Assembly: GCF_024436055.1 (NCBI RefSeq) | Contig: NZ_JANFNH010000013.1 | Location: forward strand, 62,001 to 126,000 | From: Streptantibioticus rubrisoli | GTDB lineage: Bacteria > Actinomycetota > Actinomycetes > Streptomycetales > Streptomycetaceae | Direction: 5' to 3' | DNA: 64,000 nucleotides | Shown here: positions 1 through 64,000 of the stretch, in pieces | Position numbering within the stretch: the stretch's first letter is position 1 | Layout of the letters: each line of letters starts with the position of its first letter | Notes under the pieces: generated by a model | Database searches by the model: none | Seen by the model: the letters and a program-made list of their open reading frames with translations, nothing else | Told to the model about the DNA's origin: nothing | Program-made: the position numbers and the translations under genes

Positions 1-1
1 C

Positions 2-3000
2 GATGTGGATGTGGTGGAGGCGCACGGCACGGGCACCACGTTGGGTGATCCGATCGAGGCGCAGGCGCTGCTGGCCACCTACGGCAGGGAACGGCCGGAC
101 GGCCAGCCGTTGTGGCTGGGCTCCATCAAGTCCAACATGGGCCACACGCAGGCCGCCGCCGGTGTTGCCGGGATCATCAAGATGGTTATGGCGATGCGGC
201 ACGGTGTGCTGCCGAAGACCCTGCACGTGGACCAGCCGACGCCGCATGTCGACTGGTCGCAGGGTGCGGTCGAGCTGTTGACCGAGGCGCGGGAGTGGCC
301 GCGCACCGGCCAGCCGCGTCGGGCCGCTGTTTCCTCATTCGGCATCAGCGGCACCAACGCCCACGTGATCATCGAGCAAGCACCGCAACTGGAGACGGAA
401 GAGACACCGCAGGAGCCACGCGCGCTTCCGGTACTGCCCTGGACGCTGTCCGCGAAGTCGGCCGATGCGCTGCGCGCCCAGGCCGAGCGCCTGCTGACCC
501 ATCTGACCGCGCACCCGGAGCTCGGCGCGGTTGACGCCGCCTACTCGCTGGCGGTGACGCGGTCCGCGCTTGAGCACCGCGCGGCCGTCATCGGCAGCGA
601 CCGCGATTCCCTACTCGACCGGCTCACCAAGCTCGCGGCCGATGAGTTGCCCGCCGGGGTGGTACGGGGCAGGGCGGACGGCCGGGGCAAGGTAGCGTTC
701 CTGTTCACCGGTCAGGGCAGCCAGCGGCCGGGGATGGGACGGGAGCTCCACCAGGCGTATCCCGTCTTCGCGCGGGCGCTGGACGAGGTGCTCCAGCACT
801 TCGAACTCCCGCTGAAGGATGTGCTGTTCGGCTCGGACGGCGGTGCGCTGGACCAGACGGCCTACACCCAGCCCGCGCTGTTCGCCCTTGAGGTGGCGCT
901 GTTCCGGTTGCTGGAGTCGTGGGGCCTGACGCCTGACTTCCTGGCCGGGCACTCGATCGGTGAGCTGGCCGCCGCGCATGTCTCCGGTGTGCTGTCGCTG
1001 GAGGACGCGTGCACGCTGGTGGCGGCGCGTGGTCGCCTGATGCAGGAACTGCCGGGCGGCGGTGCGATGGTGGCGGTGCAGGCGGCGGAGGATGAGGTCG
1101 CGCCGCTGCTGGGCGAGGGCGTGAGCATCGCCGCGATCAACGGTCCCATGTCGGTTGTCGTCGCGGGTGACGAGGCCAAGGTCCTGGAGATCGCTTCCGG
1201 TTTTGATTCGCAGGGCCGTAAGACCAAGCGCCTGACCGTCAGCCACGCCTTCCACTCCGCCCATATGGACGGCATGCTGGCCGACTTCCGCAAGGTTGCC
1301 GAAGGCCTCACGTTCGATGCCCCCCGCATCCCCATCGTCTCCGCCCTCACCGGCGAGCTGGTCACCGCCGAAGACATCCGCCTGCCCGACTACTGGGTAC
1401 GCCACGTCCGCGAGTCCGTGCGGTTCCTCGACGGTGTAAGGGCGTTGGAAGCCCAGAACGTCAGCACGTTCATCGAGCTCGGCCCGGACGGCGTGCTGTC
1501 CGCCATGGCGCAGGACTGCGTCACGGACACCGACGGCAAGGCGTTCCTCCCCGTGCTGCGCGACGGCCGCTCCGAGGCCGAGGCCGTGAACGCCGCCGTG
1601 GCCGAAGCGCATGTGCGCGGGGTGGCCGTCGACTGGGCCGGATACTTCGACGGTACCGGCGCGGTTCGGGTGGACCTGCCCACCTATGCCTTCCAGCACC
1701 AGCACTACTGGCTGGACGCGGGCACCGCCTTCGGCGATGTGACGTCGGCCGGTCTGCGCTCGGCGGAGCATCCGCTGCTGGGCGCCGCGGTCTCGCTGGC
1801 CGACGCCGAAGGGTTCCTGTTCACCGGCCGCCTGTCGCTTGACACGCATCCGTGGCTGGCCGACCACGCCGTGCTGGGGGCGGTACTGCTGCCCGGCACG
1901 GCGTTCGTGGAACTCGCCGTGCGCGCCGGAGACCAGGTCGGCTGCGACCTGGTGGAGGAACTGACCCTGGAAGCACCGCTGGTGCTGCCCGTACAGGGTG
2001 GCGTCCAACTACAGATCACGATGGGCGCCCCGGACGAGACGGGTCGTCGTTCGATCACCTTCCACTCCCGCGCGGACCACGCCCCCGAAGAGGAACCGTG
2101 GCTGCGGCACGCCACGGGTGTGCTGGCCGAGGGTGCGTCGAAGGCGTCGTTCGACTTCGGTGTGTGGCCTCCGGCGGATGCTGAGCCGGTGGCTGTGGAC
2201 GGGTTGTACGAGGGGCTGGCGGATGCCGGGTTCGCGTACGGTCCGGTGTTCCAGGGGCTGCGGGCGGCCTGGCGGCGTGGCGATGAGGTGTTCGCCGAGG
2301 TGGGTTTGCCGGAGGGTGCCGAGGATGCTGGATTTGGTCTGCATCCGGCGTTGCTGGACGCGGTGTTGCACGGTATCGGGCTCGGCGGCCTGGTCGAGGA
2401 GACCGGACAGGGACGGCTCCCGTTCTCCTGGTCGGGTGTGACCCTGCACGCCGTCGGCGCGTCGGCGCTACGGGTGCGGCTGGCCCCGGCTGGGCGGGAC
2501 GCGGTGGCGTTGCAGATCGCGGATGCGGCGGGCGCCGCGGTGGCGTCGGTGGACGCGTTGGCCTTGCGGTCGGTCTCGCCGGCGCAGTTGGGCGGTGGCC
2601 GCGATGGGGTGGCGGAGTCGCTGTTCCGGGTGGAGTGGGCCGAACTGGCGGTTCCGGGGGACGCCGAGCGGCCGTCGTACACGGTCGTAGGCGACGGGGG
2701 CCTGGCTGCGCTGGCGACCCCACTGCCGGACAACGTGGTGGTGGACGCCTCGCCAGAACCGATGGCCTCCGTCGCGGGTGTCCACGCGATGACGCAGCGG
2801 GCTTTGGCACTGCTCCAGGAGTGGCTGGCGGACGAGCAATACGCCGCGTCGCGACTGGTGTTCGTCACGCACGGCCCGGAGGACCTGGCGGGGGCGGCGG
2901 TACGGGGTCTGGTGCGCTCGGCGCAGTCGGAGAACCCGGGGCGGTTCGTCCTGGTGGACCTCGACGTGCCGGAACTCGATCCGGCGCTGCTCACCTTGCC

Positions 3001-6000
3001 GGAGCAGGAGTTGGCCGTCCGTGGCGGCCGCGTGCTGGCGCCGAGGTTGGCGCGGGCCACCGTCGGGGGTGACGAGCCGTCGTTCGATGTGAACGGCACG
3101 GTGTTGGTCACCGGTGCCAGTGGTGAGTTGGGTGGTGTGTTTGCCCGGCACCTGGTGGCTGAGCGTGGGGTGCGGCATCTGTTGTTGGTGTCGCGTCGCG
3201 GGGCGGATGCCGCAGGCGCCTCGGAGCTCGCCGCTGAGCTCGCGGGTTTGGGTGCGCGGGTGTCGTGGGCGGCGTGTGATGTGGCCGACCGGGACGCGCT
3301 GGCCGGAGTGTTGGCCGCGGTTCCGGCGGAGCATCCGCTGACTGCCGTGATTCACACCGCTGGTGTGCTGGACGACGGTGTGATCGACTCGCTGACCCCT
3401 GAGCGGGTCTCCAGGGTGTTGCGTCCGAAGGTGGATGGGGCCTGGAACCTGCATGAGCTGACCCAGGGTATGGGTCTGTCGGCGTTCGTGTTGTTCTCCT
3501 CGGCCGCTGGTGTCTTCGGTGGTGCGGGTCAGGGCAACTACGCGGCGGCGAACAGTTTCCTGGACGCGCTGGCGGAGCACCGTAAGTCGCTGGGCCTGGC
3601 GGGCAGTTCGTTGGCGTGGGGTCTGTGGGCCACGGGTATGGCGGATTCGGCTGATGTCGAGCGGTTGAACCGTGGTGGTGTGGCCGCGCTGTCGGTGCAG
3701 GACGGTACAGCGCTGTTCGACGCGGCCGTACGCACCGACGAGGCGTTGCTGGTGCCGATGCGGCTGGACCTGGCCGGGCTGCGCGCCCAGGCGGCCAGTG
3801 GCATGCTGCCCCCGCTGCTGCGCGGCCTGGTACGTACCCCCACCCGCCGCGCCACCGCCAACGCGGCCGCGCCCACCGGGGCGCTGGCACAACGTCTCGC
3901 CGGGCTGTCCGAGGCCGAACGCGACCGTGCCGTACTGGAGTTGGTCCGTGCGCAGGTGGCCGCCGTACTCGGCCTGGCCGGGGCGGAAGCGGTCGAACCG
4001 CTGCGTGCCTTCAACGAGGTCGGCTTCGACTCGCTGACCGCCCTGGAACTACGCAACCGGCTGAACGCGGCCACCGGGGCCCGGCTGCCCGCCACCCTGA
4101 TCTTCGACTACCCGACCCCGACCGCGCTGGCCGACTACCTGGCCACCGAGTTCCTCGGCGCCCGTGCGGGCACCGCCACCCCGGCCGTCACGGCGGCGTC
4201 GGCGGCGGATGACGAGCCGATCGCGATCGTGGCGATGAGCTGCCGCTTCCCCGGCGGGGTGAAGTCACCAGAAGACCTTTGGCAACTGGTCACCGAAGGC
4301 AGGGACGCGATATCCGGACTGCCGACAGACCGCGGCTGGGACGTGGCAGGGCTGTTCGACCCGGACCCTGACCGGCCCGGCACCAGTTACACCCGCGATG
4401 GCGGATTCCTGCACGACGCACACCACTTCGACCCGGTCTTCTTCGGCATCAGCCCCCGCGAGGCGCTGGCCACCGACCCTCAGCAGCGGCTGCTGCTGGA
4501 GACCACCTGGGAGGCGTTCGAGCGGGCCGGTATCGACCCCTCGTCGGTGCGCGGCAGCCGTACCGGTGTCTTCGCGGGCGTGATGTACAACGACTACGGC
4601 ACCCTGCTGCACCGCGCTCCCGACGGCCTTGAGGGCTACATGGGCACCGCCAGCTCCGGCAGCGTGGTGTCGGGCCGGGTGTCGTACACGTTCGGGCTTG
4701 AAGGCCCGGCGGTCACCGTTGACACGGCCTGCTCGTCGTCCCTGGTCACGCTGCATCTGGCGGTGCAGGCGCTGCGCAACGGCGAGTGCTCGCTGGCGCT
4801 GGCTGGTGGCGTCACGGTGATGGCGACGCCGGGTACTTTCGTCGCGTTCAGCCGCCAGCGCGGTCTGGCGGCGGACGGCCGCTGCAAGCCGTTCGCCGCG
4901 GGTGCGGACGGTACGGCGTGGGGTGAGGGCGTGGGCATGCTGCTGGTGGAGCGGTTGTCGGACGCGCGGAGGAACGGGCATCCGGTGCTGGCGGTCGTGC
5001 GCGGTAGTGCGGTCAACCAGGATGGTGCGAGCAATGGGTTGACGGCGCCGAATGGTCCGTCGCAGCAGCGGGTGATTCGGCAGGCGTTGGCGAACGCCCG
5101 GTTGACCGCGGCCGATGTGGATGTGGTGGAGGCGCACGGTACGGGCACCACGTTGGGTGATCCGATCGAGGCGCAGGCGCTGCTGGCCACCTACGGGCGC
5201 GAACACGGCGATGACCAGCCGTTGTGGCTGGGGTCCATCAAGTCCAACTTCGGTCATACGCAGGCCGCCGCCGGTGTTGCCGGGATCATCAAGATGGTTA
5301 TGGCGATGCGGCACGGTGTGCTGCCGAAGACCCTGCACGTGGACCAGCCGACGCCGCATGTCGACTGGTCGGCGGGTGCGGTGGAGTTGCTGACCGAGGC
5401 GCGTCAGTGGCCGCGGACCGGGCGCCCGCGTCGGGCGGCCGTCTCCTCGTTCGGCATCAGCGGCACCAACGCCCACACGATCATCGAGCAGGCACCGACC
5501 GTTGACGCCGACCAGCCGGATCAGGCTCCGGCCACGCCGAAGACGCTGCCCTGGGTGCTGTCGGCCAGGACCGCCGAAGCGTTGCGCGCGCAGGCGGAGC
5601 GGCTCCGTGCGCACGTCGCCGCCGACCCGACGCTGAACCCGGCGGACGTTGGCCTCTCACTGGCCACCGGACGTGCCGCGTTCGAGCACCGCGCGGTGGT
5701 GGTGGCGGGGGAGCGGGACGGCTTCCTCACCGGCCTGACTGCGCTGGCCGAGGGGCGCGATGCGGCCGGGGTCATCGAGGGCACCCCGGGCGGCGGGAAG
5801 TTGGCGTTCCTGTTCACCGGGCAAGGCAGCCAGCGACTGGGAATGGGACGGGAGCTGTATGAGACCTGTCCTGTCTTCGCCCGGGCGCTGGACGAGGTGT
5901 GTGAGCGGTTTGATGTGCCGCTGCGGGATGTGATCTTCGGCGCTGATGGTGGCCTGCTGGATCAGACCGCCTACACCCAGCCCGCGTTGTTCGCCGTTGA

Positions 6001-9000
6001 GGTGGCGTTGTTCCGGCTCGTTGAGTCGTGGGGGCTGACGCCTGACTTCCTGGCCGGGCACTCGATCGGTGAGTTGGTGGCGGCGCATGTTTCCGGTGTG
6101 CTGTCGCTGGATGATGCCTGCACGCTGGTGGCGGCGCGTGGCCGTCTGATGCAGGAACTGCCGGGCGGCGGTGCAATGGTGGCGCTCCAAGCGGCGGAGG
6201 ATGAGGTCGCGCCGCTGCTGGTTGACGGCGTGAGCATCGCCGCGATCAACGGGCCTTCGTCTGTTGTGATCTCCGGTGATGAGGCCTCGGTTCTGGAGAT
6301 CGCCGCGGGCTTGGAGGCGCAGGAACGTAAGACCAAGCGGCTGACCGTCAGCCACGCGTTCCACTCGCCGCACATGGACGGCATGCTGGACGCGTTCCGC
6401 GAGGTTGCCGAAGGCCTCACCTACCACGCCTGCCGCATCCCCATCGTCTCCACCCTCACCGGCGAGCTGGTCACCGCCGAGGAGGTCATGGAGCCCGAGC
6501 ACTGGGTGCGCCACGCCCGCGAGGCCGTCCGCTTCCTCGACGCCGTCCAGGCCCTGGAAGCGCGGAACGTCACCACGTACCTCGAACTCGGCCCCGATGG
6601 TGTGCTGTCGGCGATGGCGCAGGAGTGCGTGACGTCGGACGCCGCGGCCTTCGCCCCCGCGCTTCGTGGCGGACGCCCTGAGGCGGAAACGCTGGCCCTC
6701 GCCCTGGGCCGGGCCCATGTGCGCGGCGCGACAGTGGACTGGAACGTGTACTTCGCGGGCGCCCGCCGCGTGGATCTCCCCACGTACGCCTTCCAGCACC
6801 AGCGGTACTGGATCGACGTGCCCCTGACGGCGGTGGGCGATGTCGGCTCCATCGGCCTGGGCGACGCCGACCACCCGCTGCTGGGTGCGGCGGTGGAGCT
6901 GCCGGAGTCCGACGGCTGTGTCCTCACCGGACGGCTGGGACTGCGCACCCACCCGTGGCTGGCCGATCACGCGGTGTCCGGAACGGTGTTGCTGCCCGGT
7001 ACGGCGTTCGTGGAGATGGCGATCAGGGCCGGGGACCAGGTCGGCTGCGACGTGCTGGAGGAACTCACCCTTGAGGCGCCGCTGATCCTGTCCGAGGACG
7101 CGGCGGTTCAACTGCGGCTCTGGGTCGCGGAGTCCGACGAGTCCGGCAGGCGCCAGCTGGCCCTGCACTCGCGGCCCGAGGACGCCCCGGCCGACGCGCC
7201 GTGGCTCCGGCACGCCAGCGGTGTGCTGGCCTCGGGTTCGGCTCGTACGGCGGACGACCTCGCCGCCTGGCCTCCGGCTGACGCACAGCCGCTGGACGTG
7301 GCCGGTCTCTACGACCGGTTCGCCGAAGGCGGCTTCGGATACGGCCCGGCGTTCCAGGGGCTGCGGGCGGCGTGGCGGCGCGGTGAGGAGGTCTTCGCCG
7401 AGCTGCGGCTGCCGCAGGAGCAGCATGCCGACGCCGCCCGGTTCGGTCTGCACCCGGCGCTGCTCGACTCCGCGCTGCACGGTCTGGCGCTGGGCGCCTT
7501 CACCGGCGAGGCCGCGGGGATCCGGCTGCCGTTCTCCTGGACCGGTGTCACCCTGCACGCCAGCGGAGCCGCCGCGCTGCGGGTGCGGATCGCGCCGGGG
7601 GCGGACGGTTCGGTGTCGCTGACGGCGGCGGACGAGACGGGCGAGCCGGTCGCCTCGGTCGAGTCGCTGGTGCTGCGCCGGATGGACCCGGCCCAACTCG
7701 GCGCGTCCCCGGCGCGGTTCCACGAATCGCTGTTCCGGGTGGAGTGGACGGCCGTTCCGGTGGCCCAGGACGCGGCCGCCGTCCGGCGTTGGGCCGTGGT
7801 CGGCGCCGATCACGGCGGGCTGGCGGCCGTGCTGGAGACGGCCGGTGCCGTGGTCGACGGCTACGCCGATCTGGCGGCGCTGGCCGGTGTGGTGCGGGCG
7901 GGCAAGCCGCTGCCGGACGTGGTGCTCGCGCCCTGCGCCCCGGCCGAGTCCGCCCGACGGGCCACCCACGACGCGCTGGGCCTCGTGCAGGGCTGGCTGG
8001 CGGAGGAGTGCTTCGAGGGCTCCCGGCTGGTGTTCGTCACCCGCAACGCGGTGGCGGGCGTGCCGGATCTGGCGCACGCGCCGGTGTGGGGCCTGCTGCG
8101 CTCCGCCCAGACGGAGAACCCGGGGGCCTTCGGCCTACTGGACGTGGACGGCCAGGACCTCCCCTACGCCCTGCTGTCGGCCGCCGTGTCGGGCGGCGAG
8201 GAGCAACTGGCGGTGCGCGAGGGCGCGTTGTACGCGCCGCGCCTGGCCAGGGTTCCGGTCGCCGCCGAGCCGGGCCGGGCGTCGTTCGACCCGGACGGCA
8301 CGGTGCTGGTCACCGGTGCCACCGGTGCGCTCGGCGGACTGGTCGCCCGGCACCTGGTGACCGAGCACGGCGTACGGCATCTGCTGCTGACCAGCCGCCG
8401 TGGCTCCCAGGCCGATGGCGCCGCGGAACTGAGCGCCGAGCTGGCCGAGTTGGGCGCACAGGTCACCTGGGCGGCCTGTGACGCGGCGGACCGGGAGGCG
8501 CTGGCCGGTGTGCTGGGGGCGATCCCGGCCGCGCATCCGCTGAACGCCGTGGTCCACACCGCCGGAGTGCTCGACGACGGGCTGATCCCGTCGCTGACCG
8601 GCGACCGGATCGACACGGTGTTCCGCCCGAAGGTGGACGCGGCGACCAATCTGCACGAGCTGACCCGGGACCTGGACCTGACCGCCTTCGTGCTGTTCTC
8701 GTCCGCCGCTGGCACCTTCGGCACCCCCGGTCAGGGCAACTACGCGGCGGCCAACGCCTTCCTGGACGCGCTGGCCGAGCGGCGCCGGGCCGAGGGCCTG
8801 CCCGCGGTCTCGCTCGCCTGGGGCCTGTGGGCGCAACGCAGCGCGATGACCGGCGAGTTGGCCGACGCGGATGTGCGCCGGATGGCCAGGGGCGGTCTGC
8901 TGCCACTGCCGACCGAGCGCGGCCTGGCGCTGTTCGACACCGCCTGCGGGCAGACCGAGGACGCCGTGCTGGTGCCGGTGAACCTGGACACCCGGCAGTT

Positions 9001-10237
9001 GCAGGCCGCCGACGCGTTGCCCGGACTGTTCCGCGGGCTGGTGCGCGGTGCCGCACGGCGCGCCGCCCGGTCCGGGCAGACCGCACAGGCGGAGGCGGGC
9101 ACCTGGCTGCGGCGGCTGGCCGGGCTGGGCGAGACCGAGCAGGAGAGTGTGCTGTTGGGGCTGGTGCGCGAGCAGGTCGCCGTCGTGCTGGGCTACGCCT
9201 CGCCGGACGAGGTGAGCGCGGAGCGGGAGTTCCTGGAACTGGGCGTGGACTCGCTGACCGCGGTCGAGCTGCGCAACCGGCTGGGCGCGGCCACCGGGCT
9301 GCGGCTGCCGCCGACGCTGCTGTTCGACCACCCGACGCCGACGCTCACCGCCCAGCGGCTGCGCGCCGAACTGGCCGGTGCGGCACCGGAGGCCGAACGA
9401 CCCGCGGACGATGAGCCGACCGGCGGGGTGTTCGGTCAGATGCTGCGGCAGGCCGGTGAACTGGGTAGGTCCGGTGAGTTCATGGGGCTGTTGATGGAGG
9501 CGTCCCGGTTCCGTCCGTCGTTCGCGTCGGCGGCCGAGCTGCGCAGGGCGCCGAGCCTGGTGCGGCTGTCCTCCGGTGAACGGCAGCCGGGTCTGGTCTG
9601 CTTCTCCTCGATCCTGTCGATCTCCGGACCGCACCAGTACGCCCGGTTCGCCGCGGGCTTCCGGGGCCGCCGGGACGTGTGGGCGCTGGGCGCGCCCGGC
9701 TTCCTCGCCGGTGAGCAGTTGCCGGCCAGCAAGGAGGCGGTGATCGAGGCGCAGGCCCAGGCGGTGGTAGGGCACGCGGACGGCAGGCCGTTCGTGCTGC
9801 TCGGCCACTCCTCGGGCGGGATGCTGGCGCACGCAGTCGCCGCGCGGCTGGAGTCGGAGAGGGTGGCGCCGCAGGCGGTGGTGCTGATCGACATCTACTC
9901 GCACGACGACGACGCGATCGTGGGCATCCAGCCGGGCCTGGCCGAGGGGATGAACGAGCGACAGGAAAGCTATGTGCCGGTCGATGACACTCGGCTGCTG
10001 GCGATGGGCGGCTACTTCCGGCTGTTCGGCGACTGGAAGCCGCAGCCGATCAGCACTCCCACGCTGCTGCTGCGGGCCGGGGAGCGGCTGTTCGACTGGT
10101 CCAGGGACGGTGACTGGCGGTCCTACTGGGACCTGGAGCACACCGCCGTGGACGTGCCCGGCAACCACTTCACGATGATGGAGCGGCACGCCGAGACCAC
10201 CGCGCGGGCGGTGGACGACTGGCTGGCCGGGCGCTGA
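2..10237 (+). CDS. Type I modular polyketide synthase, terminal part (KS tail-AT-DH-KR-ACP / KS-AT-DH-KR-ACP-TE), 5' truncated
   Basis: This is the last extension protein of a modular PKS; its beginning lies left of the window. About 3,410 residues are visible. They begin at the KS motif [10 protein letters not shown]1 follows at about 230-520 (GHSIG; HAFH, which predicts malonyl-CoA), then DH1 at about 590-850 ([10 protein letters not shown]), KR1 at about 870-1270 ([19 protein letters not shown]) and ACP1 with GFDSL near 1340. KS2 spans about 1400-1830 with TACSSS. AT2 is again HAFH-type, DH2 has [12 protein letters not shown]2 again has LDD, and ACP2 has GVDSL near 3080. A C-terminal thioesterase with GHSSG (near 3270) and a GNHF histidine releases the chain. 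Neither module has an ER. Both KRs look B-type, so each module should install an E double bond and the product should end as a 2,4-dienoyl ester or amide. Domain calls are seen in sequence; stereochemistry and product are inferred. Confidence 0.96.
146..259 (+). repeat. 114-bp exact intragenic repeat, copy 1 (KS tail)
   Basis: This segment of the first KS is identical, base for base by eye, to 5258-5371 in the second KS. It includes synonymous positions that could vary freely. A second exact stretch, 29-84, also recurs in the second KS. Identity at third positions suggests recent module duplication or gene conversion within the PKS. Confidence 0.9.
5258..5371 (+). repeat. 114-bp exact intragenic repeat, copy 2 (KS2)
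   Basis: Partner of the repeat at 146-259. The coding frame is the same and the encoded KS segment is identical. The flanks diverge immediately: AACATGGGCCAC in copy 1 against AACTTCGGTCAT in copy 2. The identical block is therefore sharply bounded, as expected for a conversion tract. Confidence 0.9.
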
Positions 10238-10242
10238 CGGCA

Positions 10243-10284
10243 CGCCGAAGGGCCGGGCTCCGGTGGGAGCCCGGCCCTTCGGCG
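10243..10284. terminator. Strong bidirectional hairpin between convergent PKS and acyltransferase genes
   Basis: A perfect 19-bp stem (10243-10261 with 10266-10284) closes on a GGTG tetraloop. It sits six bases after the PKS stop and ten bases from the stop of the converging acyltransferase gene, so it can end transcripts from both sides. No long U tract follows, which is usual for actinomycete terminators. Confidence 0.85.
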
Positions 10285-10294
10285 TTGGTCTCGG

Positions 10295-11245
10295 CTACCT
10301 GGCGCGTGAGCGGTCGCGTTCCCGTTCGCGGGAGCGCTTGGTCAGGCCGACCGCCACGACCTCGAAGTTGTCCTTGGTGCAGTCCAGCCGGTGGAAGAGG
10401 TTGTCGGGACCGGTGACGCACACCTTGGTCACCCCGGCGCCCTTCAACGTGGCCACCACGTCGGGCCAGTTGATCGGCCGGTCGAAGGTGTCCAGCATCA
10501 TCGTCCGCATCTCGCTGGCGGAGTTGATGACCGTGCCGTCCTGGTCGGTGACCACCGGCAGCTTGGGGTCGGCCAGTTCGTACGCCGCGAACACCTCCTC
10601 GGCCTCACGACGCAGCGCGCGGAACGCGGGGGCGTGGACCGGGGGCCGCATGGAGTACATCGAGTAGCCACCGGCCCTGCTGATCGCCTGCTTGAGACCG
10701 TCGAGCTCCTTCTCCCGCACCGAGAGCATGTGGAAGCCGTTGTCGAGGTATCCGGAGAACTCGTACCACTCGCCGCGCTCGTCGAAGTCGGCCAGGATCT
10801 CCCGCAGCCGCTCCTCGGGGGTGCGCACGAACGAGTGGGTGATCACGTCGGTGTGCTCGCGGCGGAAGAAGTCCTCCTCCAGCAGGGCCAGTTCGGCGGT
10901 GAGCCGTACCACCTCGGCGAAGGACAGACTGCCGACGTAGGCTGCCGCCGCCTTCTGCCCGAAGCTCGGGCCGACGCAGAAGTCCGGGCTGATGCCCAAG
11001 GTCTCCTCGGCCTTGTCGGCCAGCGCCATCGAGTTGACCAGGAACGCCACCTGGCTGAACTCCGAGTAGTCCTCGGTGGCCTCCCGGAAGTTGTCGAAGA
11101 CCGAGGTGCCCAGCGCCTCATCGGCTTCGGCCAGCCGACGCCGGGCGTACGGGTCGAGCATCAGGAACTTGCCCACCTCGGAGAATCGGGACGGTCCCAT
11201 GCCGGGGAAGACTATGGCGGTACGGGCCTGTTCGGATGCGGTCAT
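10295..11245 (-). CDS. Discrete acyltransferase (malonyltransferase fold), probable starter-unit acyl-CoA:ACP transferase
   Basis: A free-standing 316-residue AT-fold protein. The nucleophile motif is GPSFG (near residue 92, serine kept) and a candidate catalytic histidine lies in PPVHAPAF. The arginine that binds the malonyl carboxylate in ordinary ATs (AARGRLM in the adjacent PKS) aligns with glutamate here (TAELALL). The substrate is therefore probably not a malonyl thioester. Related discrete ATs (VinK in vicenistatin, guanidinobutyryl transferases in azalomycin-type clusters) move unusual starter acyl groups onto an ACP. With an agmatinase and an amine oxidase nearby, a cationic 4-guanidinobutyryl or 4-aminobutyryl substrate is the best inference. 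The ATG at 11245 was chosen because homology starts there; the frame is open to 11311. It lies downstream of the ABC exporter genes on the same strand, but a hairpin separates them. Confidence 0.85.
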   Translation of the reverse strand: MTASEQARTAIVFPGMGPSRFSEVGKFLMLDPYARRRLAEADEALGTSVFDNFREATEDYSEFSQVAFLVNSMALADKAEETLGISPDFCVGPSFGQKAAAAYVGSLSFAEVVRLTAELALLEEDFFRREHTDVITHSFVRTPEERLREILADFDERGEWYEFSGYLDNGFHMLSVREKELDGLKQAISRAGGYSMYSMRPPVHAPAFRALRREAEEVFAAYELADPKLPVVTDQDGTVINSASEMRTMMLDTFDRPINWPDVVATLKGAGVTKVCVTGPDNLFHRLDCTKDNFEVVAVGLTKRSRERERDRSRAR

Positions 11246-11298
11246 GATGTGGTGCGCCTTCTTGGTCGGTTGCGGTGTGTTCGGCACCGCCGGTCCGC

Positions 11299-11322
11299 GC
11301 CGCGGGGGCAAGCCCCCGCGGC
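11299..11322. terminator. Perfect GC-rich hairpin between ABC permease and acyltransferase genes
   Basis: An 11-bp perfect stem with a two-base loop (AA) lies four bases after the permease stop codon, on the transcript leading into the acyltransferase. It is either a terminator, making the acyltransferase independently transcribed, or an attenuating/stabilising structure within one operon. Confidence 0.6.
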
Positions 11323-11326
11323 TCCC

Positions 11327-12223
11327 TTAGTCCTGTGCCCTGCGGCGGAAGCCCCGGATGCCGATGAAGCCGTAGATCAAGGTGGCCGCGGCGATCGCGG
11401 CGATGCAGATCGGCAGCGGAATCGAGTGCGGTCCTGCCTTCGGTAGCAGCAGTCCGCGCATCGCCTCACTGACGTACGTCAGCGGGTTGAGGGTGCACAG
11501 GATCTGGAACCACCGGATGTGGGACAGGCTGGCCCACGGGAACTGGGTGGCCCCGGTGAACATGATGGGTGTCAGTGTCATCGCGAAGACGATGCTGATG
11601 TGCCGGGCGGGCGCCAGGGTGCCCAGCATCAGCCCGACCGCGCCGCCCACGATGCCGCCGAGCGAGATGATGCCGAGGGTCGCCGGGAGGGTGTGCAGCG
11701 GCCAGGAGACATGGTCGAGCAGCCCCAGACCGATCGGGATCATCACCAGCGAGCCGATCACTCCGCGCATCGCACCGAAGATGATCTTCTCGATCGCCAC
11801 CAGCACCACCGGGATCGGCGCCAGCAGCCGGTCCTCGATCTCCTTGGTGTACGAGAAGTCGATGGCCAGCGGGAGCGCGGTGTTCTGCAGCGAGACCAGG
11901 AAGCTGTTGAGCGCCACCACACCGGGCAGCAGCACCTGTTGGAACTCCGGGTTGGTGTAGCCGAGGTTGCTCAGCACCTTGCCGAAGACGAACAGGATGA
12001 AGAACGGCTCCACCAGCACCTGGCCGAGGAACGGTGCGATCTCCCGGCCGGTGACGAAGATGTCCCGCCACAGGATGAAGTAGAACGTCCGCCAGCGGGT
12101 CGCCCGGCGCCGGTGCCGTCCGCTGCGGGACGGCTGCGGGGTGACGACGGTGGGCTCCGGCTCCTCGGCGGGCAGTGTCGGCGAGGCCGCGGAATCGGAC
12201 GTGGAGGTGGGTGCGGTGGTCAT
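11327..12223 (-). CDS. ABC-2 type transporter permease (DrrB-like)
   Basis: A 298-residue integral membrane protein of the ABC-2/DrrB family. About 50 polar, Ser/Thr/Pro- and Arg-rich N-terminal residues precede roughly six hydrophobic segments. The first starts near FYFILWRDIF and the last ends near ICIAAIAAATLIYGFIGI. Its ATG overlaps the stop of the ATPase gene (ATGA at 12220-12223), so the two are translationally coupled and form one exporter. Location in the PKS cluster suggests efflux of, and self-resistance to, the polyketide. The family is certain; the substrate is inferred. Confidence 0.93.
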   Translation of the reverse strand: MTTAPTSTSDSAASPTLPAEEPEPTVVTPQPSRSGRHRRRATRWRTFYFILWRDIFVTGREIAPFLGQVLVEPFFILFVFGKVLSNLGYTNPEFQQVLLPGVVALNSFLVSLQNTALPLAIDFSYTKEIEDRLLAPIPVVLVAIEKIIFGAMRGVIGSLVMIPIGLGLLDHVSWPLHTLPATLGIISLGGIVGGAVGLMLGTLAPARHISIVFAMTLTPIMFTGATQFPWASLSHIRWFQILCTLNPLTYVSEAMRGLLLPKAGPHSIPLPICIAAIAAATLIYGFIGIRGFRRRAQD

Positions 12224-13269
12224 CGCATCTCCCTACCGGTCAACTCGACGAAAACGTCTTCCAGGGTCGAATTGCCGACGCTCATGTCCTTGATTTCACA
12301 GTTCGCTTCGGCCAGTGCCTTGATGACGGTGGGCAGGATCACCGAGGAGGCGGCATCGGAGTAGACCTTCAACCGCACGTCCGCGGGCCCGGTTTCATGA
12401 TGGAACTCGAATCCGTTCTCGCCGAACTCGGCGCCCGCGAGCGGATCCGTCTCCTCCTGTCGGACGATTTCGACGTTGGCCACCGAATCGATCCGCTTCA
12501 GCATTTGGATGACGCTGTCCGGGCCGGAATGCGGCGGCGTGATGGTCACGCTGACCGAGGTGTTGGAGAGCTTCTCCATCAGCGCCTGCGGAGTGTCCAG
12601 GGCCAGCAGCCTGCCGTGGTCGATGATTCCGACCCGGTCGCACAGTTTCTCGGCTTCGTCCATGTCGTGGGTGGTGATGACCACCGTCACGCCGCGGCTG
12701 CTGAGTTCGGCCACCCGCTCGCGCACGAAGAGCTGGGACTGCGGGTCGAGACCGGTTGCCGGTTCGTCCAGGAAGAGCACCCGGGGCCGGTGCATCAGCG
12801 CCCGGGCGATCATCACCCGCTGCGCCTGACCACCGGAGACCTCGTCGGAGCGGGCGTCGCCGTGGTCGGTGAGGCCGACGAACTCCAGGCTCTCGTCGGC
12901 CAGTCGGTTGCGCTCGGCGCGCGGCAGCCCGTGGTATCCGGCGTGGAACACCAGGTTCTGGCGGATCGTCAGGGAGCGGTCGAGGTTGTTGCGCTGCGGT
13001 ACGACGGCGAATGACTGGCGGGCCACCGCGGGCTTGGCGACCACGTCGACGCCCTGTACGAACGCCTGCCCGCCGCTCGGCGCCACCCGGGTGGTGAGGA
13101 TGCCGATGGTGGTGGTTTTTCCGGCTCCGTTCGGGCCAAGGAACCCGAAGACCTCACCGTGGTTCACGGTGAAGCTGAGGTTGTCCACGGCGGGATGTTC
13201 ACGATCGGGATACTTTTTGACCAGCCCGTCGACTAGGACGGCATAATCCAGCGGACGTATTGTGTTCAT
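12220..13269 (-). CDS. ABC transporter ATP-binding protein (DrrA-like)
   Basis: A 349-residue nucleotide-binding subunit of a daunorubicin-type exporter. Walker A is GPNGAGKTT near residue 43, the signature is VSGGQAQR near 142, Walker B is RVLFLDEPATGLDP near 162, and the switch histidine lies in ITTHDMDEAEK. The C-terminal 100 residues are the extension usual in DrrA-type ATPases. It pairs with the overlapping permease. It is transcribed divergently from the rhamnose operon, so one 253-bp intergenic region probably controls both units. Confidence 0.95.
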   Translation of the reverse strand: MNTIRPLDYAVLVDGLVKKYPDREHPAVDNLSFTVNHGEVFGFLGPNGAGKTTTIGILTTRVAPSGGQAFVQGVDVVAKPAVARQSFAVVPQRNNLDRSLTIRQNLVFHAGYHGLPRAERNRLADESLEFVGLTDHGDARSDEVSGGQAQRVMIARALMHRPRVLFLDEPATGLDPQSQLFVRERVAELSSRGVTVVITTHDMDEAEKLCDRVGIIDHGRLLALDTPQALMEKLSNTSVSVTITPPHSGPDSVIQMLKRIDSVANVEIVRQEETDPLAGAEFGENGFEFHHETGPADVRLKVYSDAASSVILPTVIKALAEANCEIKDMSVGNSTLEDVFVELTGREMR

Positions 13270-13522
13270 TGACCCTGCGAATCAGGCTGGACGCGATAAC
13301 GGCAGCACCGGCGTTCTGCCGCGAGGGTCGCACGTGCGGCGGGCTGCGTCGTTGTGCGCCGACGGATTGGGAAGCAATATGGTGCGTGCCATGTCTAGCA
13401 CGGCTGCCCGCACCACGGGCCTACTGGGCCGTTAAGTTAGGGGTCGGTGCCGCTGGCTAGGGGTGCTTAGGGGGAAATTCCGGGTGTTGCGACTCCCCGG
13501 AATAACGCCCTAGCATCGCCGC
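13270..13522. promoter_or_regulatory. Divergent promoter region (exporter vs rmlDCAB) with phased TTAGGGG/CTAGGGG repeats
   Basis: This 253-bp region separates the divergent exporter and deoxysugar operons. It holds TTAGGGG at 13437, CTAGGGG at 13457 and TTAGGGG at 13467, with spacings of 20 and 10 bp that put them on one face of the helix. An inverted CCCTAG lies at 13508. GGGAAATTCC at 13472-13481 resembles the core of PAS-LuxR (PimM-type) operators. The same heptamer occurs inverted at 25652-25658, upstream of the cluster's LAL regulator. The repeats are seen; their role as regulator sites is inferred. Confidence 0.6.
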
Positions 13523-14551
13523 GTGACCGCGTCGAAGGATTCTGCGCAAAATTTGGCGGCGGGGCATCCGCCGTACGACGCGCCTCGCGAATTCGCGTCC
13601 GCCGCACCAACGCCGCCGCCTTCCGCTCCCGCGTTCCGCTGGCTGGTGGTGGGCGCGGGCGGCACGCTGGGACGCGAGGTGACCGCCCGGCTGGCAGCCC
13701 GAGGCGCCGACATCGTGGCGCTGGGCCGTGACGGGCTGGACATCACCGATGCCCGCGCCGTCGAGCGTGCCGTCGCCGACCACCGCCCCCAGGCCGTGGT
13801 CAACTGCGCCGCGTGGACCGCCGTTGACGACGCGGAGGCCCAGGAGGCCGCCGCCGCGCGGATCAACGCCGACGGCCCGCGCAACCTGGCCCGCGCCTGC
13901 GCCGCCTCCGGCGCCCGGCTGCTGCACGTCTCCACCGACTACGTCTTCGGCGGCGCCCCAGAGGACTTCGGCACCCCCTACGGCGAACTGGCCACGCCCG
14001 CACCGCACACCGCGTACGGGCGCACCAAACTCGCTGGCGAGCGGGCGGCGTTGGCCGAACTCCCGCACGCCACCACCGTGGTGCGCACCGCCTGGCTGTA
14101 CGGCAGATCCGCCTCCGGCACCGCGACCACCGGCTTCGTCGGCACCATGGCCCGGATCGCGCGGCACGAGGAGCGCACCGTGGACGTGGTGGACGACCAG
14201 CACGGCCAGCCCACCTGGGCGGGCGATCTCGCCGACCGGTTGGTCGCGCTCGGCGGGCTGCCGCTGGAGCGGTCCACCGGGATCTTCCACGGCACCGGCG
14301 GCGGCCACACCACCTGGTACGCGCTGGCCCGTGCGGTGTTCCAGCTGGTGGGCGCGGACCCCGAGCGGGTGCGGCGGATCGACAGCGGCCAACTGGTGCG
14401 CGCGGCGCGCCGCCCGGCGTGGAGCGTGCTGGGCCACGACGGGTGGGCGAAGGCGGGCCTGCCCCCCTTGCGGCACTGGCGCGCGGCGCTCACCGAAGCG
14501 CTCACCGATGCGGCCGCGGACCCCAAGACCCCGGTAGCGGAGGCGCGTTGA
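13523..14551 (+). CDS. rmlD: dTDP-4-dehydrorhamnose reductase
   Basis: Final enzyme of dTDP-L-rhamnose synthesis; it reduces dTDP-4-keto-L-rhamnose. It is a 342-residue SDR protein with NAD(P)-binding motif VGAGGTLG near residue 42, STDYVFGG near 140 and the catalytic YGRTK near 170. About 38 Pro/Ala-rich residues precede the Rossmann fold, which is unusual for RmlD. No Shine-Dalgarno is visible before the GTG at 13523, so the message may be leaderless, or the true start may be further in. It is the first gene of a tight rmlD-C-A-B operon, three bases before rmlC. Confidence 0.92.
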   Translation: MTASKDSAQNLAAGHPPYDAPREFASAAPTPPPSAPAFRWLVVGAGGTLGREVTARLAARGADIVALGRDGLDITDARAVERAVADHRPQAVVNCAAWTAVDDAEAQEAAAARINADGPRNLARACAASGARLLHVSTDYVFGGAPEDFGTPYGELATPAPHTAYGRTKLAGERAALAELPHATTVVRTAWLYGRSASGTATTGFVGTMARIARHEERTVDVVDDQHGQPTWAGDLADRLVALGGLPLERSTGIFHGTGGGHTTWYALARAVFQLVGADPERVRRIDSGQLVRAARRPAWSVLGHDGWAKAGLPPLRHWRAALTEALTDAAADPKTPVAEAR

Positions 14552-14554
14552 GCC

Positions 14555-15196
14555 ATGAAACCCCTGTCCATCGACGGCGCCTGGGTGTACCAGCCGCGGC
14601 AGTTCGACGATGACCGCGGCACCTTCCTGGAGTGGTTCCAGGGCCAGCGGTTCCGGGAGGCGACCGGCCGTCGGCTGGACCTCGCGCAGGCCAACTGCTC
14701 GGTGTCCCACCGCGGGGTGCTGCGCGGGGTGCACTTCGCCGACGTACCGCCCAGCCAGGCCAAGTACGTCACCTGTGTGCGCGGCGCGGTTCGCGACGTG
14801 GTGGTGGACGTGCGGACCGGCTCGCCGACGTTCGGCGAGTGGGAGGCGGTGGAGCTCAACGACTGCGAACGCAACGTGGTGTTCCTGTCCGAGGGACTCG
14901 GCCACGCCTTCCAGGCACTGACCGACGAGGCGACCGTCGTCTACCTGTGCTCGGCCGGATACAACCCGGGCCGTGAGCACGGCATCAACCCACTCGACCC
15001 GGACCTGGGCATCGAGTGGCTGGACGGTGTGGATCCCGTCCTGTCGCCCAAGGACGCCGCCGCCCCGAGCCTGGCAGCGGCCCAGGCGGCCGGTGTGCTG
15101 CCGTCCTACCAGGAGTGCCGGGCGTTCTGGCACTCCCTCGCGTCCGCCACCGGCGCGGCCAGCGAGAGCACCGAGCCGATCGAGGAGACCCCGTGA
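14555..15196 (+). CDS. rmlC: dTDP-4-dehydrorhamnose 3,5-epimerase
   Basis: A 213-residue cupin epimerase that converts dTDP-4-keto-6-deoxyglucose to the L-rhamno form. The N-terminal pattern is typical of RmlC (FDDDRGTFLEWF), and the active-site region LRGVHFADVPPSQAKYV carries the catalytic histidine. Further family motifs are FLSEGLGHAFQAL and YLCSAGYNP. It overlaps rmlA by GTGA (15193-15196). A 3-only or 5-only epimerase cannot be excluded, but the complete rml set makes rhamnose the likely sugar. Confidence 0.93.
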   Translation: MKPLSIDGAWVYQPRQFDDDRGTFLEWFQGQRFREATGRRLDLAQANCSVSHRGVLRGVHFADVPPSQAKYVTCVRGAVRDVVVDVRTGSPTFGEWEAVELNDCERNVVFLSEGLGHAFQALTDEATVVYLCSAGYNPGREHGINPLDPDLGIEWLDGVDPVLSPKDAAAPSLAAAQAAGVLPSYQECRAFWHSLASATGAASESTEPIEETP

Positions 15197-16260
15197 AGGC
15201 GCTCGTCCTGTCCGGGGGTTCGGGGACCCGGCTGCGTCCCCTGACCCACACCTCGGCGAAGCAACTCGTCCCGGTGGCCAACAAGCCCATCCTGTTCTAC
15301 GTGCTCGAAGGCATCGCCGAGGCGGGCGTCACCGAGGTGGGCATCATCGTGGGCGACACCGCGCCGGAGATCCAGGCCGCGGTCGGCGACGGCTCGGCCT
15401 TCGGCCTTTCGGTCGCCTACATCCCGCAGGAGCGGCCGCTGGGCCTGGCGCACGCGGTGCGCATCGCGCGGGACTGGCTCGGCGACGATGACTTTGTCAT
15501 GTACCTGGGTGACAACTTCCTGGTCGGCGGTATCACCGACCAGCTGGCGGACTTCCGCAGCACCGCGCCCGACGCCCAGATCATGCTCACCCGGGTCAGC
15601 GACCCGTCCGCCTTCGGCGTCGCAGAACTCGACGGTGCGGGGCGGGTGATCGGCCTGGAGGAGAAGCCGGAGTTCCCCAAGAGTGACCTGGCGCTGGTCG
15701 GGGTCTACTTCTTCACCCCCGCCATCCACGACGCCGTGGCCGCCATCTCCCCGTCCGCACGCGGCGAGTTGGAGATCACCGACGCCATCCAGTGGCTGAT
15801 CGACCATGACGCCAAGGTGCGTTCCTCGGTGGTCACCGGCTACTGGAAGGACACCGGCAACGCCACCGACATGCTGGAGGTCAACCGGACGGTGCTCGAT
15901 CGGCTGGCCCCGCGCTGTGAGGGCACCGTGGACGAGGAGAGCGAACTCGTCGGCCGTGTCGTCGTCGAGCCGGGCGCCTCGGTGACCCGCTCCCGCATCG
16001 TCGGCCCGGCGGTCATCGGCCGCGGCACCCGCATAGACGGCTCCTACATCGGGCCGTTCACCTCGGTCGCCGACCACTGCACCATCGCCGACAGCGAGAT
16101 CGAGTACTCGATCGTGCTCACCGGCGCCACGATCGACGGCGTCCGCCGGATCGAGGCGTCCATGATCGGCCGTGATGTGGCCGTCACGCCCGCCCCCCGT
16201 ACCCCGCAAGCCCACCGCCTGATCCTCGGCGACCACAGCAAGGTGCAGATCCGCTCATGA
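15193..16260 (+). CDS. rmlA: Glucose-1-phosphate thymidylyltransferase (antibiotic-type, long form)
   Basis: A 355-residue nucleotidyltransferase that makes dTDP-glucose. The pyrophosphorylase motif LSGGSGTRLRPLT is at residues 5-17, the sugar-binding region includes YLGDNFL, and VGVYFFTP and ELEITDAIQ follow. The C-terminal third is a left-handed beta-helix-like domain. This is the StrD-like long form common in antibiotic clusters, rather than the short primary-metabolism RmlA of about 290 residues. The GTG at 15193 was chosen because it overlaps the rmlC stop and starts exactly at the conserved N terminus. An upstream extension in the same frame lies inside rmlC and was discarded. Confidence 0.95.
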   Translation: MKALVLSGGSGTRLRPLTHTSAKQLVPVANKPILFYVLEGIAEAGVTEVGIIVGDTAPEIQAAVGDGSAFGLSVAYIPQERPLGLAHAVRIARDWLGDDDFVMYLGDNFLVGGITDQLADFRSTAPDAQIMLTRVSDPSAFGVAELDGAGRVIGLEEKPEFPKSDLALVGVYFFTPAIHDAVAAISPSARGELEITDAIQWLIDHDAKVRSSVVTGYWKDTGNATDMLEVNRTVLDRLAPRCEGTVDEESELVGRVVVEPGASVTRSRIVGPAVIGRGTRIDGSYIGPFTSVADHCTIADSEIEYSIVLTGATIDGVRRIEASMIGRDVAVTPAPRTPQAHRLILGDHSKVQIRS

Positions 16261-17243
16261 AGCTCCTGATCACCGGCGCGGCCGGTTTCATCGGCTCCCA
16301 CCTCGTGCGCACCATCCTCGGCCCGGACCGGCCGCTGGGCGACGGCGTGCGGGTCACCGTGCTGGACAAGCTCACCTACGCCGGCTGCCTGGAGAACCTC
16401 GCGCCGGCCCAGGACGCACCCGGCTACGCGTTCGTCCGCGGCGACATCACCGACGCCGCCCTGGTCGACCGACTGGTCGCCGAGCACGACGCGGTGATCC
16501 ACCTGGCCGCCGAGTCGCATGTGGACCGCTCCATCGAGGCGGCACAGGACTTCGTGCACACCAACGTGCTCGGCACCAGCACCCTGTTGGACGCGGCGCT
16601 GCGGCACGGCACGGCGCCGTTCGTGCACGTGTCGACCGACGAGGTCTACGGCTCCGTCCCGTTCGGCTCGTCCACCGAGGACGACCCGCTGCGCCCCAAC
16701 TCCCCGTACTCCGCGTCCAAGGCCGCCAGCGACCTGATCGCGCTGTCCTACCACCGCACCCACGGGCTGGACGTGCGGGTGACCCGCTGCTCCAACAACT
16801 ACGGCCCGTACCAGTACCCGGAGAAGGCCATCCCGCTGTTCGTCAGCCGTCTGCTCAGCGGCCGGAACGTGCCGCTGTACGGCGACGGCGGCAACGTACG
16901 GGACTGGCTGCACGTCGACGACCACTGCAGAGGCCTGCTCGCGGTGCTCACCGCGGGTAGACCCGGCGAGATCTACAACATCGGCGGCGGCACCGAGCTG
17001 ACCAACAAGCAGCTCACCGAGGTGCTGTTGGAGGCGTGCGGGGCGGACTGGGACCGGGTGGACCTGGTCGCCGACCGCAAGGGGCACGACCGCCGGTACA
17101 GCGTCGACTGGACCAAGATCCGTGACGAGCTGGGGTACCGGCCGGTCCATGACTTCCGCCTGGGCATCGCCGAGACGGTGGAGTGGTACCGCAAGAACCA
17201 CAAGGTGTGGACCCCCCTCAGGCAGGGGCCGCCGACCACATGA
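16257..17243 (+). CDS. rmlB: dTDP-glucose 4,6-dehydratase
   Basis: A 328-residue SDR enzyme that forms dTDP-4-keto-6-deoxyglucose, the branch point for deoxysugars. The NAD-binding motif ITGAAGFIGSH is at residues 4-14. The catalytic region STDEVYG is near 126 and YSASK near 152. The RCSNNYGPYQYPEK signature is characteristic of this enzyme. It is coupled by ATGA overlaps to rmlA upstream and to the thioesterase-like gene downstream. No downstream deoxysugar-tailoring enzymes or glycosyltransferase occur in the window. Confidence 0.96.
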   Translation: MKLLITGAAGFIGSHLVRTILGPDRPLGDGVRVTVLDKLTYAGCLENLAPAQDAPGYAFVRGDITDAALVDRLVAEHDAVIHLAAESHVDRSIEAAQDFVHTNVLGTSTLLDAALRHGTAPFVHVSTDEVYGSVPFGSSTEDDPLRPNSPYSASKAASDLIALSYHRTHGLDVRVTRCSNNYGPYQYPEKAIPLFVSRLLSGRNVPLYGDGGNVRDWLHVDDHCRGLLAVLTAGRPGEIYNIGGGTELTNKQLTEVLLEACGADWDRVDLVADRKGHDRRYSVDWTKIRDELGYRPVHDFRLGIAETVEWYRKNHKVWTPLRQGPPTT

Positions 17244-17914
17244 CGGAAGAGACCACGCCCGATGACATCGGCCTGATCAGGATCCTGCAACCGGCGACCC
17301 CGAGCAGCTTCCGCCTCGTGTGCTTCCCGGGTTTCGTCAACTCCACCGCCTACTACCTGGCGTTGGCCGAGCTGCTGCTGCCCACCGTGGAGGTACTGGT
17401 CGTCCAGTACCCGGGGGACGCGGGCGACCCCGACGACCTGTGCCACGGCGAGGGCGAACCGGTGCAGGACGACGAGGAGCTGGCGGACCGGATCTTCGAG
17501 GCGCTGGGCGACTGGACCGACCGCCGCCTGGCGTTCTTCGGCCACCGTGACGGCGCCTACCTCGCCTACCGGGTGGCCCAGCGGCTGGAGCGGGAGACCA
17601 CCGCGCTGTTCATGACGCTGTTCGTCTCCGGCCGCAACGCCCCCGGGGTGCACGCTCCGCTCGGCCCGCCGACGCTGAGCTGCCGCATCGTCGCGCTCAC
17701 CGGCAACCACGATCCGCGCACCACACCCGCGGGGGTACGGGCCTGGCGGCGGTGCACCAGCGGGCGGTTCGACCTTGAGGTCCTGCCCGGCGCACAGCGC
17801 TTCCTCGACAACAGCAAGCGCGAGGTGGTCAACCTCGTCCATGACCAACTCATGTCGATATCGATCGAGAACATCGAAAACATCGCCAATGTCAAGACAA
17901 TTCAAGCCGAGTAG
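17240..17914 (+). CDS. Type II thioesterase-like protein lacking the catalytic residues
   Basis: A 224-residue alpha/beta-hydrolase whose framework clearly matches PKS/NRPS type II thioesterases (RLVCFPG, VLVVQYPG, LADRIFEALGDW, ALTGNHDP). The active-site features are gone. The nucleophile elbow GHSxG reads GHRDG, with serine replaced by arginine. The usual GGHFFL histidine segment reads GAQRFL. The N-terminal HAGG loop reads GFVNS. About 50 residues of lid between FVSGRNAP and SCRIVALTG are missing. The Asp of the triad (HDP) remains. The start overlaps the rmlB stop (ATGA). It is probably expressed, because the frame is intact and coupled, but hydrolysis by the normal mechanism is unlikely. 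A binding or scaffolding role, or decay in progress, are the alternatives. Confidence 0.8.
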   Translation: MTEETTPDDIGLIRILQPATPSSFRLVCFPGFVNSTAYYLALAELLLPTVEVLVVQYPGDAGDPDDLCHGEGEPVQDDEELADRIFEALGDWTDRRLAFFGHRDGAYLAYRVAQRLERETTALFMTLFVSGRNAPGVHAPLGPPTLSCRIVALTGNHDPRTTPAGVRAWRRCTSGRFDLEVLPGAQRFLDNSKREVVNLVHDQLMSISIENIENIANVKTIQAE

Positions 17915-17931
17915 GACAAGGGAGCCTACGG

Positions 17932-19335
17932 ATGACCGCGAGAATATTTGCAGTCGACTCGGTACAGACCCTCGATGACTTCGAGCGCGACGCGCTGCGC
18001 GTCGCCGCGGTGATCCGCGACGGCGGAGTCGGCACGGGCGACCGCGTCATGCTCAAGGCCGGGAACTCTGCCGCGTGGGTGTGCGTGCTGTACGCGCTGA
18101 TGCACGTCGGTGCCTCGATCGTGCTGGTCGACCAGCAGGAGCACGTCGAGGAGACCCGGCGGATCGCACTGCGCACCGGCGTCAAGAAGACCTTCGTGGA
18201 CGACGACGCGCCCATCGACGCCGAGGCCGACCCCGTCCACCTCTACGAACTGCTGGTCGCCGCCGCCGACCGCCCGGCCGACGCCGGGCAACTGTCGTTC
18301 GACGCCTGGGGCGAACTGCCGGACGGCCTGATCATGTGGACCTCGGGCTCCACCGGCACCCCCAAGGGGGTCGTCAAGTCCGGCGCCAAGTTCCTGCGCA
18401 ACCTGGAGCGCAACGCCGCACAGGTCGGTCACCGCGGCGATGACGTACTGCTGCCGCTGCTGCCGTTCGCCCACCAGTACGGCCTGTCGATGGTGCTGAT
18501 CGCCTGGCTCACCCGGTGCTCGCTGGTGATCGCCCCCTACCGGCGGCTGGACCACGCGCTGCGGATGGCCGGGCAGACCGGCACCACGGTGATCGACGCG
18601 ACGCCCTCCAGCTACCGCAGCATCCTCAACCTGGTGACCCGCAAGCCAGCGCTGCGCGTCCATCTGGAGTCCACCCGGATGTTCTGCGTCGGCGCCGCGC
18701 CACTGGACGCGCCGCTGGTCGCCGCCTACACCGAGGAGTTCGGCCTGCCGCTGCTGGACAGCTACGGCAGCACCGAACTGGGCAACATCGCCTTCGCCAC
18801 CCTGGACAACCCGGTCGCCACCGGCCGCCCCATGGAGGGCATCCGGGTCAGGATCGTGGACGAGGACGGCCGCCCGGTGCCCGCGGGAGAGGCGGGCGAG
18901 ATCCAGGTCGACACCCCGGACGCGCTGGAGGGCCACCTCGCCGAGGACGGCACGCTCATCCCCGCCCCGACCGGCTGGCAGCCCACCGGTGACCTCGGCC
19001 ACCTTGACGAGCACGGCAACCTGTTCGTCCTCGGCCGCAAGCTCGCCGTGCACCGCATGGGCTACACGCTCTACCCCGAGCTGATCGAGCGCAAGGTCGA
19101 GGCCGCGAAGTGCCCGGTACGCGTGGTGCCGCTGCCGGACGAACGGCGCGGGGCGCAGCTGGTGTTCTTCGTGGAGGACGAGCAGCGGCGGGACGCCGCG
19201 CACTGGCGGGAGGTGCTCGACGCACTGCTGCCCGCCTATGAGCGGCCCAACCGGGTCATCGTGCTCGACGCGTTTCCGCTCAACCGCAACGGCAAGCCGG
19301 ACAAGCGCCGGTTGGAGGCCCTCGCACAGGAATAG
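17932..19335 (+). CDS. Class I adenylate-forming acyl-CoA/ACP ligase
   Basis: A 467-residue ligase that activates a carboxylic acid as acyl-AMP and transfers it to CoA or ACP. The ATP-binding loop WTSGSTGTPKG is near residue 137, the A5 motif DSYGSTELG near 275, the GDL aspartate is in TGDLGHLDEHGNL near 350, and the A10 lysine is in NRNGKPDKRR near 453. It is shorter than typical acyl-CoA synthetases because the N-terminal subdomain is reduced. It lies 17 bases after the thioesterase-like gene, with GGAG just upstream of the ATG. With the flavin oxidase and ureohydrolase nearby, 4-guanidinobutyrate is the most attractive substrate, by analogy with azalomycin/ECO-02301 starter pathways. Another starter acid is possible. 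Confidence 0.88.
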   Translation: MTARIFAVDSVQTLDDFERDALRVAAVIRDGGVGTGDRVMLKAGNSAAWVCVLYALMHVGASIVLVDQQEHVEETRRIALRTGVKKTFVDDDAPIDAEADPVHLYELLVAAADRPADAGQLSFDAWGELPDGLIMWTSGSTGTPKGVVKSGAKFLRNLERNAAQVGHRGDDVLLPLLPFAHQYGLSMVLIAWLTRCSLVIAPYRRLDHALRMAGQTGTTVIDATPSSYRSILNLVTRKPALRVHLESTRMFCVGAAPLDAPLVAAYTEEFGLPLLDSYGSTELGNIAFATLDNPVATGRPMEGIRVRIVDEDGRPVPAGEAGEIQVDTPDALEGHLAEDGTLIPAPTGWQPTGDLGHLDEHGNLFVLGRKLAVHRMGYTLYPELIERKVEAAKCPVRVVPLPDERRGAQLVFFVEDEQRRDAAHWREVLDALLPAYERPNRVIVLDAFPLNRNGKPDKRRLEALAQE

Positions 19336-19345
19336 CGGCCATGCG

Positions 19346-19387
19346 AAGGGGCGGGGTTGACGGAAACCGATCCGCCAACCCCCCTTT
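19346..19387. terminator. Bidirectional hairpin between convergent ligase and flavin oxidase genes
   Basis: The left arm 19346-19363 and right arm 19372-19387 pair through GGGGTTG/CAACCCC and outer AAGGGG/CCCCTT blocks, and TTT follows. It lies 11 bases after the ligase stop and about 28 bases from the stop of the converging oxidase gene. Confidence 0.8.
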
Positions 19388-19414
19388 CGTTATTGGGCCT
19401 TAGGTGTATTCGGC

Positions 19415-21043
19415 TCAGACGTAGGGGAGTTCCACCGGCGCCAGTTCATGGAACAGATCGCCCGGCCCCGGATTGTGCGGATGCGTACCACCGCCAAGGT
19501 GGTTGACCACCCCCCACACCGCGTTCAACGCGGTCGTCACCGCTCCCTCGGCGAAACCGGCCGTCCAGGAGACGTCATCACCACACAGGAAGAAACCGCG
19601 GTGCTGCGGGTCCACCGTGTCCTGCATGAACTGGGTGAACAGCCGCCGCTGGTAACGGTACTGGCCGGGCAGGTTCGACTTGAACGCGCCCATGAAGTGC
19701 GGTTCCGTCTCCCAGGTGATGGTGATCGGGTCGCCGATGATGTGTGAACGGATGTCGACGTTCGGATGGATCGCCGTCAGACCGGTCAGCAGCGCCTCAA
19801 GCCGCTCGGCCGCGGAAAGCGTGGCGTACTTCAGCGAATCGTCGTTCCAGGTGTACGAAAGGCACATGACCGCGGGCCGATCCGGACCGTCCTCGAAGAG
19901 GTAGACACCGCGCGGCATCCGGTCGGTGAGCGTCATGCCCATCACATCGTGCCCGGTGTCCGGATCGGCATCCCGCCAGAAAGGCCGGTCGACCAGCACG
20001 AAAAGCTTTGACGACCCCATGTAGTGGGTGCGCTCCACCGCGGTCCAGTGCTCGGTGGGCAGAATCCGCGGATCGCAGTCGATGCGGTGCAGCAGCGTCC
20101 ACACATGAGGGGTGAAGACGACCGCCGGATACTCCCGAACGGTGTCGTCCGCGTCCGTCACCGAAAAGCCGTCCGGGGTACGGCGGATCCGGGTGACGGC
20201 GGGCCGGGGAGCACCGCCATGCAGCGCGGCCAGTGAGGTCCCGGCGGGCCAGTGCGCCAGGTCGGCGGGGCTGTGCCGCCACAGTCCGCGCGGCACCTGC
20301 TGGCAGCCGCCGGCTATGCCCACCTGGTTGTCGTCCGCCTCGGTGAACACCACCCGCAGGATCTCCAGGAACGAGTTGGGGAAATCGGTGTCCCAACCGC
20401 CGGTGCCGAATCCCACCTGGCCGAAGATCTCCCGGTGCCGGAACGACTGGAACGTGGGGGAGGTGGCCAGGAAGCCGTAGAACGACTGGTCGTCGAACTC
20501 CATGACCAGCCGGTTCCACACCAGTTTCAGGGTTTCCACATCGCCGCGCCGCATCGCGTCACGCACCGTGGACAGTTCGGCCCGCTCCTGGAGCGCCTTG
20601 TCCCAGGCGTCGGCCACTTCCTGGTAGATCCCGGGCAACTCCTCGACCGAACGCGCGGTATGGCGGCGGCCATTGAGGTCGATGACCGTGCTGGGGGTGC
20701 TCGGTGCCAGCGGATTGGGAAACGGAAAGGTGCGCAGGCCCAGCAGGTCGATGTAGTGGAACAGCGACCGGGCGGACAGCGGAAAACGCATCGCGCCCAT
20801 TTCGGCGACCCGTTCGGGGTCCTCGGGAAACGGCACGGAACGCATTCGGCCGCCCAACTGCTCGGCCTCGTAAAGCACCGGGCGCAGCCCGAGTCGCATC
20901 AGCTCGTAGGCGGCGGTGATACCCGCCATACCGCCGCCGACGACGGCGACCTCGGTTCCGGCCGTGCCCGGCGGCAGGCTGCCGAGCCCGGCCGGATGGC
21001 GTAGCCAGCTGTCGTACGAGAACGGAAAATCCGGCACGAGCAT
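19415..21043 (-). CDS. FAD-dependent amine oxidase / amino-acid 2-monooxygenase family protein (candidate arginine 2-monooxygenase)
   Basis: A 542-residue flavoenzyme of the monoamine oxidase/tryptophan 2-monooxygenase group. The dinucleotide-binding motif VGGGMAGITAAYEL is near residue 34 and is followed by EAEQLGGRM. The C-terminal FAD motif is GDDVSWTAGFAEGAV near 498. Members of this group oxidatively decarboxylate amino acids to amides; an arginine-specific one gives 4-guanidinobutyramide for polyketide starter units. The same cluster carries an agmatinase-family hydrolase and a discrete AT, so arginine is the inferred substrate, not proven by sequence. It is the last gene of a minus-strand run that also has the LAL regulator, metallophosphoesterase and phosphopantetheinyl transferase, 39 bases after the last of these. 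Confidence 0.88.
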   Translation of the reverse strand: MLVPDFPFSYDSWLRHPAGLGSLPPGTAGTEVAVVGGGMAGITAAYELMRLGLRPVLYEAEQLGGRMRSVPFPEDPERVAEMGAMRFPLSARSLFHYIDLLGLRTFPFPNPLAPSTPSTVIDLNGRRHTARSVEELPGIYQEVADAWDKALQERAELSTVRDAMRRGDVETLKLVWNRLVMEFDDQSFYGFLATSPTFQSFRHREIFGQVGFGTGGWDTDFPNSFLEILRVVFTEADDNQVGIAGGCQQVPRGLWRHSPADLAHWPAGTSLAALHGGAPRPAVTRIRRTPDGFSVTDADDTVREYPAVVFTPHVWTLLHRIDCDPRILPTEHWTAVERTHYMGSSKLFVLVDRPFWRDADPDTGHDVMGMTLTDRMPRGVYLFEDGPDRPAVMCLSYTWNDDSLKYATLSAAERLEALLTGLTAIHPNVDIRSHIIGDPITITWETEPHFMGAFKSNLPGQYRYQRRLFTQFMQDTVDPQHRGFFLCGDDVSWTAGFAEGAVTTALNAVWGVVNHLGGGTHPHNPGPGDLFHELAPVELPYV

Positions 21044-21082
21044 GAACTCACGCTATTTTCCGCCGCGTTGTGCGGCCAACCC

Positions 21083-21802
21083 CTACCGACCCTGGTTTCC
21101 GGTGGCGGTCGGGGTGGAATTCAGCGATTCCATCGCGGGCAGTGCGATGGCGGTGACGATCAGCCCCCGCCTGGCCGCCCAGCGGCCGGAGAACGCGTCC
21201 ACCCACCGACCGGAGGAGTGGCGTGCCGGACGCAGCACCCGCGCGTCGAACGTACCGGAACTGCCCGAGACGTTGGTGGCCTCGGTGGCGAAGGCGAGCC
21301 GCGCGTCAGCGAAGTCGAGTTCGCTGCGCATCATCGGGTACCACGCCTTGTAGACGCACTCCTTGGCGCTGAACAGCAGCCGGTCCCGGTGCACCGAGCC
21401 GGGCGCCGCCGCCCGTACCCAGGACAACTCACTGGGCAGCGCGATCGACTCCACCACTCCGGCGCGCAGCGGGAGATCCGGTTCGGCGTCTATGCCGACG
21501 GTGGCCATGTCCGTCGCCCTGGCCAGCGCCGCCGCCCGGTAGCCGTCGCAGTGCGTCATGCTGCCGACGATCCCGTCCGGCCAGCGCGGCGCGTTGCGCA
21601 CCCCCGGCAGCACCGGCGAGGGCGGCAGACCGAGCTCCGCCAACGCCCGCCGGGCACAGGACCGTACGGTGGTGAACTCCCGCCGCCTGCGCTCCACCGA
21701 GTTACCGAGCAACTCCCGTTCCTGCGGGAAGAGTTGGTCCTCGCCGCAGTCCTCGAACGCCTCGGCGCAGGCCACCGTCGCCGGGAGCAGTTCGCCTATC
21801 AC
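21083..21802 (-). CDS. 4'-phosphopantetheinyl transferase (Sfp/EntD type)
   Basis: A 239-residue enzyme that converts apo-ACP domains to the holo form, needed to activate the PKS. The EntD-like N-terminal region (LFPQER, RRREFTTVRSCARRAL) is followed by the Mg-binding motif VGIDAEPD near residue 124 and FSAKECVYKAW near 167. The GTG start at 21802 overlaps the stop of the metallophosphoesterase gene (GTGA, 21799-21802). Metallophosphoesterase-phosphopantetheinyl transferase pairs of this kind are common in Streptomyces. Confidence 0.94.
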   Translation of the reverse strand: MIGELLPATVACAEAFEDCGEDQLFPQERELLGNSVERRRREFTTVRSCARRALAELGLPPSPVLPGVRNAPRWPDGIVGSMTHCDGYRAAALARATDMATVGIDAEPDLPLRAGVVESIALPSELSWVRAAAPGSVHRDRLLFSAKECVYKAWYPMMRSELDFADARLAFATEATNVSGSSGTFDARVLRPARHSSGRWVDAFSGRWAARRGLIVTAIALPAMESLNSTPTATGNQGR

Positions 21803-22710
21803 GCGCCGTCCTCCTTGTCCTTGCCGTCCTCCGGGTACGGCAGGATCTGCCGCAGCAGCCCGCGCGGATGGCCGCGGCGCCGCCACTCGCGGGGATAGCC
21901 GATCGAGACCTCCTCGAACCGGATTCCGTCGTGCCAGGTCGTCCTGGGGATGTGCAGATGCCCGTAGACCATCACCGCGGTGTTGAACCGGCGGTGCCAG
22001 TCGGCGGTCAGCTCGGTGCCGCACCACTGGGCGAACTCCGGGTGCCACAGCACGTCCGTCGGCTCACGCACCAGCGGATAGTGGTTGACCAGCACCAGCG
22101 GCACCGAGGGATCGTGCGCCGCCAGCCGCCGCTCGGTCTCCCGCACCCGGGCCCGGCACCAGGCGTCGCGGCTCGGATACGGGTCCGGGTGCAGCAGGTA
22201 CTCGTCGGTGCACACGATGCCCGCCTCGTGCGCCCGGGCCAGCGACTCCTCCTTCGTCGCGGTGCCGGGCACCCGGAAGGTGTAGTCGTACAGCAGGAAC
22301 AGCGGCGCCACCGCCACCGGCCCCTGCGCTCCCCGCCACACCGGGTACTCGTCCTCCGGGGTGACCACACCCAGGCCGCGGCACAGTTCCACCAGGTGCC
22401 GGTAGCGCTGCTCACCGCGCAGTTGCCGCGGCTCCTCGCGCGGCGTCCACAGCTCATGGTTCCCCGGCGCCCAGATGACCTTCGCGAAACGGTCGGTGAG
22501 CAGCCTCAGCGCCCACTCGATGTCCTTCGTCAGCTCACCGACGTCCCCGGCGACGATCAGCCAGTCGTCGTCGCTCGTCGGGCGCAGCGACTCGGTGATG
22601 GGGCGGTTGTCCGGCATGCCGATGTGCAGGTCGCTGACGGCGAGCAGCCGTCCGTCGGGTCTGCCGGGTGTGGGGCCGGGCGCCGGGGTGTCAGGCGCTG
22701 TGTGCGACAT
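21799..22710 (-). CDS. Calcineurin-like metallophosphoesterase
   Basis: A 303-residue metallophosphoesterase with the ordered metal-ligand motifs SDLHIG (near residue 27), GDVGEL (near 55), PGNHELW (near 83), NHYPL (near 209) and GHLH (near 249). The substrate is unknown; hydrolysis of a phosphoester or nucleotide by-product is possible. It is coupled to the downstream phosphopantetheinyl transferase and overlaps the end of the LAL regulator gene by 20 bases, so all three are probably one operon. Confidence 0.9.
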   Translation of the reverse strand: MSHTAPDTPAPGPTPGRPDGRLLAVSDLHIGMPDNRPITESLRPTSDDDWLIVAGDVGELTKDIEWALRLLTDRFAKVIWAPGNHELWTPREEPRQLRGEQRYRHLVELCRGLGVVTPEDEYPVWRGAQGPVAVAPLFLLYDYTFRVPGTATKEESLARAHEAGIVCTDEYLLHPDPYPSRDAWCRARVRETERRLAAHDPSVPLVLVNHYPLVREPTDVLWHPEFAQWCGTELTADWHRRFNTAVMVYGHLHIPRTTWHDGIRFEEVSIGYPREWRRRGHPRGLLRQILPYPEDGKDKEDGA

Positions 22711-25552
22711 CGCTGTCCAAACTGACCGGGAGGTCCTGGCGGTGACTTATGTTGATCTTGCGGTAGACGCGGGTGAGGTGCTGCTCAACCGTACTGATCG
22801 TGATGAACAGCTTGGCCGCGATCTCGCGGTTGGTGTAGCCGTACACGGCCAGCGAGGCGACCCGTCGCTCCGCGTCGGTGAGCGAGGCCACCGCTGCGCT
22901 GTCCGCCCGTCCGGCGCTCGCCGACTCCCCGGCCGCCTCCGACGAGCCGCCGCGCACCGAGGTGGGTTGCAGCGAACGGTACAACTCCTCGGCGCCGCAG
23001 CCCTCAGCCATCCGCCAGGCCCGGCGGACCAGCAGCCTGCCCTTGGCCACCTCGCCGAGCTGCTTGTGCGCCTGGCCCAGATCGGCCAGCGCCCGGGCCA
23101 TCTCGTAGCAGTCGCCGCCCGACTGCAGCGCGGTGATCGCCTGGCCGAGCAGTTTGGGTCGCTCCGCGGGCGGCAGGGTCGAGGCCAGCAGCCGCCGTGC
23201 CATGCCGCGGATCCGCGGCTGCGACTCGGGGGCGCGCGCGAGCTGGTCCTTGGCCCACTCGGCGGCCTTGTCATGGTTGTCCAACGCCAGCCATGTCTCC
23301 GCCATGCCCAACCGCCATGGCGCCAGGGCTGCCGAGTCCATGCCCCAGGCGCGCATCCGCTCGCCGCAGGCCGCCAAGTCGGTCATCGCGGCGTGGTGGC
23401 GGCCGGTGGCCAACTGGTGGCGGCCGCGCGCGTACAGGTAGTGCGCGCCGTACCGGGTGGCGTACATCGCCTCCGGTACCGGGGACTCCAGCAGCTCAGC
23501 CGCGGTGTCGTGGTGGCCCATCGCGGTCCTGGCCTCGACCAGGGTGGCCAGCGGCATGCCGATGCCAACCCCCCAGCCGTTGGCCGGAAGCTGCTCCAGG
23601 GCCTGCTCGGCGCACTCGACCGCCTTGGTCAGATGCCCGCGGCGGTACGCGATCTGCGCCCGTACCGCGTTGAACATGGCCAGCCAGCTCGGCGCGTTAC
23701 GGGCATCAGCCTCCGCCAGCAGCCGGTCGCACCACAACGTCGCCGGACCCAGCCGCTCCGTGTACACCAGCGCCAGCAGCGCCGTCTTGAGCACCTGCCG
23801 GGACAGATCGGTCAACCGCGTGCTGCGCAGGACCTGTTCGGCCTGCTCGGCCACGGCGTCCTCGGGCTCCTGGCGCAGCGCCGCCTGGAGCGCGCTGAGC
23901 GCCTTCAGCGGCATCGCCGCCGCGGTGGTGATGCGTCCGCTGTGCTCCTGGCCCGGCCATTCCTTGACCTTGCCCAGCGTCCCGGGGTACGTGGTGGTCA
24001 ACAGCACTCGGGCGGCCTGTAGTTGGCTGCCCAGCTGGGCGTCGGGCTCCTTGGCCATCACCTCGTTGACCTGGCGGATCGCGGCTGCGGCATCGTCCAT
24101 CTGGCCGTTCCACAGCATGCCGAGCGCCAACTGCAGCGTCTGGCTGGGCGGCAGCAGACCGGCCCGCGCGGGCGCAGCCAGCGACTGCAACTGCTGTGCC
24201 GACGCGGACGGCTTGACCCGCCAGAGGATCTCCGCCAGCTCCGCCCTGATCGCCAGCCGCTGCTGGTCGTCGGGGCAGCGCCGCTCGGCGGTCTGCAGAC
24301 AGCGGGTGGCGAACGCGACCTCGTCGTCGGTGAGCGCCCAGCGCGCCGCCTCCCGCAGCACCTCCGGTACCCACTCCTCGTGGGGTGCGGGCGGCTCGTG
24401 GTCGATCAACTGGTGTGCGACGGCGGTCGGACTCGCGCCGTCCTCGTACAGCAACCGCGCGGCCCGCCAGCGCAGTTGGGCGGCCGACTCGGCGGGCAGG
24501 TCCTCCAGTACCGCCTCGCGCACCGCCTCGTGGCGGAACGCGGTGCCCGACGCGTTGAGGATGCCCGCTTCGGCGAGCGCGGCGATGGCCTGACGAGTGA
24601 TCAGCTCCTCAAGCCCTACCAGGCCGCACAGCAGTGGTACCGCCTCGGCAGCGCCCAGCACCGCGATGCCCCGGGCGGTCGACACGCTGTCCTCGCCTGC
24701 GCGGTGTACGCAGGCCAGTGCGGCCTGCCGGAACATCTCGCCCGCCTTTGGCGTCAGCGCCGTCCGGCCGCCGGTGCCCGGGGCCGGGCGCGGGGTGTCG
24801 TCCAGATAGCCGTGCAGCAGCAGCGGGTTGCCACCGGTGGCCGCGTGGAAGGCGGGGGTGAGCCGGTCGGCGTCCACCGTGCCGAACACGTCGGCCAGCA
24901 GCCGGTTGACGCCCTGTTCGGACAGCGGACCGAGTCGTATGTTGCACCGGTCGAGCTGGTGGCGCAGCTCCCTGACCGCGGCGGGTGTGCCGCCGCTCCG
25001 GCCGCCGCAGGCGACCAGCAGCGCGGGCCGGTTGGCGGGTAGTCGGCGGACGGCGTACGCCAGGCAGGTCAGCGACTGCGGGTCGGCGAACTGCACGTCG
25101 TCGATGGCGATCAGCAGCGGTTGCTGGGCGGTGAGCTCCGCGAGGATGCGGTGGAACCCGCGCAGGATGGCCAGCGGTACCTGAGGGTCCGGTTCGCCCG
25201 GGTGTGGGCCGTGCTCGGACGGCAGTGGGAACAGCAGCGGTGGCAGGCCGTCGGCGAGTGGCGGCAGCCCCTGGAGCAACTGCTCCAACACCGCGTAGGG
25301 GAAGGCCTGTTCCGAGGGCGCGGCGACCGCGCTGAGCAACTGGACGCCGGAGGACATGACATGCTCCGACACGTGGTTCAGCAGTGCCGTCTTGCCCGAA
25401 CCCGCGGCCCCGCTGATGACACCGATGCGGCCTCGGCCGTCCGATCTCCCGGCGAAAAACCGGGTGAGCCGAGCCCTCTCCTCATCCCGCTCGATCAACA
25501 ACTCTTCAATTCCTTCCCCGTTAAACACGCGCAGAAATCCGGGGGCCGTCAA
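22691..25552 (-). CDS. LAL-family LuxR transcriptional regulator
   Basis: A 953-residue (at most) large ATP-binding LuxR regulator, a typical pathway-specific activator in macrolide and polyene clusters. The AAA domain has Walker A SGAAGSGKTALL near residue 45 and a Walker B-like LIAIDDVQFADPQSL near 145. A long helical, TPR-like middle follows. The C terminus is a LuxR HTH (LTDAERRVASLAVYGYTNRE). The start is uncertain. The longest frame begins at a TTG (25552) without a good ribosome site. A later TTG within ELLIERDEE has GAAGGA about eight bases upstream and fits the family N terminus better. It faces the accB-like gene across a 580-bp gap. Confidence 0.93.
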   Translation of the reverse strand: MTAPGFLRVFNGEGIEELLIERDEERARLTRFFAGRSDGRGRIGVISGAAGSGKTALLNHVSEHVMSSGVQLLSAVAAPSEQAFPYAVLEQLLQGLPPLADGLPPLLFPLPSEHGPHPGEPDPQVPLAILRGFHRILAELTAQQPLLIAIDDVQFADPQSLTCLAYAVRRLPANRPALLVACGGRSGGTPAAVRELRHQLDRCNIRLGPLSEQGVNRLLADVFGTVDADRLTPAFHAATGGNPLLLHGYLDDTPRPAPGTGGRTALTPKAGEMFRQAALACVHRAGEDSVSTARGIAVLGAAEAVPLLCGLVGLEELITRQAIAALAEAGILNASGTAFRHEAVREAVLEDLPAESAAQLRWRAARLLYEDGASPTAVAHQLIDHEPPAPHEEWVPEVLREAARWALTDDEVAFATRCLQTAERRCPDDQQRLAIRAELAEILWRVKPSASAQQLQSLAAPARAGLLPPSQTLQLALGMLWNGQMDDAAAAIRQVNEVMAKEPDAQLGSQLQAARVLLTTTYPGTLGKVKEWPGQEHSGRITTAAAMPLKALSALQAALRQEPEDAVAEQAEQVLRSTRLTDLSRQVLKTALLALVYTERLGPATLWCDRLLAEADARNAPSWLAMFNAVRAQIAYRRGHLTKAVECAEQALEQLPANGWGVGIGMPLATLVEARTAMGHHDTAAELLESPVPEAMYATRYGAHYLYARGRHQLATGRHHAAMTDLAACGERMRAWGMDSAALAPWRLGMAETWLALDNHDKAAEWAKDQLARAPESQPRIRGMARRLLASTLPPAERPKLLGQAITALQSGGDCYEMARALADLGQAHKQLGEVAKGRLLVRRAWRMAEGCGAEELYRSLQPTSVRGGSSEAAGESASAGRADSAAVASLTDAERRVASLAVYGYTNREIAAKLFITISTVEQHLTRVYRKINISHRQDLPVSLDSDVAHSA

Positions 25553-26133
25553 GGAGGCCGGTCAGGTGACGTTCCGCTACCGGCGGTTGAGTTACCGAAC
25601 GGTAGTCCTGGAGGTTCCGGAATACGTCTCACGCCTCGCGGGCTCGTAATACCCCTAAGTGGGCCACGGATCGTGCTCCTTCCCCCGCATGCTCCCCAGG
25701 ACGACGCCAACCCGCTGCGCGGTTCAGGTCAGTTACGCGCAGGGTTGGTCACATGACGTCGACCGGTGCCTCTGGCCGAAGGCTCATTGGGAACTCTAGC
25801 AACGACCCCCACCGGCGAAGAAAAGCATGGGCGAGGTGCGCGCCACGTGAAAGTAACGTGGAAATCACCAGCCGGTGAACGGCCTGTTGAATCGATATGG
25901 GGCCGATGTCACGGTCATCGGGCCAGTGGCCTGATCGAGTCGGTCGTGACCGCTGGTCACGGCGGTTTAGGGGGTGGTGGGCGGGCGGTAGGGGGCGATG
26001 GTGGTGGAAGTCTCACCGCTGTGAGGGTTTGAATCGTCGAACGTGGGTGCGGAAGGCCCCGCAGACGCCGATGCCGACCCACGGCTTCGGACCACTATGT
26101 CGCCCGCACACCGGGCCGGGGGTGGAGCTGACC
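25553..26133. promoter_or_regulatory. 580-bp divergent intergenic region upstream of the LAL regulator and carboxylase genes
   Basis: No convincing gene is seen. It holds a small inverted repeat TACCG-AA-CGGTA at 25593-25604, an inverted TTAGGGG heptamer (CCCCTAA, 25652-25658) matching those before the rml operon, and two ACGTG-containing direct repeats near 25844-25863. Parts are less GC-rich than the flanking genes, as usual for promoters. Binding by the LAL regulator is inferred only. Confidence 0.5.
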
Positions 26134-27717
26134 ATGACGACGATGATCGAGGCCACGCCTTGGGACGGTGACGCCTACGGGCGTGTGGCGGAGCTGCGCG
26201 CGATTCGTGAGCAGGTGCGGCGGGGGCCGAGTGAGCGGGCGACTGAGGCGCAGCATGCCAAGGGGAAGTTGACTGCGCGTGAGCGGATCGAGCTGTTGCT
26301 GGATGCGGGGTCGTTCCACGAGGTGGAGCCGTTGCGGCGGCATCGTGCGTCGGGGTTCGGGTTGGAGGCGAGGCGGCCGTACACCGATGGTGTGATCACG
26401 GGGTGGGGGACCGTGCATGGGCGCACGGTGTTTGTGTACGCGCATGATTTCCGGATCTTTGGTGGTGCGTTGGGTGAGGCGCATGCGCAGAAGATCCACA
26501 AGATCATGGACAAGGCGATCGCGGCGGGTGCGCCGTTGGTGTCGCTCAACGATGGTGCGGGGGCTCGGATCCAGGAGGGTGTCAGCGCTCTTGCTGGCTA
26601 CGGTGGGATCTTCCAGCGCAACACCAGGGCTTCGGGGGTGATCCCGCAGATCTCGGTGATGCTGGGCCCGTGCGCCGGAGGCGCCGCCTACAGTCCGGCG
26701 TTGACGGATTTTGTGTTCATGGTGCGGGAGACCTCGCAGATGTTCATCACCGGGCCGGATGTGGTGCAGGCGGTGACGGGGGAGAAGGTCTCGCAGAACG
26801 GTCTGGGTGGTGCGGATGTGCATGCCGAGACCTCGGGCGTGGCGCACTTCGCGTACGACGACGAAGGCACCTGCATCGAGGAAGTCCGATACCTGCTGTC
26901 GCTGCTGCCCTCCAACAACCGCCAGATGCCGCCCGCGGTGGACTGCCAGGACCCTGCCACCCGGCGCGGTGACGCGTTGTTGAGCCTCGTGCCGGTGGAC
27001 GGCAGCCGTCCATATGACATGCGCAAGGTGATCGAGGAGATCGTCGATGACGGCGAGTTCCTTGAGGTGCATGAGCGGTGGGCGACGAACATCATCTGTG
27101 CGCTGTCTAGGCTGGATGGGCAGGTGGTGGGGATTGTCGCGAACCAGCCGCAGACGTTGGCGGGTGTGCTGGACATCGAGGCGTCGGAGAAGGCCGCGCG
27201 TTTTGTGCAGATGTGTGACGCGTTCAACATTCCGATCGTGACGTTGCTGGATGTGCCGGGGTTCTTGCCGGGGGTGGATCAGGAGCATGGCGGGATCATC
27301 CGGCATGGTGCGAAGTTGTTGTACGCGTACTGCAACGCCACGGTGCCGCGGATCTCGCTGATTTTGCGCAAGGCGTATGGGGGTGCGTACATCGTGATGG
27401 ACTCGCAGTCCATCGGTGCGGATTTGACCTATGCCTGGCCGACGAACGAGATCGCGGTGATGGGTGCCGAGGGCGCGGCGAACGTGATCTTCCGTCGGCA
27501 GATCGCGGAGGCGGATGATCCGGACGCGATGCGGGCGGCGATGGTCAAGGAGTACAAGTCCGAGTTGATGCATCCGTACTACGCGGCCGAACGCGGCCTG
27601 GTCGATGACGTGATCGATCCGGTCGAGACCCGCGAGGTGCTGATCCGCTCGTTGGCGATGCTGCGTACCAAGCACGCTGATCTTCCGTCCCGCAAGCACG
27701 GCAACCCGCCGACGTAA
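26134..27717 (+). CDS. Acyl-CoA carboxylase beta subunit (propionyl/acetyl-CoA carboxylase carboxyltransferase)
   Basis: A 527-residue biotin-dependent carboxyltransferase beta chain, full length for the family. Two crotonase-like lobes are evident: the first with [16 protein letters not shown] and the oxyanion loop [13 protein letters not shown], the second with [26 protein letters not shown] and [13 protein letters not shown]. It supplies malonyl- or methylmalonyl-type extender units, presumably for the adjacent PKS. No alpha (biotin) chain is in the window, so it would use one encoded elsewhere. The ATG at 26134 has GGTGGAG just upstream and begins at the conserved N terminus; the frame is open about 240 bases further but without homology. 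Confidence 0.95.
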
Positions 27718-27757
27718 AGCCGACACCCCCCACACGAGAAAGGCACCGGCTACCACC

Positions 27758-28756
27758 ATGAGCCCGAACAACCACGGCGTGATCCCACCCCGCGGACCAG
27801 AGGTGACCGAACGGACCCTGACCTACGCGGGGTTAGCGACGTTCGGCAGGGTGCCCCGACTGGACGAGGTGGGGGAGACGGACATCGCGGTGGTCGGGGT
27901 GCCCTTCGACTCCGGCGTCTCCTACCGGCCCGGGGCGCGGTTCGGCGGCAACGCGATACGTGAGGCGTCCCGCCAACTGCGCCCGTACAACCCGGCGCAG
28001 CAGGTCTACCCGTTCCACTTCGCCCAGGTCGCGGACGCCGGGGACATCACCGCCAACCCGCACAACCTCCACGAGGCGGTGGAGACCATCGAGTCCGCCG
28101 CCAGTGAACTCATCGACAGCGGCGCCCGGTTGATGACGCTCGGCGGTGACCACACCATCGCGCTGCCACTGCTGCGGGCGGTGTCCCGTAAGCACGGTCC
28201 GGTCGCGCTGCTGCACTTCGACGCCCATCTGGACACCTGGGACACGCACTTCGGCGAGAAGTACACCCACGGCACGCCGTTCCGCCGGGCGGTGGAGGAG
28301 GGCATCCTCGACACCTCCGCCCTCTCGCACGTGGGTACCCGAGGCCCGATCTACCACCAGGACGACCTGGACGAGGACGCCAAGCTGGGCTTCGGCATCG
28401 TCACGTCCGCCGATGTGATGCGGCGCGGTGTGGACGAGGTGGTGCAGCAGCTACGCGAACGCATCGGCGAGCGCCCGCTCTACATCTCCGTCGACATCGA
28501 TGTCCTGGACCCGTCCCACGCCCCGGGCACCGGCACCCCCGAGGCGGGCGGCCTGACCTCGCGCGAACTGCTGGAAATCATCCGCGGCCTGTCCGCCTGC
28601 CACCTGGTCTCGGCCGACCTGGTCGAGGTGGCCCCCGCCTACGACCACGCCGAGATCACCGCGGTGGCGGCCTCGCACACAGCGTACGAACTGGTCACCA
28701 TCATGTCCCGACAGATGGGCCCGGCCCGCTGGTCGGGGCAACGGGGCGGTAGCTAG
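27758..28756 (+). CDS. Agmatinase-family ureohydrolase (agmatinase / guanidinobutyrase)
   Basis: A 332-residue manganese ureohydrolase that removes urea from a guanidino compound to leave an amine. All metal-ligand motifs are present: [10 protein letters not shown] near residue 127, [11 protein letters not shown] near 152, and [19 protein letters not shown] near 244. It lies 40 bases after the carboxylase gene and before a strong terminator, so it appears to end the biosynthetic block. In amino-capped polyketide pathways this enzyme converts a guanidinobutyryl-capped chain to the aminobutyryl form. An ordinary agmatine- or guanidinobutyrate-degrading role remains possible. Confidence 0.93.
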
Positions 28757-28767
28757 GCCGACGCGGC

Positions 28768-28798
28768 AAGCCCGGGGCGTGGCTGGCGCCCCGGGCTT
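28768..28798 (+). terminator. Terminator after the ureohydrolase gene
   Basis: A perfect 12-bp stem (28768-28779 with 28787-28798) has a seven-base loop and is followed by TTGA. It begins 12 bases after the ureohydrolase stop and overlaps the nominal start of the next reading frame. Confidence 0.85.
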
Positions 28799-29751
28799 TG
28801 ACGTGTGTGGATGCCTTCCCCGTGACGTCGGTTCACCTGAGTGGAACCGACGTGGGAAGAGTAGCGCCTGGGCGCACCACCGTGCGGGACCTCGGTGACC
28901 GAGGCGGCCTGGCCATTCGGCTGCGGGAGGCGATCGCCGCGGGGGAACTCCCCGGCCCCAGGATCGTCTCGGCGGCGACGCCGTTGACCCAGCCCGGCGG
29001 GCACTGCTGGTTCCTGGGCGGTGAGGTCGAAGGCGAGGCCGCGATACGCGAGATGGTGCGGCGCAACGCGGACGCGGGCGCGGACGTCATCAAGGTGATG
29101 GCCAGCGGCGGCGGACTCACCAAGGGCGGGCCAGCCGTCTGGCAGCCGCAGTTCACGGCGGCCGAACTGCGCATGGTGGTGGAGGAGGCCCAGCGCTTCG
29201 GGCTGCCGGTCGCCGTGCACGCGCACGGTACCGAAAGCATCGCCGCCGCGGTGGCCGCCGGTGTGCGCACCATCGAGCACTGCACATGGATGTCGGAAGG
29301 CGGGAAGTTCGACATGCGTCAGGAGTTGGTCGACCAGATCAACTCCCGTGGCGTTTACGTGTGCACCGCCACCAGCCCCAACTGGCGGGCCCTCGCACAG
29401 CGGGTGGGCGAGGAGCGGGCCGAGCAGATGTTCACCTCGATGCGCTGGATGGCCGAACAGGGCGTACGTTTCATCGCGGGCACCGACGCGGGCATACCGC
29501 GCGCGACCTTCGACTCCTTCGTGAACACCCTTGAGTTCCTGAAGTACCTGGGCCTTTCCCCCGCCCAGATCATCGACTCCGCCACCACCAACGCCGCCCA
29601 GGCCCTGGGCATCGCCGCCACCACCGGCCGTCTGAAGGAAGGCTTCCGCGCCGACCTGGTCGCCGTCCAGGGGGACCCGCTGGAGCACCTGGCCGCCCTA
29701 CGCGACGTACGCCTCGTGGTGTCCGCCGGGCAGCGCGTGGACCTGGACTGA
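28798..29751 (+). pseudogene. Amidohydrolase (imidazolonepropionase-like) lacking its N-terminal metal-binding segment
   Basis: The 317-codon frame matches the last three-quarters of metal-dependent amidohydrolases. TTVRDLGD is near residue 27, the metal lysine region DVIKVMASGGG near 98, metal histidines in AVHAHGT near 138 and TIEHCTWM near 160, the catalytic Asp in IAGTDAG near 225, and the C-terminal strand GFRADLVAV. The N-terminal beta-sandwich and the HxH motif that normally precede TTVRDLG, some 80-90 residues, are missing. The open frame starts inside the terminator of the preceding gene and has no ribosome-binding site. It is best read as a 5'-deleted remnant. A shortened protein starting at a later GTG is less likely, since two metal ligands would be absent. 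Confidence 0.7.
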
Positions 29752-29763
29752 AGCAGGTCGGGC

Positions 29764-30354
29764 TCAGCTCCACACCCCGAAGACCACGCCCGCCACCGTC
29801 GCCCCCAGGGCCGTGCCCGCGGTCACCTGGGCGAGGGTGTGGTCGCGCAGTGCGACACGGGACCAGCCGATCACCGGCACCAGGGCGAAGAGGGCGAGCA
29901 GCCAGGGGCCGTAGGCGAGGGCGAGCATGATGACCGAGCCGGCGGACACCGCGGTGTGGACGGAGATCTTCCACACCGTGGTGATGGCCAGGATCGCCAG
30001 CAGCGTGGTCAGCATCGCCGCGACCAGTGCGAGCATCTCCCGCGGCGCGCCCAGGAGCGCCATCAGCGCGATGCCGAGCACCACGGAGACCACCACGCCC
30101 GGAATCAGGATCAGCCGGTCCTGACGGCGGCGGGCATGGCGGTCCCCCCAATAGCCCTTCCGCTGCCCGAACTTGATCCACAGCGTGGGGATCCCACCCG
30201 CGAACACCGCGGCGAACACCCCCCAGCCGACCCCGGCCAGCCGGTCCGCGTGCCAGCCGATGAGCAGGGACACCGCGATGATCCAGTTCTTGGGTTCGAG
30301 TCCGTCCGTCACCAGGCGAGCCGGTCGGGATTCCGTCTCGGTCAGCAGGGTCAC
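29764..30354 (-). CDS. PAP2-superfamily-like integral membrane protein
   Basis: A 196-residue membrane protein with about five to six hydrophobic segments (NWIIAVSLLIGWHA, LIPGVVVSVVLGIALMALLG, MLALVAAMLTTLLAILAITTV, and others). The spaced motifs KISVHTAVSAGS and WSRVALRDHTLAQVTAG resemble the histidine-containing loops of PAP2-type phosphatases. The GTG start at 30354 overlaps the stop of the upstream gene (GTGA), so it is the last gene of a coupled four-gene module. Lipid phosphatase activity is a family-level guess. Confidence 0.75.
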   Translation of the reverse strand: MTLLTETESRPARLVTDGLEPKNWIIAVSLLIGWHADRLAGVGWGVFAAVFAGGIPTLWIKFGQRKGYWGDRHARRRQDRLILIPGVVVSVVLGIALMALLGAPREMLALVAAMLTTLLAILAITTVWKISVHTAVSAGSVIMLALAYGPWLLALFALVPVIGWSRVALRDHTLAQVTAGTALGATVAGVVFGVWS

Positions 30355-31505
30355 ATGTGTTCCTTCGAGTGGGTGCGGGCCGCGGGGGAGTGGTAGGCCT
30401 CGCTGAGGATGAGCAGCCGGGCGACTTCCGCGTCGAAGTCGAGGGCCATGCCTGCCGAGGGGGTTGTCCGGCGTTCCGAATCGCGCACGACATCCGCGCC
30501 GTTGAGCTTCGCCGCGCACGCGGTGCGCAGCCAGATCGCCTCGGCCAGGGCGGCCCGCCGCTCCCCCTGGACGCCGGAGAGCCGCGCGGTGCGCTCGGCC
30601 TGCCTGCGGATGTGTTCCGGTACGTACGAGGAGAGCACCAGCACCGCGTCCCGGATCTCGATGACGGTACGGTGCAGCCGCACCCGGGGGGTGAGGTGCG
30701 AGCGTGCGTCCAGCACGATGTCCGGTACGGCGCTGGTCAGTTCGGCCCACAGCGGCTGGATCCGGCGCAGCGCCCGCCAGTCGCGGACCGAGCGCCACAA
30801 CACCCCGACGGCGGGCAGTGAACTGCCCACGACGATCAGGGAGATGGCGGCGTTCTCCACCGCGTCCGCCACCGTGGTGGCCGTGGTGCCGATGATGTGC
30901 GGACGCAGGAAGCCCAGCAGCATCAAGACCGTGCGCAGCAGGCTGTAGCAGGCGCCGAGGGCGGTTCCGGCGCCCAGCAGGCGCAGCCCGGTGCGCAGCC
31001 AGGCGGCCCCGGCGTGCCGGCTGTACCCCCAGAACAGCCAGGTGGCCACGGTCATGGCGATGCCGAGGCAGCCGGTGAAGACCATGCAGTAGGCGGTGCC
31101 CGACAGGGAACCGACGTTGGCCTGGTAGAAGTCGCTGACCTCGAGCGGCCGCGGGGTGAGCGCGAACAGCACGGTCATCGCCGTCATGGAGACCGTCGCC
31201 AGCGCGGTCAGGGCGCGGCGGGCCCTGGGCAGCGACCGGGGGCGGGCGATGGCGACGACGAAGTCCAAGATGGCCGCCGAGCCGACGATGCCCAGCAGGT
31301 TCTTGCCGAGCGTGGACAGGTTGTGGACACCGGCGAGCCGGTCGACGGAGTCGACCACGCCGGGGTCTCCCAGTGTGCAGGCGGCGGCGATGGAGGCGAA
31401 CGCGGTCCACAGCGCGCGTTGCCGCGGTACGCGCGCCGCGGCGGGCAGCCGCCAGAGCGTGACCGCCCACAGCAGGGCGAGGACGGTGTGCTTGACGGTG
31501 TTCAT
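30351..31505 (-). CDS. MAB_1171c-like (DUF6545-type) membrane protein
   Basis: A 384-residue protein. Its N-terminal half has about seven hydrophobic segments (from MNTVKHTVLALLWAVTL to ISLIVVGSSLPAVGVLW). The soluble C-terminal half is rich in Arg/Ala and begins at VRDWRALRRIQPLWAEL, a signature seen in Streptomyces MAB_1171c-family putative transporters. Function is unknown. It overlaps the metallopeptidase gene upstream (ATGA) and the PAP2-like gene downstream (GTGA). The tight order regulator, metallopeptidase, membrane protein, membrane phosphatase suggests one envelope-associated response or conflict unit. Confidence 0.75.
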   Translation of the reverse strand: MNTVKHTVLALLWAVTLWRLPAAARVPRQRALWTAFASIAAACTLGDPGVVDSVDRLAGVHNLSTLGKNLLGIVGSAAILDFVVAIARPRSLPRARRALTALATVSMTAMTVLFALTPRPLEVSDFYQANVGSLSGTAYCMVFTGCLGIAMTVATWLFWGYSRHAGAAWLRTGLRLLGAGTALGACYSLLRTVLMLLGFLRPHIIGTTATTVADAVENAAISLIVVGSSLPAVGVLWRSVRDWRALRRIQPLWAELTSAVPDIVLDARSHLTPRVRLHRTVIEIRDAVLVLSSYVPEHIRRQAERTARLSGVQGERRAALAEAIWLRTACAAKLNGADVVRDSERRTTPSAGMALDFDAEVARLLILSEAYHSPAARTHSKEHM

Positions 31506-32191
31506 AGCCCCCGCGCCGGGTGTCCGAAGGCGTCGTTGAGGCGGGAGAGCACATCGGCCGCCTCGTTTGACGTGGAGCCTGTCTCGTTGCGGCTGGCGCG
31601 TTCGAGGATCAGCGTGGCCAGCGTTTCGGCGTCCTTCTCCTGGCGGTTCGCGAACTTCGTACGGCCGAGGAGATGGACGATGCGGTCGGGCGACAGCCCC
31701 AGTTCGTCGTCCCGCTCGGTGGCGGCCGCGGCGGTGCTGCGGATGCGCGCGGCTTCGGAGCGGACGATGTCGGCGATGGGCAGCGCGGGGGCGTTGGCGT
31801 TCCGCACGGCCTGGGTGGTGCGGGTCAGCAGGTTCTGGAAGTGCTCGGTGGCCGGGGGGAGTTCGTCCACGGCGGCGTCATCGGCGACGTCCAGTTCGGG
31901 GGCGACATGGCCGAGCAGCATGTGCGCGATCTCGTGCAGCACGATGTGCACCTTGAGGATGTCGGCCGCGCTCGCCTCGTAGAAGACGATGTCCGCCGCG
32001 TCCAGGCCGAGCCAGATGCCGCAGGGCAGGTCCGGGTCCGCCGGACCGTCGAGCGGCAGCAGGTGCAGTGGGCGGCCGCGCTGCTCGGCGATGCTCGCGC
32101 AGAACTCCTCAAGGCTGAACGGCTGGGGGATGACGAGCCGTTCGGCGAGATCGGCGAACTGCTGTTGATGCGGGCGTCTCCACCACTTCAT
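31502..32191 (-). CDS. ImmA/IrrE-family metallopeptidase-like protein
   Basis: A 229-residue protein with a zincin motif HEIAHMLLGH near residue 85 (HExxH plus a later His). The preceding segment (LPCGIWLGLDAADIVFYEA) is typical of the ImmA/IrrE family in which a peptidase partners an XRE repressor. ImmA and IrrE proteins cleave or inactivate their cognate repressors. The XRE gene lies directly upstream (140 bases) on the same strand, which fits that pairing. The ATG at 32191 is preferred over the GTG two codons earlier because GAGG lies eight bases before it. Confidence 0.82.
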   Translation of the reverse strand: MKWWRRPHQQQFADLAERLVIPQPFSLEEFCASIAEQRGRPLHLLPLDGPADPDLPCGIWLGLDAADIVFYEASAADILKVHIVLHEIAHMLLGHVAPELDVADDAAVDELPPATEHFQNLLTRTTQAVRNANAPALPIADIVRSEAARIRSTAAAATERDDELGLSPDRIVHLLGRTKFANRQEKDAETLATLILERASRNETGSTSNEAADVLSRLNDAFGHPARGL

Positions 32192-32330
32192 GCCCACCGC
32201 CTCATTTCAGCCACCCGACACCAAAACCGGCCGGGCGGACCGTAGAAACGTTTCGGAGCGCACCCAAACCACTCGCGACCAGTACTCTAAGCGGAATAAG
32301 CCGGTCAGCACGAGGCGGGGCGCGGTGGGA

Positions 32331-32852
32331 TCAGGCTCTGCGGCGCCTGGTCCGCTGGGGCTTCACCTCCGGCAGCCCCTCGGCCTGCCGGAAGCCCTCC
32401 ACGATGCCCTTGATGCCGCGCAGTGACTTGGCCGACAGGCCGCTCAACCGGAACGCGACGGCGCGGACCTCCCGGTCCTGTAGCGCGTCGGCCAACTCGT
32501 CGCCCGCGTCGGCCTGCTCGGTGCTCTGCTTGATCTCCCGGATGCGGGCCTCGACCGCGCCGGAGACGGTGTCGTCCAGGAAGTAGGCGGTGGGCACGCC
32601 GAAGAAGGCGGCCAGCGCGCGCAGCGAGTCGACGCTGGGGTTGGTGACCTTGCCGGTGCGGATGGCCTGGACCGTGCCGTGCGACACCGTCGGGTCGCCC
32701 TCGCTGGCCCGCTGCCGGATCTGGTCCGCGATCTCCTGGTAGGTGAATGGGCCGCGCCCCTTGGGGTGGATCTCCCGGATCAGGTAGTCGAGCTTCTGCG
32801 CGATCGTGCGCGGTTCGGTGGTCGAAGTCCGGTCACCCATCGCCTTGATCAC
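32331..32852 (-). CDS. XRE-family helix-turn-helix regulator
   Basis: A protein of up to 173 residues with an N-terminal HTH (TYQEIADQIRQRASEG, then VSHGTVQAIRTGKVTNPSVDSLRALAAFFGV). The C-terminal region (REVRAVAFRLSGLSAKSLRGIKGIVEGFR) is typical of actinomycete XRE proteins that accompany ImmA-like peptidases. The start is either GTG 32852 or ATG 32840; GGGGAG sits very close to the first and 14 bases from the second. It probably represses its own operon through the repeated elements just upstream. Confidence 0.88.
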   Translation of the reverse strand: MIKAMGDRTSTTEPRTIAQKLDYLIREIHPKGRGPFTYQEIADQIRQRASEGDPTVSHGTVQAIRTGKVTNPSVDSLRALAAFFGVPTAYFLDDTVSGAVEARIREIKQSTEQADAGDELADALQDREVRAVAFRLSGLSAKSLRGIKGIVEGFRQAEGLPEVKPQRTRRRRA

Positions 32853-32911
32853 TACTCCCCGCGCCCGTGCCGTCCGTGTACTGAAGTCTGCAGCATCCCA
32901 TTATCCCCATC

Positions 32912-33076
32912 CTCTCAACTAGAGGGAATCTGTCACCTGACAGCCCATCACCCGGGCCTTCTCATCTAGTTGACTTGACAGCAGTATCGGGGGCGGAGGT
33001 ATGTTCCTGGCATCGCATCTAGTTCGCTAGACGCCACGGGGGAGTCGGTCACGGGGGAACATCTAACTGACTTGCG
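32912..33076. promoter_or_regulatory. Repeated operator-like elements upstream of the XRE regulator
   Basis: Three direct copies of the pattern CATCTAGTT..CT.GAC occur at 32963-32979, 33016-33032 and (weaker) 33060-33076, and an inverted half-copy (TCAACTAGAGG) at 32915-32925. TTGACA at 32975, followed after about 18-19 bases by TATGTT, makes a plausible rightward promoter through the first copy. The repeats are direct observations; binding by the adjacent XRE protein is inferred. The whole 308-bp gap (32853-33160) has no protein-coding frame I can support. Confidence 0.6.
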
Positions 33077-33106
33077 CGTCCGGCGACTGGGTGCGGTGTA
33101 TGGATA

Positions 33107-33135
33107 GCGGTCCGGGGCTTCGCGCCTCGGACCGC
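33107..33135. terminator. Hairpin downstream of the CHAT-protease gene
   Basis: A 12-bp stem with one mismatch (33107-33118 with 33124-33135) and a five-base loop lies 26 bases beyond the stop of the minus-strand CHAT gene. It could also end a short rightward transcript from the promoter-like sequence near 32975-33005. Confidence 0.7.
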
Positions 33136-33160
33136 GAACCGTGCGTCCGGCAGCGGCGGC

Positions 33161-36100
33161 TCATGTCCCCGCGTGCACGTACGCCGCCCAGATGTGGGGG
33201 CGGTCGGCGATCCGGCGACGGAGCTCCCGGACGGTGTGGTGGAGGGCGTGCGCGGGGGAACTGGCGTCGTCGCCCGTCATGCGGCGGTAGAAGGCGCGGG
33301 TCACCTGGTCCGCGTGGGTGCTGTCGATCTCCCAGAGGGTTCCTACGGCGGCGGGGAAACCGGCGAGAAGGAACGCGCTGGTGATGTGGATGGCCTCATC
33401 GGACAGCCGCTCGGAGCTGCGCGCGGTACCGCACGCCGCGAGGAAGGCGAGCCGTGCCGACCCCGGCCGGGCCCGGCAGATCTCCAGCACGGACAGCGGC
33501 TCACCGCTGGGCAGATGGAGCAGTGCGCCGGACGGCTCCAGCGGGTCGGTGGCCGCGTGACAGCCGAAGTGCGCCCACGGGGTGCCGCCCAGTGCCGCCA
33601 GGACCGCCGCGCGGGTGGCGGCGGTGCCGACCAGTGGCGCGCCCGCGCCCAGCAGTCCGGCCGCGTACTCGGCCGCCGCCGCCACGCCGGGCAACTCGTC
33701 CTCCGGCGCGGCGACCAGCAAGGCGCCGGTGTTGTCGGCGGCGTCGCGGTGCGCGGCTTGGGCGCGCGCGTACGCCAGGGTCTGGAAGCCGGGCACATAC
33801 GACGACACCACGGCGTCCAATGCCGCGCCGCAGTCGCCCAGTTCGCACTCGGCCAGCGTGCACTGCGCCGCGTGGAGCGGCAGGGCGCTGAACGACCCCG
33901 TGGGCACCCACCAGATCCGCGGCCACCTGCCGCCGTCGGCAACTCGCTGGCGTGATCCGACGAGGTCCAGGACCGGGCCCACGACCTTGTGCCAGGTCCA
34001 CGCCAACACCTCGCGGACCGTGGCACCGGCGGCGATCAGTTCCGCCGGGGACGGCCGCGCCGGGCCGTGGGCGTTGGTGGCGTCGACGGCGCCGCGCAGC
34101 CGCCGGGCCGCGTCGGTGATCTCGTCCGACTCCGCTTCGAGGCGAAGCGCCGTGATGTCCCCGGCCGTTACGACGAGGGCGTGGCAGTAGCGTCGCGCGT
34201 GGTTGAGCACGACGATCGGGCCGTCGGTGGCGAGGGAGCGCAACTGCTCGGCGGACAGCGGACGCAGGAAGCCGTCCAACCCCGGCTGGGCGCGGATGCG
34301 CTCGACCAGTTCGTCGAGCTCCCGCGACGCGCGGAGCTTGGCCAGCCGGGACCACTCGGCGTGCCCGGCGGGAGCCGGTTCCGGCGCGTCGGTCTCGGCG
34401 GCGAGCTGGTCGGTGAGCCGCTCGAACTCGTCAGCCAACTCCGGGTGCCCGGACCGCAGTTCACTCAGATCGGCGCGGGACTCGATCCGCCTCGACAGCA
34501 GCAGTCCGCGCCCGCGTACGAGCACTTCGGTCGCGCGGTCGACCTCAGGCCCCGCGACGACCCGGAAGAGTTCGCCGAGCTGGGGCAGGTCCTCCGGCAG
34601 ACGCCCTTCGGCCAGGGCCGACTTGATGTTCTCCCCGAGGCGGTGCACCGAGGCGGCGGCCTCGTGGCCGAAAGCCTCCAGCAGGACCAGCTCGATGACC
34701 GAGCGGATGTCCCCCTCGAACGTCGTCAGGCCGTGCTCGGCGGACCGCTGGTCGCTGCCCCGGTCGGTGACGGCGGCCATGGCCTCGACCGCCGCGTCCA
34801 GATGGTCCAGCGCCACATCGATGCCCTTACCCCGCCTCAACGCACCGGCCGCGGCCCCGATCTCACCGTGCGCCCGGAACCACACCGGAATCCCGCGGTC
34901 GCGCCCGGCGGCGGGATCGTCGATGCCGGAAAGGCGGCGGCCAAGGCTGGCCAGCATGGCCTGTACGGCGTTCGCGGGGGCGGGGGTCTCGGGCGGCTGG
35001 TCGGACGGGGAGAGCGCGGGCAGGCTTCCCGTGCCGACGACACCGATGAACGTGCGCGTCATGTCGGCCCAGCCGTCGGGTGCCTGCGCCGCCACGGCGC
35101 CGAGCACCTCCTCGGCCTCGGCCACCAGGCGGGCCGAGTGCTCCTGGTCGGCGGCGCGCACCGCGACGGCACGCTGGGCGAGCGCCCGCACCAGCGTGGA
35201 GGCGGTGAACAGCCGCATCGGGTGCCCGGGCGGACACGCCGCGAACGTCTCGCGGAACCGGTCGATGTCCTCGTCGGTGAGGTCGGGTTTCGGACCACCG
35301 CCGGGCCCGATGGAATCCACCAGGTTGAGCAGCGCGTCGCCCAGCACGTCGAGCCCCGGATGGGGAGTCGCCTCGGCGACGAGTTCCTTGAGCCGCCCGG
35401 CGAGCTCTCGGGCACGTACGAGCTGCCCGGGTTCGTGGCCGAACAGGTAGTTCTCCACGGCGTTGAAGAACTGCGTACGGGCAGACAGCAGCGCCAGGTC
35501 GGCATCGGTGGCGCCGCCCTGTGCCGCCGCGCTGGCCAGCAGCGCCGACGCCTCCCGAGCGGCTTCCGCGTCGAAGCGCCCGATCGACGACATGGTCAGC
35601 GCGGAGGCGAGGATCTGGTCGAATCCCTCGGGGTGCTCGGACCCGTGTGCGCGTGCGTGCCGCAGCAGCGGGACGGCCTCGTCCACGGGACCTGGGTCGC
35701 CCTGCGCGGAGGCATGGGCGTAGAGCGCCATGCCGAGCACACCGCCCAACGACGCCCCCAGGGAGTCGTCCTCACCGATGTCCGCGAGCATGTCCCGCAT
35801 AACCGCGATGTCGGAGTCGAGGTGCTCGCGCCCGTCGAGGCGGATGTCGGCCATGCGGGAGACCAGGGAGACCAGCTTCGCCAGCTCCCCGTTGGCCGCG
35901 TCGTCCTCCGGTACGCCGATGGGCACCGTCGACACGGCGACGGGCAGCGCGGCGTCGAAGATGCCGCGGCGCAGCAGGCCGAGCGGCAGGAAGTCGGCCG
36001 GGGCGGCGGCCGCCACCTCGTCGGTCAATGCGGCCGCCTCGGCGGCGAGTTGGGCCGCCCGCTCCGGCTCGGTCTCCCGTAGCGCCTGTCCGCGTGCTCC

Positions 36101-37456
36101 GGTGAGGGCTGCGAGTACGGCGGCGTAGGCGTAACGGTGCGGCGCATCGGCGGGGAGTGCGGCAACGGCGGTGCGATACCGGGCGATTCGCTCGTCGGAC
36201 ACCGGACCGGAGGGTAACGCGATGGCGATGTCGAGCACTTCGAGATCGATGTCCGGGGCAGGCCCGCCGTGCTCCCTGACCCGCTCCAGGACGCGGCCGA
36301 GCAACGGCCGGGCGTTGTGGAAGCGTAGCGGATCGTCACCGTCCATCACGGCCATCAACTGCCGCAGTTCGGCGAGGAGTTCGCTTTCGGCGTCGGGCAG
36401 GGGAGTCGTCGCGCTGGCGGTGGCGAGCAGGTCGAGCGCTTCACGGGCCGCCGAGAGGTCACCGCGCTCGCCCGCGAAGGCATGGAGCGCCTGGCCCAGG
36501 GTGGCGGTGACGACAGGGCGGGCCGGATGGTCGGCGGGGGTGTGCGCCAGCGCGGTGCGCAGTCGCCGTACGCCGCAGGCGACCCGGGCCGCGTCATGCT
36601 CGCGTGCGCCCGCTTCGGTGATGCTCGCGCCGATGCGCAGGTCCCGCTCTCCCGGCCAGGTGGTGGGCACGGCGTACAACTCGCGCAGCAGGCGCAGGCC
36701 TTCGGCCGCCTCCGGAGTGAGCGCGCCGTCCGGGGCGGCGGCGACCAGTCGCTCGACCTCGGCGAGCGGCGGCTCGCCCAGTAATCGCGCGGCGTCCAGC
36801 ACCGTCCCGAGGGCGATCCGGCCTGCCTCGGCCGCCGCCGGGCCCGGGGAAGGCAGCCGCTCGCACACCGCGGCCGCGTGTCGGGCCGCGGTGGCCAGGG
36901 CGTGGGGGTCCGCCGCGAGCTGGAAGCGCAGGACGTTGAGGCCGAGGCCGTGGAACGCCAGCTCGGCGAACCCCTCGTGGTCTTCGGGCAGTTGCTGGCG
37001 TGCCGTGTCGGACCAGGCGAGCGCCCGGTCCAGCGCGGTGAGGCGTTCGGCGGCCGTGAGGTCCGGGGCGTTGCCCGCGGCATCGCCGTACGCCGAGCTG
37101 ACGAGATAGGCGAACCGTGCGTCATGCGCTGGATCCGCGGGGTCGAAGGCGTTCCGCAACGGCTGCGGAAGTTGCGCGTCCGCGGGCACCCGCGGACACA
37201 GGAACCCGAAGGCGCTGAACGCGATCGTCATGTTCCGCTGCGCGTCCGGGTCCTCGGGGCCCTGGTGGCGGAGCCAGAAGGTCCAGCAGACGGCGGCGAC
37301 CGCGGCGAGGTCAACCGTTTCCCCGGGCGCCGGTGCGGCCTCGCGCAGCAGGGCCAACGCGTCGCTCACCGCGTCCGGTCCGCGCAGCGGTGCGGCGGAC
37401 GAAGCATTCTGAGCCGTTGTGAGGCGTTCGACGACCCGATCCCGAAGCTCAGTCAT
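33161..37456 (-). CDS. Large TPR-like CHAT-domain (caspase-like) protease
   Basis: A 1,431-residue protein. The first ~1,050 residues are repetitive Ala/Leu/Arg-rich helical pairs of the TPR/solenoid type. The C-terminal ~300 residues form a CHAT caspase-like peptidase domain. The expected catalytic dyad is visible: histidine in HFGCHAATD near residue 1296 and cysteine in LAACGTARSSE near 1342, followed by FLLAGFPAAVGTLWEID, a CHAT signature. Such proteins act as sensor-activated proteases in bacterial immunity and regulated cell death. It is divergent from a small protein gene and a membrane protein gene across 67 bp. The sensor input and substrate are unknown. Confidence 0.9.
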   Translation of the reverse strand: MTELRDRVVERLTTAQNASSAAPLRGPDAVSDALALLREAAPAPGETVDLAAVAAVCWTFWLRHQGPEDPDAQRNMTIAFSAFGFLCPRVPADAQLPQPLRNAFDPADPAHDARFAYLVSSAYGDAAGNAPDLTAAERLTALDRALAWSDTARQQLPEDHEGFAELAFHGLGLNVLRFQLAADPHALATAARHAAAVCERLPSPGPAAAEAGRIALGTVLDAARLLGEPPLAEVERLVAAAPDGALTPEAAEGLRLLRELYAVPTTWPGERDLRIGASITEAGAREHDAARVACGVRRLRTALAHTPADHPARPVVTATLGQALHAFAGERGDLSAAREALDLLATASATTPLPDAESELLAELRQLMAVMDGDDPLRFHNARPLLGRVLERVREHGGPAPDIDLEVLDIAIALPSGPVSDERIARYRTAVAALPADAPHRYAYAAVLAALTGARGQALRETEPERAAQLAAEAAALTDEVAAAAPADFLPLGLLRRGIFDAALPVAVSTVPIGVPEDDAANGELAKLVSLVSRMADIRLDGREHLDSDIAVMRDMLADIGEDDSLGASLGGVLGMALYAHASAQGDPGPVDEAVPLLRHARAHGSEHPEGFDQILASALTMSSIGRFDAEAAREASALLASAAAQGGATDADLALLSARTQFFNAVENYLFGHEPGQLVRARELAGRLKELVAEATPHPGLDVLGDALLNLVDSIGPGGGPKPDLTDEDIDRFRETFAACPPGHPMRLFTASTLVRALAQRAVAVRAADQEHSARLVAEAEEVLGAVAAQAPDGWADMTRTFIGVVGTGSLPALSPSDQPPETPAPANAVQAMLASLGRRLSGIDDPAAGRDRGIPVWFRAHGEIGAAAGALRRGKGIDVALDHLDAAVEAMAAVTDRGSDQRSAEHGLTTFEGDIRSVIELVLLEAFGHEAAASVHRLGENIKSALAEGRLPEDLPQLGELFRVVAGPEVDRATEVLVRGRGLLLSRRIESRADLSELRSGHPELADEFERLTDQLAAETDAPEPAPAGHAEWSRLAKLRASRELDELVERIRAQPGLDGFLRPLSAEQLRSLATDGPIVVLNHARRYCHALVVTAGDITALRLEAESDEITDAARRLRGAVDATNAHGPARPSPAELIAAGATVREVLAWTWHKVVGPVLDLVGSRQRVADGGRWPRIWWVPTGSFSALPLHAAQCTLAECELGDCGAALDAVVSSYVPGFQTLAYARAQAAHRDAADNTGALLVAAPEDELPGVAAAAEYAAGLLGAGAPLVGTAATRAAVLAALGGTPWAHFGCHAATDPLEPSGALLHLPSGEPLSVLEICRARPGSARLAFLAACGTARSSERLSDEAIHITSAFLLAGFPAAVGTLWEIDSTHADQVTRAFYRRMTGDDASSPAHALHHTVRELRRRIADRPHIWAAYVHAGT

Positions 37457-37523
37457 CGCGCATTACAGTAATGTGGTCGCGTCACAACGGGCAGTGTTTC
37501 TCGGGACTTTCGGGGAGTCCGCT
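37457..37523. promoter_or_regulatory. Divergent promoter of the CHAT module with palindrome 37461-37473
   Basis: CATTACAGTAATG is a perfect palindrome around a central A. It holds a TAxxxT-type -10 on each strand (TACAGT and TACTGT). It ends close to the CHAT ATG (37456) and about 50 bases before the ATG at 37524. A symmetric element in so short a gap could set both divergent promoters or bind a regulator. The function is inferred. Confidence 0.5.
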
Positions 37524-37910
37524 ATGGGAGACGGGGCTAAGGCACGCAGGGTGTACGAGGACGCCGTCGAGTACCTGTGCCGCAACATCGACGCGCTGCG
37601 CGAGCTCATCGGCCCGGAACTGTGGGAGAGCCGCTTCGCGGTCGTCCGGGACGTCGACCCCTCCACCGGTGAATGGCGAGACGCTGTCCGCGAGTTGCAC
37701 GAGGCCGCCGAAACGGCCGGGATCCCGGGCGGTCTCGGCCTGCGGGCCACGATGGGCGTGGGTGACTGGCCGTCCGGGCCCACACCGCGGTCGGTCGGCT
37801 GGGTGTGCCCGACGGGGCGGTGCGCCCGGGTCGACCTGCGTGCGGGGGAAGCCGCTCAGGCACCCGCGTGTGCCCTGGTCGGCCAGCCGATGCGCCTGGT
37901 GGACGGCTGA
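37524..37910 (+). CDS. Small CHAT-associated protein with C-terminal cysteine cluster
   Basis: A 128-residue protein with no recognised enzymatic motif. The N-terminal half is helical (RVYEDAVEYLCRNIDALREL). The C-terminal part has VGWVCPTGRCARV and PACALVGQPMRL, which resembles a compact zinc-ribbon (cysteines at CPTGRC and PAC). Genes like this sit beside CHAT/TPR proteases in streptomycetes, so an adaptor or sensor role is plausible but unproven. The ATG at 37524 was chosen; the frame is open back to 37419, inside the CHAT gene. GGGGAG lies nine bases upstream. Confidence 0.7.
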   Translation: MGDGAKARRVYEDAVEYLCRNIDALRELIGPELWESRFAVVRDVDPSTGEWRDAVRELHEAAETAGIPGGLGLRATMGVGDWPSGPTPRSVGWVCPTGRCARVDLRAGEAAQAPACALVGQPMRLVDG

Positions 37911-37915
37911 GGCCG

Positions 37916-38716
37916 GTGGGACTACTCGTCGAACTCCAAAAGCGGATACCCGACGGGTGGTTCCTGCGGCGGTTCCTGCCCGCCGCGTTGTTCGTCCTGG
38001 TCGCGACCGTGGGCGGCGGCCAACTCGGCCAGCACCACTGGGACGACCTGGCACTCGCCCGCGAGCGGATCGCCGGTGCGCTGCCGGTGAGCGGCGGTAC
38101 GGGCACTCACGCGCTGGCGTCTCTCGTGCTCTACGCGGTGGCGGTGGTGGGCGCCGCGTTCGCGGTACCGGTGGCCGCGCGCGCGATCGGCGCGTTGGCC
38201 TCGGGGGCCTGGCCCTGGTGGCTGATGCCGCTGGGACGGCGGCTGACCGCGTGGCGCGTGCGGCGCTGGGCGCATCCCGAGGAGATCGGCAAGGAGGCGG
38301 TACGGGCACGCGCCGCCGGAAGTCCCTTGCACGCCGACCGACTTGACGCGCGCAGGGCCCGTACCGGTACGACCGAGCCCCGCTGCCCGACCTGGTCGGG
38401 CGACCGGTTCCGAGCCACCGAGGCCCGGGTCAGGGCGGAGACGGGACGCGATGTCGCGGGCGAGTGGGCCACGCTGCTGCTCACGGCACCGGACGCCTCC
38501 CGCACCGCCCTGAGCGAGGCCCGTGACGCCTACGACGCCGCCTGCGAGGCCCTCGCCTGGAGCGCCGCACTCACCCTCCTCGGCCCTTGGTGGTGGCCAG
38601 CCGCCCCGGCCGGTGCCGTGCTCTGGCTGCACTCCTGGCTGTCGCTGCGCGGCGCGGTCCGGTCACTGTGCACAACGGCAGAGGCGGCCTTCGCGGGCCA
38701 GCGGATGGGGGGTTGA
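37916..38716 (+). CDS. Membrane protein of the CHAT module
   Basis: A 266-residue protein with hydrophobic segments near residues 18-35 (FLPAALFVLVATVGGG), 63-88 (LASLVLYAVAVVGAAFAVPVAA) and 212-240 (SAALTLLGPWWWPAAPAGAVLWL). Between them is a basic cytoplasmic-looking stretch of about 110 residues. It lies five bases after the small cysteine protein; the GTG at 37916 follows that stop directly, so the two are probably co-translated. No family is recognised. As a membrane partner of a CHAT protease it might be an anchor, a sensor or a cleavable effector; these are speculation. Confidence 0.65.
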   Translation: MGLLVELQKRIPDGWFLRRFLPAALFVLVATVGGGQLGQHHWDDLALARERIAGALPVSGGTGTHALASLVLYAVAVVGAAFAVPVAARAIGALASGAWPWWLMPLGRRLTAWRVRRWAHPEEIGKEAVRARAAGSPLHADRLDARRARTGTTEPRCPTWSGDRFRATEARVRAETGRDVAGEWATLLLTAPDASRTALSEARDAYDAACEALAWSAALTLLGPWWWPAAPAGAVLWLHSWLSLRGAVRSLCTTAEAAFAGQRMGG

Positions 38717-39071
38717 GGGCTCTCACATCGGTCGCCGCGCACACCGACTCTCACCAGGCCTGCGGCCTCTTCACGGACGGCCGCCGCCCCAGCCGACGGC
38801 CGTCCGCATCTTCCCGATAGCCAACGGCCAGCCAGCGGGGGCGAGTTGTACTTGACGGGGCCTTTTCTAGAACCATCGTTCTAGACAAGGCCCCGTCGTC
38901 GTGCGAGCAGGACTACACGTGCACCACCTCGCCGACAAAGGGGGGACGCACGCGGACGGGGCGCGGAACACGACGCCGCTGTCGGCGAGTTGGATCTTAG
39001 ACCGTGGGGGACTCCGTCTGCTGACGCCCCGCCTGCCCTGGAGCCACCGAAATAGGCGGTTGGCATTCTGG
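38717..39071. other. 355-bp convergent intergenic region without a supported gene
   Basis: It lies between the CHAT-module membrane gene and the end of brxHI. The only conspicuous structure is the long inverted repeat at 38854-38897. Short frames in both directions have poor codon bias and no ribosome sites. Confidence 0.6.
38854..38897. repeat. 19-bp inverted repeat, hairpin or operator
   Basis: The arms 38854-38872 and 38879-38897 are inverted copies with a single mismatch, separated by CCATCG. The inner part, TCTAGAAC..GTTCTAGA, looks like a dyad operator of the TetR type. The outer GACGGGGCCTT/AAGGCCCCGTC adds a GC stem. TTGACG at 38852 overlaps the left arm. It could terminate transcription from both sides, or be an orphan regulatory site left after gene loss. 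Confidence 0.75.
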
Positions 39072-41216
39072 TCAGGGACGCCTCATATGTAGTCGCACGG
39101 GCTCGGCAAGGGCGGAAGTCGCCCCTGGGAAGTCGGCCAGCCGCATGGCGACCGTGGCCACGGCGAGCCGCTCGGGCAGCGCGGCGGAGAACTTCAGCCC
39201 CCGCACCGCGCGGCGGTCGACGTCCGGCAGGACCAGCGAGTTACCGGCCCCGGCGCGAGCCGCGCGCCACATCTCGGGAGTCAGGTCTTCCCGGAGTCGC
39301 ACCCAGTAGTCCGTGGGACGTTGCACGGGATCGGCTACTGCGGCAAGGGTCGCCGCCAGCGTCGCGTTCGCGCGGTAGCCCGCCCAGGTCCACCACCGTA
39401 CGTCGTCTCCTACTCGGGTCAGCAGCGTTCCCGCCGGGTGGACAAGGTCCGGTGCGTCGTCCTCCCGCCAAGTGCGCAGACACGCCAGAGCACGCCGGGT
39501 GAGCGACACTGGTGGGTCAGCTCCGAGCAACACCTCGCGCATGGCTCGCGTCAGCTCGTACGACAGCCCGGCGATGCCGCCGGAAGTCCATTTCGCGATC
39601 CCCCCGCTGTCGGCCGGCTCGACGAAGACTCGCTTGCGCGTCCAGTCGATGAACGTCACCTGCCAACTGCGCCCTGCCAGCAGCAGTCGCCGCGGCCCCG
39701 GACGTTCCTCGGTCAGTACTGATGGATCCGTCCGTCCGATCTCGGCGCGTCCCGACAACACGGTGAACTGCGGTGGCGCGGTGAAGGAGGCGGTCAATTC
39801 GATGAAGTGCCGGCGCCCGAAGCGTTTTTCGGCTTCCGGCCCTATGAACAGCAGCCCCCCGTCCTCGTCCAGGAATCCCTCGCGGACCAGGTGGCGAAGG
39901 ATCGGCTCCGCTGAGGAGTCGAACGGAGCGAGCCCGTTCCATTCGCCTTGCCACAACTGGTCCCCCATCTTGTGTTCTTGCAAGGCGAGAGCGAGAAGCT
40001 GCTGCGCCACCAGGTGGCGTGGTTCCGGTGGAGAGCTCACCCTCTCCACCCAGCCACGCCCCCACAGCAGGAGCAGCCCGGCAGCGTGCAGAAGCGTCTC
40101 CTTGCGCGTCGTCACGAACAGGCAGTTGCGGACGGTGCCAGCGCGCCGACCCGTTCGGCCGATGCGTTGCAGGAACGAGGCGACAGTGCCCGGCGAGTCG
40201 ACCTGGATCACCCGGTCCAGATCGCCCACGTCGATACCGAGTTCAAGGGTCGACGTCGCGATGATCACGCAGTCGCGAGCCTCGGCGAACGCCTGCTCCG
40301 AACGTGCCCGTTCCTCCGCGGAGAGCGAGGCGTGGGAGAGATAGGCGGTGACACCACGGGCACGCAGCGCGGCGCCGAGCTCCTCGACCTGACGCCGGGA
40401 GTCACAGAAGACCAGGCGCTTCTCGCCGTGGTGCAGCGACGCGATGAGTTTCGCGGCGTTGTCGAGGGAGGCCACGTAGTCGAGTTCCACGTCCCCGGGC
40501 GGGGGAGTGTTCGGGAGCTGGACAGTGGGATGAGCGGGTGCGATGACGCGCCCCGCGCGGTTCCCGGCCCCAGCTCCTTGGAGCCAGGTCAGCAACTGCT
40601 CCGGATTGCCCACGGTAGCCGACAGTCCAATCCGCTGGATGCGCCGTCCGCTGATCCGTTCGAGGCGTTCCAGCACGGCGAGCAGGTGCCATCCCCGGTC
40701 GTCGCCAGCGAAGGCGTGCACCTCGTCCACGATCACCGTCCGCACGTTGCCGAGCAGGTGAGCGTGATCGGTTTTCACGCCGATGAGCATGGATTCCAGG
40801 GATTCGGGGGTGGTGAGCAGGATGTCGGGCGGATCGGTGCGGATGCGTCTGCGGTGGGACTCCTTGATGTCGCCGTGCCAGATCGCCGCGCGTCGGCCGA
40901 GCCACTGCGAGTACGTGTCGACGCGGGTGATGAGGTTGTTGAGGAGCGCTTTGAGCGGGCAGAGGTAGAGCACGGAGACTCCGTGCCACCGGTGTCGGGC
41001 CATGGCCGACAGCAGGGGGAAGCAGGCTGCTTCCGTCTTACCGCCCGCGGTTGGGGCGAGGAGCACCGCGTCCTCGCCGTCCATCAGCGGTTTGATGGCA
41101 GCCCGTTGCAACGGCCGCAGGTCCGGCCAGCCAAGGGTGTTGACGATGTGATGGAGGACGACGGGATCGAGACGTTCCATCGGGTCGCCCGGACAGGAGG
41201 CTGGGGAAGACGTCAT
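39072..41216 (-). CDS. brxHI: BREX type 2 DEAD/DEAH-box helicase BrxHI
   Basis: A 714-residue superfamily 2 helicase resembling Lhr. Walker A is LLAPTAGGKTEA near residue 50, then PLKALLNN, TTPESLE, the DEVH box VIVDEVHAF near 158, SAT in GLSATVGN near 200, and the C-terminal QRIGRTGRR motif VI near 355. In type 2 BREX, brxHI is the last core gene, as here. Its ATG overlaps the brxD stop (ATGA, 41213-41216), so the two are co-translated. Its exact role in phage exclusion is not established. Confidence 0.92.
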   Translation of the reverse strand: MTSSPASCPGDPMERLDPVVLHHIVNTLGWPDLRPLQRAAIKPLMDGEDAVLLAPTAGGKTEAACFPLLSAMARHRWHGVSVLYLCPLKALLNNLITRVDTYSQWLGRRAAIWHGDIKESHRRRIRTDPPDILLTTPESLESMLIGVKTDHAHLLGNVRTVIVDEVHAFAGDDRGWHLLAVLERLERISGRRIQRIGLSATVGNPEQLLTWLQGAGAGNRAGRVIAPAHPTVQLPNTPPPGDVELDYVASLDNAAKLIASLHHGEKRLVFCDSRRQVEELGAALRARGVTAYLSHASLSAEERARSEQAFAEARDCVIIATSTLELGIDVGDLDRVIQVDSPGTVASFLQRIGRTGRRAGTVRNCLFVTTRKETLLHAAGLLLLWGRGWVERVSSPPEPRHLVAQQLLALALQEHKMGDQLWQGEWNGLAPFDSSAEPILRHLVREGFLDEDGGLLFIGPEAEKRFGRRHFIELTASFTAPPQFTVLSGRAEIGRTDPSVLTEERPGPRRLLLAGRSWQVTFIDWTRKRVFVEPADSGGIAKWTSGGIAGLSYELTRAMREVLLGADPPVSLTRRALACLRTWREDDAPDLVHPAGTLLTRVGDDVRWWTWAGYRANATLAATLAAVADPVQRPTDYWVRLREDLTPEMWRAARAGAGNSLVLPDVDRRAVRGLKFSAALPERLAVATVAMRLADFPGATSALAEPVRLHMRRP

Positions 41217-42589
41217 CCGGCGTCCGCTCCGCTGTCGTCCGGATCGACGTCGTCCAAAACCACGTCGTCAGCGGAGGCCGCCGGGGCAGCCGCGAGATTC
41301 CGTTCCTCTGGCGTGAGTTCGGCCCCGGTGAGGGTGAGGTGGTAGTGCCGTCGCGGGTCGAAGTCCTCGAACTGGTCGATCCGGTCCAGCACGTCGCCCA
41401 CGAGCTTCTTGAGGTACAACCGGGGCGCCACGCCCACCTTTCCGCCCAGCGCACCGCTGACGGCCTGTGCCAGGTCGGCCAGATAGGCGTCGTCCGCCAA
41501 CTCGCGCACGCGCCGCGGACTCGTCGCGCCGGATGCGTACAGGTCACGAATGGTGCGGCCGAGCCCGATCAGCGAATCGAGGGTGAACCCAGGAAGTCGC
41601 AGTTGCACCGCGCGAGGGTTGTCGAAGCGCGGGTCCGTGGTGAAGTCCGTGGCGAGCCGTTGAGACAGTGGCGCGAGCCGCTGGACGCCTTGCGTCCCGT
41701 CGTAGAAGGCGGGCGTTCCGGTGATCAGCAGGTACAGCCCCGGAAAGCGACCGGAATGCACCTCGTCGATCAGTTGTCGCAGGGCGTTGAGGGCCTTGTC
41801 TCGGGCGTCGGACCGTACGCGCTGAAGCGTCTCCACTTCGTCGAGCACGACGAGGAGGCCGCAGTGTCCGGAGTCGCGCAGCACGGTCAGCAGCCCCTGG
41901 AGGAAGCCGAGGGCGCCGAAGTGGTCCAGATCGCCGCGTACCCCCGCCGCACGGCGGGCGGACGCGGCCACGTGCGGCTGGCCGCCGAGCCAGGCGAGGA
42001 TTGCCGCGGCGGTTCGCTCCTCGCCCGCGTCGAGCGCTGCGCGGTAGCCGCGCAGCGCGGCCGCGAAGGTCGGGGCGTGCCGGGACACTTCGTCCAGCCG
42101 CAGGGCCATCAGCTCGTCGACCGCGGCGGCCAGCCCTTCCTCGGTGGCGCCCGCCGCGAGGGCGTCCTCCTCCAGGGCGTAGAACCACGCGTCCACGACC
42201 GGTCGCAGGGCGCTCGGGGGGAAGCTCGATGTGGTCATGCGCTCGGTGAGGCGCCGGTAGACGGTCTCCAGCCGGTGCAGCGGCGTCTCGTTCTCCGAGA
42301 TCTGGATTTCGGCGATGGCGAAATTCCGCCTTCGTGCCCGCTCTCCCAGCCATCGGCTGAAGAAGGTCTTTCCCGAGCCGTACTCACCACGTACGGCCTT
42401 GAACACCGATGCACCGGAGGCGACCGCGTCGAGTTCGGCGTCCAGGGCCGCCTCGAACCGCCCGAGCCCGGTAGCGAACAACCCGAGCCCGCTCTCCGGT
42501 ACGGCTCCGCGTCGCAGCGCGTCGATGACGTCGCGCCGACGCGTCGCGCTGATACCGGAGTCGGACTTCGCGGGGCTTGGTGCGTTCAC
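41213..42589 (-). CDS. brxD: BREX type 2 ATPase BrxD
   Basis: A 458-residue AAA-type ATPase of the BrxD (DUF2791) family. Walker A is VRGEYGSGKTFFSRW near residue 65, Walker B is LLVVLDEVETLQ near 243, and a sensor-like LLITGTPAFYDG follows. The C terminus has an acidic tail (DDVVLDDVDPDDSGADAG). The GTG start at 42589 was chosen because conserved sequence begins just after it. The frame remains open far upstream, but that part is antisense to the divergent DUF262 gene and is not real. It overlaps brxHI downstream and is cut off from pglZ by two plus-strand genes. Confidence 0.9.
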   Translation of the reverse strand: MNAPSPAKSDSGISATRRRDVIDALRRGAVPESGLGLFATGLGRFEAALDAELDAVASGASVFKAVRGEYGSGKTFFSRWLGERARRRNFAIAEIQISENETPLHRLETVYRRLTERMTTSSFPPSALRPVVDAWFYALEEDALAAGATEEGLAAAVDELMALRLDEVSRHAPTFAAALRGYRAALDAGEERTAAAILAWLGGQPHVAASARRAAGVRGDLDHFGALGFLQGLLTVLRDSGHCGLLVVLDEVETLQRVRSDARDKALNALRQLIDEVHSGRFPGLYLLITGTPAFYDGTQGVQRLAPLSQRLATDFTTDPRFDNPRAVQLRLPGFTLDSLIGLGRTIRDLYASGATSPRRVRELADDAYLADLAQAVSGALGGKVGVAPRLYLKKLVGDVLDRIDQFEDFDPRRHYHLTLTGAELTPEERNLAAAPAASADDVVLDDVDPDDSGADAG

Positions 42590-42745
42590 ATGTCCAGTGT
42601 CCCATCGGCCGGACGAGAGCTCGGTGGTTGGCCGAAAACATACGGTGTCGACACGTAGAGTCACGCTCACGCTTGACGGGCACGAACACCGGTGGTTCGA
42701 ATTCTCGGTTACACCGATCGCGCACAGGGGTGGGGGAAACGCACC

Positions 42746-44527
42746 GTGGCACTTGACAGTCCCAAGCTCCAGGAAGTTCTGGAGGACATCCAATCCGGGG
42801 AACTGCAGCTCCCGGACTTCCAGCGTGACTGGGTGTGGGACGACGAACGCATCCGGGCCCTCGTCGGCACGGTGACGCTGGACTACCCGCTGGGCGTCGT
42901 CATGACTCTGCAGACCGGCGGCCACTCCCCGTTCCGCGCCCGCACGTTGACCGGCGCCGAAGCGGCGGGAGCGGTCAACCCCAGCCTGCTGCTCCTGGAC
43001 GGACAGCAGCGACTCACCTCCCTCTTCCAGGCTCTCCACAGCGATCAACCGGTCAGGACCAAGGACGCGCGCAACAAGCCGCTCGAGTGCTGGTACTACG
43101 TGGACATCGCCAAAGCCGTCGGCACCCCGGCCGACCGCGATGACGCGATCGTGTCCGTGCCCGAGGACAAGGTGCTGAGCATCTCGCGCAAGGAGCGGCT
43201 CGACCTGAGCAGTACGGAACTGGAGTGCCGGGCGGGGTACTTCCCGTTGCACTTCGTCTTCGACATCCAGCGGGTGAACGTCTGGCAGCGGGCCTTTGTG
43301 ATGGCCGACGACGCGAACTGGGACCTGTGGTCGAAGTTCGAGGAGCACGTGCTCAAGCACGTGCGGTCCTTCCTCATTCCGATGATCAAGCTGTCGTCCA
43401 CCACCACGCTGGACGCGGTCTGCTCGGTCTTCGAGCGAGTGAACACCGGCGGTGTTCCGCTCAACGTCTTCGAGCTGCTGACCGCAAGCTACGCGGGCGA
43501 CCGTCAATACGAGCGTGAGCACAACGACTACTACCGCCTGCCGGACGAGTGGCGGGACATCAAGAAGAGCCTCGCCGCCGCGTACCCGGTGTTCGACGGC
43601 GACGGGCTCAGCAGCAGCGACTTCCTCCAGGCTGTCACCCTGGTGCTGACGTGGGAACGCAAGCAGGAGGTCCGAGGAGCCGCGGTGTCCTGCAAGCGGC
43701 GGGATCTGCTGAAGCTGCCGCTCGCGGACTTCCGTCGGCTCGCGCCCCGGGTGGCCGAGGCGTTCGAGTGGGTAGGGGACTTCCTCCAGCGGCAGTGCAT
43801 CGTCCGCAGCGGTGATGTGCCCTACCGCACGCAACTGGTCCCGCTGGCCGCCGTACGCGCCATCATCGGCGACCGTATCGACGAGGACTCCGCGGCTGGC
43901 GAGAAGATCAACCGCTGGTACTGGTGCGGTGTGCTCGGCGAGATGTACGGCGGTTCGACGGAGAGCCGCTTCACCCGGGACGTGGAACAGCTCATCGGCT
44001 GGCTGCGGGGCGAGCCCTACGTCCCGGACACGATCACCGAGGCGGTCTTCGTGTCGGACCGCCTGGACAGCCTCACCACCCGCAACAGTGCGGCGTACAA
44101 GGGCATTTACGCGCTGCTGGCCAAGCAGGGCGCGGTGGACTGGTACTACAACGAGGCGCCGCTCAATCCGGCTCTGCTGCTCCAGTACGCCGTGTCCGTC
44201 CGTCAGGTGTTTCCCAAGGAGTGGTTCACCCGTCAGGGGATCAAAGACCAGCGAGCGAACTCGATCGTCAACAAAACACCCCTGTCCTACCGGGCCGGTC
44301 GCATCATGACCGGCCCGCCCGGGGTCTACCTCAAGTCGCTCGTCGCCGAGTCCGGAATGCGCCCGGAGTGGTTCGACGACATCGTCGCCACTCACCTCAT
44401 GGATCCGGTCGCGCTGCACGAAGACGACTTCGAGCGCTTCTACGCCGACCGGTCCAGGCAGCTGCTTGAGCTGGTGAACAACGCCATGGGCAAGCGCACG
44501 GTCTTCCGCGACGCGTCGGACCGGTGA
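42746..44527 (+). CDS. DUF262/GmrSD-like protein with a degenerate HNH-type motif
   Basis: A 593-residue protein. The N-terminal DUF262 domain has the FQRDWVWDDERI motif near residue 28 and the family hallmark LLLLDGQQRLTSL near 82-94; this fold hydrolyses nucleotides in GmrS-type enzymes. The C terminus corresponds to the DUF1524/HNH nuclease region, but where relatives read HHIFPK it has RQVFPKEW (near 485). The later asparagine motif NSIVNKTPLS is kept. Type IV GmrSD/BrxU enzymes are known BREX companions. Here nuclease activity is doubtful because the metal/catalytic histidine appears lost. The GTG at 42746 has GGGGGAA upstream; a longer start at 42692 is possible. It is coupled to the CBS-HEPN gene, seven bases on. 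Confidence 0.83.
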   Translation: MALDSPKLQEVLEDIQSGELQLPDFQRDWVWDDERIRALVGTVTLDYPLGVVMTLQTGGHSPFRARTLTGAEAAGAVNPSLLLLDGQQRLTSLFQALHSDQPVRTKDARNKPLECWYYVDIAKAVGTPADRDDAIVSVPEDKVLSISRKERLDLSSTELECRAGYFPLHFVFDIQRVNVWQRAFVMADDANWDLWSKFEEHVLKHVRSFLIPMIKLSSTTTLDAVCSVFERVNTGGVPLNVFELLTASYAGDRQYEREHNDYYRLPDEWRDIKKSLAAAYPVFDGDGLSSSDFLQAVTLVLTWERKQEVRGAAVSCKRRDLLKLPLADFRRLAPRVAEAFEWVGDFLQRQCIVRSGDVPYRTQLVPLAAVRAIIGDRIDEDSAAGEKINRWYWCGVLGEMYGGSTESRFTRDVEQLIGWLRGEPYVPDTITEAVFVSDRLDSLTTRNSAAYKGIYALLAKQGAVDWYYNEAPLNPALLLQYAVSVRQVFPKEWFTRQGIKDQRANSIVNKTPLSYRAGRIMTGPPGVYLKSLVAESGMRPEWFDDIVATHLMDPVALHEDDFERFYADRSRQLLELVNNAMGKRTVFRDASDR

Positions 44528-44534
44528 CGCGATC

Positions 44535-45569
44535 ATGACCGACTCCACAAACCGGCGGGAAGCGCTGCTCGCGCTCAAAGGCAAGACCGTGTCGTTGCCG
44601 GACCTTCTGGCGGTCTTCGGCTTTCGGGTGCGCAACTACCAGACAGTCCCGGTGGTTACCGCCGAGCTGAAGGACGCGGGCTTGGCAACGGTGCCGTCCT
44701 TCGCTGTCTGCGGCCTGAAGGAGAAGCTGCTGGTCGTCGCCGAGACCGCCGAGACCGCCGAGGTCCACCAGGACGCCGACGAAGGGGACGAGGACGGCGA
44801 ACTACTCCAGGGCACGCTTCCGCAGCATTCGTTCAAGATCGGCGATCTGCCCTCGGCGCGCGCCGGTGTGGTCTCCGTGTCGCCCAGCTCGCAACTGTCA
44901 GACGCCACCCACATCATGCAGGCCAAGAACTACTCGCAGATTCCGGTGATCGACGGCACGTCCGGCCTTCGCGGCGTCATCACCTGGAAGTCAGTGGCCG
45001 CGAAGTACGCCACCGGCACCGTGCCGACGCTCACCAACGCCATGGTCGAGGACGTGCCAGTCGCCCTGGTGAGCCAGGAGCTGTTCCCGCTTCTGCCGCT
45101 GTTGATCGAGGCCGGCTATCTTCTGGTGCTGGACGAGAACGGCTCCTACAGCGGAATCGTGACCGCGGCTGACATCACCGCTCGCTTCCACGCCACCGCC
45201 CTACCGTTCTTCCTCGTCGGGGAGATCGAGTTCGGGCTGCGCAAGTGCCTGGGAGCCAAGCTCAGCCCCGACGCGATCCGGGCCGTGCAGCACAAGAACA
45301 AGCAGACCGGGAACATCGCCGATCTGATGTTCGGCCAGTACGTCAGGTTGCTGCGGGAGGACGAGAACAACCCAACGCTGAGCGCCCAGGCGGACGCCAA
45401 CTGGGCAGCTTTGGGCTGGACAGGTGTCAGCAGGAGGCAATTCGTGCACGCCCTCAGCCGCGTGAAGGACATCCGCAACAAGATCGCACACTTCGACAAC
45501 GAGCCGCTGACCGAACAACTCATCACCGAGCTGGTCGAGTTCTCCGGGTTGCTCAAGATGTACATGTGA
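44535..45569 (+). CDS. CBS-domain protein with C-terminal HEPN (Swt1-like) domain
   Basis: A 344-residue three-part protein. The first ~60 residues look like a small winged-helix module (SLPDLLAVFGFRVRNYQTV). An acidic linker follows (HQDADEGDEDGELL), then a CBS pair at about 110-215 (SDATHIMQAKNYSQIPVID; LVLDENGSYSGIVTAADI), which in this family senses adenine nucleotides. The C-terminal ~120 residues form an alpha-helical HEPN domain with the Rx4-6H signature in DIRNKIAHFDNE (RNKIAH) near 315, typical of RNase toxins and abortive-infection effectors. It is coupled to the DUF262 gene. A nucleotide-gated ribonuclease is inferred. The pair is antisense in orientation to all surrounding BREX genes. 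Confidence 0.85.
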   Translation: MTDSTNRREALLALKGKTVSLPDLLAVFGFRVRNYQTVPVVTAELKDAGLATVPSFAVCGLKEKLLVVAETAETAEVHQDADEGDEDGELLQGTLPQHSFKIGDLPSARAGVVSVSPSSQLSDATHIMQAKNYSQIPVIDGTSGLRGVITWKSVAAKYATGTVPTLTNAMVEDVPVALVSQELFPLLPLLIEAGYLLVLDENGSYSGIVTAADITARFHATALPFFLVGEIEFGLRKCLGAKLSPDAIRAVQHKNKQTGNIADLMFGQYVRLLREDENNPTLSAQADANWAALGWTGVSRRQFVHALSRVKDIRNKIAHFDNEPLTEQLITELVEFSGLLKMYM

Positions 45570-45586
45570 CCGCGCTGCACATGTGA

Positions 45587-48511
45587 TCAGGAGCCCGGTC
45601 CCCGGCCCAGCTCGAACTGCTCCCGCAGTAGCGCTCGATTGAGCCGAAGCGTGCGCCCGTCGGCCAGCATCTCCAGTACCTGGACGCCGTCGAAGTTGAG
45701 CAGTTGCCGCAGCACCGCGCAGAAGCCGTCCGCGCGCGATGTGGGCAGCCCGATCCGCTGGGCGAGGGCGGTCACCGGCAGTGTGCCGCCCGCGCCCAGC
45801 AGTTCGCGCACCGCCTGTTCCACCTTTGCCGGATCAGGCTTGCGGGCCAGGGACTCCCGCTGCGCCTGGAACAGCTCGGAGTCGACCAGTGCGGTGACCA
45901 GGGCGTCGTCCGGAGCGATCGCCTCCGCCTTGAACAGCGCGTGCTCGCCGTCGGGCACCATCGTGACCTCGAACAGCGACTGGGCGCCGGAAGCCGAGGC
46001 ATCGAGGCTCTGGCGCCTTGTGGTAGCACGCCTGGCAGGTCTGGATCTGGTCTTCGGACCGGGCGCCGACGTGCGCTTGTCCGCCTGCGTGCTGGCGTTC
46101 CACCAAACCGGTTGCTGGCCGCCCAGTTCTCGCCAGCCCCTGGGCGGTTCCGCGCCGAAGCGCATGAACGCCAGGACGGGGATGGCGACTTCGGCGAGCG
46201 AGGCACCGCCGTGGTAGCCCGCCTTCAGCGCCGTGTAACGGGAGTCGGCGTCCCACAGCGCGACGATGGACCCACCGGTTTCGGGCGACACCACACGTGG
46301 GCCGCTGAGTTCTATCTCGTTCTCACCGATCGGGCCGCCGGGCGCGCGGTGCCGTGCCGACAGGGGTGTCGCCGCCTCGACGCGGACGCCGTACCGGTCG
46401 ATGACATGACCGTGGTCGCTGGTGAGAATGACGGCCCTGCCCTGCACGGCGGCCTGCGACAGCAACTCGCGAAGCCCGCCTATGTCGGCGGTTCGCCAGG
46501 ATGCGTCGCCGAGCTTCTGCTCTTTGGCGAGCCGGTCGTCGATGGTGTTGAGCACCACGGCGACATGCGTGCTCTCGCTGCTCATCGCCTCTTGCAGCGC
46601 GGGGCTGAACGCGTCGCCACCGCTGTCCGCGCGCAGGTCGTCCTTGTGGAAGACGGCGACGTCCCTGCCGCCCCAGAACGCGTGCCGGCGGAAGATCGCG
46701 GCCTCGTCGCGCTGCGAGCCGGTCATCAGCCGCCCGGCGAAGAGGGAGGTGCGGGACACCGCGGTGACGGTGGGCAGGGCGGCCGCCATGCCGCGCCGGC
46801 GCGGGGTGTCCTTCGCACCGCGTACCGGGTCGTACTCCGCCCAGTCCCGGCGCAGTTCCTCGCCGAACTCCGCCGCGATGGCCGCGCTCATCCCGTCCAG
46901 CACGATCAGCAGCACCCGGACGTCGTCGTCCTTGACGACCGGTGCCACGACGCGGGACAGGAACGATTCTACGGTGAGCATCGTCCCCGTGTCGCCGCCG
47001 GTAGAGGCCCACGTTCCGAAGTCGCGGGCGAATCGTTGGTCGATCGCCCGACGCCGCTCGCGGACCGTGGAGCACAAGGCGTCGTAGGCCGCTTTGAGTT
47101 CATGCGTCGGATCGCCGCCCGCCGCCACGTGCTCCAGAGCCAGATCGACCCAACCCGTTTCCGCCACATGGCCGTTGATCGCGTCCGTAACGCTCTGCGT
47201 CGTCTCATCGGCGTGGTCAGCTGCGGGTCCGGTCGCGAGCCACCGTGTCAGCCGCTGAGCCATCCTGGCCCGCTCCACGCGCACGTGTGCGTCCTCGTCG
47301 GCCGCGAGCCGATGCCGTTCCAGCTCCCGCACGGCGAACTCGACCCGCGCCGCGTCCCGGGCGGCCAGAGCATGCCCGACAGCGGTGAAACGCGCCTCAA
47401 GTCCAGCCCGCAACAGGGGACTTGTGCCGCACGCCCGCTCCGCGCCGAACTGCCGGCTCAGCGCCGAGGCACGGTCCAGGACGGCGGCGGTCATACGGCG
47501 AGCCGCGGCCATGTCCTCGGCCGAGCCGGACCGGCCGGACGCCAGCAGCGCCGTGACGAACTCCTCGCAGGCTCGCCCGAAGGCGGCGACCATGGCGTCC
47601 AGCAACTGCCCCTGGGCGGGCGGCGGATCACCGAACCACCGCTCGGCCCGGCCGCGCGCCCGGTAGTCCTCGGCGTCCGCCGAGTCGTCCGCGTGTACCC
47701 ACAGCGCCGCGCACACCAGGCCGAACGCCACGGCATCCGACCCGTGTTCCGCGGCGACCAGGGCGAGCAGCGCGCGGCCCGCCAGCCCAGCCTGCTCCTC
47801 CTCGCCGAGGAACCGGGTCAGCCCGTCCTGCTCCGGCGCACGCAGGGCCAGGAACCGCTCCGGCCCGCACGGGGCGAGCGACCAGCGCAGCAAGGTGTGC
47901 ACGTCCAGCTCCACCGCGCCCGCGACGCCGCCGGGGGATCGGCCTTCCACGTCCGGGTCGTAGACGCCCGCGCCCAGGCGGCGCAGCGCCAGCGCGGCCA
48001 GCGCGTACCGCCGCGGCAGCAGGCCCTTGCCCAACTGTGGCCAGCCGCCCGGCGGCGTCGCGTCCAGTAGTGCCTCGGCCGCCCAGTTCTCCGCGGCCAG
48101 TGCGCGATCGGTGCCCTGCGCGCCGAACGCCTCGCGCACCACGTCCCAGATGTCCACGGCGTTGACGCGCTGCTTGTGGACCCGGGCCAGCAGGTCGGCG
48201 CCGAGTTCGGACTCCTCACGGTCCGTCAGCACCACCAGTACTTCCGGCCCGGCCGCGCCGGGCGCGAGGTGGCCCAGCACCAGTTCGAGGACGGCGAGCG
48301 GCGAGCCGCCGGTGGCGACCCTGGCACGCCGCTCACCCCAGACGATCTGAGCGGCGCCGTCCCAGACAGGGGCAGCCCGCAGCAGAACGGCCTTGCGCTT
48401 GCCGGTGGCCAGCCCGGACTGCGAGGCCAGGTACTGCGTCACCGTGGTGGTGTTCAGCCGCACTGCGCTGGTACCGGCGTGGGTGGTGCCCGTCGTGGTG
48501 CTCGTGCTCAC
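45587..48511 (-). CDS. pglZ: BREX type 2 alkaline-phosphatase-like protein PglZ
   Basis: A 974-residue protein with a C-terminal PglZ (alkaline-phosphatase superfamily) domain. Metal-site motifs are [13 protein letters not shown] near residue 535 and [12 protein letters not shown] near 698. The helical N-terminal ~500 residues are typical of BREX-2 PglZ. Its ATG overlaps the pglY stop (ATGA, 48508-48511). In the Streptomyces Pgl system PglZ is required for phage resistance and has been linked to restraining PglX toxicity. Its 3' end lies only 17 bases from the converging CBS-HEPN stop, with no obvious terminator between. Confidence 0.94.
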
Positions 48512-51500
48512 TCGCCCTCCACCACGCGCCAGCTGATCTCGATGACGGCGTCCGGTTCCCGGGCCGCCAACTCCTCCAGTTCGGCGCGCAGTTCCGCGAT
48601 GGCGCGGGACGCCTTGGTACGGCCGCCGCCCGAGCGCCGCACCCGCCGCTCACCCGGTGTGCGCTCGGTGCGCGCCTCGGGTACGGGCGGATGGCTGCTC
48701 GGCGTCGTCAGGTCCACCGAGCCGGGACCGGGACGGACGGGCGTGGGCCGCTCCGCCCGTGATGCCTCGGCGACGGAGTGCGCTTCGACCCTGCTGCGTT
48801 CCTCCATCACCGCCACGACCGCCCGCCTGGCGTCCCGCAGGGCGTCCGGCAGGTTGGCGGTGCGCTGGTCGGCGCGGGCCGCGTTCCGCAGCGCGTCCAG
48901 CGCCGCCTGGCCCTTCGGCCCGTAGCCCGGGGCGAGCCGCAGCATGTCCCACGCCGCGTTCGCCAACGCGGAGGCGACGGCCTGCGCCTGCACGATCGAC
49001 ACCCCGTACCGGGGCGCGGGCGCACCCGCCAGGTCGAACCCGGCCAGCGCGGCGACGGTCTGCCGGGCGGAGCCGGTACCGCTCGCCGAGCCCTGGTCGG
49101 TGGCGAGCAGGGCGTCGAGCAGCGCCAACGAGCGTCGGGCCAGGGCGAGTCGGCCGGAGTCGTCGGTCTCGTCGAGGCCGAGCAGTGCGGCGTGCTGCTC
49201 CAACTGCTCCACGAGATCCGCCGCGTGGGGCTGGTACGCGCGCGCCTTGCCCAGGATCTGCCGGGCGAACTGGCTGACGATCCGCCCGCGCCGCAGCGTC
49301 GGAGCCTTCTCGCCGAAGATCTCCTCGTACCGCCGCCGGGCCTCGTCCCACACCGACTCGTCGGGCAGCGGCTGGGCACGCAGCGCGTCCCCGGCCTTGA
49401 TCTGGCCCGGTTCGGGCGCCGGGTCGAGCAGGCCGCCGGCCCGCACCCACACCCGGTCGTCCATCTCCGCGTAGGAGGCGATCACCAGGTTGGCGAGATG
49501 CGGGGCGAGCCCCATCGCCTGCGGCCGGTCGATCCACTCGGTGAGCCGTACGACGGACAGGTCGCCGGTGACGCCCTCGGTGCTCGCCTGCCGCAGGAAG
49601 TGGTCGCGCCAGCGGGTGGACAGCTCGAAGTACGCCTCCTTCTGCGACCCGAGTCCCAGCGGCATGGCGATGTGCCGCATGGCGTCACGGTCCTTGGCCG
49701 GTACCTCCACCCGCCGATCCGCGGCTTCGGTGGCGGCGCGCAGATGTGTGAAGACCGTGCGTACCTCGGCGGGCCTGACGGCCACGTCCTTGCCCTCCGG
49801 GTCGAGGTCGGGGTGCGCGGGGAACTGGTGGGCCAGCAGCTTGCCCGCGATGTGCCGGGCCGCGTCGCGCAGCGACTGCCCGACGGACGGCTTGAGGTCC
49901 GCCACGTCAGGCAGGGGCACGAGGTGGTCGTCGTGGCCGAGTTCCACGTCGGTGGGCTTCTTCTCGGCAAGCCCGTACGCCTGCTTGAGCGCGGCCTTCA
50001 CCGTCTTGGTCAGCGAGGTGCGCTGGCCTTCCAGGAGCGCCTTGGCGCGTGCGCGGTTGTCGGCGTTGAGGTGCGAGGCGTACTGGGTGTCGAACCTGCG
50101 GGCGTCGGCGAGCGCGTAGCTGATGGTGACCAGACGCCGGAAGTCCCTGTACCGGGAGTCCGACAGCTCGGCCGGAATCCACGCCACGGTCCGCGGCCGT
50201 TCCCCGGGCTTGTCGCGAAGGTCGCGCACCCGGTTGACGTCCTCGGTCGGCCCGTACTCACCTTCGTGGTGCGGCAGTCCGACGACCAGCCGCCACAGGG
50301 ACTCGTCGCTGGGCGAGAAGTCGTGGTCCGGCACGCTGTCCGGGTCGGCGATCTCGCCGATCACCACCTCCAGCGTGCGGTCCGAGCCCCGCCAGACCAG
50401 AGTGAGTTCGTCGGCACCCATCCGGCCTTCGTGCAGTTCGAAGCCGATCTCCTCCGCCAACAGCCGCTTGAGCAGCGCCCGCCGGTTGCCGGGGTTGTCG
50501 TTGACGTTGGCGTTGGCGATCACGGAGTCGACGTCCACACCGGCCAGTTCCAGGCGGACGCCCGGGTTGGCCTGGGTGCCGGTCTCCTTGATCTCGGGGA
50601 AGCGGGACGCCCACTCGGTGACCTTGAACTTGATCGCGCCGACCTCGGCCCCCGGGATCGGCGAGACCACCGAGCCGTGGTTGAGCGCGCCGAGCCGCCG
50701 GATCGTGAGATCGCGCAGGGCCGGGACGCTGGGCGCCAGGGCGGACAGCAGCAGGGTGCACATCAGCCGGTTGTCCCCGATGAAGTTCCGGCACTGCTGC
50801 GCGAGTCGGCCGTCCACGTCATCGGGGTGGTGCAGGTAGCGTTCGACATCCTCCTCGGTGACCTCGGACTGGCCGAGCAGGTAGGGCCGCAGCTTGGTCC
50901 GGTACAGCTTGTCGGCGGCCTTGAACTCCGCCTTCAGCTTGTCCACGAACGGCTCGTCGCCACCGTCCGCGATCACCTGGTACAGGTCGCCGAGCGGGAT
51001 GAGTTGCTCCAGCCGCGCGTCGTCGCGGTGGTCGGCGAGGAGCTGCCCCATCAGCTTCAGACCGGTACGGGACCGCTGGAGCGCGGAGGAGATGTGGACC
51101 AGGGTGTCCATGAAGGCGGGGGAGAAGGGGTACGTCAGTCGGAACGACTCCTCGTCCGCGCCGGTCGTCCCCTCCTCGGAGCCGAGCAGCACGTCCCACA
51201 CCGCCGGTCCGCCGGACCGCTTGGCCTTGGCGAACGCGGCGTCGATCCGGGCCCTAGCCTCGTTGTCCTTGGGCTTCAGCAGCCGGGCGTGGGCGATCTG
51301 CGGGAGGTTGCGGTCCTCCAGCGTGATCTTGTCGAACCGGCCCGAGGCGAGGTTGAGACTGTCCTGGATCGCGGTCTCGGCCGCGCCGGACAGTTCCTCG
51401 CCGACCAGCTCGCGCAGGTCACGCTGGCGTGCGATGAACGACACGATCGGCAGGGCCCGCCGGGAGTCCGCGCCCTCCACGAAGTTGGTGATCTTGTCCG

Positions 51501-52452
51501 CCTCGCGGGAGACGAACTTCTGGTCGTGGATGCGGTTGGCGAGCCACAGGATCAGCTCGTCCATGAAGAGGATGAGCCCGTCGTAGCCGAGCCCCTTGGC
51601 GTGCGCGGCGATCACCGCGAGCCCGGCGTCCAACGAGACGAACCCGTGCTCGTCCTCCGCCGCGTTCTGGGCGAACCCCGGGAACCAGCCCGCGATCGCG
51701 TCGTGTACCAACTTGGCGCGCAGCTCGGCGGGCGTGCTCGGGTTGACCACGTCGAGGTTCACCTCGTCGCCGTCCACCTGCTCGGCGGCGAGCGCGGTGT
51801 CCACCAGCCCGGGCGTCCAGGAGAACCCGTCGCCCCACTCGTCGTCCTCGTCCGTCCCGTCCTCACCGCCCAGGCCCGCGATGAACTGCTCGTCGCCCAC
51901 CCGTTCCCGCAGCCGCCGGATGTCCGCGAAGAGTGAGTCGGTCCGGTACACCTGGGGGGTGGGGGCGTTGGGGTGTAGCGCCTTGACGTGCGAGACGTAG
52001 CCGCCGAGGATGCGCTGCTCCAACGACTTGGCGCCGAGCATGTGGTACGGCACCAGCAGGAAATTCTTCCGCTGTCCGGCGCCTCCCGCGCCGGACAGCC
52101 ATGTGTGCTTCGCCAGCACCGGATCGAACTCGGTACGCGCGAGGGCGGCTTGGTCACCGCGCAACAACGCGTACAGAACCGCCATGAAATGGGACTTACC
52201 GGAACCGAAGGAGCCATGCAGGTACGCCGCCTTCGACGTCTGTCCGTCCAGCGCCGCCCGGATCAGCCCCAGCGCCTCGTCGAAGTTCTCCAGCAGCCGC
52301 TCGGTGACCACGTAGTCCTGCAGCGCCCGGGCGCTGCCCTCCTCGGTGACCGCCTCGGCGAGCTTCAGGACGAAGTCGGAGGTGGAGATCGACGGCTTGA
52401 TGTCGATCACATCGCGGAGCAGCGGCGGCTGGTCGGTGGCGCTGGGTGACAT
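48508..52452 (-). CDS. pglY: BREX type 2 ATPase PglY (BrxC-like)
   Basis: A 1,314-residue P-loop ATPase close to the length of known PglY proteins. Walker A is [17 protein letters not shown] near residue 80, and [16 protein letters not shown] near 290 fits Walker B. The C terminus is basic, then has a coiled-coil-like tail ([20 protein letters not shown]). PglY/BrxC is the large ATPase core of BREX. The ATG at 52452 follows AAGAAGC by a few bases and begins at conserved sequence. The longer frame to 52530 covers its promoter region. It is the first gene of the pglYZ unit and is separated from pglX by the WhiJ/AbaA-like trio. Confidence 0.94.
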
Positions 52453-52669
52453 CGCTTCTTCGGCTTCTTTTCCGTCTGTTGTGTCTCGTTTGACCCGGGA
52501 AAAATTAGCGGGTACCCGCCATCCTTTCATTCGTCAACCGTGTTCGTCTTCCTGTCGTCCGTGATGCGGCGGAAGGCGAACGGAGAGGGTTGGGGAGCGG
52601 GGCGCGTCGGCTGTCCGAGGGGGCGCTCTGTGCCCCGCGTCTCTTTGTGGGGTGGGGGCGGGTGCGGCC
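52453..52669 (-). promoter_or_regulatory. pglYZ promoter region with 12-bp palindrome (52509-52520)
   Basis: On the minus strand, TTGACG (52533-52538) is followed by a -10-like segment, and a perfect palindrome GCGGGTACCCGC overlaps the expected -10 area. CCCGGG and an AT-rich run (AAAAATTA) adjoin it. The cargo trio separates pglY from pglWX, so pglYZ needs its own promoter, and this is the likely site. The assignment is by inspection only. Confidence 0.5.
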
Positions 52670-53134
52670 TCACCCTCTGTGCAGCCGTACTCCCGTGATG
52701 ACGGACTTTCCGCACGGACGGCGTGGCACGACGGCCCAGGCTGTGGAAACCCTGTCGACCAGGACCAGCCCTCTGCCGTCGCAGGCGTAGGGATTGGACG
52801 TCCTGGTCACGGGCCAGCCATCTCCTGGGTCGGACACGGCCAGCCAGTAGTGGCCGTCGGTGGGCCAGAGGATCAGCTCGACCAGTTGGTCTTCGTTGTG
52901 AGGAGCTCCGTGCCGGATGGCGTTGGTGACCAGTTCGGAGGTCAAGAGGCTGAGGTCGTCGGCCAGTTGAGTCGCGCTGTCGGCGGGCAGCGCGTCGGCG
53001 ACGGCTCGCCTGGCACGGGGTACAGAGGCCGGGTGGGCGGGGAACGTCCAATGGGAGGGGATGGTGGGGACGCGCGGCTGCGTTGCGGTGGGTGCGGACA
53101 CGGGAGACGGCGAGCGAAACGGGACGGCGGGCAT
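52670..53134 (-). CDS. RsbW-like ATP-binding (HATPase) regulator, AbaA/WhiJ-type locus
   Basis: A 154-residue stand-alone GHKL ATPase of the anti-sigma-factor kinase type. The N box is LTSELVTNAIRHGAP near residue 66, the G1 box VSDPGDGWP near 101, and the G2 region GRGLVLVDRVSTAW near 122. A Pro/Ser-rich N-terminal ~25 residues precede it. Divergent from the XRE-DUF5753 gene, it completes a WhiJ/AbaA-like trio of the kind that modulates development and antibiotic production in Streptomyces. Here it sits between pglY and pglX. Confidence 0.85.
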   Translation of the reverse strand: MPAVPFRSPSPVSAPTATQPRVPTIPSHWTFPAHPASVPRARRAVADALPADSATQLADDLSLLTSELVTNAIRHGAPHNEDQLVELILWPTDGHYWLAVSDPGDGWPVTRTSNPYACDGRGLVLVDRVSTAWAVVPRRPCGKSVITGVRLHRG

Positions 53135-53332
53135 GGCTCAACCCCTTGATGACGTTGGGCGATTGGGCGCGTGCACGTGTCGCACGCGGTACGTACGCGC
53201 TCCCGGCCGCGCCGGTGGCCTACCTCCCTGGGCGCGAACGCCCCCGCCCCAGGGCAGGCGGGCACGCTCACGCGGTGCGCTTCCGGCGGTTGCGGTGTGT
53301 GGCTTGCGCGTGACTAAACGCTAGCGGCTGGC

Positions 53333-53367
53333 GGTGCAAATTGCCATGTGCTTGGGTGCAATTACCC
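53333..53367. promoter_or_regulatory. Two 22-bp-spaced direct repeats before the XRE-DUF5753 gene
   Basis: GGTGCAAATTGCC at 53333-53345 recurs as GGTGCAATTACCC at 53355-53367. The spacing of 22 bp is about two helical turns. They lie in the 298-bp gap (53135-53432) between the divergent HATPase and XRE genes, so binding by the XRE protein to control both is a natural inference. Confidence 0.55.
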
Positions 53368-53432
53368 CCACCAGGTTGGACCAAGACTGAGCCGCCACGG
53401 CAGACTGGGACTCGCTCGTCAGAAGGGACATC

Positions 53433-54284
53433 ATGCCGACGCGACGCACACCCACCGAGCGCCAGAAGCGACTTGGGGCTGAACTGCGCAAACTCCGGCT
53501 GGCCGCAGAGGTCAGTACCGACTACGCGGCTGGTCTGTTGGGTATGGACCGCACGAGGATCTCCAACATGGAGTCCGGCACCCGAAGCATCAACCCGGAC
53601 CGCGTACGCACCCTGACGAGCAACTATGCCTGTTCCGATGCTGCCTACATCGAGGCCCTGGTGGCTATGGCAGACGGCAAGGAGCGCGGCTGGTGGGAGC
53701 AGTACCGGGGTACTCTCCCGCAGGGCTTGCTCGACATCGCAGAACTGGAGTGGCACGCCACGAGGCTTCTGACCATCCAGACCGTTCACATTCCTGGTCT
53801 GCTCCAAACCGAGGACTACGCCCGGGCCGTGTTCAAGGCCGGGCTTCCGCCGATGTCCCGGTTGGAGATCGAGCTACGCGTGAACCATCGCATGGAGCGG
53901 CAGCGCGTGGTCGACGAGGAGATGAGCCGCCCATACGTCGGTTACGTCCACGAGGCTGCTCTGCGAATGCAGTTCGGCGGTCATAAGGTGATGCAAGCCC
54001 AACTCGACCAGCTTTGCACCCTGTCGGAACGCGAACACATCTCGGTGCGCGTCATCTCTGTTGATTGCGGCGCTTTCCCGGGTGCAGGCCACGCCCTTGT
54101 CTACGCTGAAGGTGCCGTCCCTCAACTCGACACCGTGGAACTGGACTCCGCACATGGACCGGAGTTCACCCATGCCGAGGCACAGCTCGCCAAGTACCGA
54201 GCACATCTCGACTGGATGGCGGAGAACGCCCTGACTCCCGAGCAGTCACGGGACTTCATCCACGCCATCGCGCGCCAACTCTAG
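53433..54284 (+). CDS. XRE-family regulator with DUF5753 (WhiJ-like)
   Basis: A 283-residue protein. The N-terminal HTH (STDYAAGLLGMDRTRISNME, residues ~30-50) is followed by a DUF5753 domain (ARLLTIQTVHIPGLLQTEDYARAVF-like pattern near 115, then EAALRMQFGG). AGAAGGGA lies about seven bases before the ATG. It is followed after eight bases by the small DUF397-like gene, as in whiJ and abaA loci. G+C here is visibly lower (around 60%) than in the BREX genes around it, which supports separate acquisition. Confidence 0.9.
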   Translation: MPTRRTPTERQKRLGAELRKLRLAAEVSTDYAAGLLGMDRTRISNMESGTRSINPDRVRTLTSNYACSDAAYIEALVAMADGKERGWWEQYRGTLPQGLLDIAELEWHATRLLTIQTVHIPGLLQTEDYARAVFKAGLPPMSRLEIELRVNHRMERQRVVDEEMSRPYVGYVHEAALRMQFGGHKVMQAQLDQLCTLSEREHISVRVISVDCGAFPGAGHALVYAEGAVPQLDTVELDSAHGPEFTHAEAQLAKYRAHLDWMAENALTPEQSRDFIHAIARQL

Positions 54285-54292
54285 GAGACCGG

Positions 54293-54484
54293 ATGTCTGA
54301 CATCACTTGGGAAGCCCCCTTCTGCGCGGAAGCCAGCAACTGCTTCCGAATCGGAACCGACGCCGAAGGCAACGCCTACATCGCCGTCAACGGTGAAGAA
54401 GATCGATACGTGACCGACTCGATAGAAGCGCTACGCAGACTGATCCTCGACGTAAAGGCGGGCAAGGTGGATCACCTGCTGTAA
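54293..54484 (+). CDS. Small DUF397-like protein
   Basis: A 63-residue acidic protein (APFCAEASNCFRIGTDAEG, YIAVNGEEDRYVTDSIEALR). It has the size, position and N-terminal layout of DUF397 partners of WhiJ-like regulators, though the match is loose. GGAG precedes the ATG by a few bases. Such small proteins antagonise or modulate the upstream XRE protein. It converges on pglX across a terminator. Confidence 0.75.
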   Translation: MSDITWEAPFCAEASNCFRIGTDAEGNAYIAVNGEEDRYVTDSIEALRRLILDVKAGKVDHLL

Positions 54485-54489
54485 GCCGT

Positions 54490-54531
54490 ACGGCTGGCCG
54501 GGGTGGACGACGCCAACCCCAGGCCAGCCGT
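54490..54531. terminator. Bidirectional hairpin between the DUF397-like gene and pglX
   Basis: Arms 54490-54504 and 54516-54531 pair over 15 bases with one bulge (ACGGCTGGCC..GGGGT). It begins six bases after the DUF397-like stop and ends nine bases before the pglX stop, so it serves both converging genes. Confidence 0.8.
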
Positions 54532-54540
54532 TGCTGCGGC

Positions 54541-57500
54541 CTACTTCTTCGTAGCGCGGCGCCCGCGCGTGGGCGCCGCCGGGCGCCAGGCCCGCAGGTC
54601 GTCGTCGGTCAGGCCGTGCTCGCCCTGGATCTGCGCGCGGTACCCAGCGAAGAAGGCCGCGGGCGACATGCCGTACGTCGGGTCGAACTCGTCGTGCCAC
54701 TGTCCAAGCCACGGCTGGAGTTCCAGCAGCCCAGCGAGCAGCGGGGTCAACTCCTCTGTGGTGGTGGCGTTGTTGGTGAAGTACGTGGTGAGGGCCTGCG
54801 CTTGCTCGCGGTGATCCCAGCCCGCCCACCCGTACAACTCGGGAACGCCGGAGGTGGTCGAGGAGTAGGAGATGAACCGCTCCTTCGGCACGTCCAACTT
54901 GCCCCGGGCACGCCAGTACGACGGCTTGAGGAAGTCGGCGGAGGTGTACTTCGGCGGTACGGGGATCGTGTCACGGATCTTCCGCTTGGCGGGCTCGTCC
55001 GGCGCGGCGTCCTCCTTGCGCTGGAGATCCCAGACGTGCTCCCAGTCCGCGCGCTTCTTCAGCCCGCTCGGCTTGTAGCGCAACGCGGCGAGGAACGGCA
55101 CGTGTTCGTCGGCCAGCAGGTCGGCGACGACGGCGGGCAGGTCCTTGTTGGGCGCGTAGATCGCGGCAACGGACACGAAGTCCTCGTCACGCGAGAGCGC
55201 GTCAGTGAGCTGCGAGCGGGTGAGGAGGGTGGGCTGGTCGCCGTCCTGGTACCACAGCTCCCGCTTCTCGATCCGATCCAGCAACCACCCGCGCAAAGCG
55301 CGCTCCTGAAGCTTGTCCCACCCTTCGGTCGCCCACCGCCGCTTGTACTCCGGCCGCTCGATCATCCCGATTGCACGGGAGTTCTCGATGGCGTCGATCC
55401 GCTTCTGCACGACGGCCTTGTAGGCGTCCGGCCAGTGCTCCGGGATGCTGGTGATCGGCGTCGACCCATGCCGCTTGAACCACTCAGTGGAGGCTTTACC
55501 CTCCTCAACTTGCCGCGCAAGTGCGATTTCGAACGCTCTTTCGCCAAGGGATAGGTCAGGTACTTCCGCTTCGGATGATCGTAGATTCTCGGCATGTAGG
55601 TCGTAGTGGAAGTAGACCTGCCAGTCCAATTCCTCCTGAAGTGCGATCATCTGGGCTCGGATTGCCGTCCACTTTGCCTGTGCTTCCCGCAGGGCAGCCG
55701 ATGCGGGGGTTGGCGCTTCTCTTGAGGTCAACGCGGAAGGGCTAGTGGCAGCCAACTCTTTGGCCAATCTGTGTAGGTTCGCGGCTAGGTCGACAGGGAA
55801 GCGTGAGGGAAGGGGAAACTCCTTCAATTTGGTTCCTGTGAACTCGTAGCGCTCCTCCCATGCCTCATCTTGCATGCCGCGCCCGTTCCCCCCACCTGCT
55901 TTAGGCTGGCTAACTTGTTTGAGCCAAAAGCATGCGGTTGAGCTGTTAAGAATGCCGAGCACTCCTACGATCGGCGCGGCCGAGCCTTCCTCGAGCGTGA
56001 ATACTGTCGCCGCTTGCGAGAAGATTTCATCTGAGTCTCGAAGGAAGAAGTGTTGGTGAGTTGCTACGAGCGTGAAAACGAGAAGCTTCTTTGAATTGTA
56101 TCGCTCAGGCGAGAAGGAAGAGTATTCATACCACGGCAGTCCGCGCTCCTCTTGTGTTCCAGACAGGGACTTTCTAATATGCAGAAGTTGCCTGGAAGGC
56201 CAAAGGGTCTTTAGCTCCTTAGTGGAGATATCGCGCTGTTCCCCTCGTTGTGAGTAAGGGAAAAGTGTTTCTGTGGAGCCTTGTGTAGCCCAGTCACGGA
56301 TCTCGAATCCTTCGACAATTCGGCGCGTCAGGTCAGGAGAAATACCGGCGCGACTGGCGGCTCCGCGCGTGAGGTAGGCATCATCCTCGCGTGTGTTGAG
56401 CATGTTGCCTGAGTCTTGCACAAAACGATAAAGCGGAGTGGTCTCGGCAGAACTTTCCAGCCGATCGCGCAACTCCGAGGCGCCGCCTCCCGACAGGCTC
56501 CACGGATGTTTCCGAAGTCTGTCCCGTGATGTATCCGTAGAACTTACCCATTCGCTTTCTGTGTCAGGATTGTCGACCTGGCTGACGATAGCTTGCCATA
56601 CCAGCCCTTGTGCGGGGACCTCGGGAAAACCCGGTTCTCCCCGCTTCCCCATGACCATTCGCACTGTTGCCGAACGGCCGCTTTTGTTGCGTCGTCCGAT
56701 GAGAATTACGGTCGGTGTGCCGTGTCCTGGAATGTATGCTCCAGATGTGTCGATCACCTCTGTGAGTTCAACATCATTAGCGAAAAAATCTTCGATTAGT
56801 CGCTTTCCGAACTCCCGCTTCATGAAACCGTTCGAGGTGATCTGGCCGACGTATCCAGAACTGCTCCCGTTTGGTCCAGGACGCTTTGCGAGTTGGAAGA
56901 ATCGCTCGGCGAATGGCACTGTCAGCTGATACTGCCTTGCACACGAGCTGTACAATCCTTTGTACAGCTCGTTGAGCGCCTTGTCCTTCACCGTGATGTA
57001 CGGCGGATTTCCCACCACCACGTGGTACCGACCCTGCTCCAGAATCCCCTTGTACTCCGGCTCGTGGATGTCCTCCGTCGAGTACGAGAACTCCGCCAGT
57101 GGATCGCCCGCCTCCAGGTCATCGAACTCGAACCCGAGCTGCCGAGCCTTAATAAGCGAATCCCCCACCGCCAAATGGATCGGCCAATCCCACCGCCCCG
57201 CCTCCGCCAGCGTCCGCATCCCCGCAACGGCCATCGCCGCCACCAGCAGCCGGAACCGGGCGATCGCCACCGCGAACGGGTTGACGTCCACGCCGTGCAC
57301 GGCATCCAGCGCAGCCCGCACCCGCGCGTGCCGGTCGACGTCAGGACGGCGCTCCGCCCACAGCGCAACCATCCGCCGGAACGCGCCCAGCACGAAGTGG
57401 CCCGACCCGCACGTCGGGTCGATCATCTTCAACTCGCCGAATGCCCCGCCCAGTTCCCGTACCACCGGGTTCATCGTGCGGTCGAGGATGAACTCCTCGA

Positions 57501-58143
57501 CGAATTCCGGGGTTTGGAGCAGCGCGTACGTCTTGCGCGCCGCCTCCGACAGGTCCTGGTAGAGGTCGCCCAGGAAGCGGGTGTTCCAGCCCTCCGTGCC
57601 GTCTTCGTTCAGCGGGTCGGTGAAGTCGTGGACGAGGGCGCCCTGTTCGTCGCGCTCGCGCCAGAACTCGACCAGCGCCCGCGCGCCGTCGTGCGAGACG
57701 GGGATCTGGAAGAGCGGGTTGCGGTCCGGGTTGAACAGGAGCCTGCCCGCCTGGCCTTCGCCGAGTTCCGCGAAGGCGCGCTCCAGCCAGCCCCGGTACG
57801 TCGGGTCCGGGTCCTCGCTCGCGTACGCGGCGTACCGCTCCAGCGCGAGGTCGTGCCGTTCGCCGTCCGGGCCTGTGAGGTACGGCTCGGGGATCAGGCG
57901 GTTGTCCTCGCAGAAGCGGACGAAGACCGTGCCGAGCACCCAGGCGACGGCGACCTGGGTGATCCGCTCGTCCAGCCAGGAGTTCCAGGTGGCCCCCGTG
58001 CGCTTGACGTCGAAGGCGCGCTTGTGTTCCGCCTTGAGCCGGTCCCGTACCTCCGTGAGCGCCCGCACCTGCTTGTCCAGGTCGGTCTCGACCGCCTTCA
58101 CCTGCTGCTTCAGGTCGTCCAGCAGTGCCTTGCGGTCGATCAC
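54541..58143 (-). CDS. pglX: BREX type 2 adenine-specific DNA methyltransferase PglX
   Basis: A 1,200-residue N6-adenine methyltransferase. The AdoMet motif is MIDPTCGSGHFVLGAF near residue 240 and the catalytic motif is VVVGNPPYITVKD near 376. The region after NPPY should hold target recognition; the C-terminal 250 residues are conserved PglX sequence. PglX marks self DNA and is needed for exclusion. The GTG start at 58143 follows the pglW stop by one base, so the two are coupled. No long G or C tract is visible in the gene, unlike the phase-variable pglX of Streptomyces coelicolor. Residues ~380-880 are encoded by much more AT-rich DNA with different codon choice. Confidence 0.95.
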   Translation of the reverse strand: MIDRKALLDDLKQQVKAVETDLDKQVRALTEVRDRLKAEHKRAFDVKRTGATWNSWLDERITQVAVAWVLGTVFVRFCEDNRLIPEPYLTGPDGERHDLALERYAAYASEDPDPTYRGWLERAFAELGEGQAGRLLFNPDRNPLFQIPVSHDGARALVEFWRERDEQGALVHDFTDPLNEDGTEGWNTRFLGDLYQDLSEAARKTYALLQTPEFVEEFILDRTMNPVVRELGGAFGELKMIDPTCGSGHFVLGAFRRMVALWAERRPDVDRHARVRAALDAVHGVDVNPFAVAIARFRLLVAAMAVAGMRTLAEAGRWDWPIHLAVGDSLIKARQLGFEFDDLEAGDPLAEFSYSTEDIHEPEYKGILEQGRYHVVVGNPPYITVKDKALNELYKGLYSSCARQYQLTVPFAERFFQLAKRPGPNGSSSGYVGQITSNGFMKREFGKRLIEDFFANDVELTEVIDTSGAYIPGHGTPTVILIGRRNKSGRSATVRMVMGKRGEPGFPEVPAQGLVWQAIVSQVDNPDTESEWVSSTDTSRDRLRKHPWSLSGGGASELRDRLESSAETTPLYRFVQDSGNMLNTREDDAYLTRGAASRAGISPDLTRRIVEGFEIRDWATQGSTETLFPYSQRGEQRDISTKELKTLWPSRQLLHIRKSLSGTQEERGLPWYEYSSFSPERYNSKKLLVFTLVATHQHFFLRDSDEIFSQAATVFTLEEGSAAPIVGVLGILNSSTACFWLKQVSQPKAGGGNGRGMQDEAWEERYEFTGTKLKEFPLPSRFPVDLAANLHRLAKELAATSPSALTSREAPTPASAALREAQAKWTAIRAQMIALQEELDWQVYFHYDLHAENLRSSEAEVPDLSLGERAFEIALARQVEEGKASTEWFKRHGSTPITSIPEHWPDAYKAVVQKRIDAIENSRAIGMIERPEYKRRWATEGWDKLQERALRGWLLDRIEKRELWYQDGDQPTLLTRSQLTDALSRDEDFVSVAAIYAPNKDLPAVVADLLADEHVPFLAALRYKPSGLKKRADWEHVWDLQRKEDAAPDEPAKRKIRDTIPVPPKYTSADFLKPSYWRARGKLDVPKERFISYSSTTSGVPELYGWAGWDHREQAQALTTYFTNNATTTEELTPLLAGLLELQPWLGQWHDEFDPTYGMSPAAFFAGYRAQIQGEHGLTDDDLRAWRPAAPTRGRRATKK
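55500..57000 (-). other. AT-rich segment within pglX (candidate swapped target-recognition region)
   Basis: Hand counts of individual 60-base lines here give about 42-55% G+C (25/60 at 56041 and at 56761), against 62-73% just outside (44/60 at 57361). Codons ending in A or T are frequent. The reading frame is unbroken. Location after the NPPY motif suggests that a specificity domain from a lower-GC source was recombined into a resident pglX. Confidence 0.8.
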
Positions 58144-58144
58144 G

Positions 58145-61100
58145 TCAGGCTCTCCTTTGTTGTACGGACGTTTGTTGTGCGGTTGGTGTACGGGCTGCGT
58201 CGGCGGCGGACGGTACGGCCGCAGTGCCGGGGCGGACTACCCACGCGTCGGGGAGTTCTATCCACTCACCCAGGCCGGACTGGTACGCCACCGCCGTCCG
58301 GCCCAGGCGCGGTGGGCGGGCGGGGTCGGACTGCGGGCAGAGCAGCCACAGCGCGCGCTCGCCGTGGCGGGCGCGGTCCGCGAGGCGCTCCAGGGTGGCC
58401 ATCGCGTCGTAGCGGGCGAGCACGCCGGCGTCCACAAGCAGCACCGGACCGTCGCCGTTCGCGCGGCCGAGGCGGGCGGCGATGCGCGGTTCGACCAAAC
58501 TCCACGCGGTGCGCGCGTACTCGGCGAACTTCATCGCCGCCTTCGAACCCGGCTCGGCGACATCCGCCTTGAGGATCGTCTCCCAGGTCGGCTTGGGCCG
58601 CCGATCCACCTGCTCGTGCAGTGCGGCGATGAACAGCTCCGCGACGGAGAGAACTTCCGCGCCCACCTGCCCGTCCGGGGTGGAGAGGCGACGGACCGCT
58701 CCCGTCATCCGCAGCGTGTGGACGGTGAGCACGCGGAAGCCGTCCCGCCGGGCCGAGGCCAGCAGCCGTTCACCGGTGCGGATCGCGGCGGCCAGCGTCG
58801 GGTCGTTGTCGTAGCGGGTGGCCTGGACGGCGGTGAGGGTCCGGCCGCGCGCGTCCGACGAGATGTAACTGGAGATGCTGTTGGCGTGCCGTGGGAGGTA
58901 CCGCTGGATCCGATTGTCCTCGTGGGTCTTCAGCACCAGGTCGAAGCCTGCCTCCTGGAGCGCCTTGGTCAGCCGCCCGCCCTCCGGCAGGCTGTGACCG
59001 CCCCGGGCGTCCAGCAACTCCGGGAAGCGAGCCCGTACTCGTTCGTGGATCTCTTCGACGCGTAGCCCCGCTTGCTGGCCCTCGGGTACGCCGGGAACCA
59101 GGCGTACCAGCCCTGCCTGCGTCAGGCGCAGCGCGCGCACCAGCGGCAGGTTGCGCGGGTAGATCTCCAGCCGCGGGGTGGCGGCGGCGTTGCGGGACGC
59201 GGCGGCGGCCAGCTGGACGATGCGCCGCTCGTCCCAGGCCACGGCGCCCGGTGGCGGCGGAACGGCACCCAGTTCGGCGAGTACCGTCGCCGAGGTGGGC
59301 AGCGACTCGGCCTCGGCGAGCTTGTCGGCGACCCGGCCGAGCCGCTGTGCGTACTCCAACAGGGCAGGCCCCGACGGGGTGTCCGGTCCGTCGTCGTCAC
59401 CGACCTCGAGGGCCAGCAGGCCCGCGCCCATGCCCTCGTCAACCGCATCGCGGTTGGCCGCGTGCTGGAACTCCCGGCTCGCGGGATCGAGTTGCTCGAC
59501 CTCGACCACGACCCGTACCGCCGCGAGCGCCAACGCCCGGCGCTGCTCGCGGGTTTGCAACTGCGTACCACGGCGTACGGTGAGCGCGTCGGCGATCTCG
59601 GCGGCGGCGGCGACCCGTCCCATCCCGCGCAGCAGCTCCAGGACCTCGCCGCGCAGCGCGCGCACCGCGGTGTTGCGCTTCCAACGCGTGCGCTGCGCCT
59701 TGAGCATCTGCGGGATGCGGCCCGCGGTCAGCCCCAGTACGTCGGCCACGTCCTTCTGCTTGGGCCACGCCCCGATCGCGGGCAGCTCACCGTGCTCGTC
59801 GGGCAGGCGCAGCAACAGCCGCACCATCTCGACCTCGTTGGCGTTGGCGCCGTTCTTGCGCAGCTCCGGAACGAAGATCGCGGCGAGGGTGTCCAGGCTG
59901 ACCGCGCGCAACGCCCGTTCGCCAAGCCCTCCGGCCTGATCGCCGCCGGACCTGGCCACCGCGTCGTTGAGGGCGGCCTCGGCTGCCGACAGTTCGGCGC
60001 GTGCCTCCTTGCGCCCCTCAGGGGTGAGCGGCGAGGGCGGCTGCTCGGCGAACTTCTTCCGCCACTGCTTGATCCGGCCCTGCACCTCGTTCCTGGTCTT
60101 GGTACCGAGACCAGGAGCGTTGAGCAGTCGACGCTGACTCAGGTCGAGGAGCTGGCCGACGGTGTGGACACCCAGGCCGTGTACGAACGAGATCGCGGCC
60201 GGGCCGAGTCCGGACGAGTTGATCGGGGTCTCGCGCGTGGCCTGCTCTGCCCACAGGTTGCGCTGCTGCTCCGCGCTCTCCGGCTCGGCGGCCTCGATAC
60301 CGGGAGTGGTGGGGGCGTCGGCGTCGCCGGAGTTCGCCGTGGGAGTCGCCGGTGTGGGGGTGGAGTGACGGGAGCGGCTGGGGCGGTGCGAGGAGGGGAG
60401 TGCCTCGTCCAGGTCAAGGAAGATCTTCTTCCAGGCGTCCCGCATCTGCTTGAGCTCGGGGTACCGCTTGCTGGCGTCCCGGTGGAGGGCCGTGCGGAAG
60501 AACTTGACCAGCGCGTCCTTCACGGCGGAATCGAACGCGTCCGCGGCGATCGTCGGATACGGCTGGTCCTTCTCGTCGGTCTGCCGCGCCGACACCTTCC
60601 CGTCGCCCCAGACCGGCAGTTCGCGGGAGGCCATCTCGTGGAGGGTGACGGCGAGGGCGTACCGCTCCGCGTGGCCGTCGTAGACAGGACGCGCCAGCGT
60701 GCCGAGGAACGGGTCCAGATATCCCTCTGTTCCCGCCTGGTACTCCTGCACGGGGTAGCCCGCGAGCGAGAAGTCGATCAGCACCAGTTCCCGCGTGCGG
60801 TTCGGGCGGACCCGGATCGCGATGTTGTCCGGTTTGATGTCCCGGTGCCAGACGCCCTCGCCCTCAAGGAAGTCCACCGCCCCGAAGAGGTAGTCCCCGT
60901 AGGACTCCAATTGGTCGACGGTGAGTCGTCCCTCGTCGCGCAACAGGCGGGCGACGGTCTCCTCACGACGGCGGCGCCTGCTGGAAACGGTGCCGCTGCC
61001 GGTGGTGTCCTCCTCACGCTCGTCGCCGACGTACTCGATGACGAGAACCGTGCGTCCGGCGATCTTCTGTGGCTCGGGCTCGACGAGGCGGATGATCCGT

Positions 61101-62965
61101 GAGTCGGGGCGCAGCCTGCCCATCACTTCGGCCTCGCGTACCAGTAGCTTGGCGCGTTCCTCCGACATCGCGACCTTCAGCACCGCGAAGGCCTTCGACC
61201 TGCCGCGCACGGAGGGGTCGACGGTCAGGTCCCGTACCAGGAACGCGCGGCTGGTGGAGCCGGTGCCAAGGCGGCGGCGCACTTCCCAGCGACCGGCGAG
61301 CACGTCACCGGGGACGGCGTCCAGCGGGTCCTTCTCCTGCTGCTCCTCGGCGGCCGGGCGCGGCTGGTCGGGGATGGAGGGTGCCGGGGCACCGGTTGCG
61401 GCCCGTGCGGCGGCCTCCACCGCGGGTGCGGGCCCCTCGCCAGGCGGCGCGGTCAGGCTTTCCTCGACGAACTCCAGCATCTCCAGGAACTCGTTGACGG
61501 TCGCCAGACGCTGGCCGGGACGGAAGGCGGTCGCCGCCTGTACCAGCTCGTCGATGTCGGGGGAGAGCCCGTCGACCAGCGCGCTGGGCCGCAGGCCCTC
61601 GCCCGCCTCCAGGCGGGCCACCAGCTCGGCCTGGCTCGCGCCGGGCGGTTTGCCCGTCGCCAGCAGGTACGTGAGCATGCCGAGCCCGTAGATGTCGAGC
61701 GCGACGGGGTCGGGGTTGAGCGCGGTCAGGTCGGGGGCGAGGTACGGGTCGGCGCCCTCCGCGATGTGCGCTCCGGCGTTGGACAGCGCGGTGGGAGCGA
61801 AGCGGTCGGCGGTGGCCTGCCCGTGGTCGCCGAGTCGCTGGACGGCCACCTGCCAGTCGGAAATCTGCAGGTGTGGTACGAGCCAGCCGGCCGTCTCCGT
61901 GTCGGTCCCGGCGGCCCGGCCCCGGGGCCGTGGGATGACGTGCACGGAGTGCGCGGACAGCGTGCGGTGGTAGATCCGTGCGCCGTGCGCGCTGCGCACC
62001 GTCTCCGCGAGCTGGCGGACCAGGGCCATCCTGCCGAGGATGTCCAACTTGTCGCCGTACTGGGCGAGATACTCGTCCAGTCGCAGGGTCCGCGGATCGT
62101 ATTCGAAGATCAGGGCGGGACCGGCGGTGTGGCCTGACGGGTCGTACTGCTTCAACTGGACGACGCCGGGGTGCCGGAAGCGCCGCAGCACCGCCGCCTC
62201 CCGCCGGGCGGCGCGCTCCACCGACGCTCGCAACTCCGCGTCCGACCCGCGCTCGCGAAGGTAGACGCGGATGCGGGCGGCCTCGGGCAACTCGCTGTGC
62301 TGGGCCAGGTAGTCGGCCCAGGTGGGTCCCGAGTCAAACGCCTTGCGGTTGAGCAGGTAGGGGCCGACCTTGTAGGCCGCGTCGCTCCGCGCGATGCCGA
62401 TGCGCTCCAGGGACGACTTCAGCGCGCGCGAGCGGGTGGCGTCGAACCGGCGCCGCTGCTCGCGCGGCGGCTCCTTGAGCATCGCGACCAGTTCGTTGAT
62501 CGTGTACACACCCTGCTGGTCGTGGGCGGGCAACCGGATCCGCAGCGACGAGTCCGTGAAGCAGACGGCCTCGGACACCCAGGGGGCGGGCATGCCGTGC
62601 GGCGTGGCCTGACGGAGGAGGTCGCCCAGTTCCCTCGCCTTCTTGTTCGCCAGGTGCAGCGGATTGCTGTGCGAGAGCTGCTGTCCACCGGGTCGGGTCT
62701 GCAGCCAGCTGCCGTTGCGGGACTCGACCGATCCGTGCCAGTCCTTCAGCTCGATCAGGTACACCCCGCCGGGCGCGACGACCAGCAGGTCTACCTCGCG
62801 TACGTGCCCCGTGCTGGCGGTGAATGTGAAGTTCGACCATGCCCGCCACGGCTCGGCGTCGGGCAGCTTGTCGCGGATCGCCTCCAGGCCCCTGCGTTCA
62901 TGCGGGAACTCCGAGTCGGTGACTGTTTCCCACCGGCCGTCCCGCATACGCCAGCCCCGCTTCAT
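58145..62965 (-). CDS. pglW: BREX type 2 serine/threonine kinase PglW with NERD domain
   Basis: A 1,606-residue multidomain protein. An N-terminal NERD (nuclease-related) domain at about 15-130 has VDLLVVAPGGVYLIELKDWHG. A kinase-like region at about 225-490 has degenerate motifs (HRTLSAHSV for HRDLxxxN; SDWQ for DFG). A second kinase domain at about 555-830 has LGTGSTSRAF, AVLKV, HRDIKPDN near 705 and LIDFSLAG. A helix-hairpin segment follows near 930 (FVHGLGVHTVGQLLDLS), then an HTH-like stretch (KDVADVLGLTAGRIPQML). PglW autophosphorylates in the known Pgl system. ATG 62965 was preferred to the TTG five codons earlier, which has no ribosome site. It starts the pglWX unit. Confidence 0.94.
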   Translation of the reverse strand: MKRGWRMRDGRWETVTDSEFPHERRGLEAIRDKLPDAEPWRAWSNFTFTASTGHVREVDLLVVAPGGVYLIELKDWHGSVESRNGSWLQTRPGGQQLSHSNPLHLANKKARELGDLLRQATPHGMPAPWVSEAVCFTDSSLRIRLPAHDQQGVYTINELVAMLKEPPREQRRRFDATRSRALKSSLERIGIARSDAAYKVGPYLLNRKAFDSGPTWADYLAQHSELPEAARIRVYLRERGSDAELRASVERAARREAAVLRRFRHPGVVQLKQYDPSGHTAGPALIFEYDPRTLRLDEYLAQYGDKLDILGRMALVRQLAETVRSAHGARIYHRTLSAHSVHVIPRPRGRAAGTDTETAGWLVPHLQISDWQVAVQRLGDHGQATADRFAPTALSNAGAHIAEGADPYLAPDLTALNPDPVALDIYGLGMLTYLLATGKPPGASQAELVARLEAGEGLRPSALVDGLSPDIDELVQAATAFRPGQRLATVNEFLEMLEFVEESLTAPPGEGPAPAVEAAARAATGAPAPSIPDQPRPAAEEQQEKDPLDAVPGDVLAGRWEVRRRLGTGSTSRAFLVRDLTVDPSVRGRSKAFAVLKVAMSEERAKLLVREAEVMGRLRPDSRIIRLVEPEPQKIAGRTVLVIEYVGDEREEDTTGSGTVSSRRRRREETVARLLRDEGRLTVDQLESYGDYLFGAVDFLEGEGVWHRDIKPDNIAIRVRPNRTRELVLIDFSLAGYPVQEYQAGTEGYLDPFLGTLARPVYDGHAERYALAVTLHEMASRELPVWGDGKVSARQTDEKDQPYPTIAADAFDSAVKDALVKFFRTALHRDASKRYPELKQMRDAWKKIFLDLDEALPSSHRPSRSRHSTPTPATPTANSGDADAPTTPGIEAAEPESAEQQRNLWAEQATRETPINSSGLGPAAISFVHGLGVHTVGQLLDLSQRRLLNAPGLGTKTRNEVQGRIKQWRKKFAEQPPSPLTPEGRKEARAELSAAEAALNDAVARSGGDQAGGLGERALRAVSLDTLAAIFVPELRKNGANANEVEMVRLLLRLPDEHGELPAIGAWPKQKDVADVLGLTAGRIPQMLKAQRTRWKRNTAVRALRGEVLELLRGMGRVAAAAEIADALTVRRGTQLQTREQRRALALAAVRVVVEVEQLDPASREFQHAANRDAVDEGMGAGLLALEVGDDDGPDTPSGPALLEYAQRLGRVADKLAEAESLPTSATVLAELGAVPPPPGAVAWDERRIVQLAAAASRNAAATPRLEIYPRNLPLVRALRLTQAGLVRLVPGVPEGQQAGLRVEEIHERVRARFPELLDARGGHSLPEGGRLTKALQEAGFDLVLKTHEDNRIQRYLPRHANSISSYISSDARGRTLTAVQATRYDNDPTLAAAIRTGERLLASARRDGFRVLTVHTLRMTGAVRRLSTPDGQVGAEVLSVAELFIAALHEQVDRRPKPTWETILKADVAEPGSKAAMKFAEYARTAWSLVEPRIAARLGRANGDGPVLLVDAGVLARYDAMATLERLADRARHGERALWLLCPQSDPARPPRLGRTAVAYQSGLGEWIELPDAWVVRPGTAAVPSAADAARTPTAQQTSVQQRRA

Positions 62966-63110
62966 CGCAATCTCGGTCAAAGGGGATGCGCAGTGGCTCT
63001 CAAACCCCCGGGTCAGATCGTAACGGCTCGTTGAGCTGTGCGGGGCTTGGTTCTGGACCTGAGCACGCGGCGCGGCCTGCGTCGGCGGTCGGACGGCTCG
63101 TAGCGCGTTT

Positions 63111-63140
63111 GCCCGGGGCCAACGGACGCAGGCCCCGGGC
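63111..63140. terminator. Hairpin between the DUF2075-type gene and pglW
   Basis: A perfect 10-bp stem (63111-63120 with 63131-63140) with a ten-base loop lies 16 bases beyond the stop of the minus-strand gene at the right edge. It separates that gene's transcript from pglW, so pglW should have its own promoter in 62966-63110. Confidence 0.75.
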
Positions 63141-63156
63141 AGCGCAGCGCGTACGG

Positions 63157-64000
63157 TCAGCGAACCGACACTGGGACGCCTGCTTCGCTGGGGATCAGCT
63201 CGCGCAGCTTCTCACGGGTCTCAGCGTCCGTTGAGTAGATGATCGTTCCGACCATGCCGCGGGTCAGCAGCACCTTGTACGTGTTGCGGATCAGCCGATC
63301 GACAGTGTCGTTCGGCGTGGACCTCTTGAATGCCGGGTCCTTCGAAGCCGTACGGTCGGGCACCCACTGGTCGCCGCGCCACACCAGGTCCGGCCCCATG
63401 ATCACGCCGCTCCAGTCGTACTCGAAGCCCTGCGCGGTATAAACACAGCCGACCTGACCGAAACCGGCGGGATCCGTCGCCCACAGGGCGGCCGGTGGTG
63501 CTCCCGCGACCCCCCGGTCGCCGTAGACGTTCCACGGCCGGGCCCAGTCACCGATCACCACATCAGCCGGGAGAGGCTCCCCGGGGACTGTCTTGGTGGT
63601 CCACTTCCAGCAATAGCCGGCCGCCATACGGGCGTTGTAGCCTTCGGCCCGCCGTTCCTCGAGGAACGCCTCCATCTCCTGAGGGCTCTCCGCGACCATG
63701 AGCCGCATTTTTGAATCCGGTTCCCAGAGGATGGGACCTCCCCCCTCCAGGCCCAACAACCGCAGAACCCAGTCCAGATACGCTTCACTGCCGCCACAAC
63801 GGAACTGACCGTCAAGGGCTACTACGCTGCAACGCAGGCCCTTGGCCGCGGCCGCTGCCTTGATCGTGTCAACGTCGCCCATTTCTCCCGGGCGTACGAC
63901 CTGGTGCTGGTCCAAGAGGAAGACCGGTACGCGAGCGGCGTCGATCAGCTCTTCCACCTGTGGTTTGCCGGTGCGCTGCGCAGCGGGCGTGTAACGGTTG
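63157..64000 (-). CDS. DUF2075-type helicase/ATPase, partial (5' end beyond window)
   Basis: The C-terminal ~280 residues of a P-loop helicase-like protein. KPQVEELIDAARVPVFLLD and QHQVVRPGEMGD match the DUF2075 pattern of motifs II-III. GCVYTAQGFEYDWSGVIMGPDL near the C terminus and NTYKVLLTRGMVGTIIYS match motifs V-VI of superfamily 1-like helicases. The frame continues upstream without a stop to base 64000, so the N terminus with Walker A, and any GIY-YIG or Schlafen-like domain, lies outside. DUF2075 proteins recur in defence islands. It is transcribed in the same direction as pglW but is separated from it by a terminator. Confidence 0.88.
   Translation of the reverse strand, partial: NRYTPAAQRTGKPQVEELIDAARVPVFLLDQHQVVRPGEMGDVDTIKAAAAAKGLRCSVVALDGQFRCGGSEAYLDWVLRLLGLEGGGPILWEPDSKMRLMVAESPQEMEAFLEERRAEGYNARMAAGYCWKWTTKTVPGEPLPADVVIGDWARPWNVYGDRGVAGAPPAALWATDPAGFGQVGCVYTAQGFEYDWSGVIMGPDLVWRGDQWVPDRTASKDPAFKRSTPNDTVDRLIRNTYKVLLTRGMVGTIIYSTDAETREKLRELIPSEAGVPVSVR

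What the first reader, a model, noticed from the sequence alone, without database searches (positions are those of the whole stretch)
55500..57000. Low-GC block in the middle of pglX: likely swapped target-recognition domain
About 1.5 kb drops from around 65-73% to about 42-55% G+C, with changed codon use, between conserved high-GC ends and without frame loss. It starts just after the NPPY motif. Domain shuffling from a lower-GC donor would give the host a new methylation and exclusion specificity.
Basis: partly seen in the sequence, partly recalled or inferred. Interest (0 to 1): 0.65.

Follow-up and report, generated by a model that had tools for sequence, protein, structure and literature searches.

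The report
Swappable, always AT-richer PglX target-recognition cassette
The middle of this phage-defence methyltransferase gene is an exchangeable cassette that chooses which DNA sequence the enzyme recognises; relatives swap it freely, and it is AT-richer than the rest of the gene in nearly every relative examined, so the AT-richness is a standing trait of the cassette and not a trace of one recent foreign import.

Summary
Observation confirmed. In pglX (window 58143-54541, minus strand, 1200 codons, intact BREX type 2 locus) GC3 steps from 0.92 to 0.56 at codons 393-892 (window 56967-55468) and back, frame open. The domain-swap idea holds for the family: among 128 relatives the variable core (codons 561-720) has median identity 0.35 at every level of arm identity; one pair has arms 97% and core 36% identical; 26 of 28 supported arm branches are contradicted by the centre tree. 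The 'low-GC donor' part does not hold: 127 of 128 relatives have the same dip, neighbouring pglW/Y/Z essentially none, and type-1 BREX PglX show it in hosts from Acinetobacter to Sinorhizobium, about 0.2-0.27 below their own arms. Synonymous sites inside are saturated while GC stays low, and TTA is depleted eightfold, as expected of cassettes long resident in actinomycetes. A solitary PglX-like lineage whose core tracks its arms has no dip. Best reading: an exchangeable target-recognition cassette with standing low GC3, perhaps because divergent cassettes miss the GC-raising effect of homologous recombination (inferred). Whether the window's own gene swapped recently cannot be told; no close relative with these arms was found.

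The parts
54541..58143 (-). pglX, BREX type 2 adenine-specific DNA methyltransferase and specificity factor, 1200 aa
   Evidence: NCBIfam NF033451 BREX_2_MTaseX 1686.9 bits against a cut-off of 400; PADLOC PDLC02529 E=0
56968..58143 (-). conserved high-GC N-terminal arm, codons 1-392: helical bundle and SAM-binding half of the methyltransferase
   Evidence: GC3 about 0.91; Eco57I/MmeI_Mtase Pfam matches
57400..57411 (-). CGSG SAM-binding motif, residues 245-248
   Evidence: DP[TA]CGSGHF in all 128 BREX PglX rows
56998..57009 (-). NPPY catalytic motif, residues 379-382
   Evidence: N379-Y382 are invariant columns
55468..56967 (-). low-GC3 exchangeable cassette, codons 393-892: C-terminal part of methyltransferase domain, TRD and spacer helices
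   Evidence: change-point fit; exchange shown on relatives
55804..56511 (-). target-recognition domain, approx. residues 545-780
   Evidence: AlphaFold2 model, moderate confidence here; VIA-align to CamA 7lt5 Z 31.4 over residues 186-849 and BrxX 9ewz Z 27.8; least conserved part of the family
55984..56463 (-). most variable core of the cassette, codons 561-720 ('T2')
   Evidence: Median identity 0.35 between relatives, independent of arm identity
55606..55794 (-). helical spacer after the TRD (helices 784-799 and 815-846) with conserved QEELDWQVY, where many right-hand exchange boundaries fall (codons 823-832)
54544..55467 (-). conserved high-GC C-terminal arm, codons 893-1200 (DUF7008 region)
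   Evidence: Pfam PF22654, residues 832-1196; GC3 0.91
58145..62980 (-). pglW (NERD, kinase); no internal low-GC3 dip
   Evidence: NF033442; control
48508..52530 (-). pglY
   Evidence: NF047891; control
45587..48511 (-). pglZ
   Evidence: NF033446; control
41213..42577 (-). brxD (approximate start; the listed ORF has a spurious 5' extension)
   Evidence: NF033438, 649.8 bits
39072..41216 (-). brxHI helicase
   Evidence: PADLOC PDLC02503, 1073.8 bits

Best explanation
The block is the target-recognition cassette of PglX, the sequence-specificity factor of a BREX type 2 (Pgl) system. Shown on relatives: this ~450-500-codon centre is replaced as a unit while both arms stay, with junctions in or near conserved segments around NPPY (codons ~340-400 or ~470) and at the spacer helices (codons ~823-832 or ~870-897), so that TRD types and arms are almost fully reassorted across actinobacterial genera. 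Shown: the cassette has lower GC3 than its own arms in essentially every exchanging PglX, so low GC is a standing property of the cassette and does not date or source a swap in this gene. Inferred from known PglX/BrxX biology: a new cassette gives a new 6-bp methylation and phage-exclusion motif. Inferred and least certain (about 0.4): the cassette stays AT-rich because its sequence differs too much between strains to form heteroduplex, so it does not receive the GC-raising effect (biased conversion, or selection helped by recombination) that acts on the arms and the rest of the genome, and drifts toward the AT-biased mutational equilibrium.
For: Decoupling: arm-arm identity r=0.96 but N-arm versus core r=0.12; core median identity 0.35 in every arm-identity bin; 26 of 28 supported arm splits contradicted by the centre tree; TRD clusters shared between Streptomyces, Nonomuraea, Micromonospora, Nocardiopsis, Actinomadura with arms 0.47-0.98 identical. 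Junctions: 63 pairs with arms >=92% identical show one central block, median codons 388-832, DNA identity 0.56 inside and 0.90 outside. Family-wide dip: 127/128, 155/155 centre below arms; pglX 77/81 versus pglW 0/75, pglY 0/63, pglZ 1/49; invariant residues 0.62-0.78 inside and 0.89-0.90 in the arms. Tracks host, no common donor value: types 1+2 slope 0.71, r 0.77; within type 1, TRD 0.19-0.52 for arms 0.43-0.81, no dip where arms are ~0.3. Saturation: 4-fold sites match at about chance in the centre at TRD identity 0.7-0.8 with GC4 mostly 0.5-0.7. TTA 39 observed, 303 expected in the centre; 34 versus 37.8 in the arms. Control: the solitary clade has no dip, TRD minus arms +0.01. TRD function: PMC11341690, PMC11842806.
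Against: The cause of the low GC is not shown: no polarised substitution counts were possible because homologous cassettes are saturated. Some data fit import: exchange boundaries correlate with GC3 boundaries (right r=0.54, 0 of 2000 permutations; left r=0.23, 21 of 2000), and conserved codons are somewhat AT-richer when inside an exchanged tract (0.72 v 0.77; 0.71 v 0.82). Within type 2 alone the host correlation is weak (r 0.32). TTA avoidance could be purging after import. Whether bacteria have biased gene conversion is disputed (abstracts of PMC8153448, PMC6867656). The solitary control clade is only 6 sequences, also differing in other ways. Pair counts are not independent events. No methylation motif was measured.
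Confidence: 0.8

Rival explanations
1. One reading: this gene recently received its TRD from a lower-GC donor organism, and the low GC is the unameliorated trace.
For: Very sharp junctions in this gene; exchange boundaries partly coincide with GC3 boundaries; the centre is the part that is exchanged.
Against: The same dip is in 127/128 relatives, so each would need its own recent low-GC import. Nearest cassette relatives of this gene (L004, L005, L074, L124) are all in the same high-GC family, are just as AT-rich, and are saturated at 4-fold sites (0.26-0.29 observed, 0.25-0.27 expected). TTA depleted 8-fold. No matching cassette in phage records, and on plasmids only whole PglX or related methylases. 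Troughs also lie below low-GC hosts (Acinetobacter 0.19).
Confidence: 0.15
2. The AT-rich centre is an old, vertically inherited feature of the gene, kept by selection on codon choice, mRNA structure or translation speed, and unrelated to exchange.
For: The dip is nearly universal in type 2 PglX and present in type 1.
Against: The centre's tree contradicts the arms' tree. The dip is absent in the solitary, non-exchanging clade. Dip edges vary between members by tens of codons and correlate with exchange edges.
Confidence: 0.15
3. Amino-acid composition or fast protein evolution alone lowers the GC of the TRD.
For: The centre is the least conserved part of the protein.
Against: The effect is at synonymous third positions and includes invariant residues: 0.55 inside v 0.98 in the arms for this gene. 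Variable columns in the arms keep GC3 0.81-0.90.
Confidence: 0.02

Closest known systems
BREX type 2 / Pgl system of Streptomyces coelicolor A3(2)
   Same: Same six genes (pglW, pglX, pglY, pglZ, brxD, brxHI) and the NPPY methyltransferase needed for phage resistance (PMC4365076).
   Different: Here a regulator/ATPase pair lies between pglX and pglY and a GmrSD_N/CBS pair between brxD and pglZ. No phase variation tested.
PglX/BrxX of BREX type 1 (Salmonella 8C45, E. coli HS 9EWZ)
   Same: Helical N-terminus, methyltransferase, TRD, spacer helices, C-terminal region; the TRD is the most variable part (PMC11842806) and sets the motif (PMC11341690). Type-1 TRDs also have the GC3 trough.
   Different: Sequence identity about 12-15% in structural alignments. 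Passages read in those papers describe engineered changes, no natural cassette exchange and no composition bias.
TRD shuffling in Type I HsdS and Type IIG S subunits, including 'domain movement' in Helicobacter pylori (PMC3077401)
   Same: TRD replaced by recombination in conserved flanking sequence while the rest of the gene stays.
   Different: One TRD inside a single-chain methyltransferase, no repeats flanking two TRD sites, and no second copy in this genome, so exchange needs DNA from another cell.
MmeI-type (Type IIL) and CamA/M.TaqI adenine methyltransferases
   Same: Closest solved folds for residues 1-850.
   Different: MmeI carries a nuclease; PglX has none (PMC11341690).

Membership tests
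BREX type 2 system | pglW, pglX, pglY, pglZ, brxD and brxHI together | tested here: met
   NCBIfam equivalog/exception models above cut-off for PglW, PglX, PglY, PglZ, BrxD; BrxHI by PADLOC PDLC02503
BREX-2 PglX (NF033451) | full-length match above curated cut-off, SAM and NPPY motifs | tested here: met
   1686.9 v 400 bits, residues 7-1193; CGSG and NPPY present
BREX-2 PglX (NF033451) | adenine methylation of a specific motif and phage exclusion | not testable with these tools
   needs methylome and plaque assays
Exchangeable TRD (HsdS-like shuffling) | TRD phylogeny decoupled from the rest of the gene, with paired recombination junctions | tested here: met
   for the family; a swap in this particular lineage is not shown
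Exchangeable TRD (HsdS-like shuffling) | specificity changes when the TRD changes | not testable with these tools
   supported in type 1 by engineering (PMC11341690, PMC11842806), not tested here
Invertible or silent-cassette TRD variation (DOMO, pneumococcal hsdS) | a second TRD copy or partial gene in the same genome as donor | tested here: not met
   only one DNA match and one protein match in this 103-contig assembly
Foreign low-GC import | codon use of a non-actinomycete donor, including normal TTA use, and close donor sequences in low-GC genomes | tested here: inconclusive
   TTA O/E 0.13 argues against, but low-GC genomes could not be searched broadly

The most novel reading that the evidence does not exclude
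Exchangeable specificity cassettes are a natural experiment on bacterial base composition: because cassettes rarely meet a homologous partner, they escape the GC-raising effect of homologous recombination and settle about 0.2-0.27 GC3 below the gene that carries them, in hosts from Acinetobacter to Streptomyces, with the junction visible inside one reading frame.
Probability: 0.35. Interest if true: 0.75.

Novelty: new member of a known kind. Interest (0 to 1): 0.55.

Why it matters
It shows that BREX type 2 specificity spreads by wholesale TRD replacement, almost fully reassorted with the arms, so the motif cannot be predicted from species or from the rest of the gene. It also warns that a low-GC block inside a specificity gene is not evidence of a recent foreign import. 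If the composition effect has the suggested cause, it offers a within-gene test of what keeps bacterial genomes GC-rich (biased conversion or selection), a question described as unresolved (PMC6867656).

Tried and rejected
No solved structure is found by sequence. No phage carries the cassette. Same-genus genomes: of three held, only the window's own has a full pglX, so no close-strain comparison. bldA control by TTA codons inside the cassette: rejected, this gene has none. Control ORF set for TTA was contaminated by antisense ORFs; only the arms of the same genes are used as control. Silent or inverted TRD copies in the genome: none. Boundary test: the coincidence of exchange and GC3 edges looked codon-exact in chosen pairs but is only moderate over 318 pairs.

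Full report
OBSERVATION. The gene is pglX on the minus strand, window 58143-54541, 1200 codons, in a complete BREX type 2 locus: pglW, pglX, pglY, pglZ and brxD above NCBIfam cut-offs and brxHI by PADLOC. Forty-codon bins show GC3 of 0.80-1.00 up to codon 400, 0.45-0.65 for codons 401-880, then 0.85-0.95. A two-boundary fit gives codons 393-892, i.e. window 56967-55468, GC3 0.56 inside and 0.92 outside, log-likelihood gain 102 against at most 10.6 in 300 shuffles. The frame is open throughout.

IT IS NOT UNIQUE. I collected homologues from the window's family, class and phylum and from named genomes. Of 128 BREX-type PglX in the main set, 127 have a significant central GC3 dip; this gene ranks sixth in strength. 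In a set enlarged to 155, the centre is below the arms in all 155 (means 0.65 and 0.87). The dip is specific to pglX: 77 of 81 pglX have it, against 0 of 75 pglW, 0 of 63 pglY and 1 of 49 pglZ in the same loci. Residues invariant at 95% or more have GC3 0.62-0.78 within the block and 0.89-0.90 in the arms, so it is not an amino-acid effect.

THE CENTRE IS EXCHANGED. Pairwise identities of the two arms correlate at r=0.96, but N-arm and core (codons 561-720) at r=0.12. Core identity has median 0.34-0.36 in every arm-identity class from 0.45 to 0.95 and above. L026 and L030 have arms 97% identical and cores 36% identical. On 62 sequences, 26 of 28 supported arm splits are contradicted by supported centre splits. 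TRD clusters are shared across genera and orders. In 63 pairs with arms at least 92% identical, one central tract differs: median codons 388 to 832, DNA identity 0.56 inside and 0.90 outside, with left edges mostly between codons 307 and 486 and right edges mostly 823-897. These lie in or near conserved segments (NPPY; QEELDWQVY in the spacer helix), as expected of homologous recombination in flanking conserved sequence. For the window's gene itself the nearest arms are 81% identical and its genus mates lack pglX, so no individual event can be shown.

WHAT THE CASSETTE ENCODES. An AlphaFold2 model from a 38-sequence alignment (mean pLDDT 74) aligns with DNA-bound adenine methyltransferases: CamA Z 31.4, E. 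coli BrxX 9EWZ Z 27.8, Salmonella PglX 8C45 Z 23.0, MmeI Z 23.7. The block covers the C-terminal part of the methyltransferase domain, the TRD (about residues 545-780, where the model is only moderately confident) and the spacer helices. In type 1 BREX the TRD is the most variable part and contacts the motif (PMC11842806), and changing it changes the motif (PMC11341690). That the window's enzyme behaves the same way is inferred.

WHY IS IT AT-RICH? Four observations bear on a low-GC donor. First, homologous cassettes at 0.7-0.8 identity in high-GC hosts have saturated 4-fold sites, agreeing about as often as shuffled sites, yet GC4 mostly stays at 0.5-0.7, where the arms have 0.75-0.9. For this gene and its four nearest cassette relatives the agreement is 0.26-0.29 against 0.25-0.27 expected. 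Second, the leucine codon TTA is depleted: 39 observed and 303 expected from CTA, TTG and CTG in the centres (O/E 0.13, 95% CI 0.07-0.19), but 34 and 37.8 in the arms. TTA is rare in GC-rich genomes and has a regulatory role in Streptomyces (PMC4255298); a generic low-GC donor would not avoid it while using CTA freely. Third, the trough is general and relative to the host: type-1 PglX from 13 hosts have TRD GC3 0.50 with arms 0.78 in Sinorhizobium, 0.29 with 0.55 in E. coli, 0.24 with 0.58 in Synechocystis and 0.19 with 0.43 in Acinetobacter, and none where arms are already near 0.3, Mesobacillus and Lactiplantibacillus. Type-2 genes on Pseudomonadota plasmids show it too. Fourth, a solitary PglX-like lineage (L065-L070) with no pglW/Y/Z nearby and mostly altered NPPY motifs has no dip, and in it core identity follows arm identity much more closely. 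On the other side, exchange edges correlate with GC3 edges, as import would predict. I conclude that low GC3 is a standing property of exchanging cassettes. The most economical cause is that they escape a GC-raising force tied to homologous recombination, because strains differ too much there to pair. This last step is inference at about 0.4; selection after import, or repeated import from unsampled donors, is not excluded.

KNOWN AND NEW. TRD exchange is well known in Type I and IIG systems (PMC3077401). TRD variability of BrxX is known. The passages I read did not describe natural cassette exchange in BREX type 2, or the persistent composition difference, but the library is incomplete. The thing itself is a new member of a known kind; the composition pattern is the surprising part.

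Noticed in passing
L065, L066, L067, L068, L069, L070 (contexts L185, L187-L191): A solitary PglX-like lineage (about 40% identical, no pglW/Y/Z within the 19-20 kb fetched, catalytic motif SEPPY/SEPPS/SEPPF/NPPF/NPSY in five of six). One lies about 14 kb from a complete BREX type 2 locus (G234). Possibly a catalytically altered orphan or decoy.
   Followed up: partly
window 52670-54284: A HATPase_c_2 gene and a Sco1979/DUF5753-type XRE regulator gene sit between pglX and pglY, splitting the BREX operon.
   Followed up: no
window 42692-45569: A GmrSD_N (DUF262) gene and a CBS-domain gene on the plus strand between brxD and pglZ; possibly a second defence unit inside the BREX locus. DUF262 genes also lie next to pglX in some plasmid type-1 loci (L234, L238, L241, L243).
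   Followed up: no
window 55888-55893: A G6 tract (sense strand) in a glycine-rich loop of the cassette; three relatives have G7 at the same place. S. coelicolor Pgl phase variation maps to a G tract in pglX (PMC4365076).
   Followed up: partly
L201, L202, L232-L243: BREX type 1 PglX genes from several phyla also show a GC3 trough over the TRD, about 0.15-0.35 below their arms except in low-GC Bacillota.
   Followed up: partly
L046: A pglX with N arm GC3 0.56 and C arm 0.91, a different mosaic suggesting replacement of the whole 5' part.
   Followed up: no
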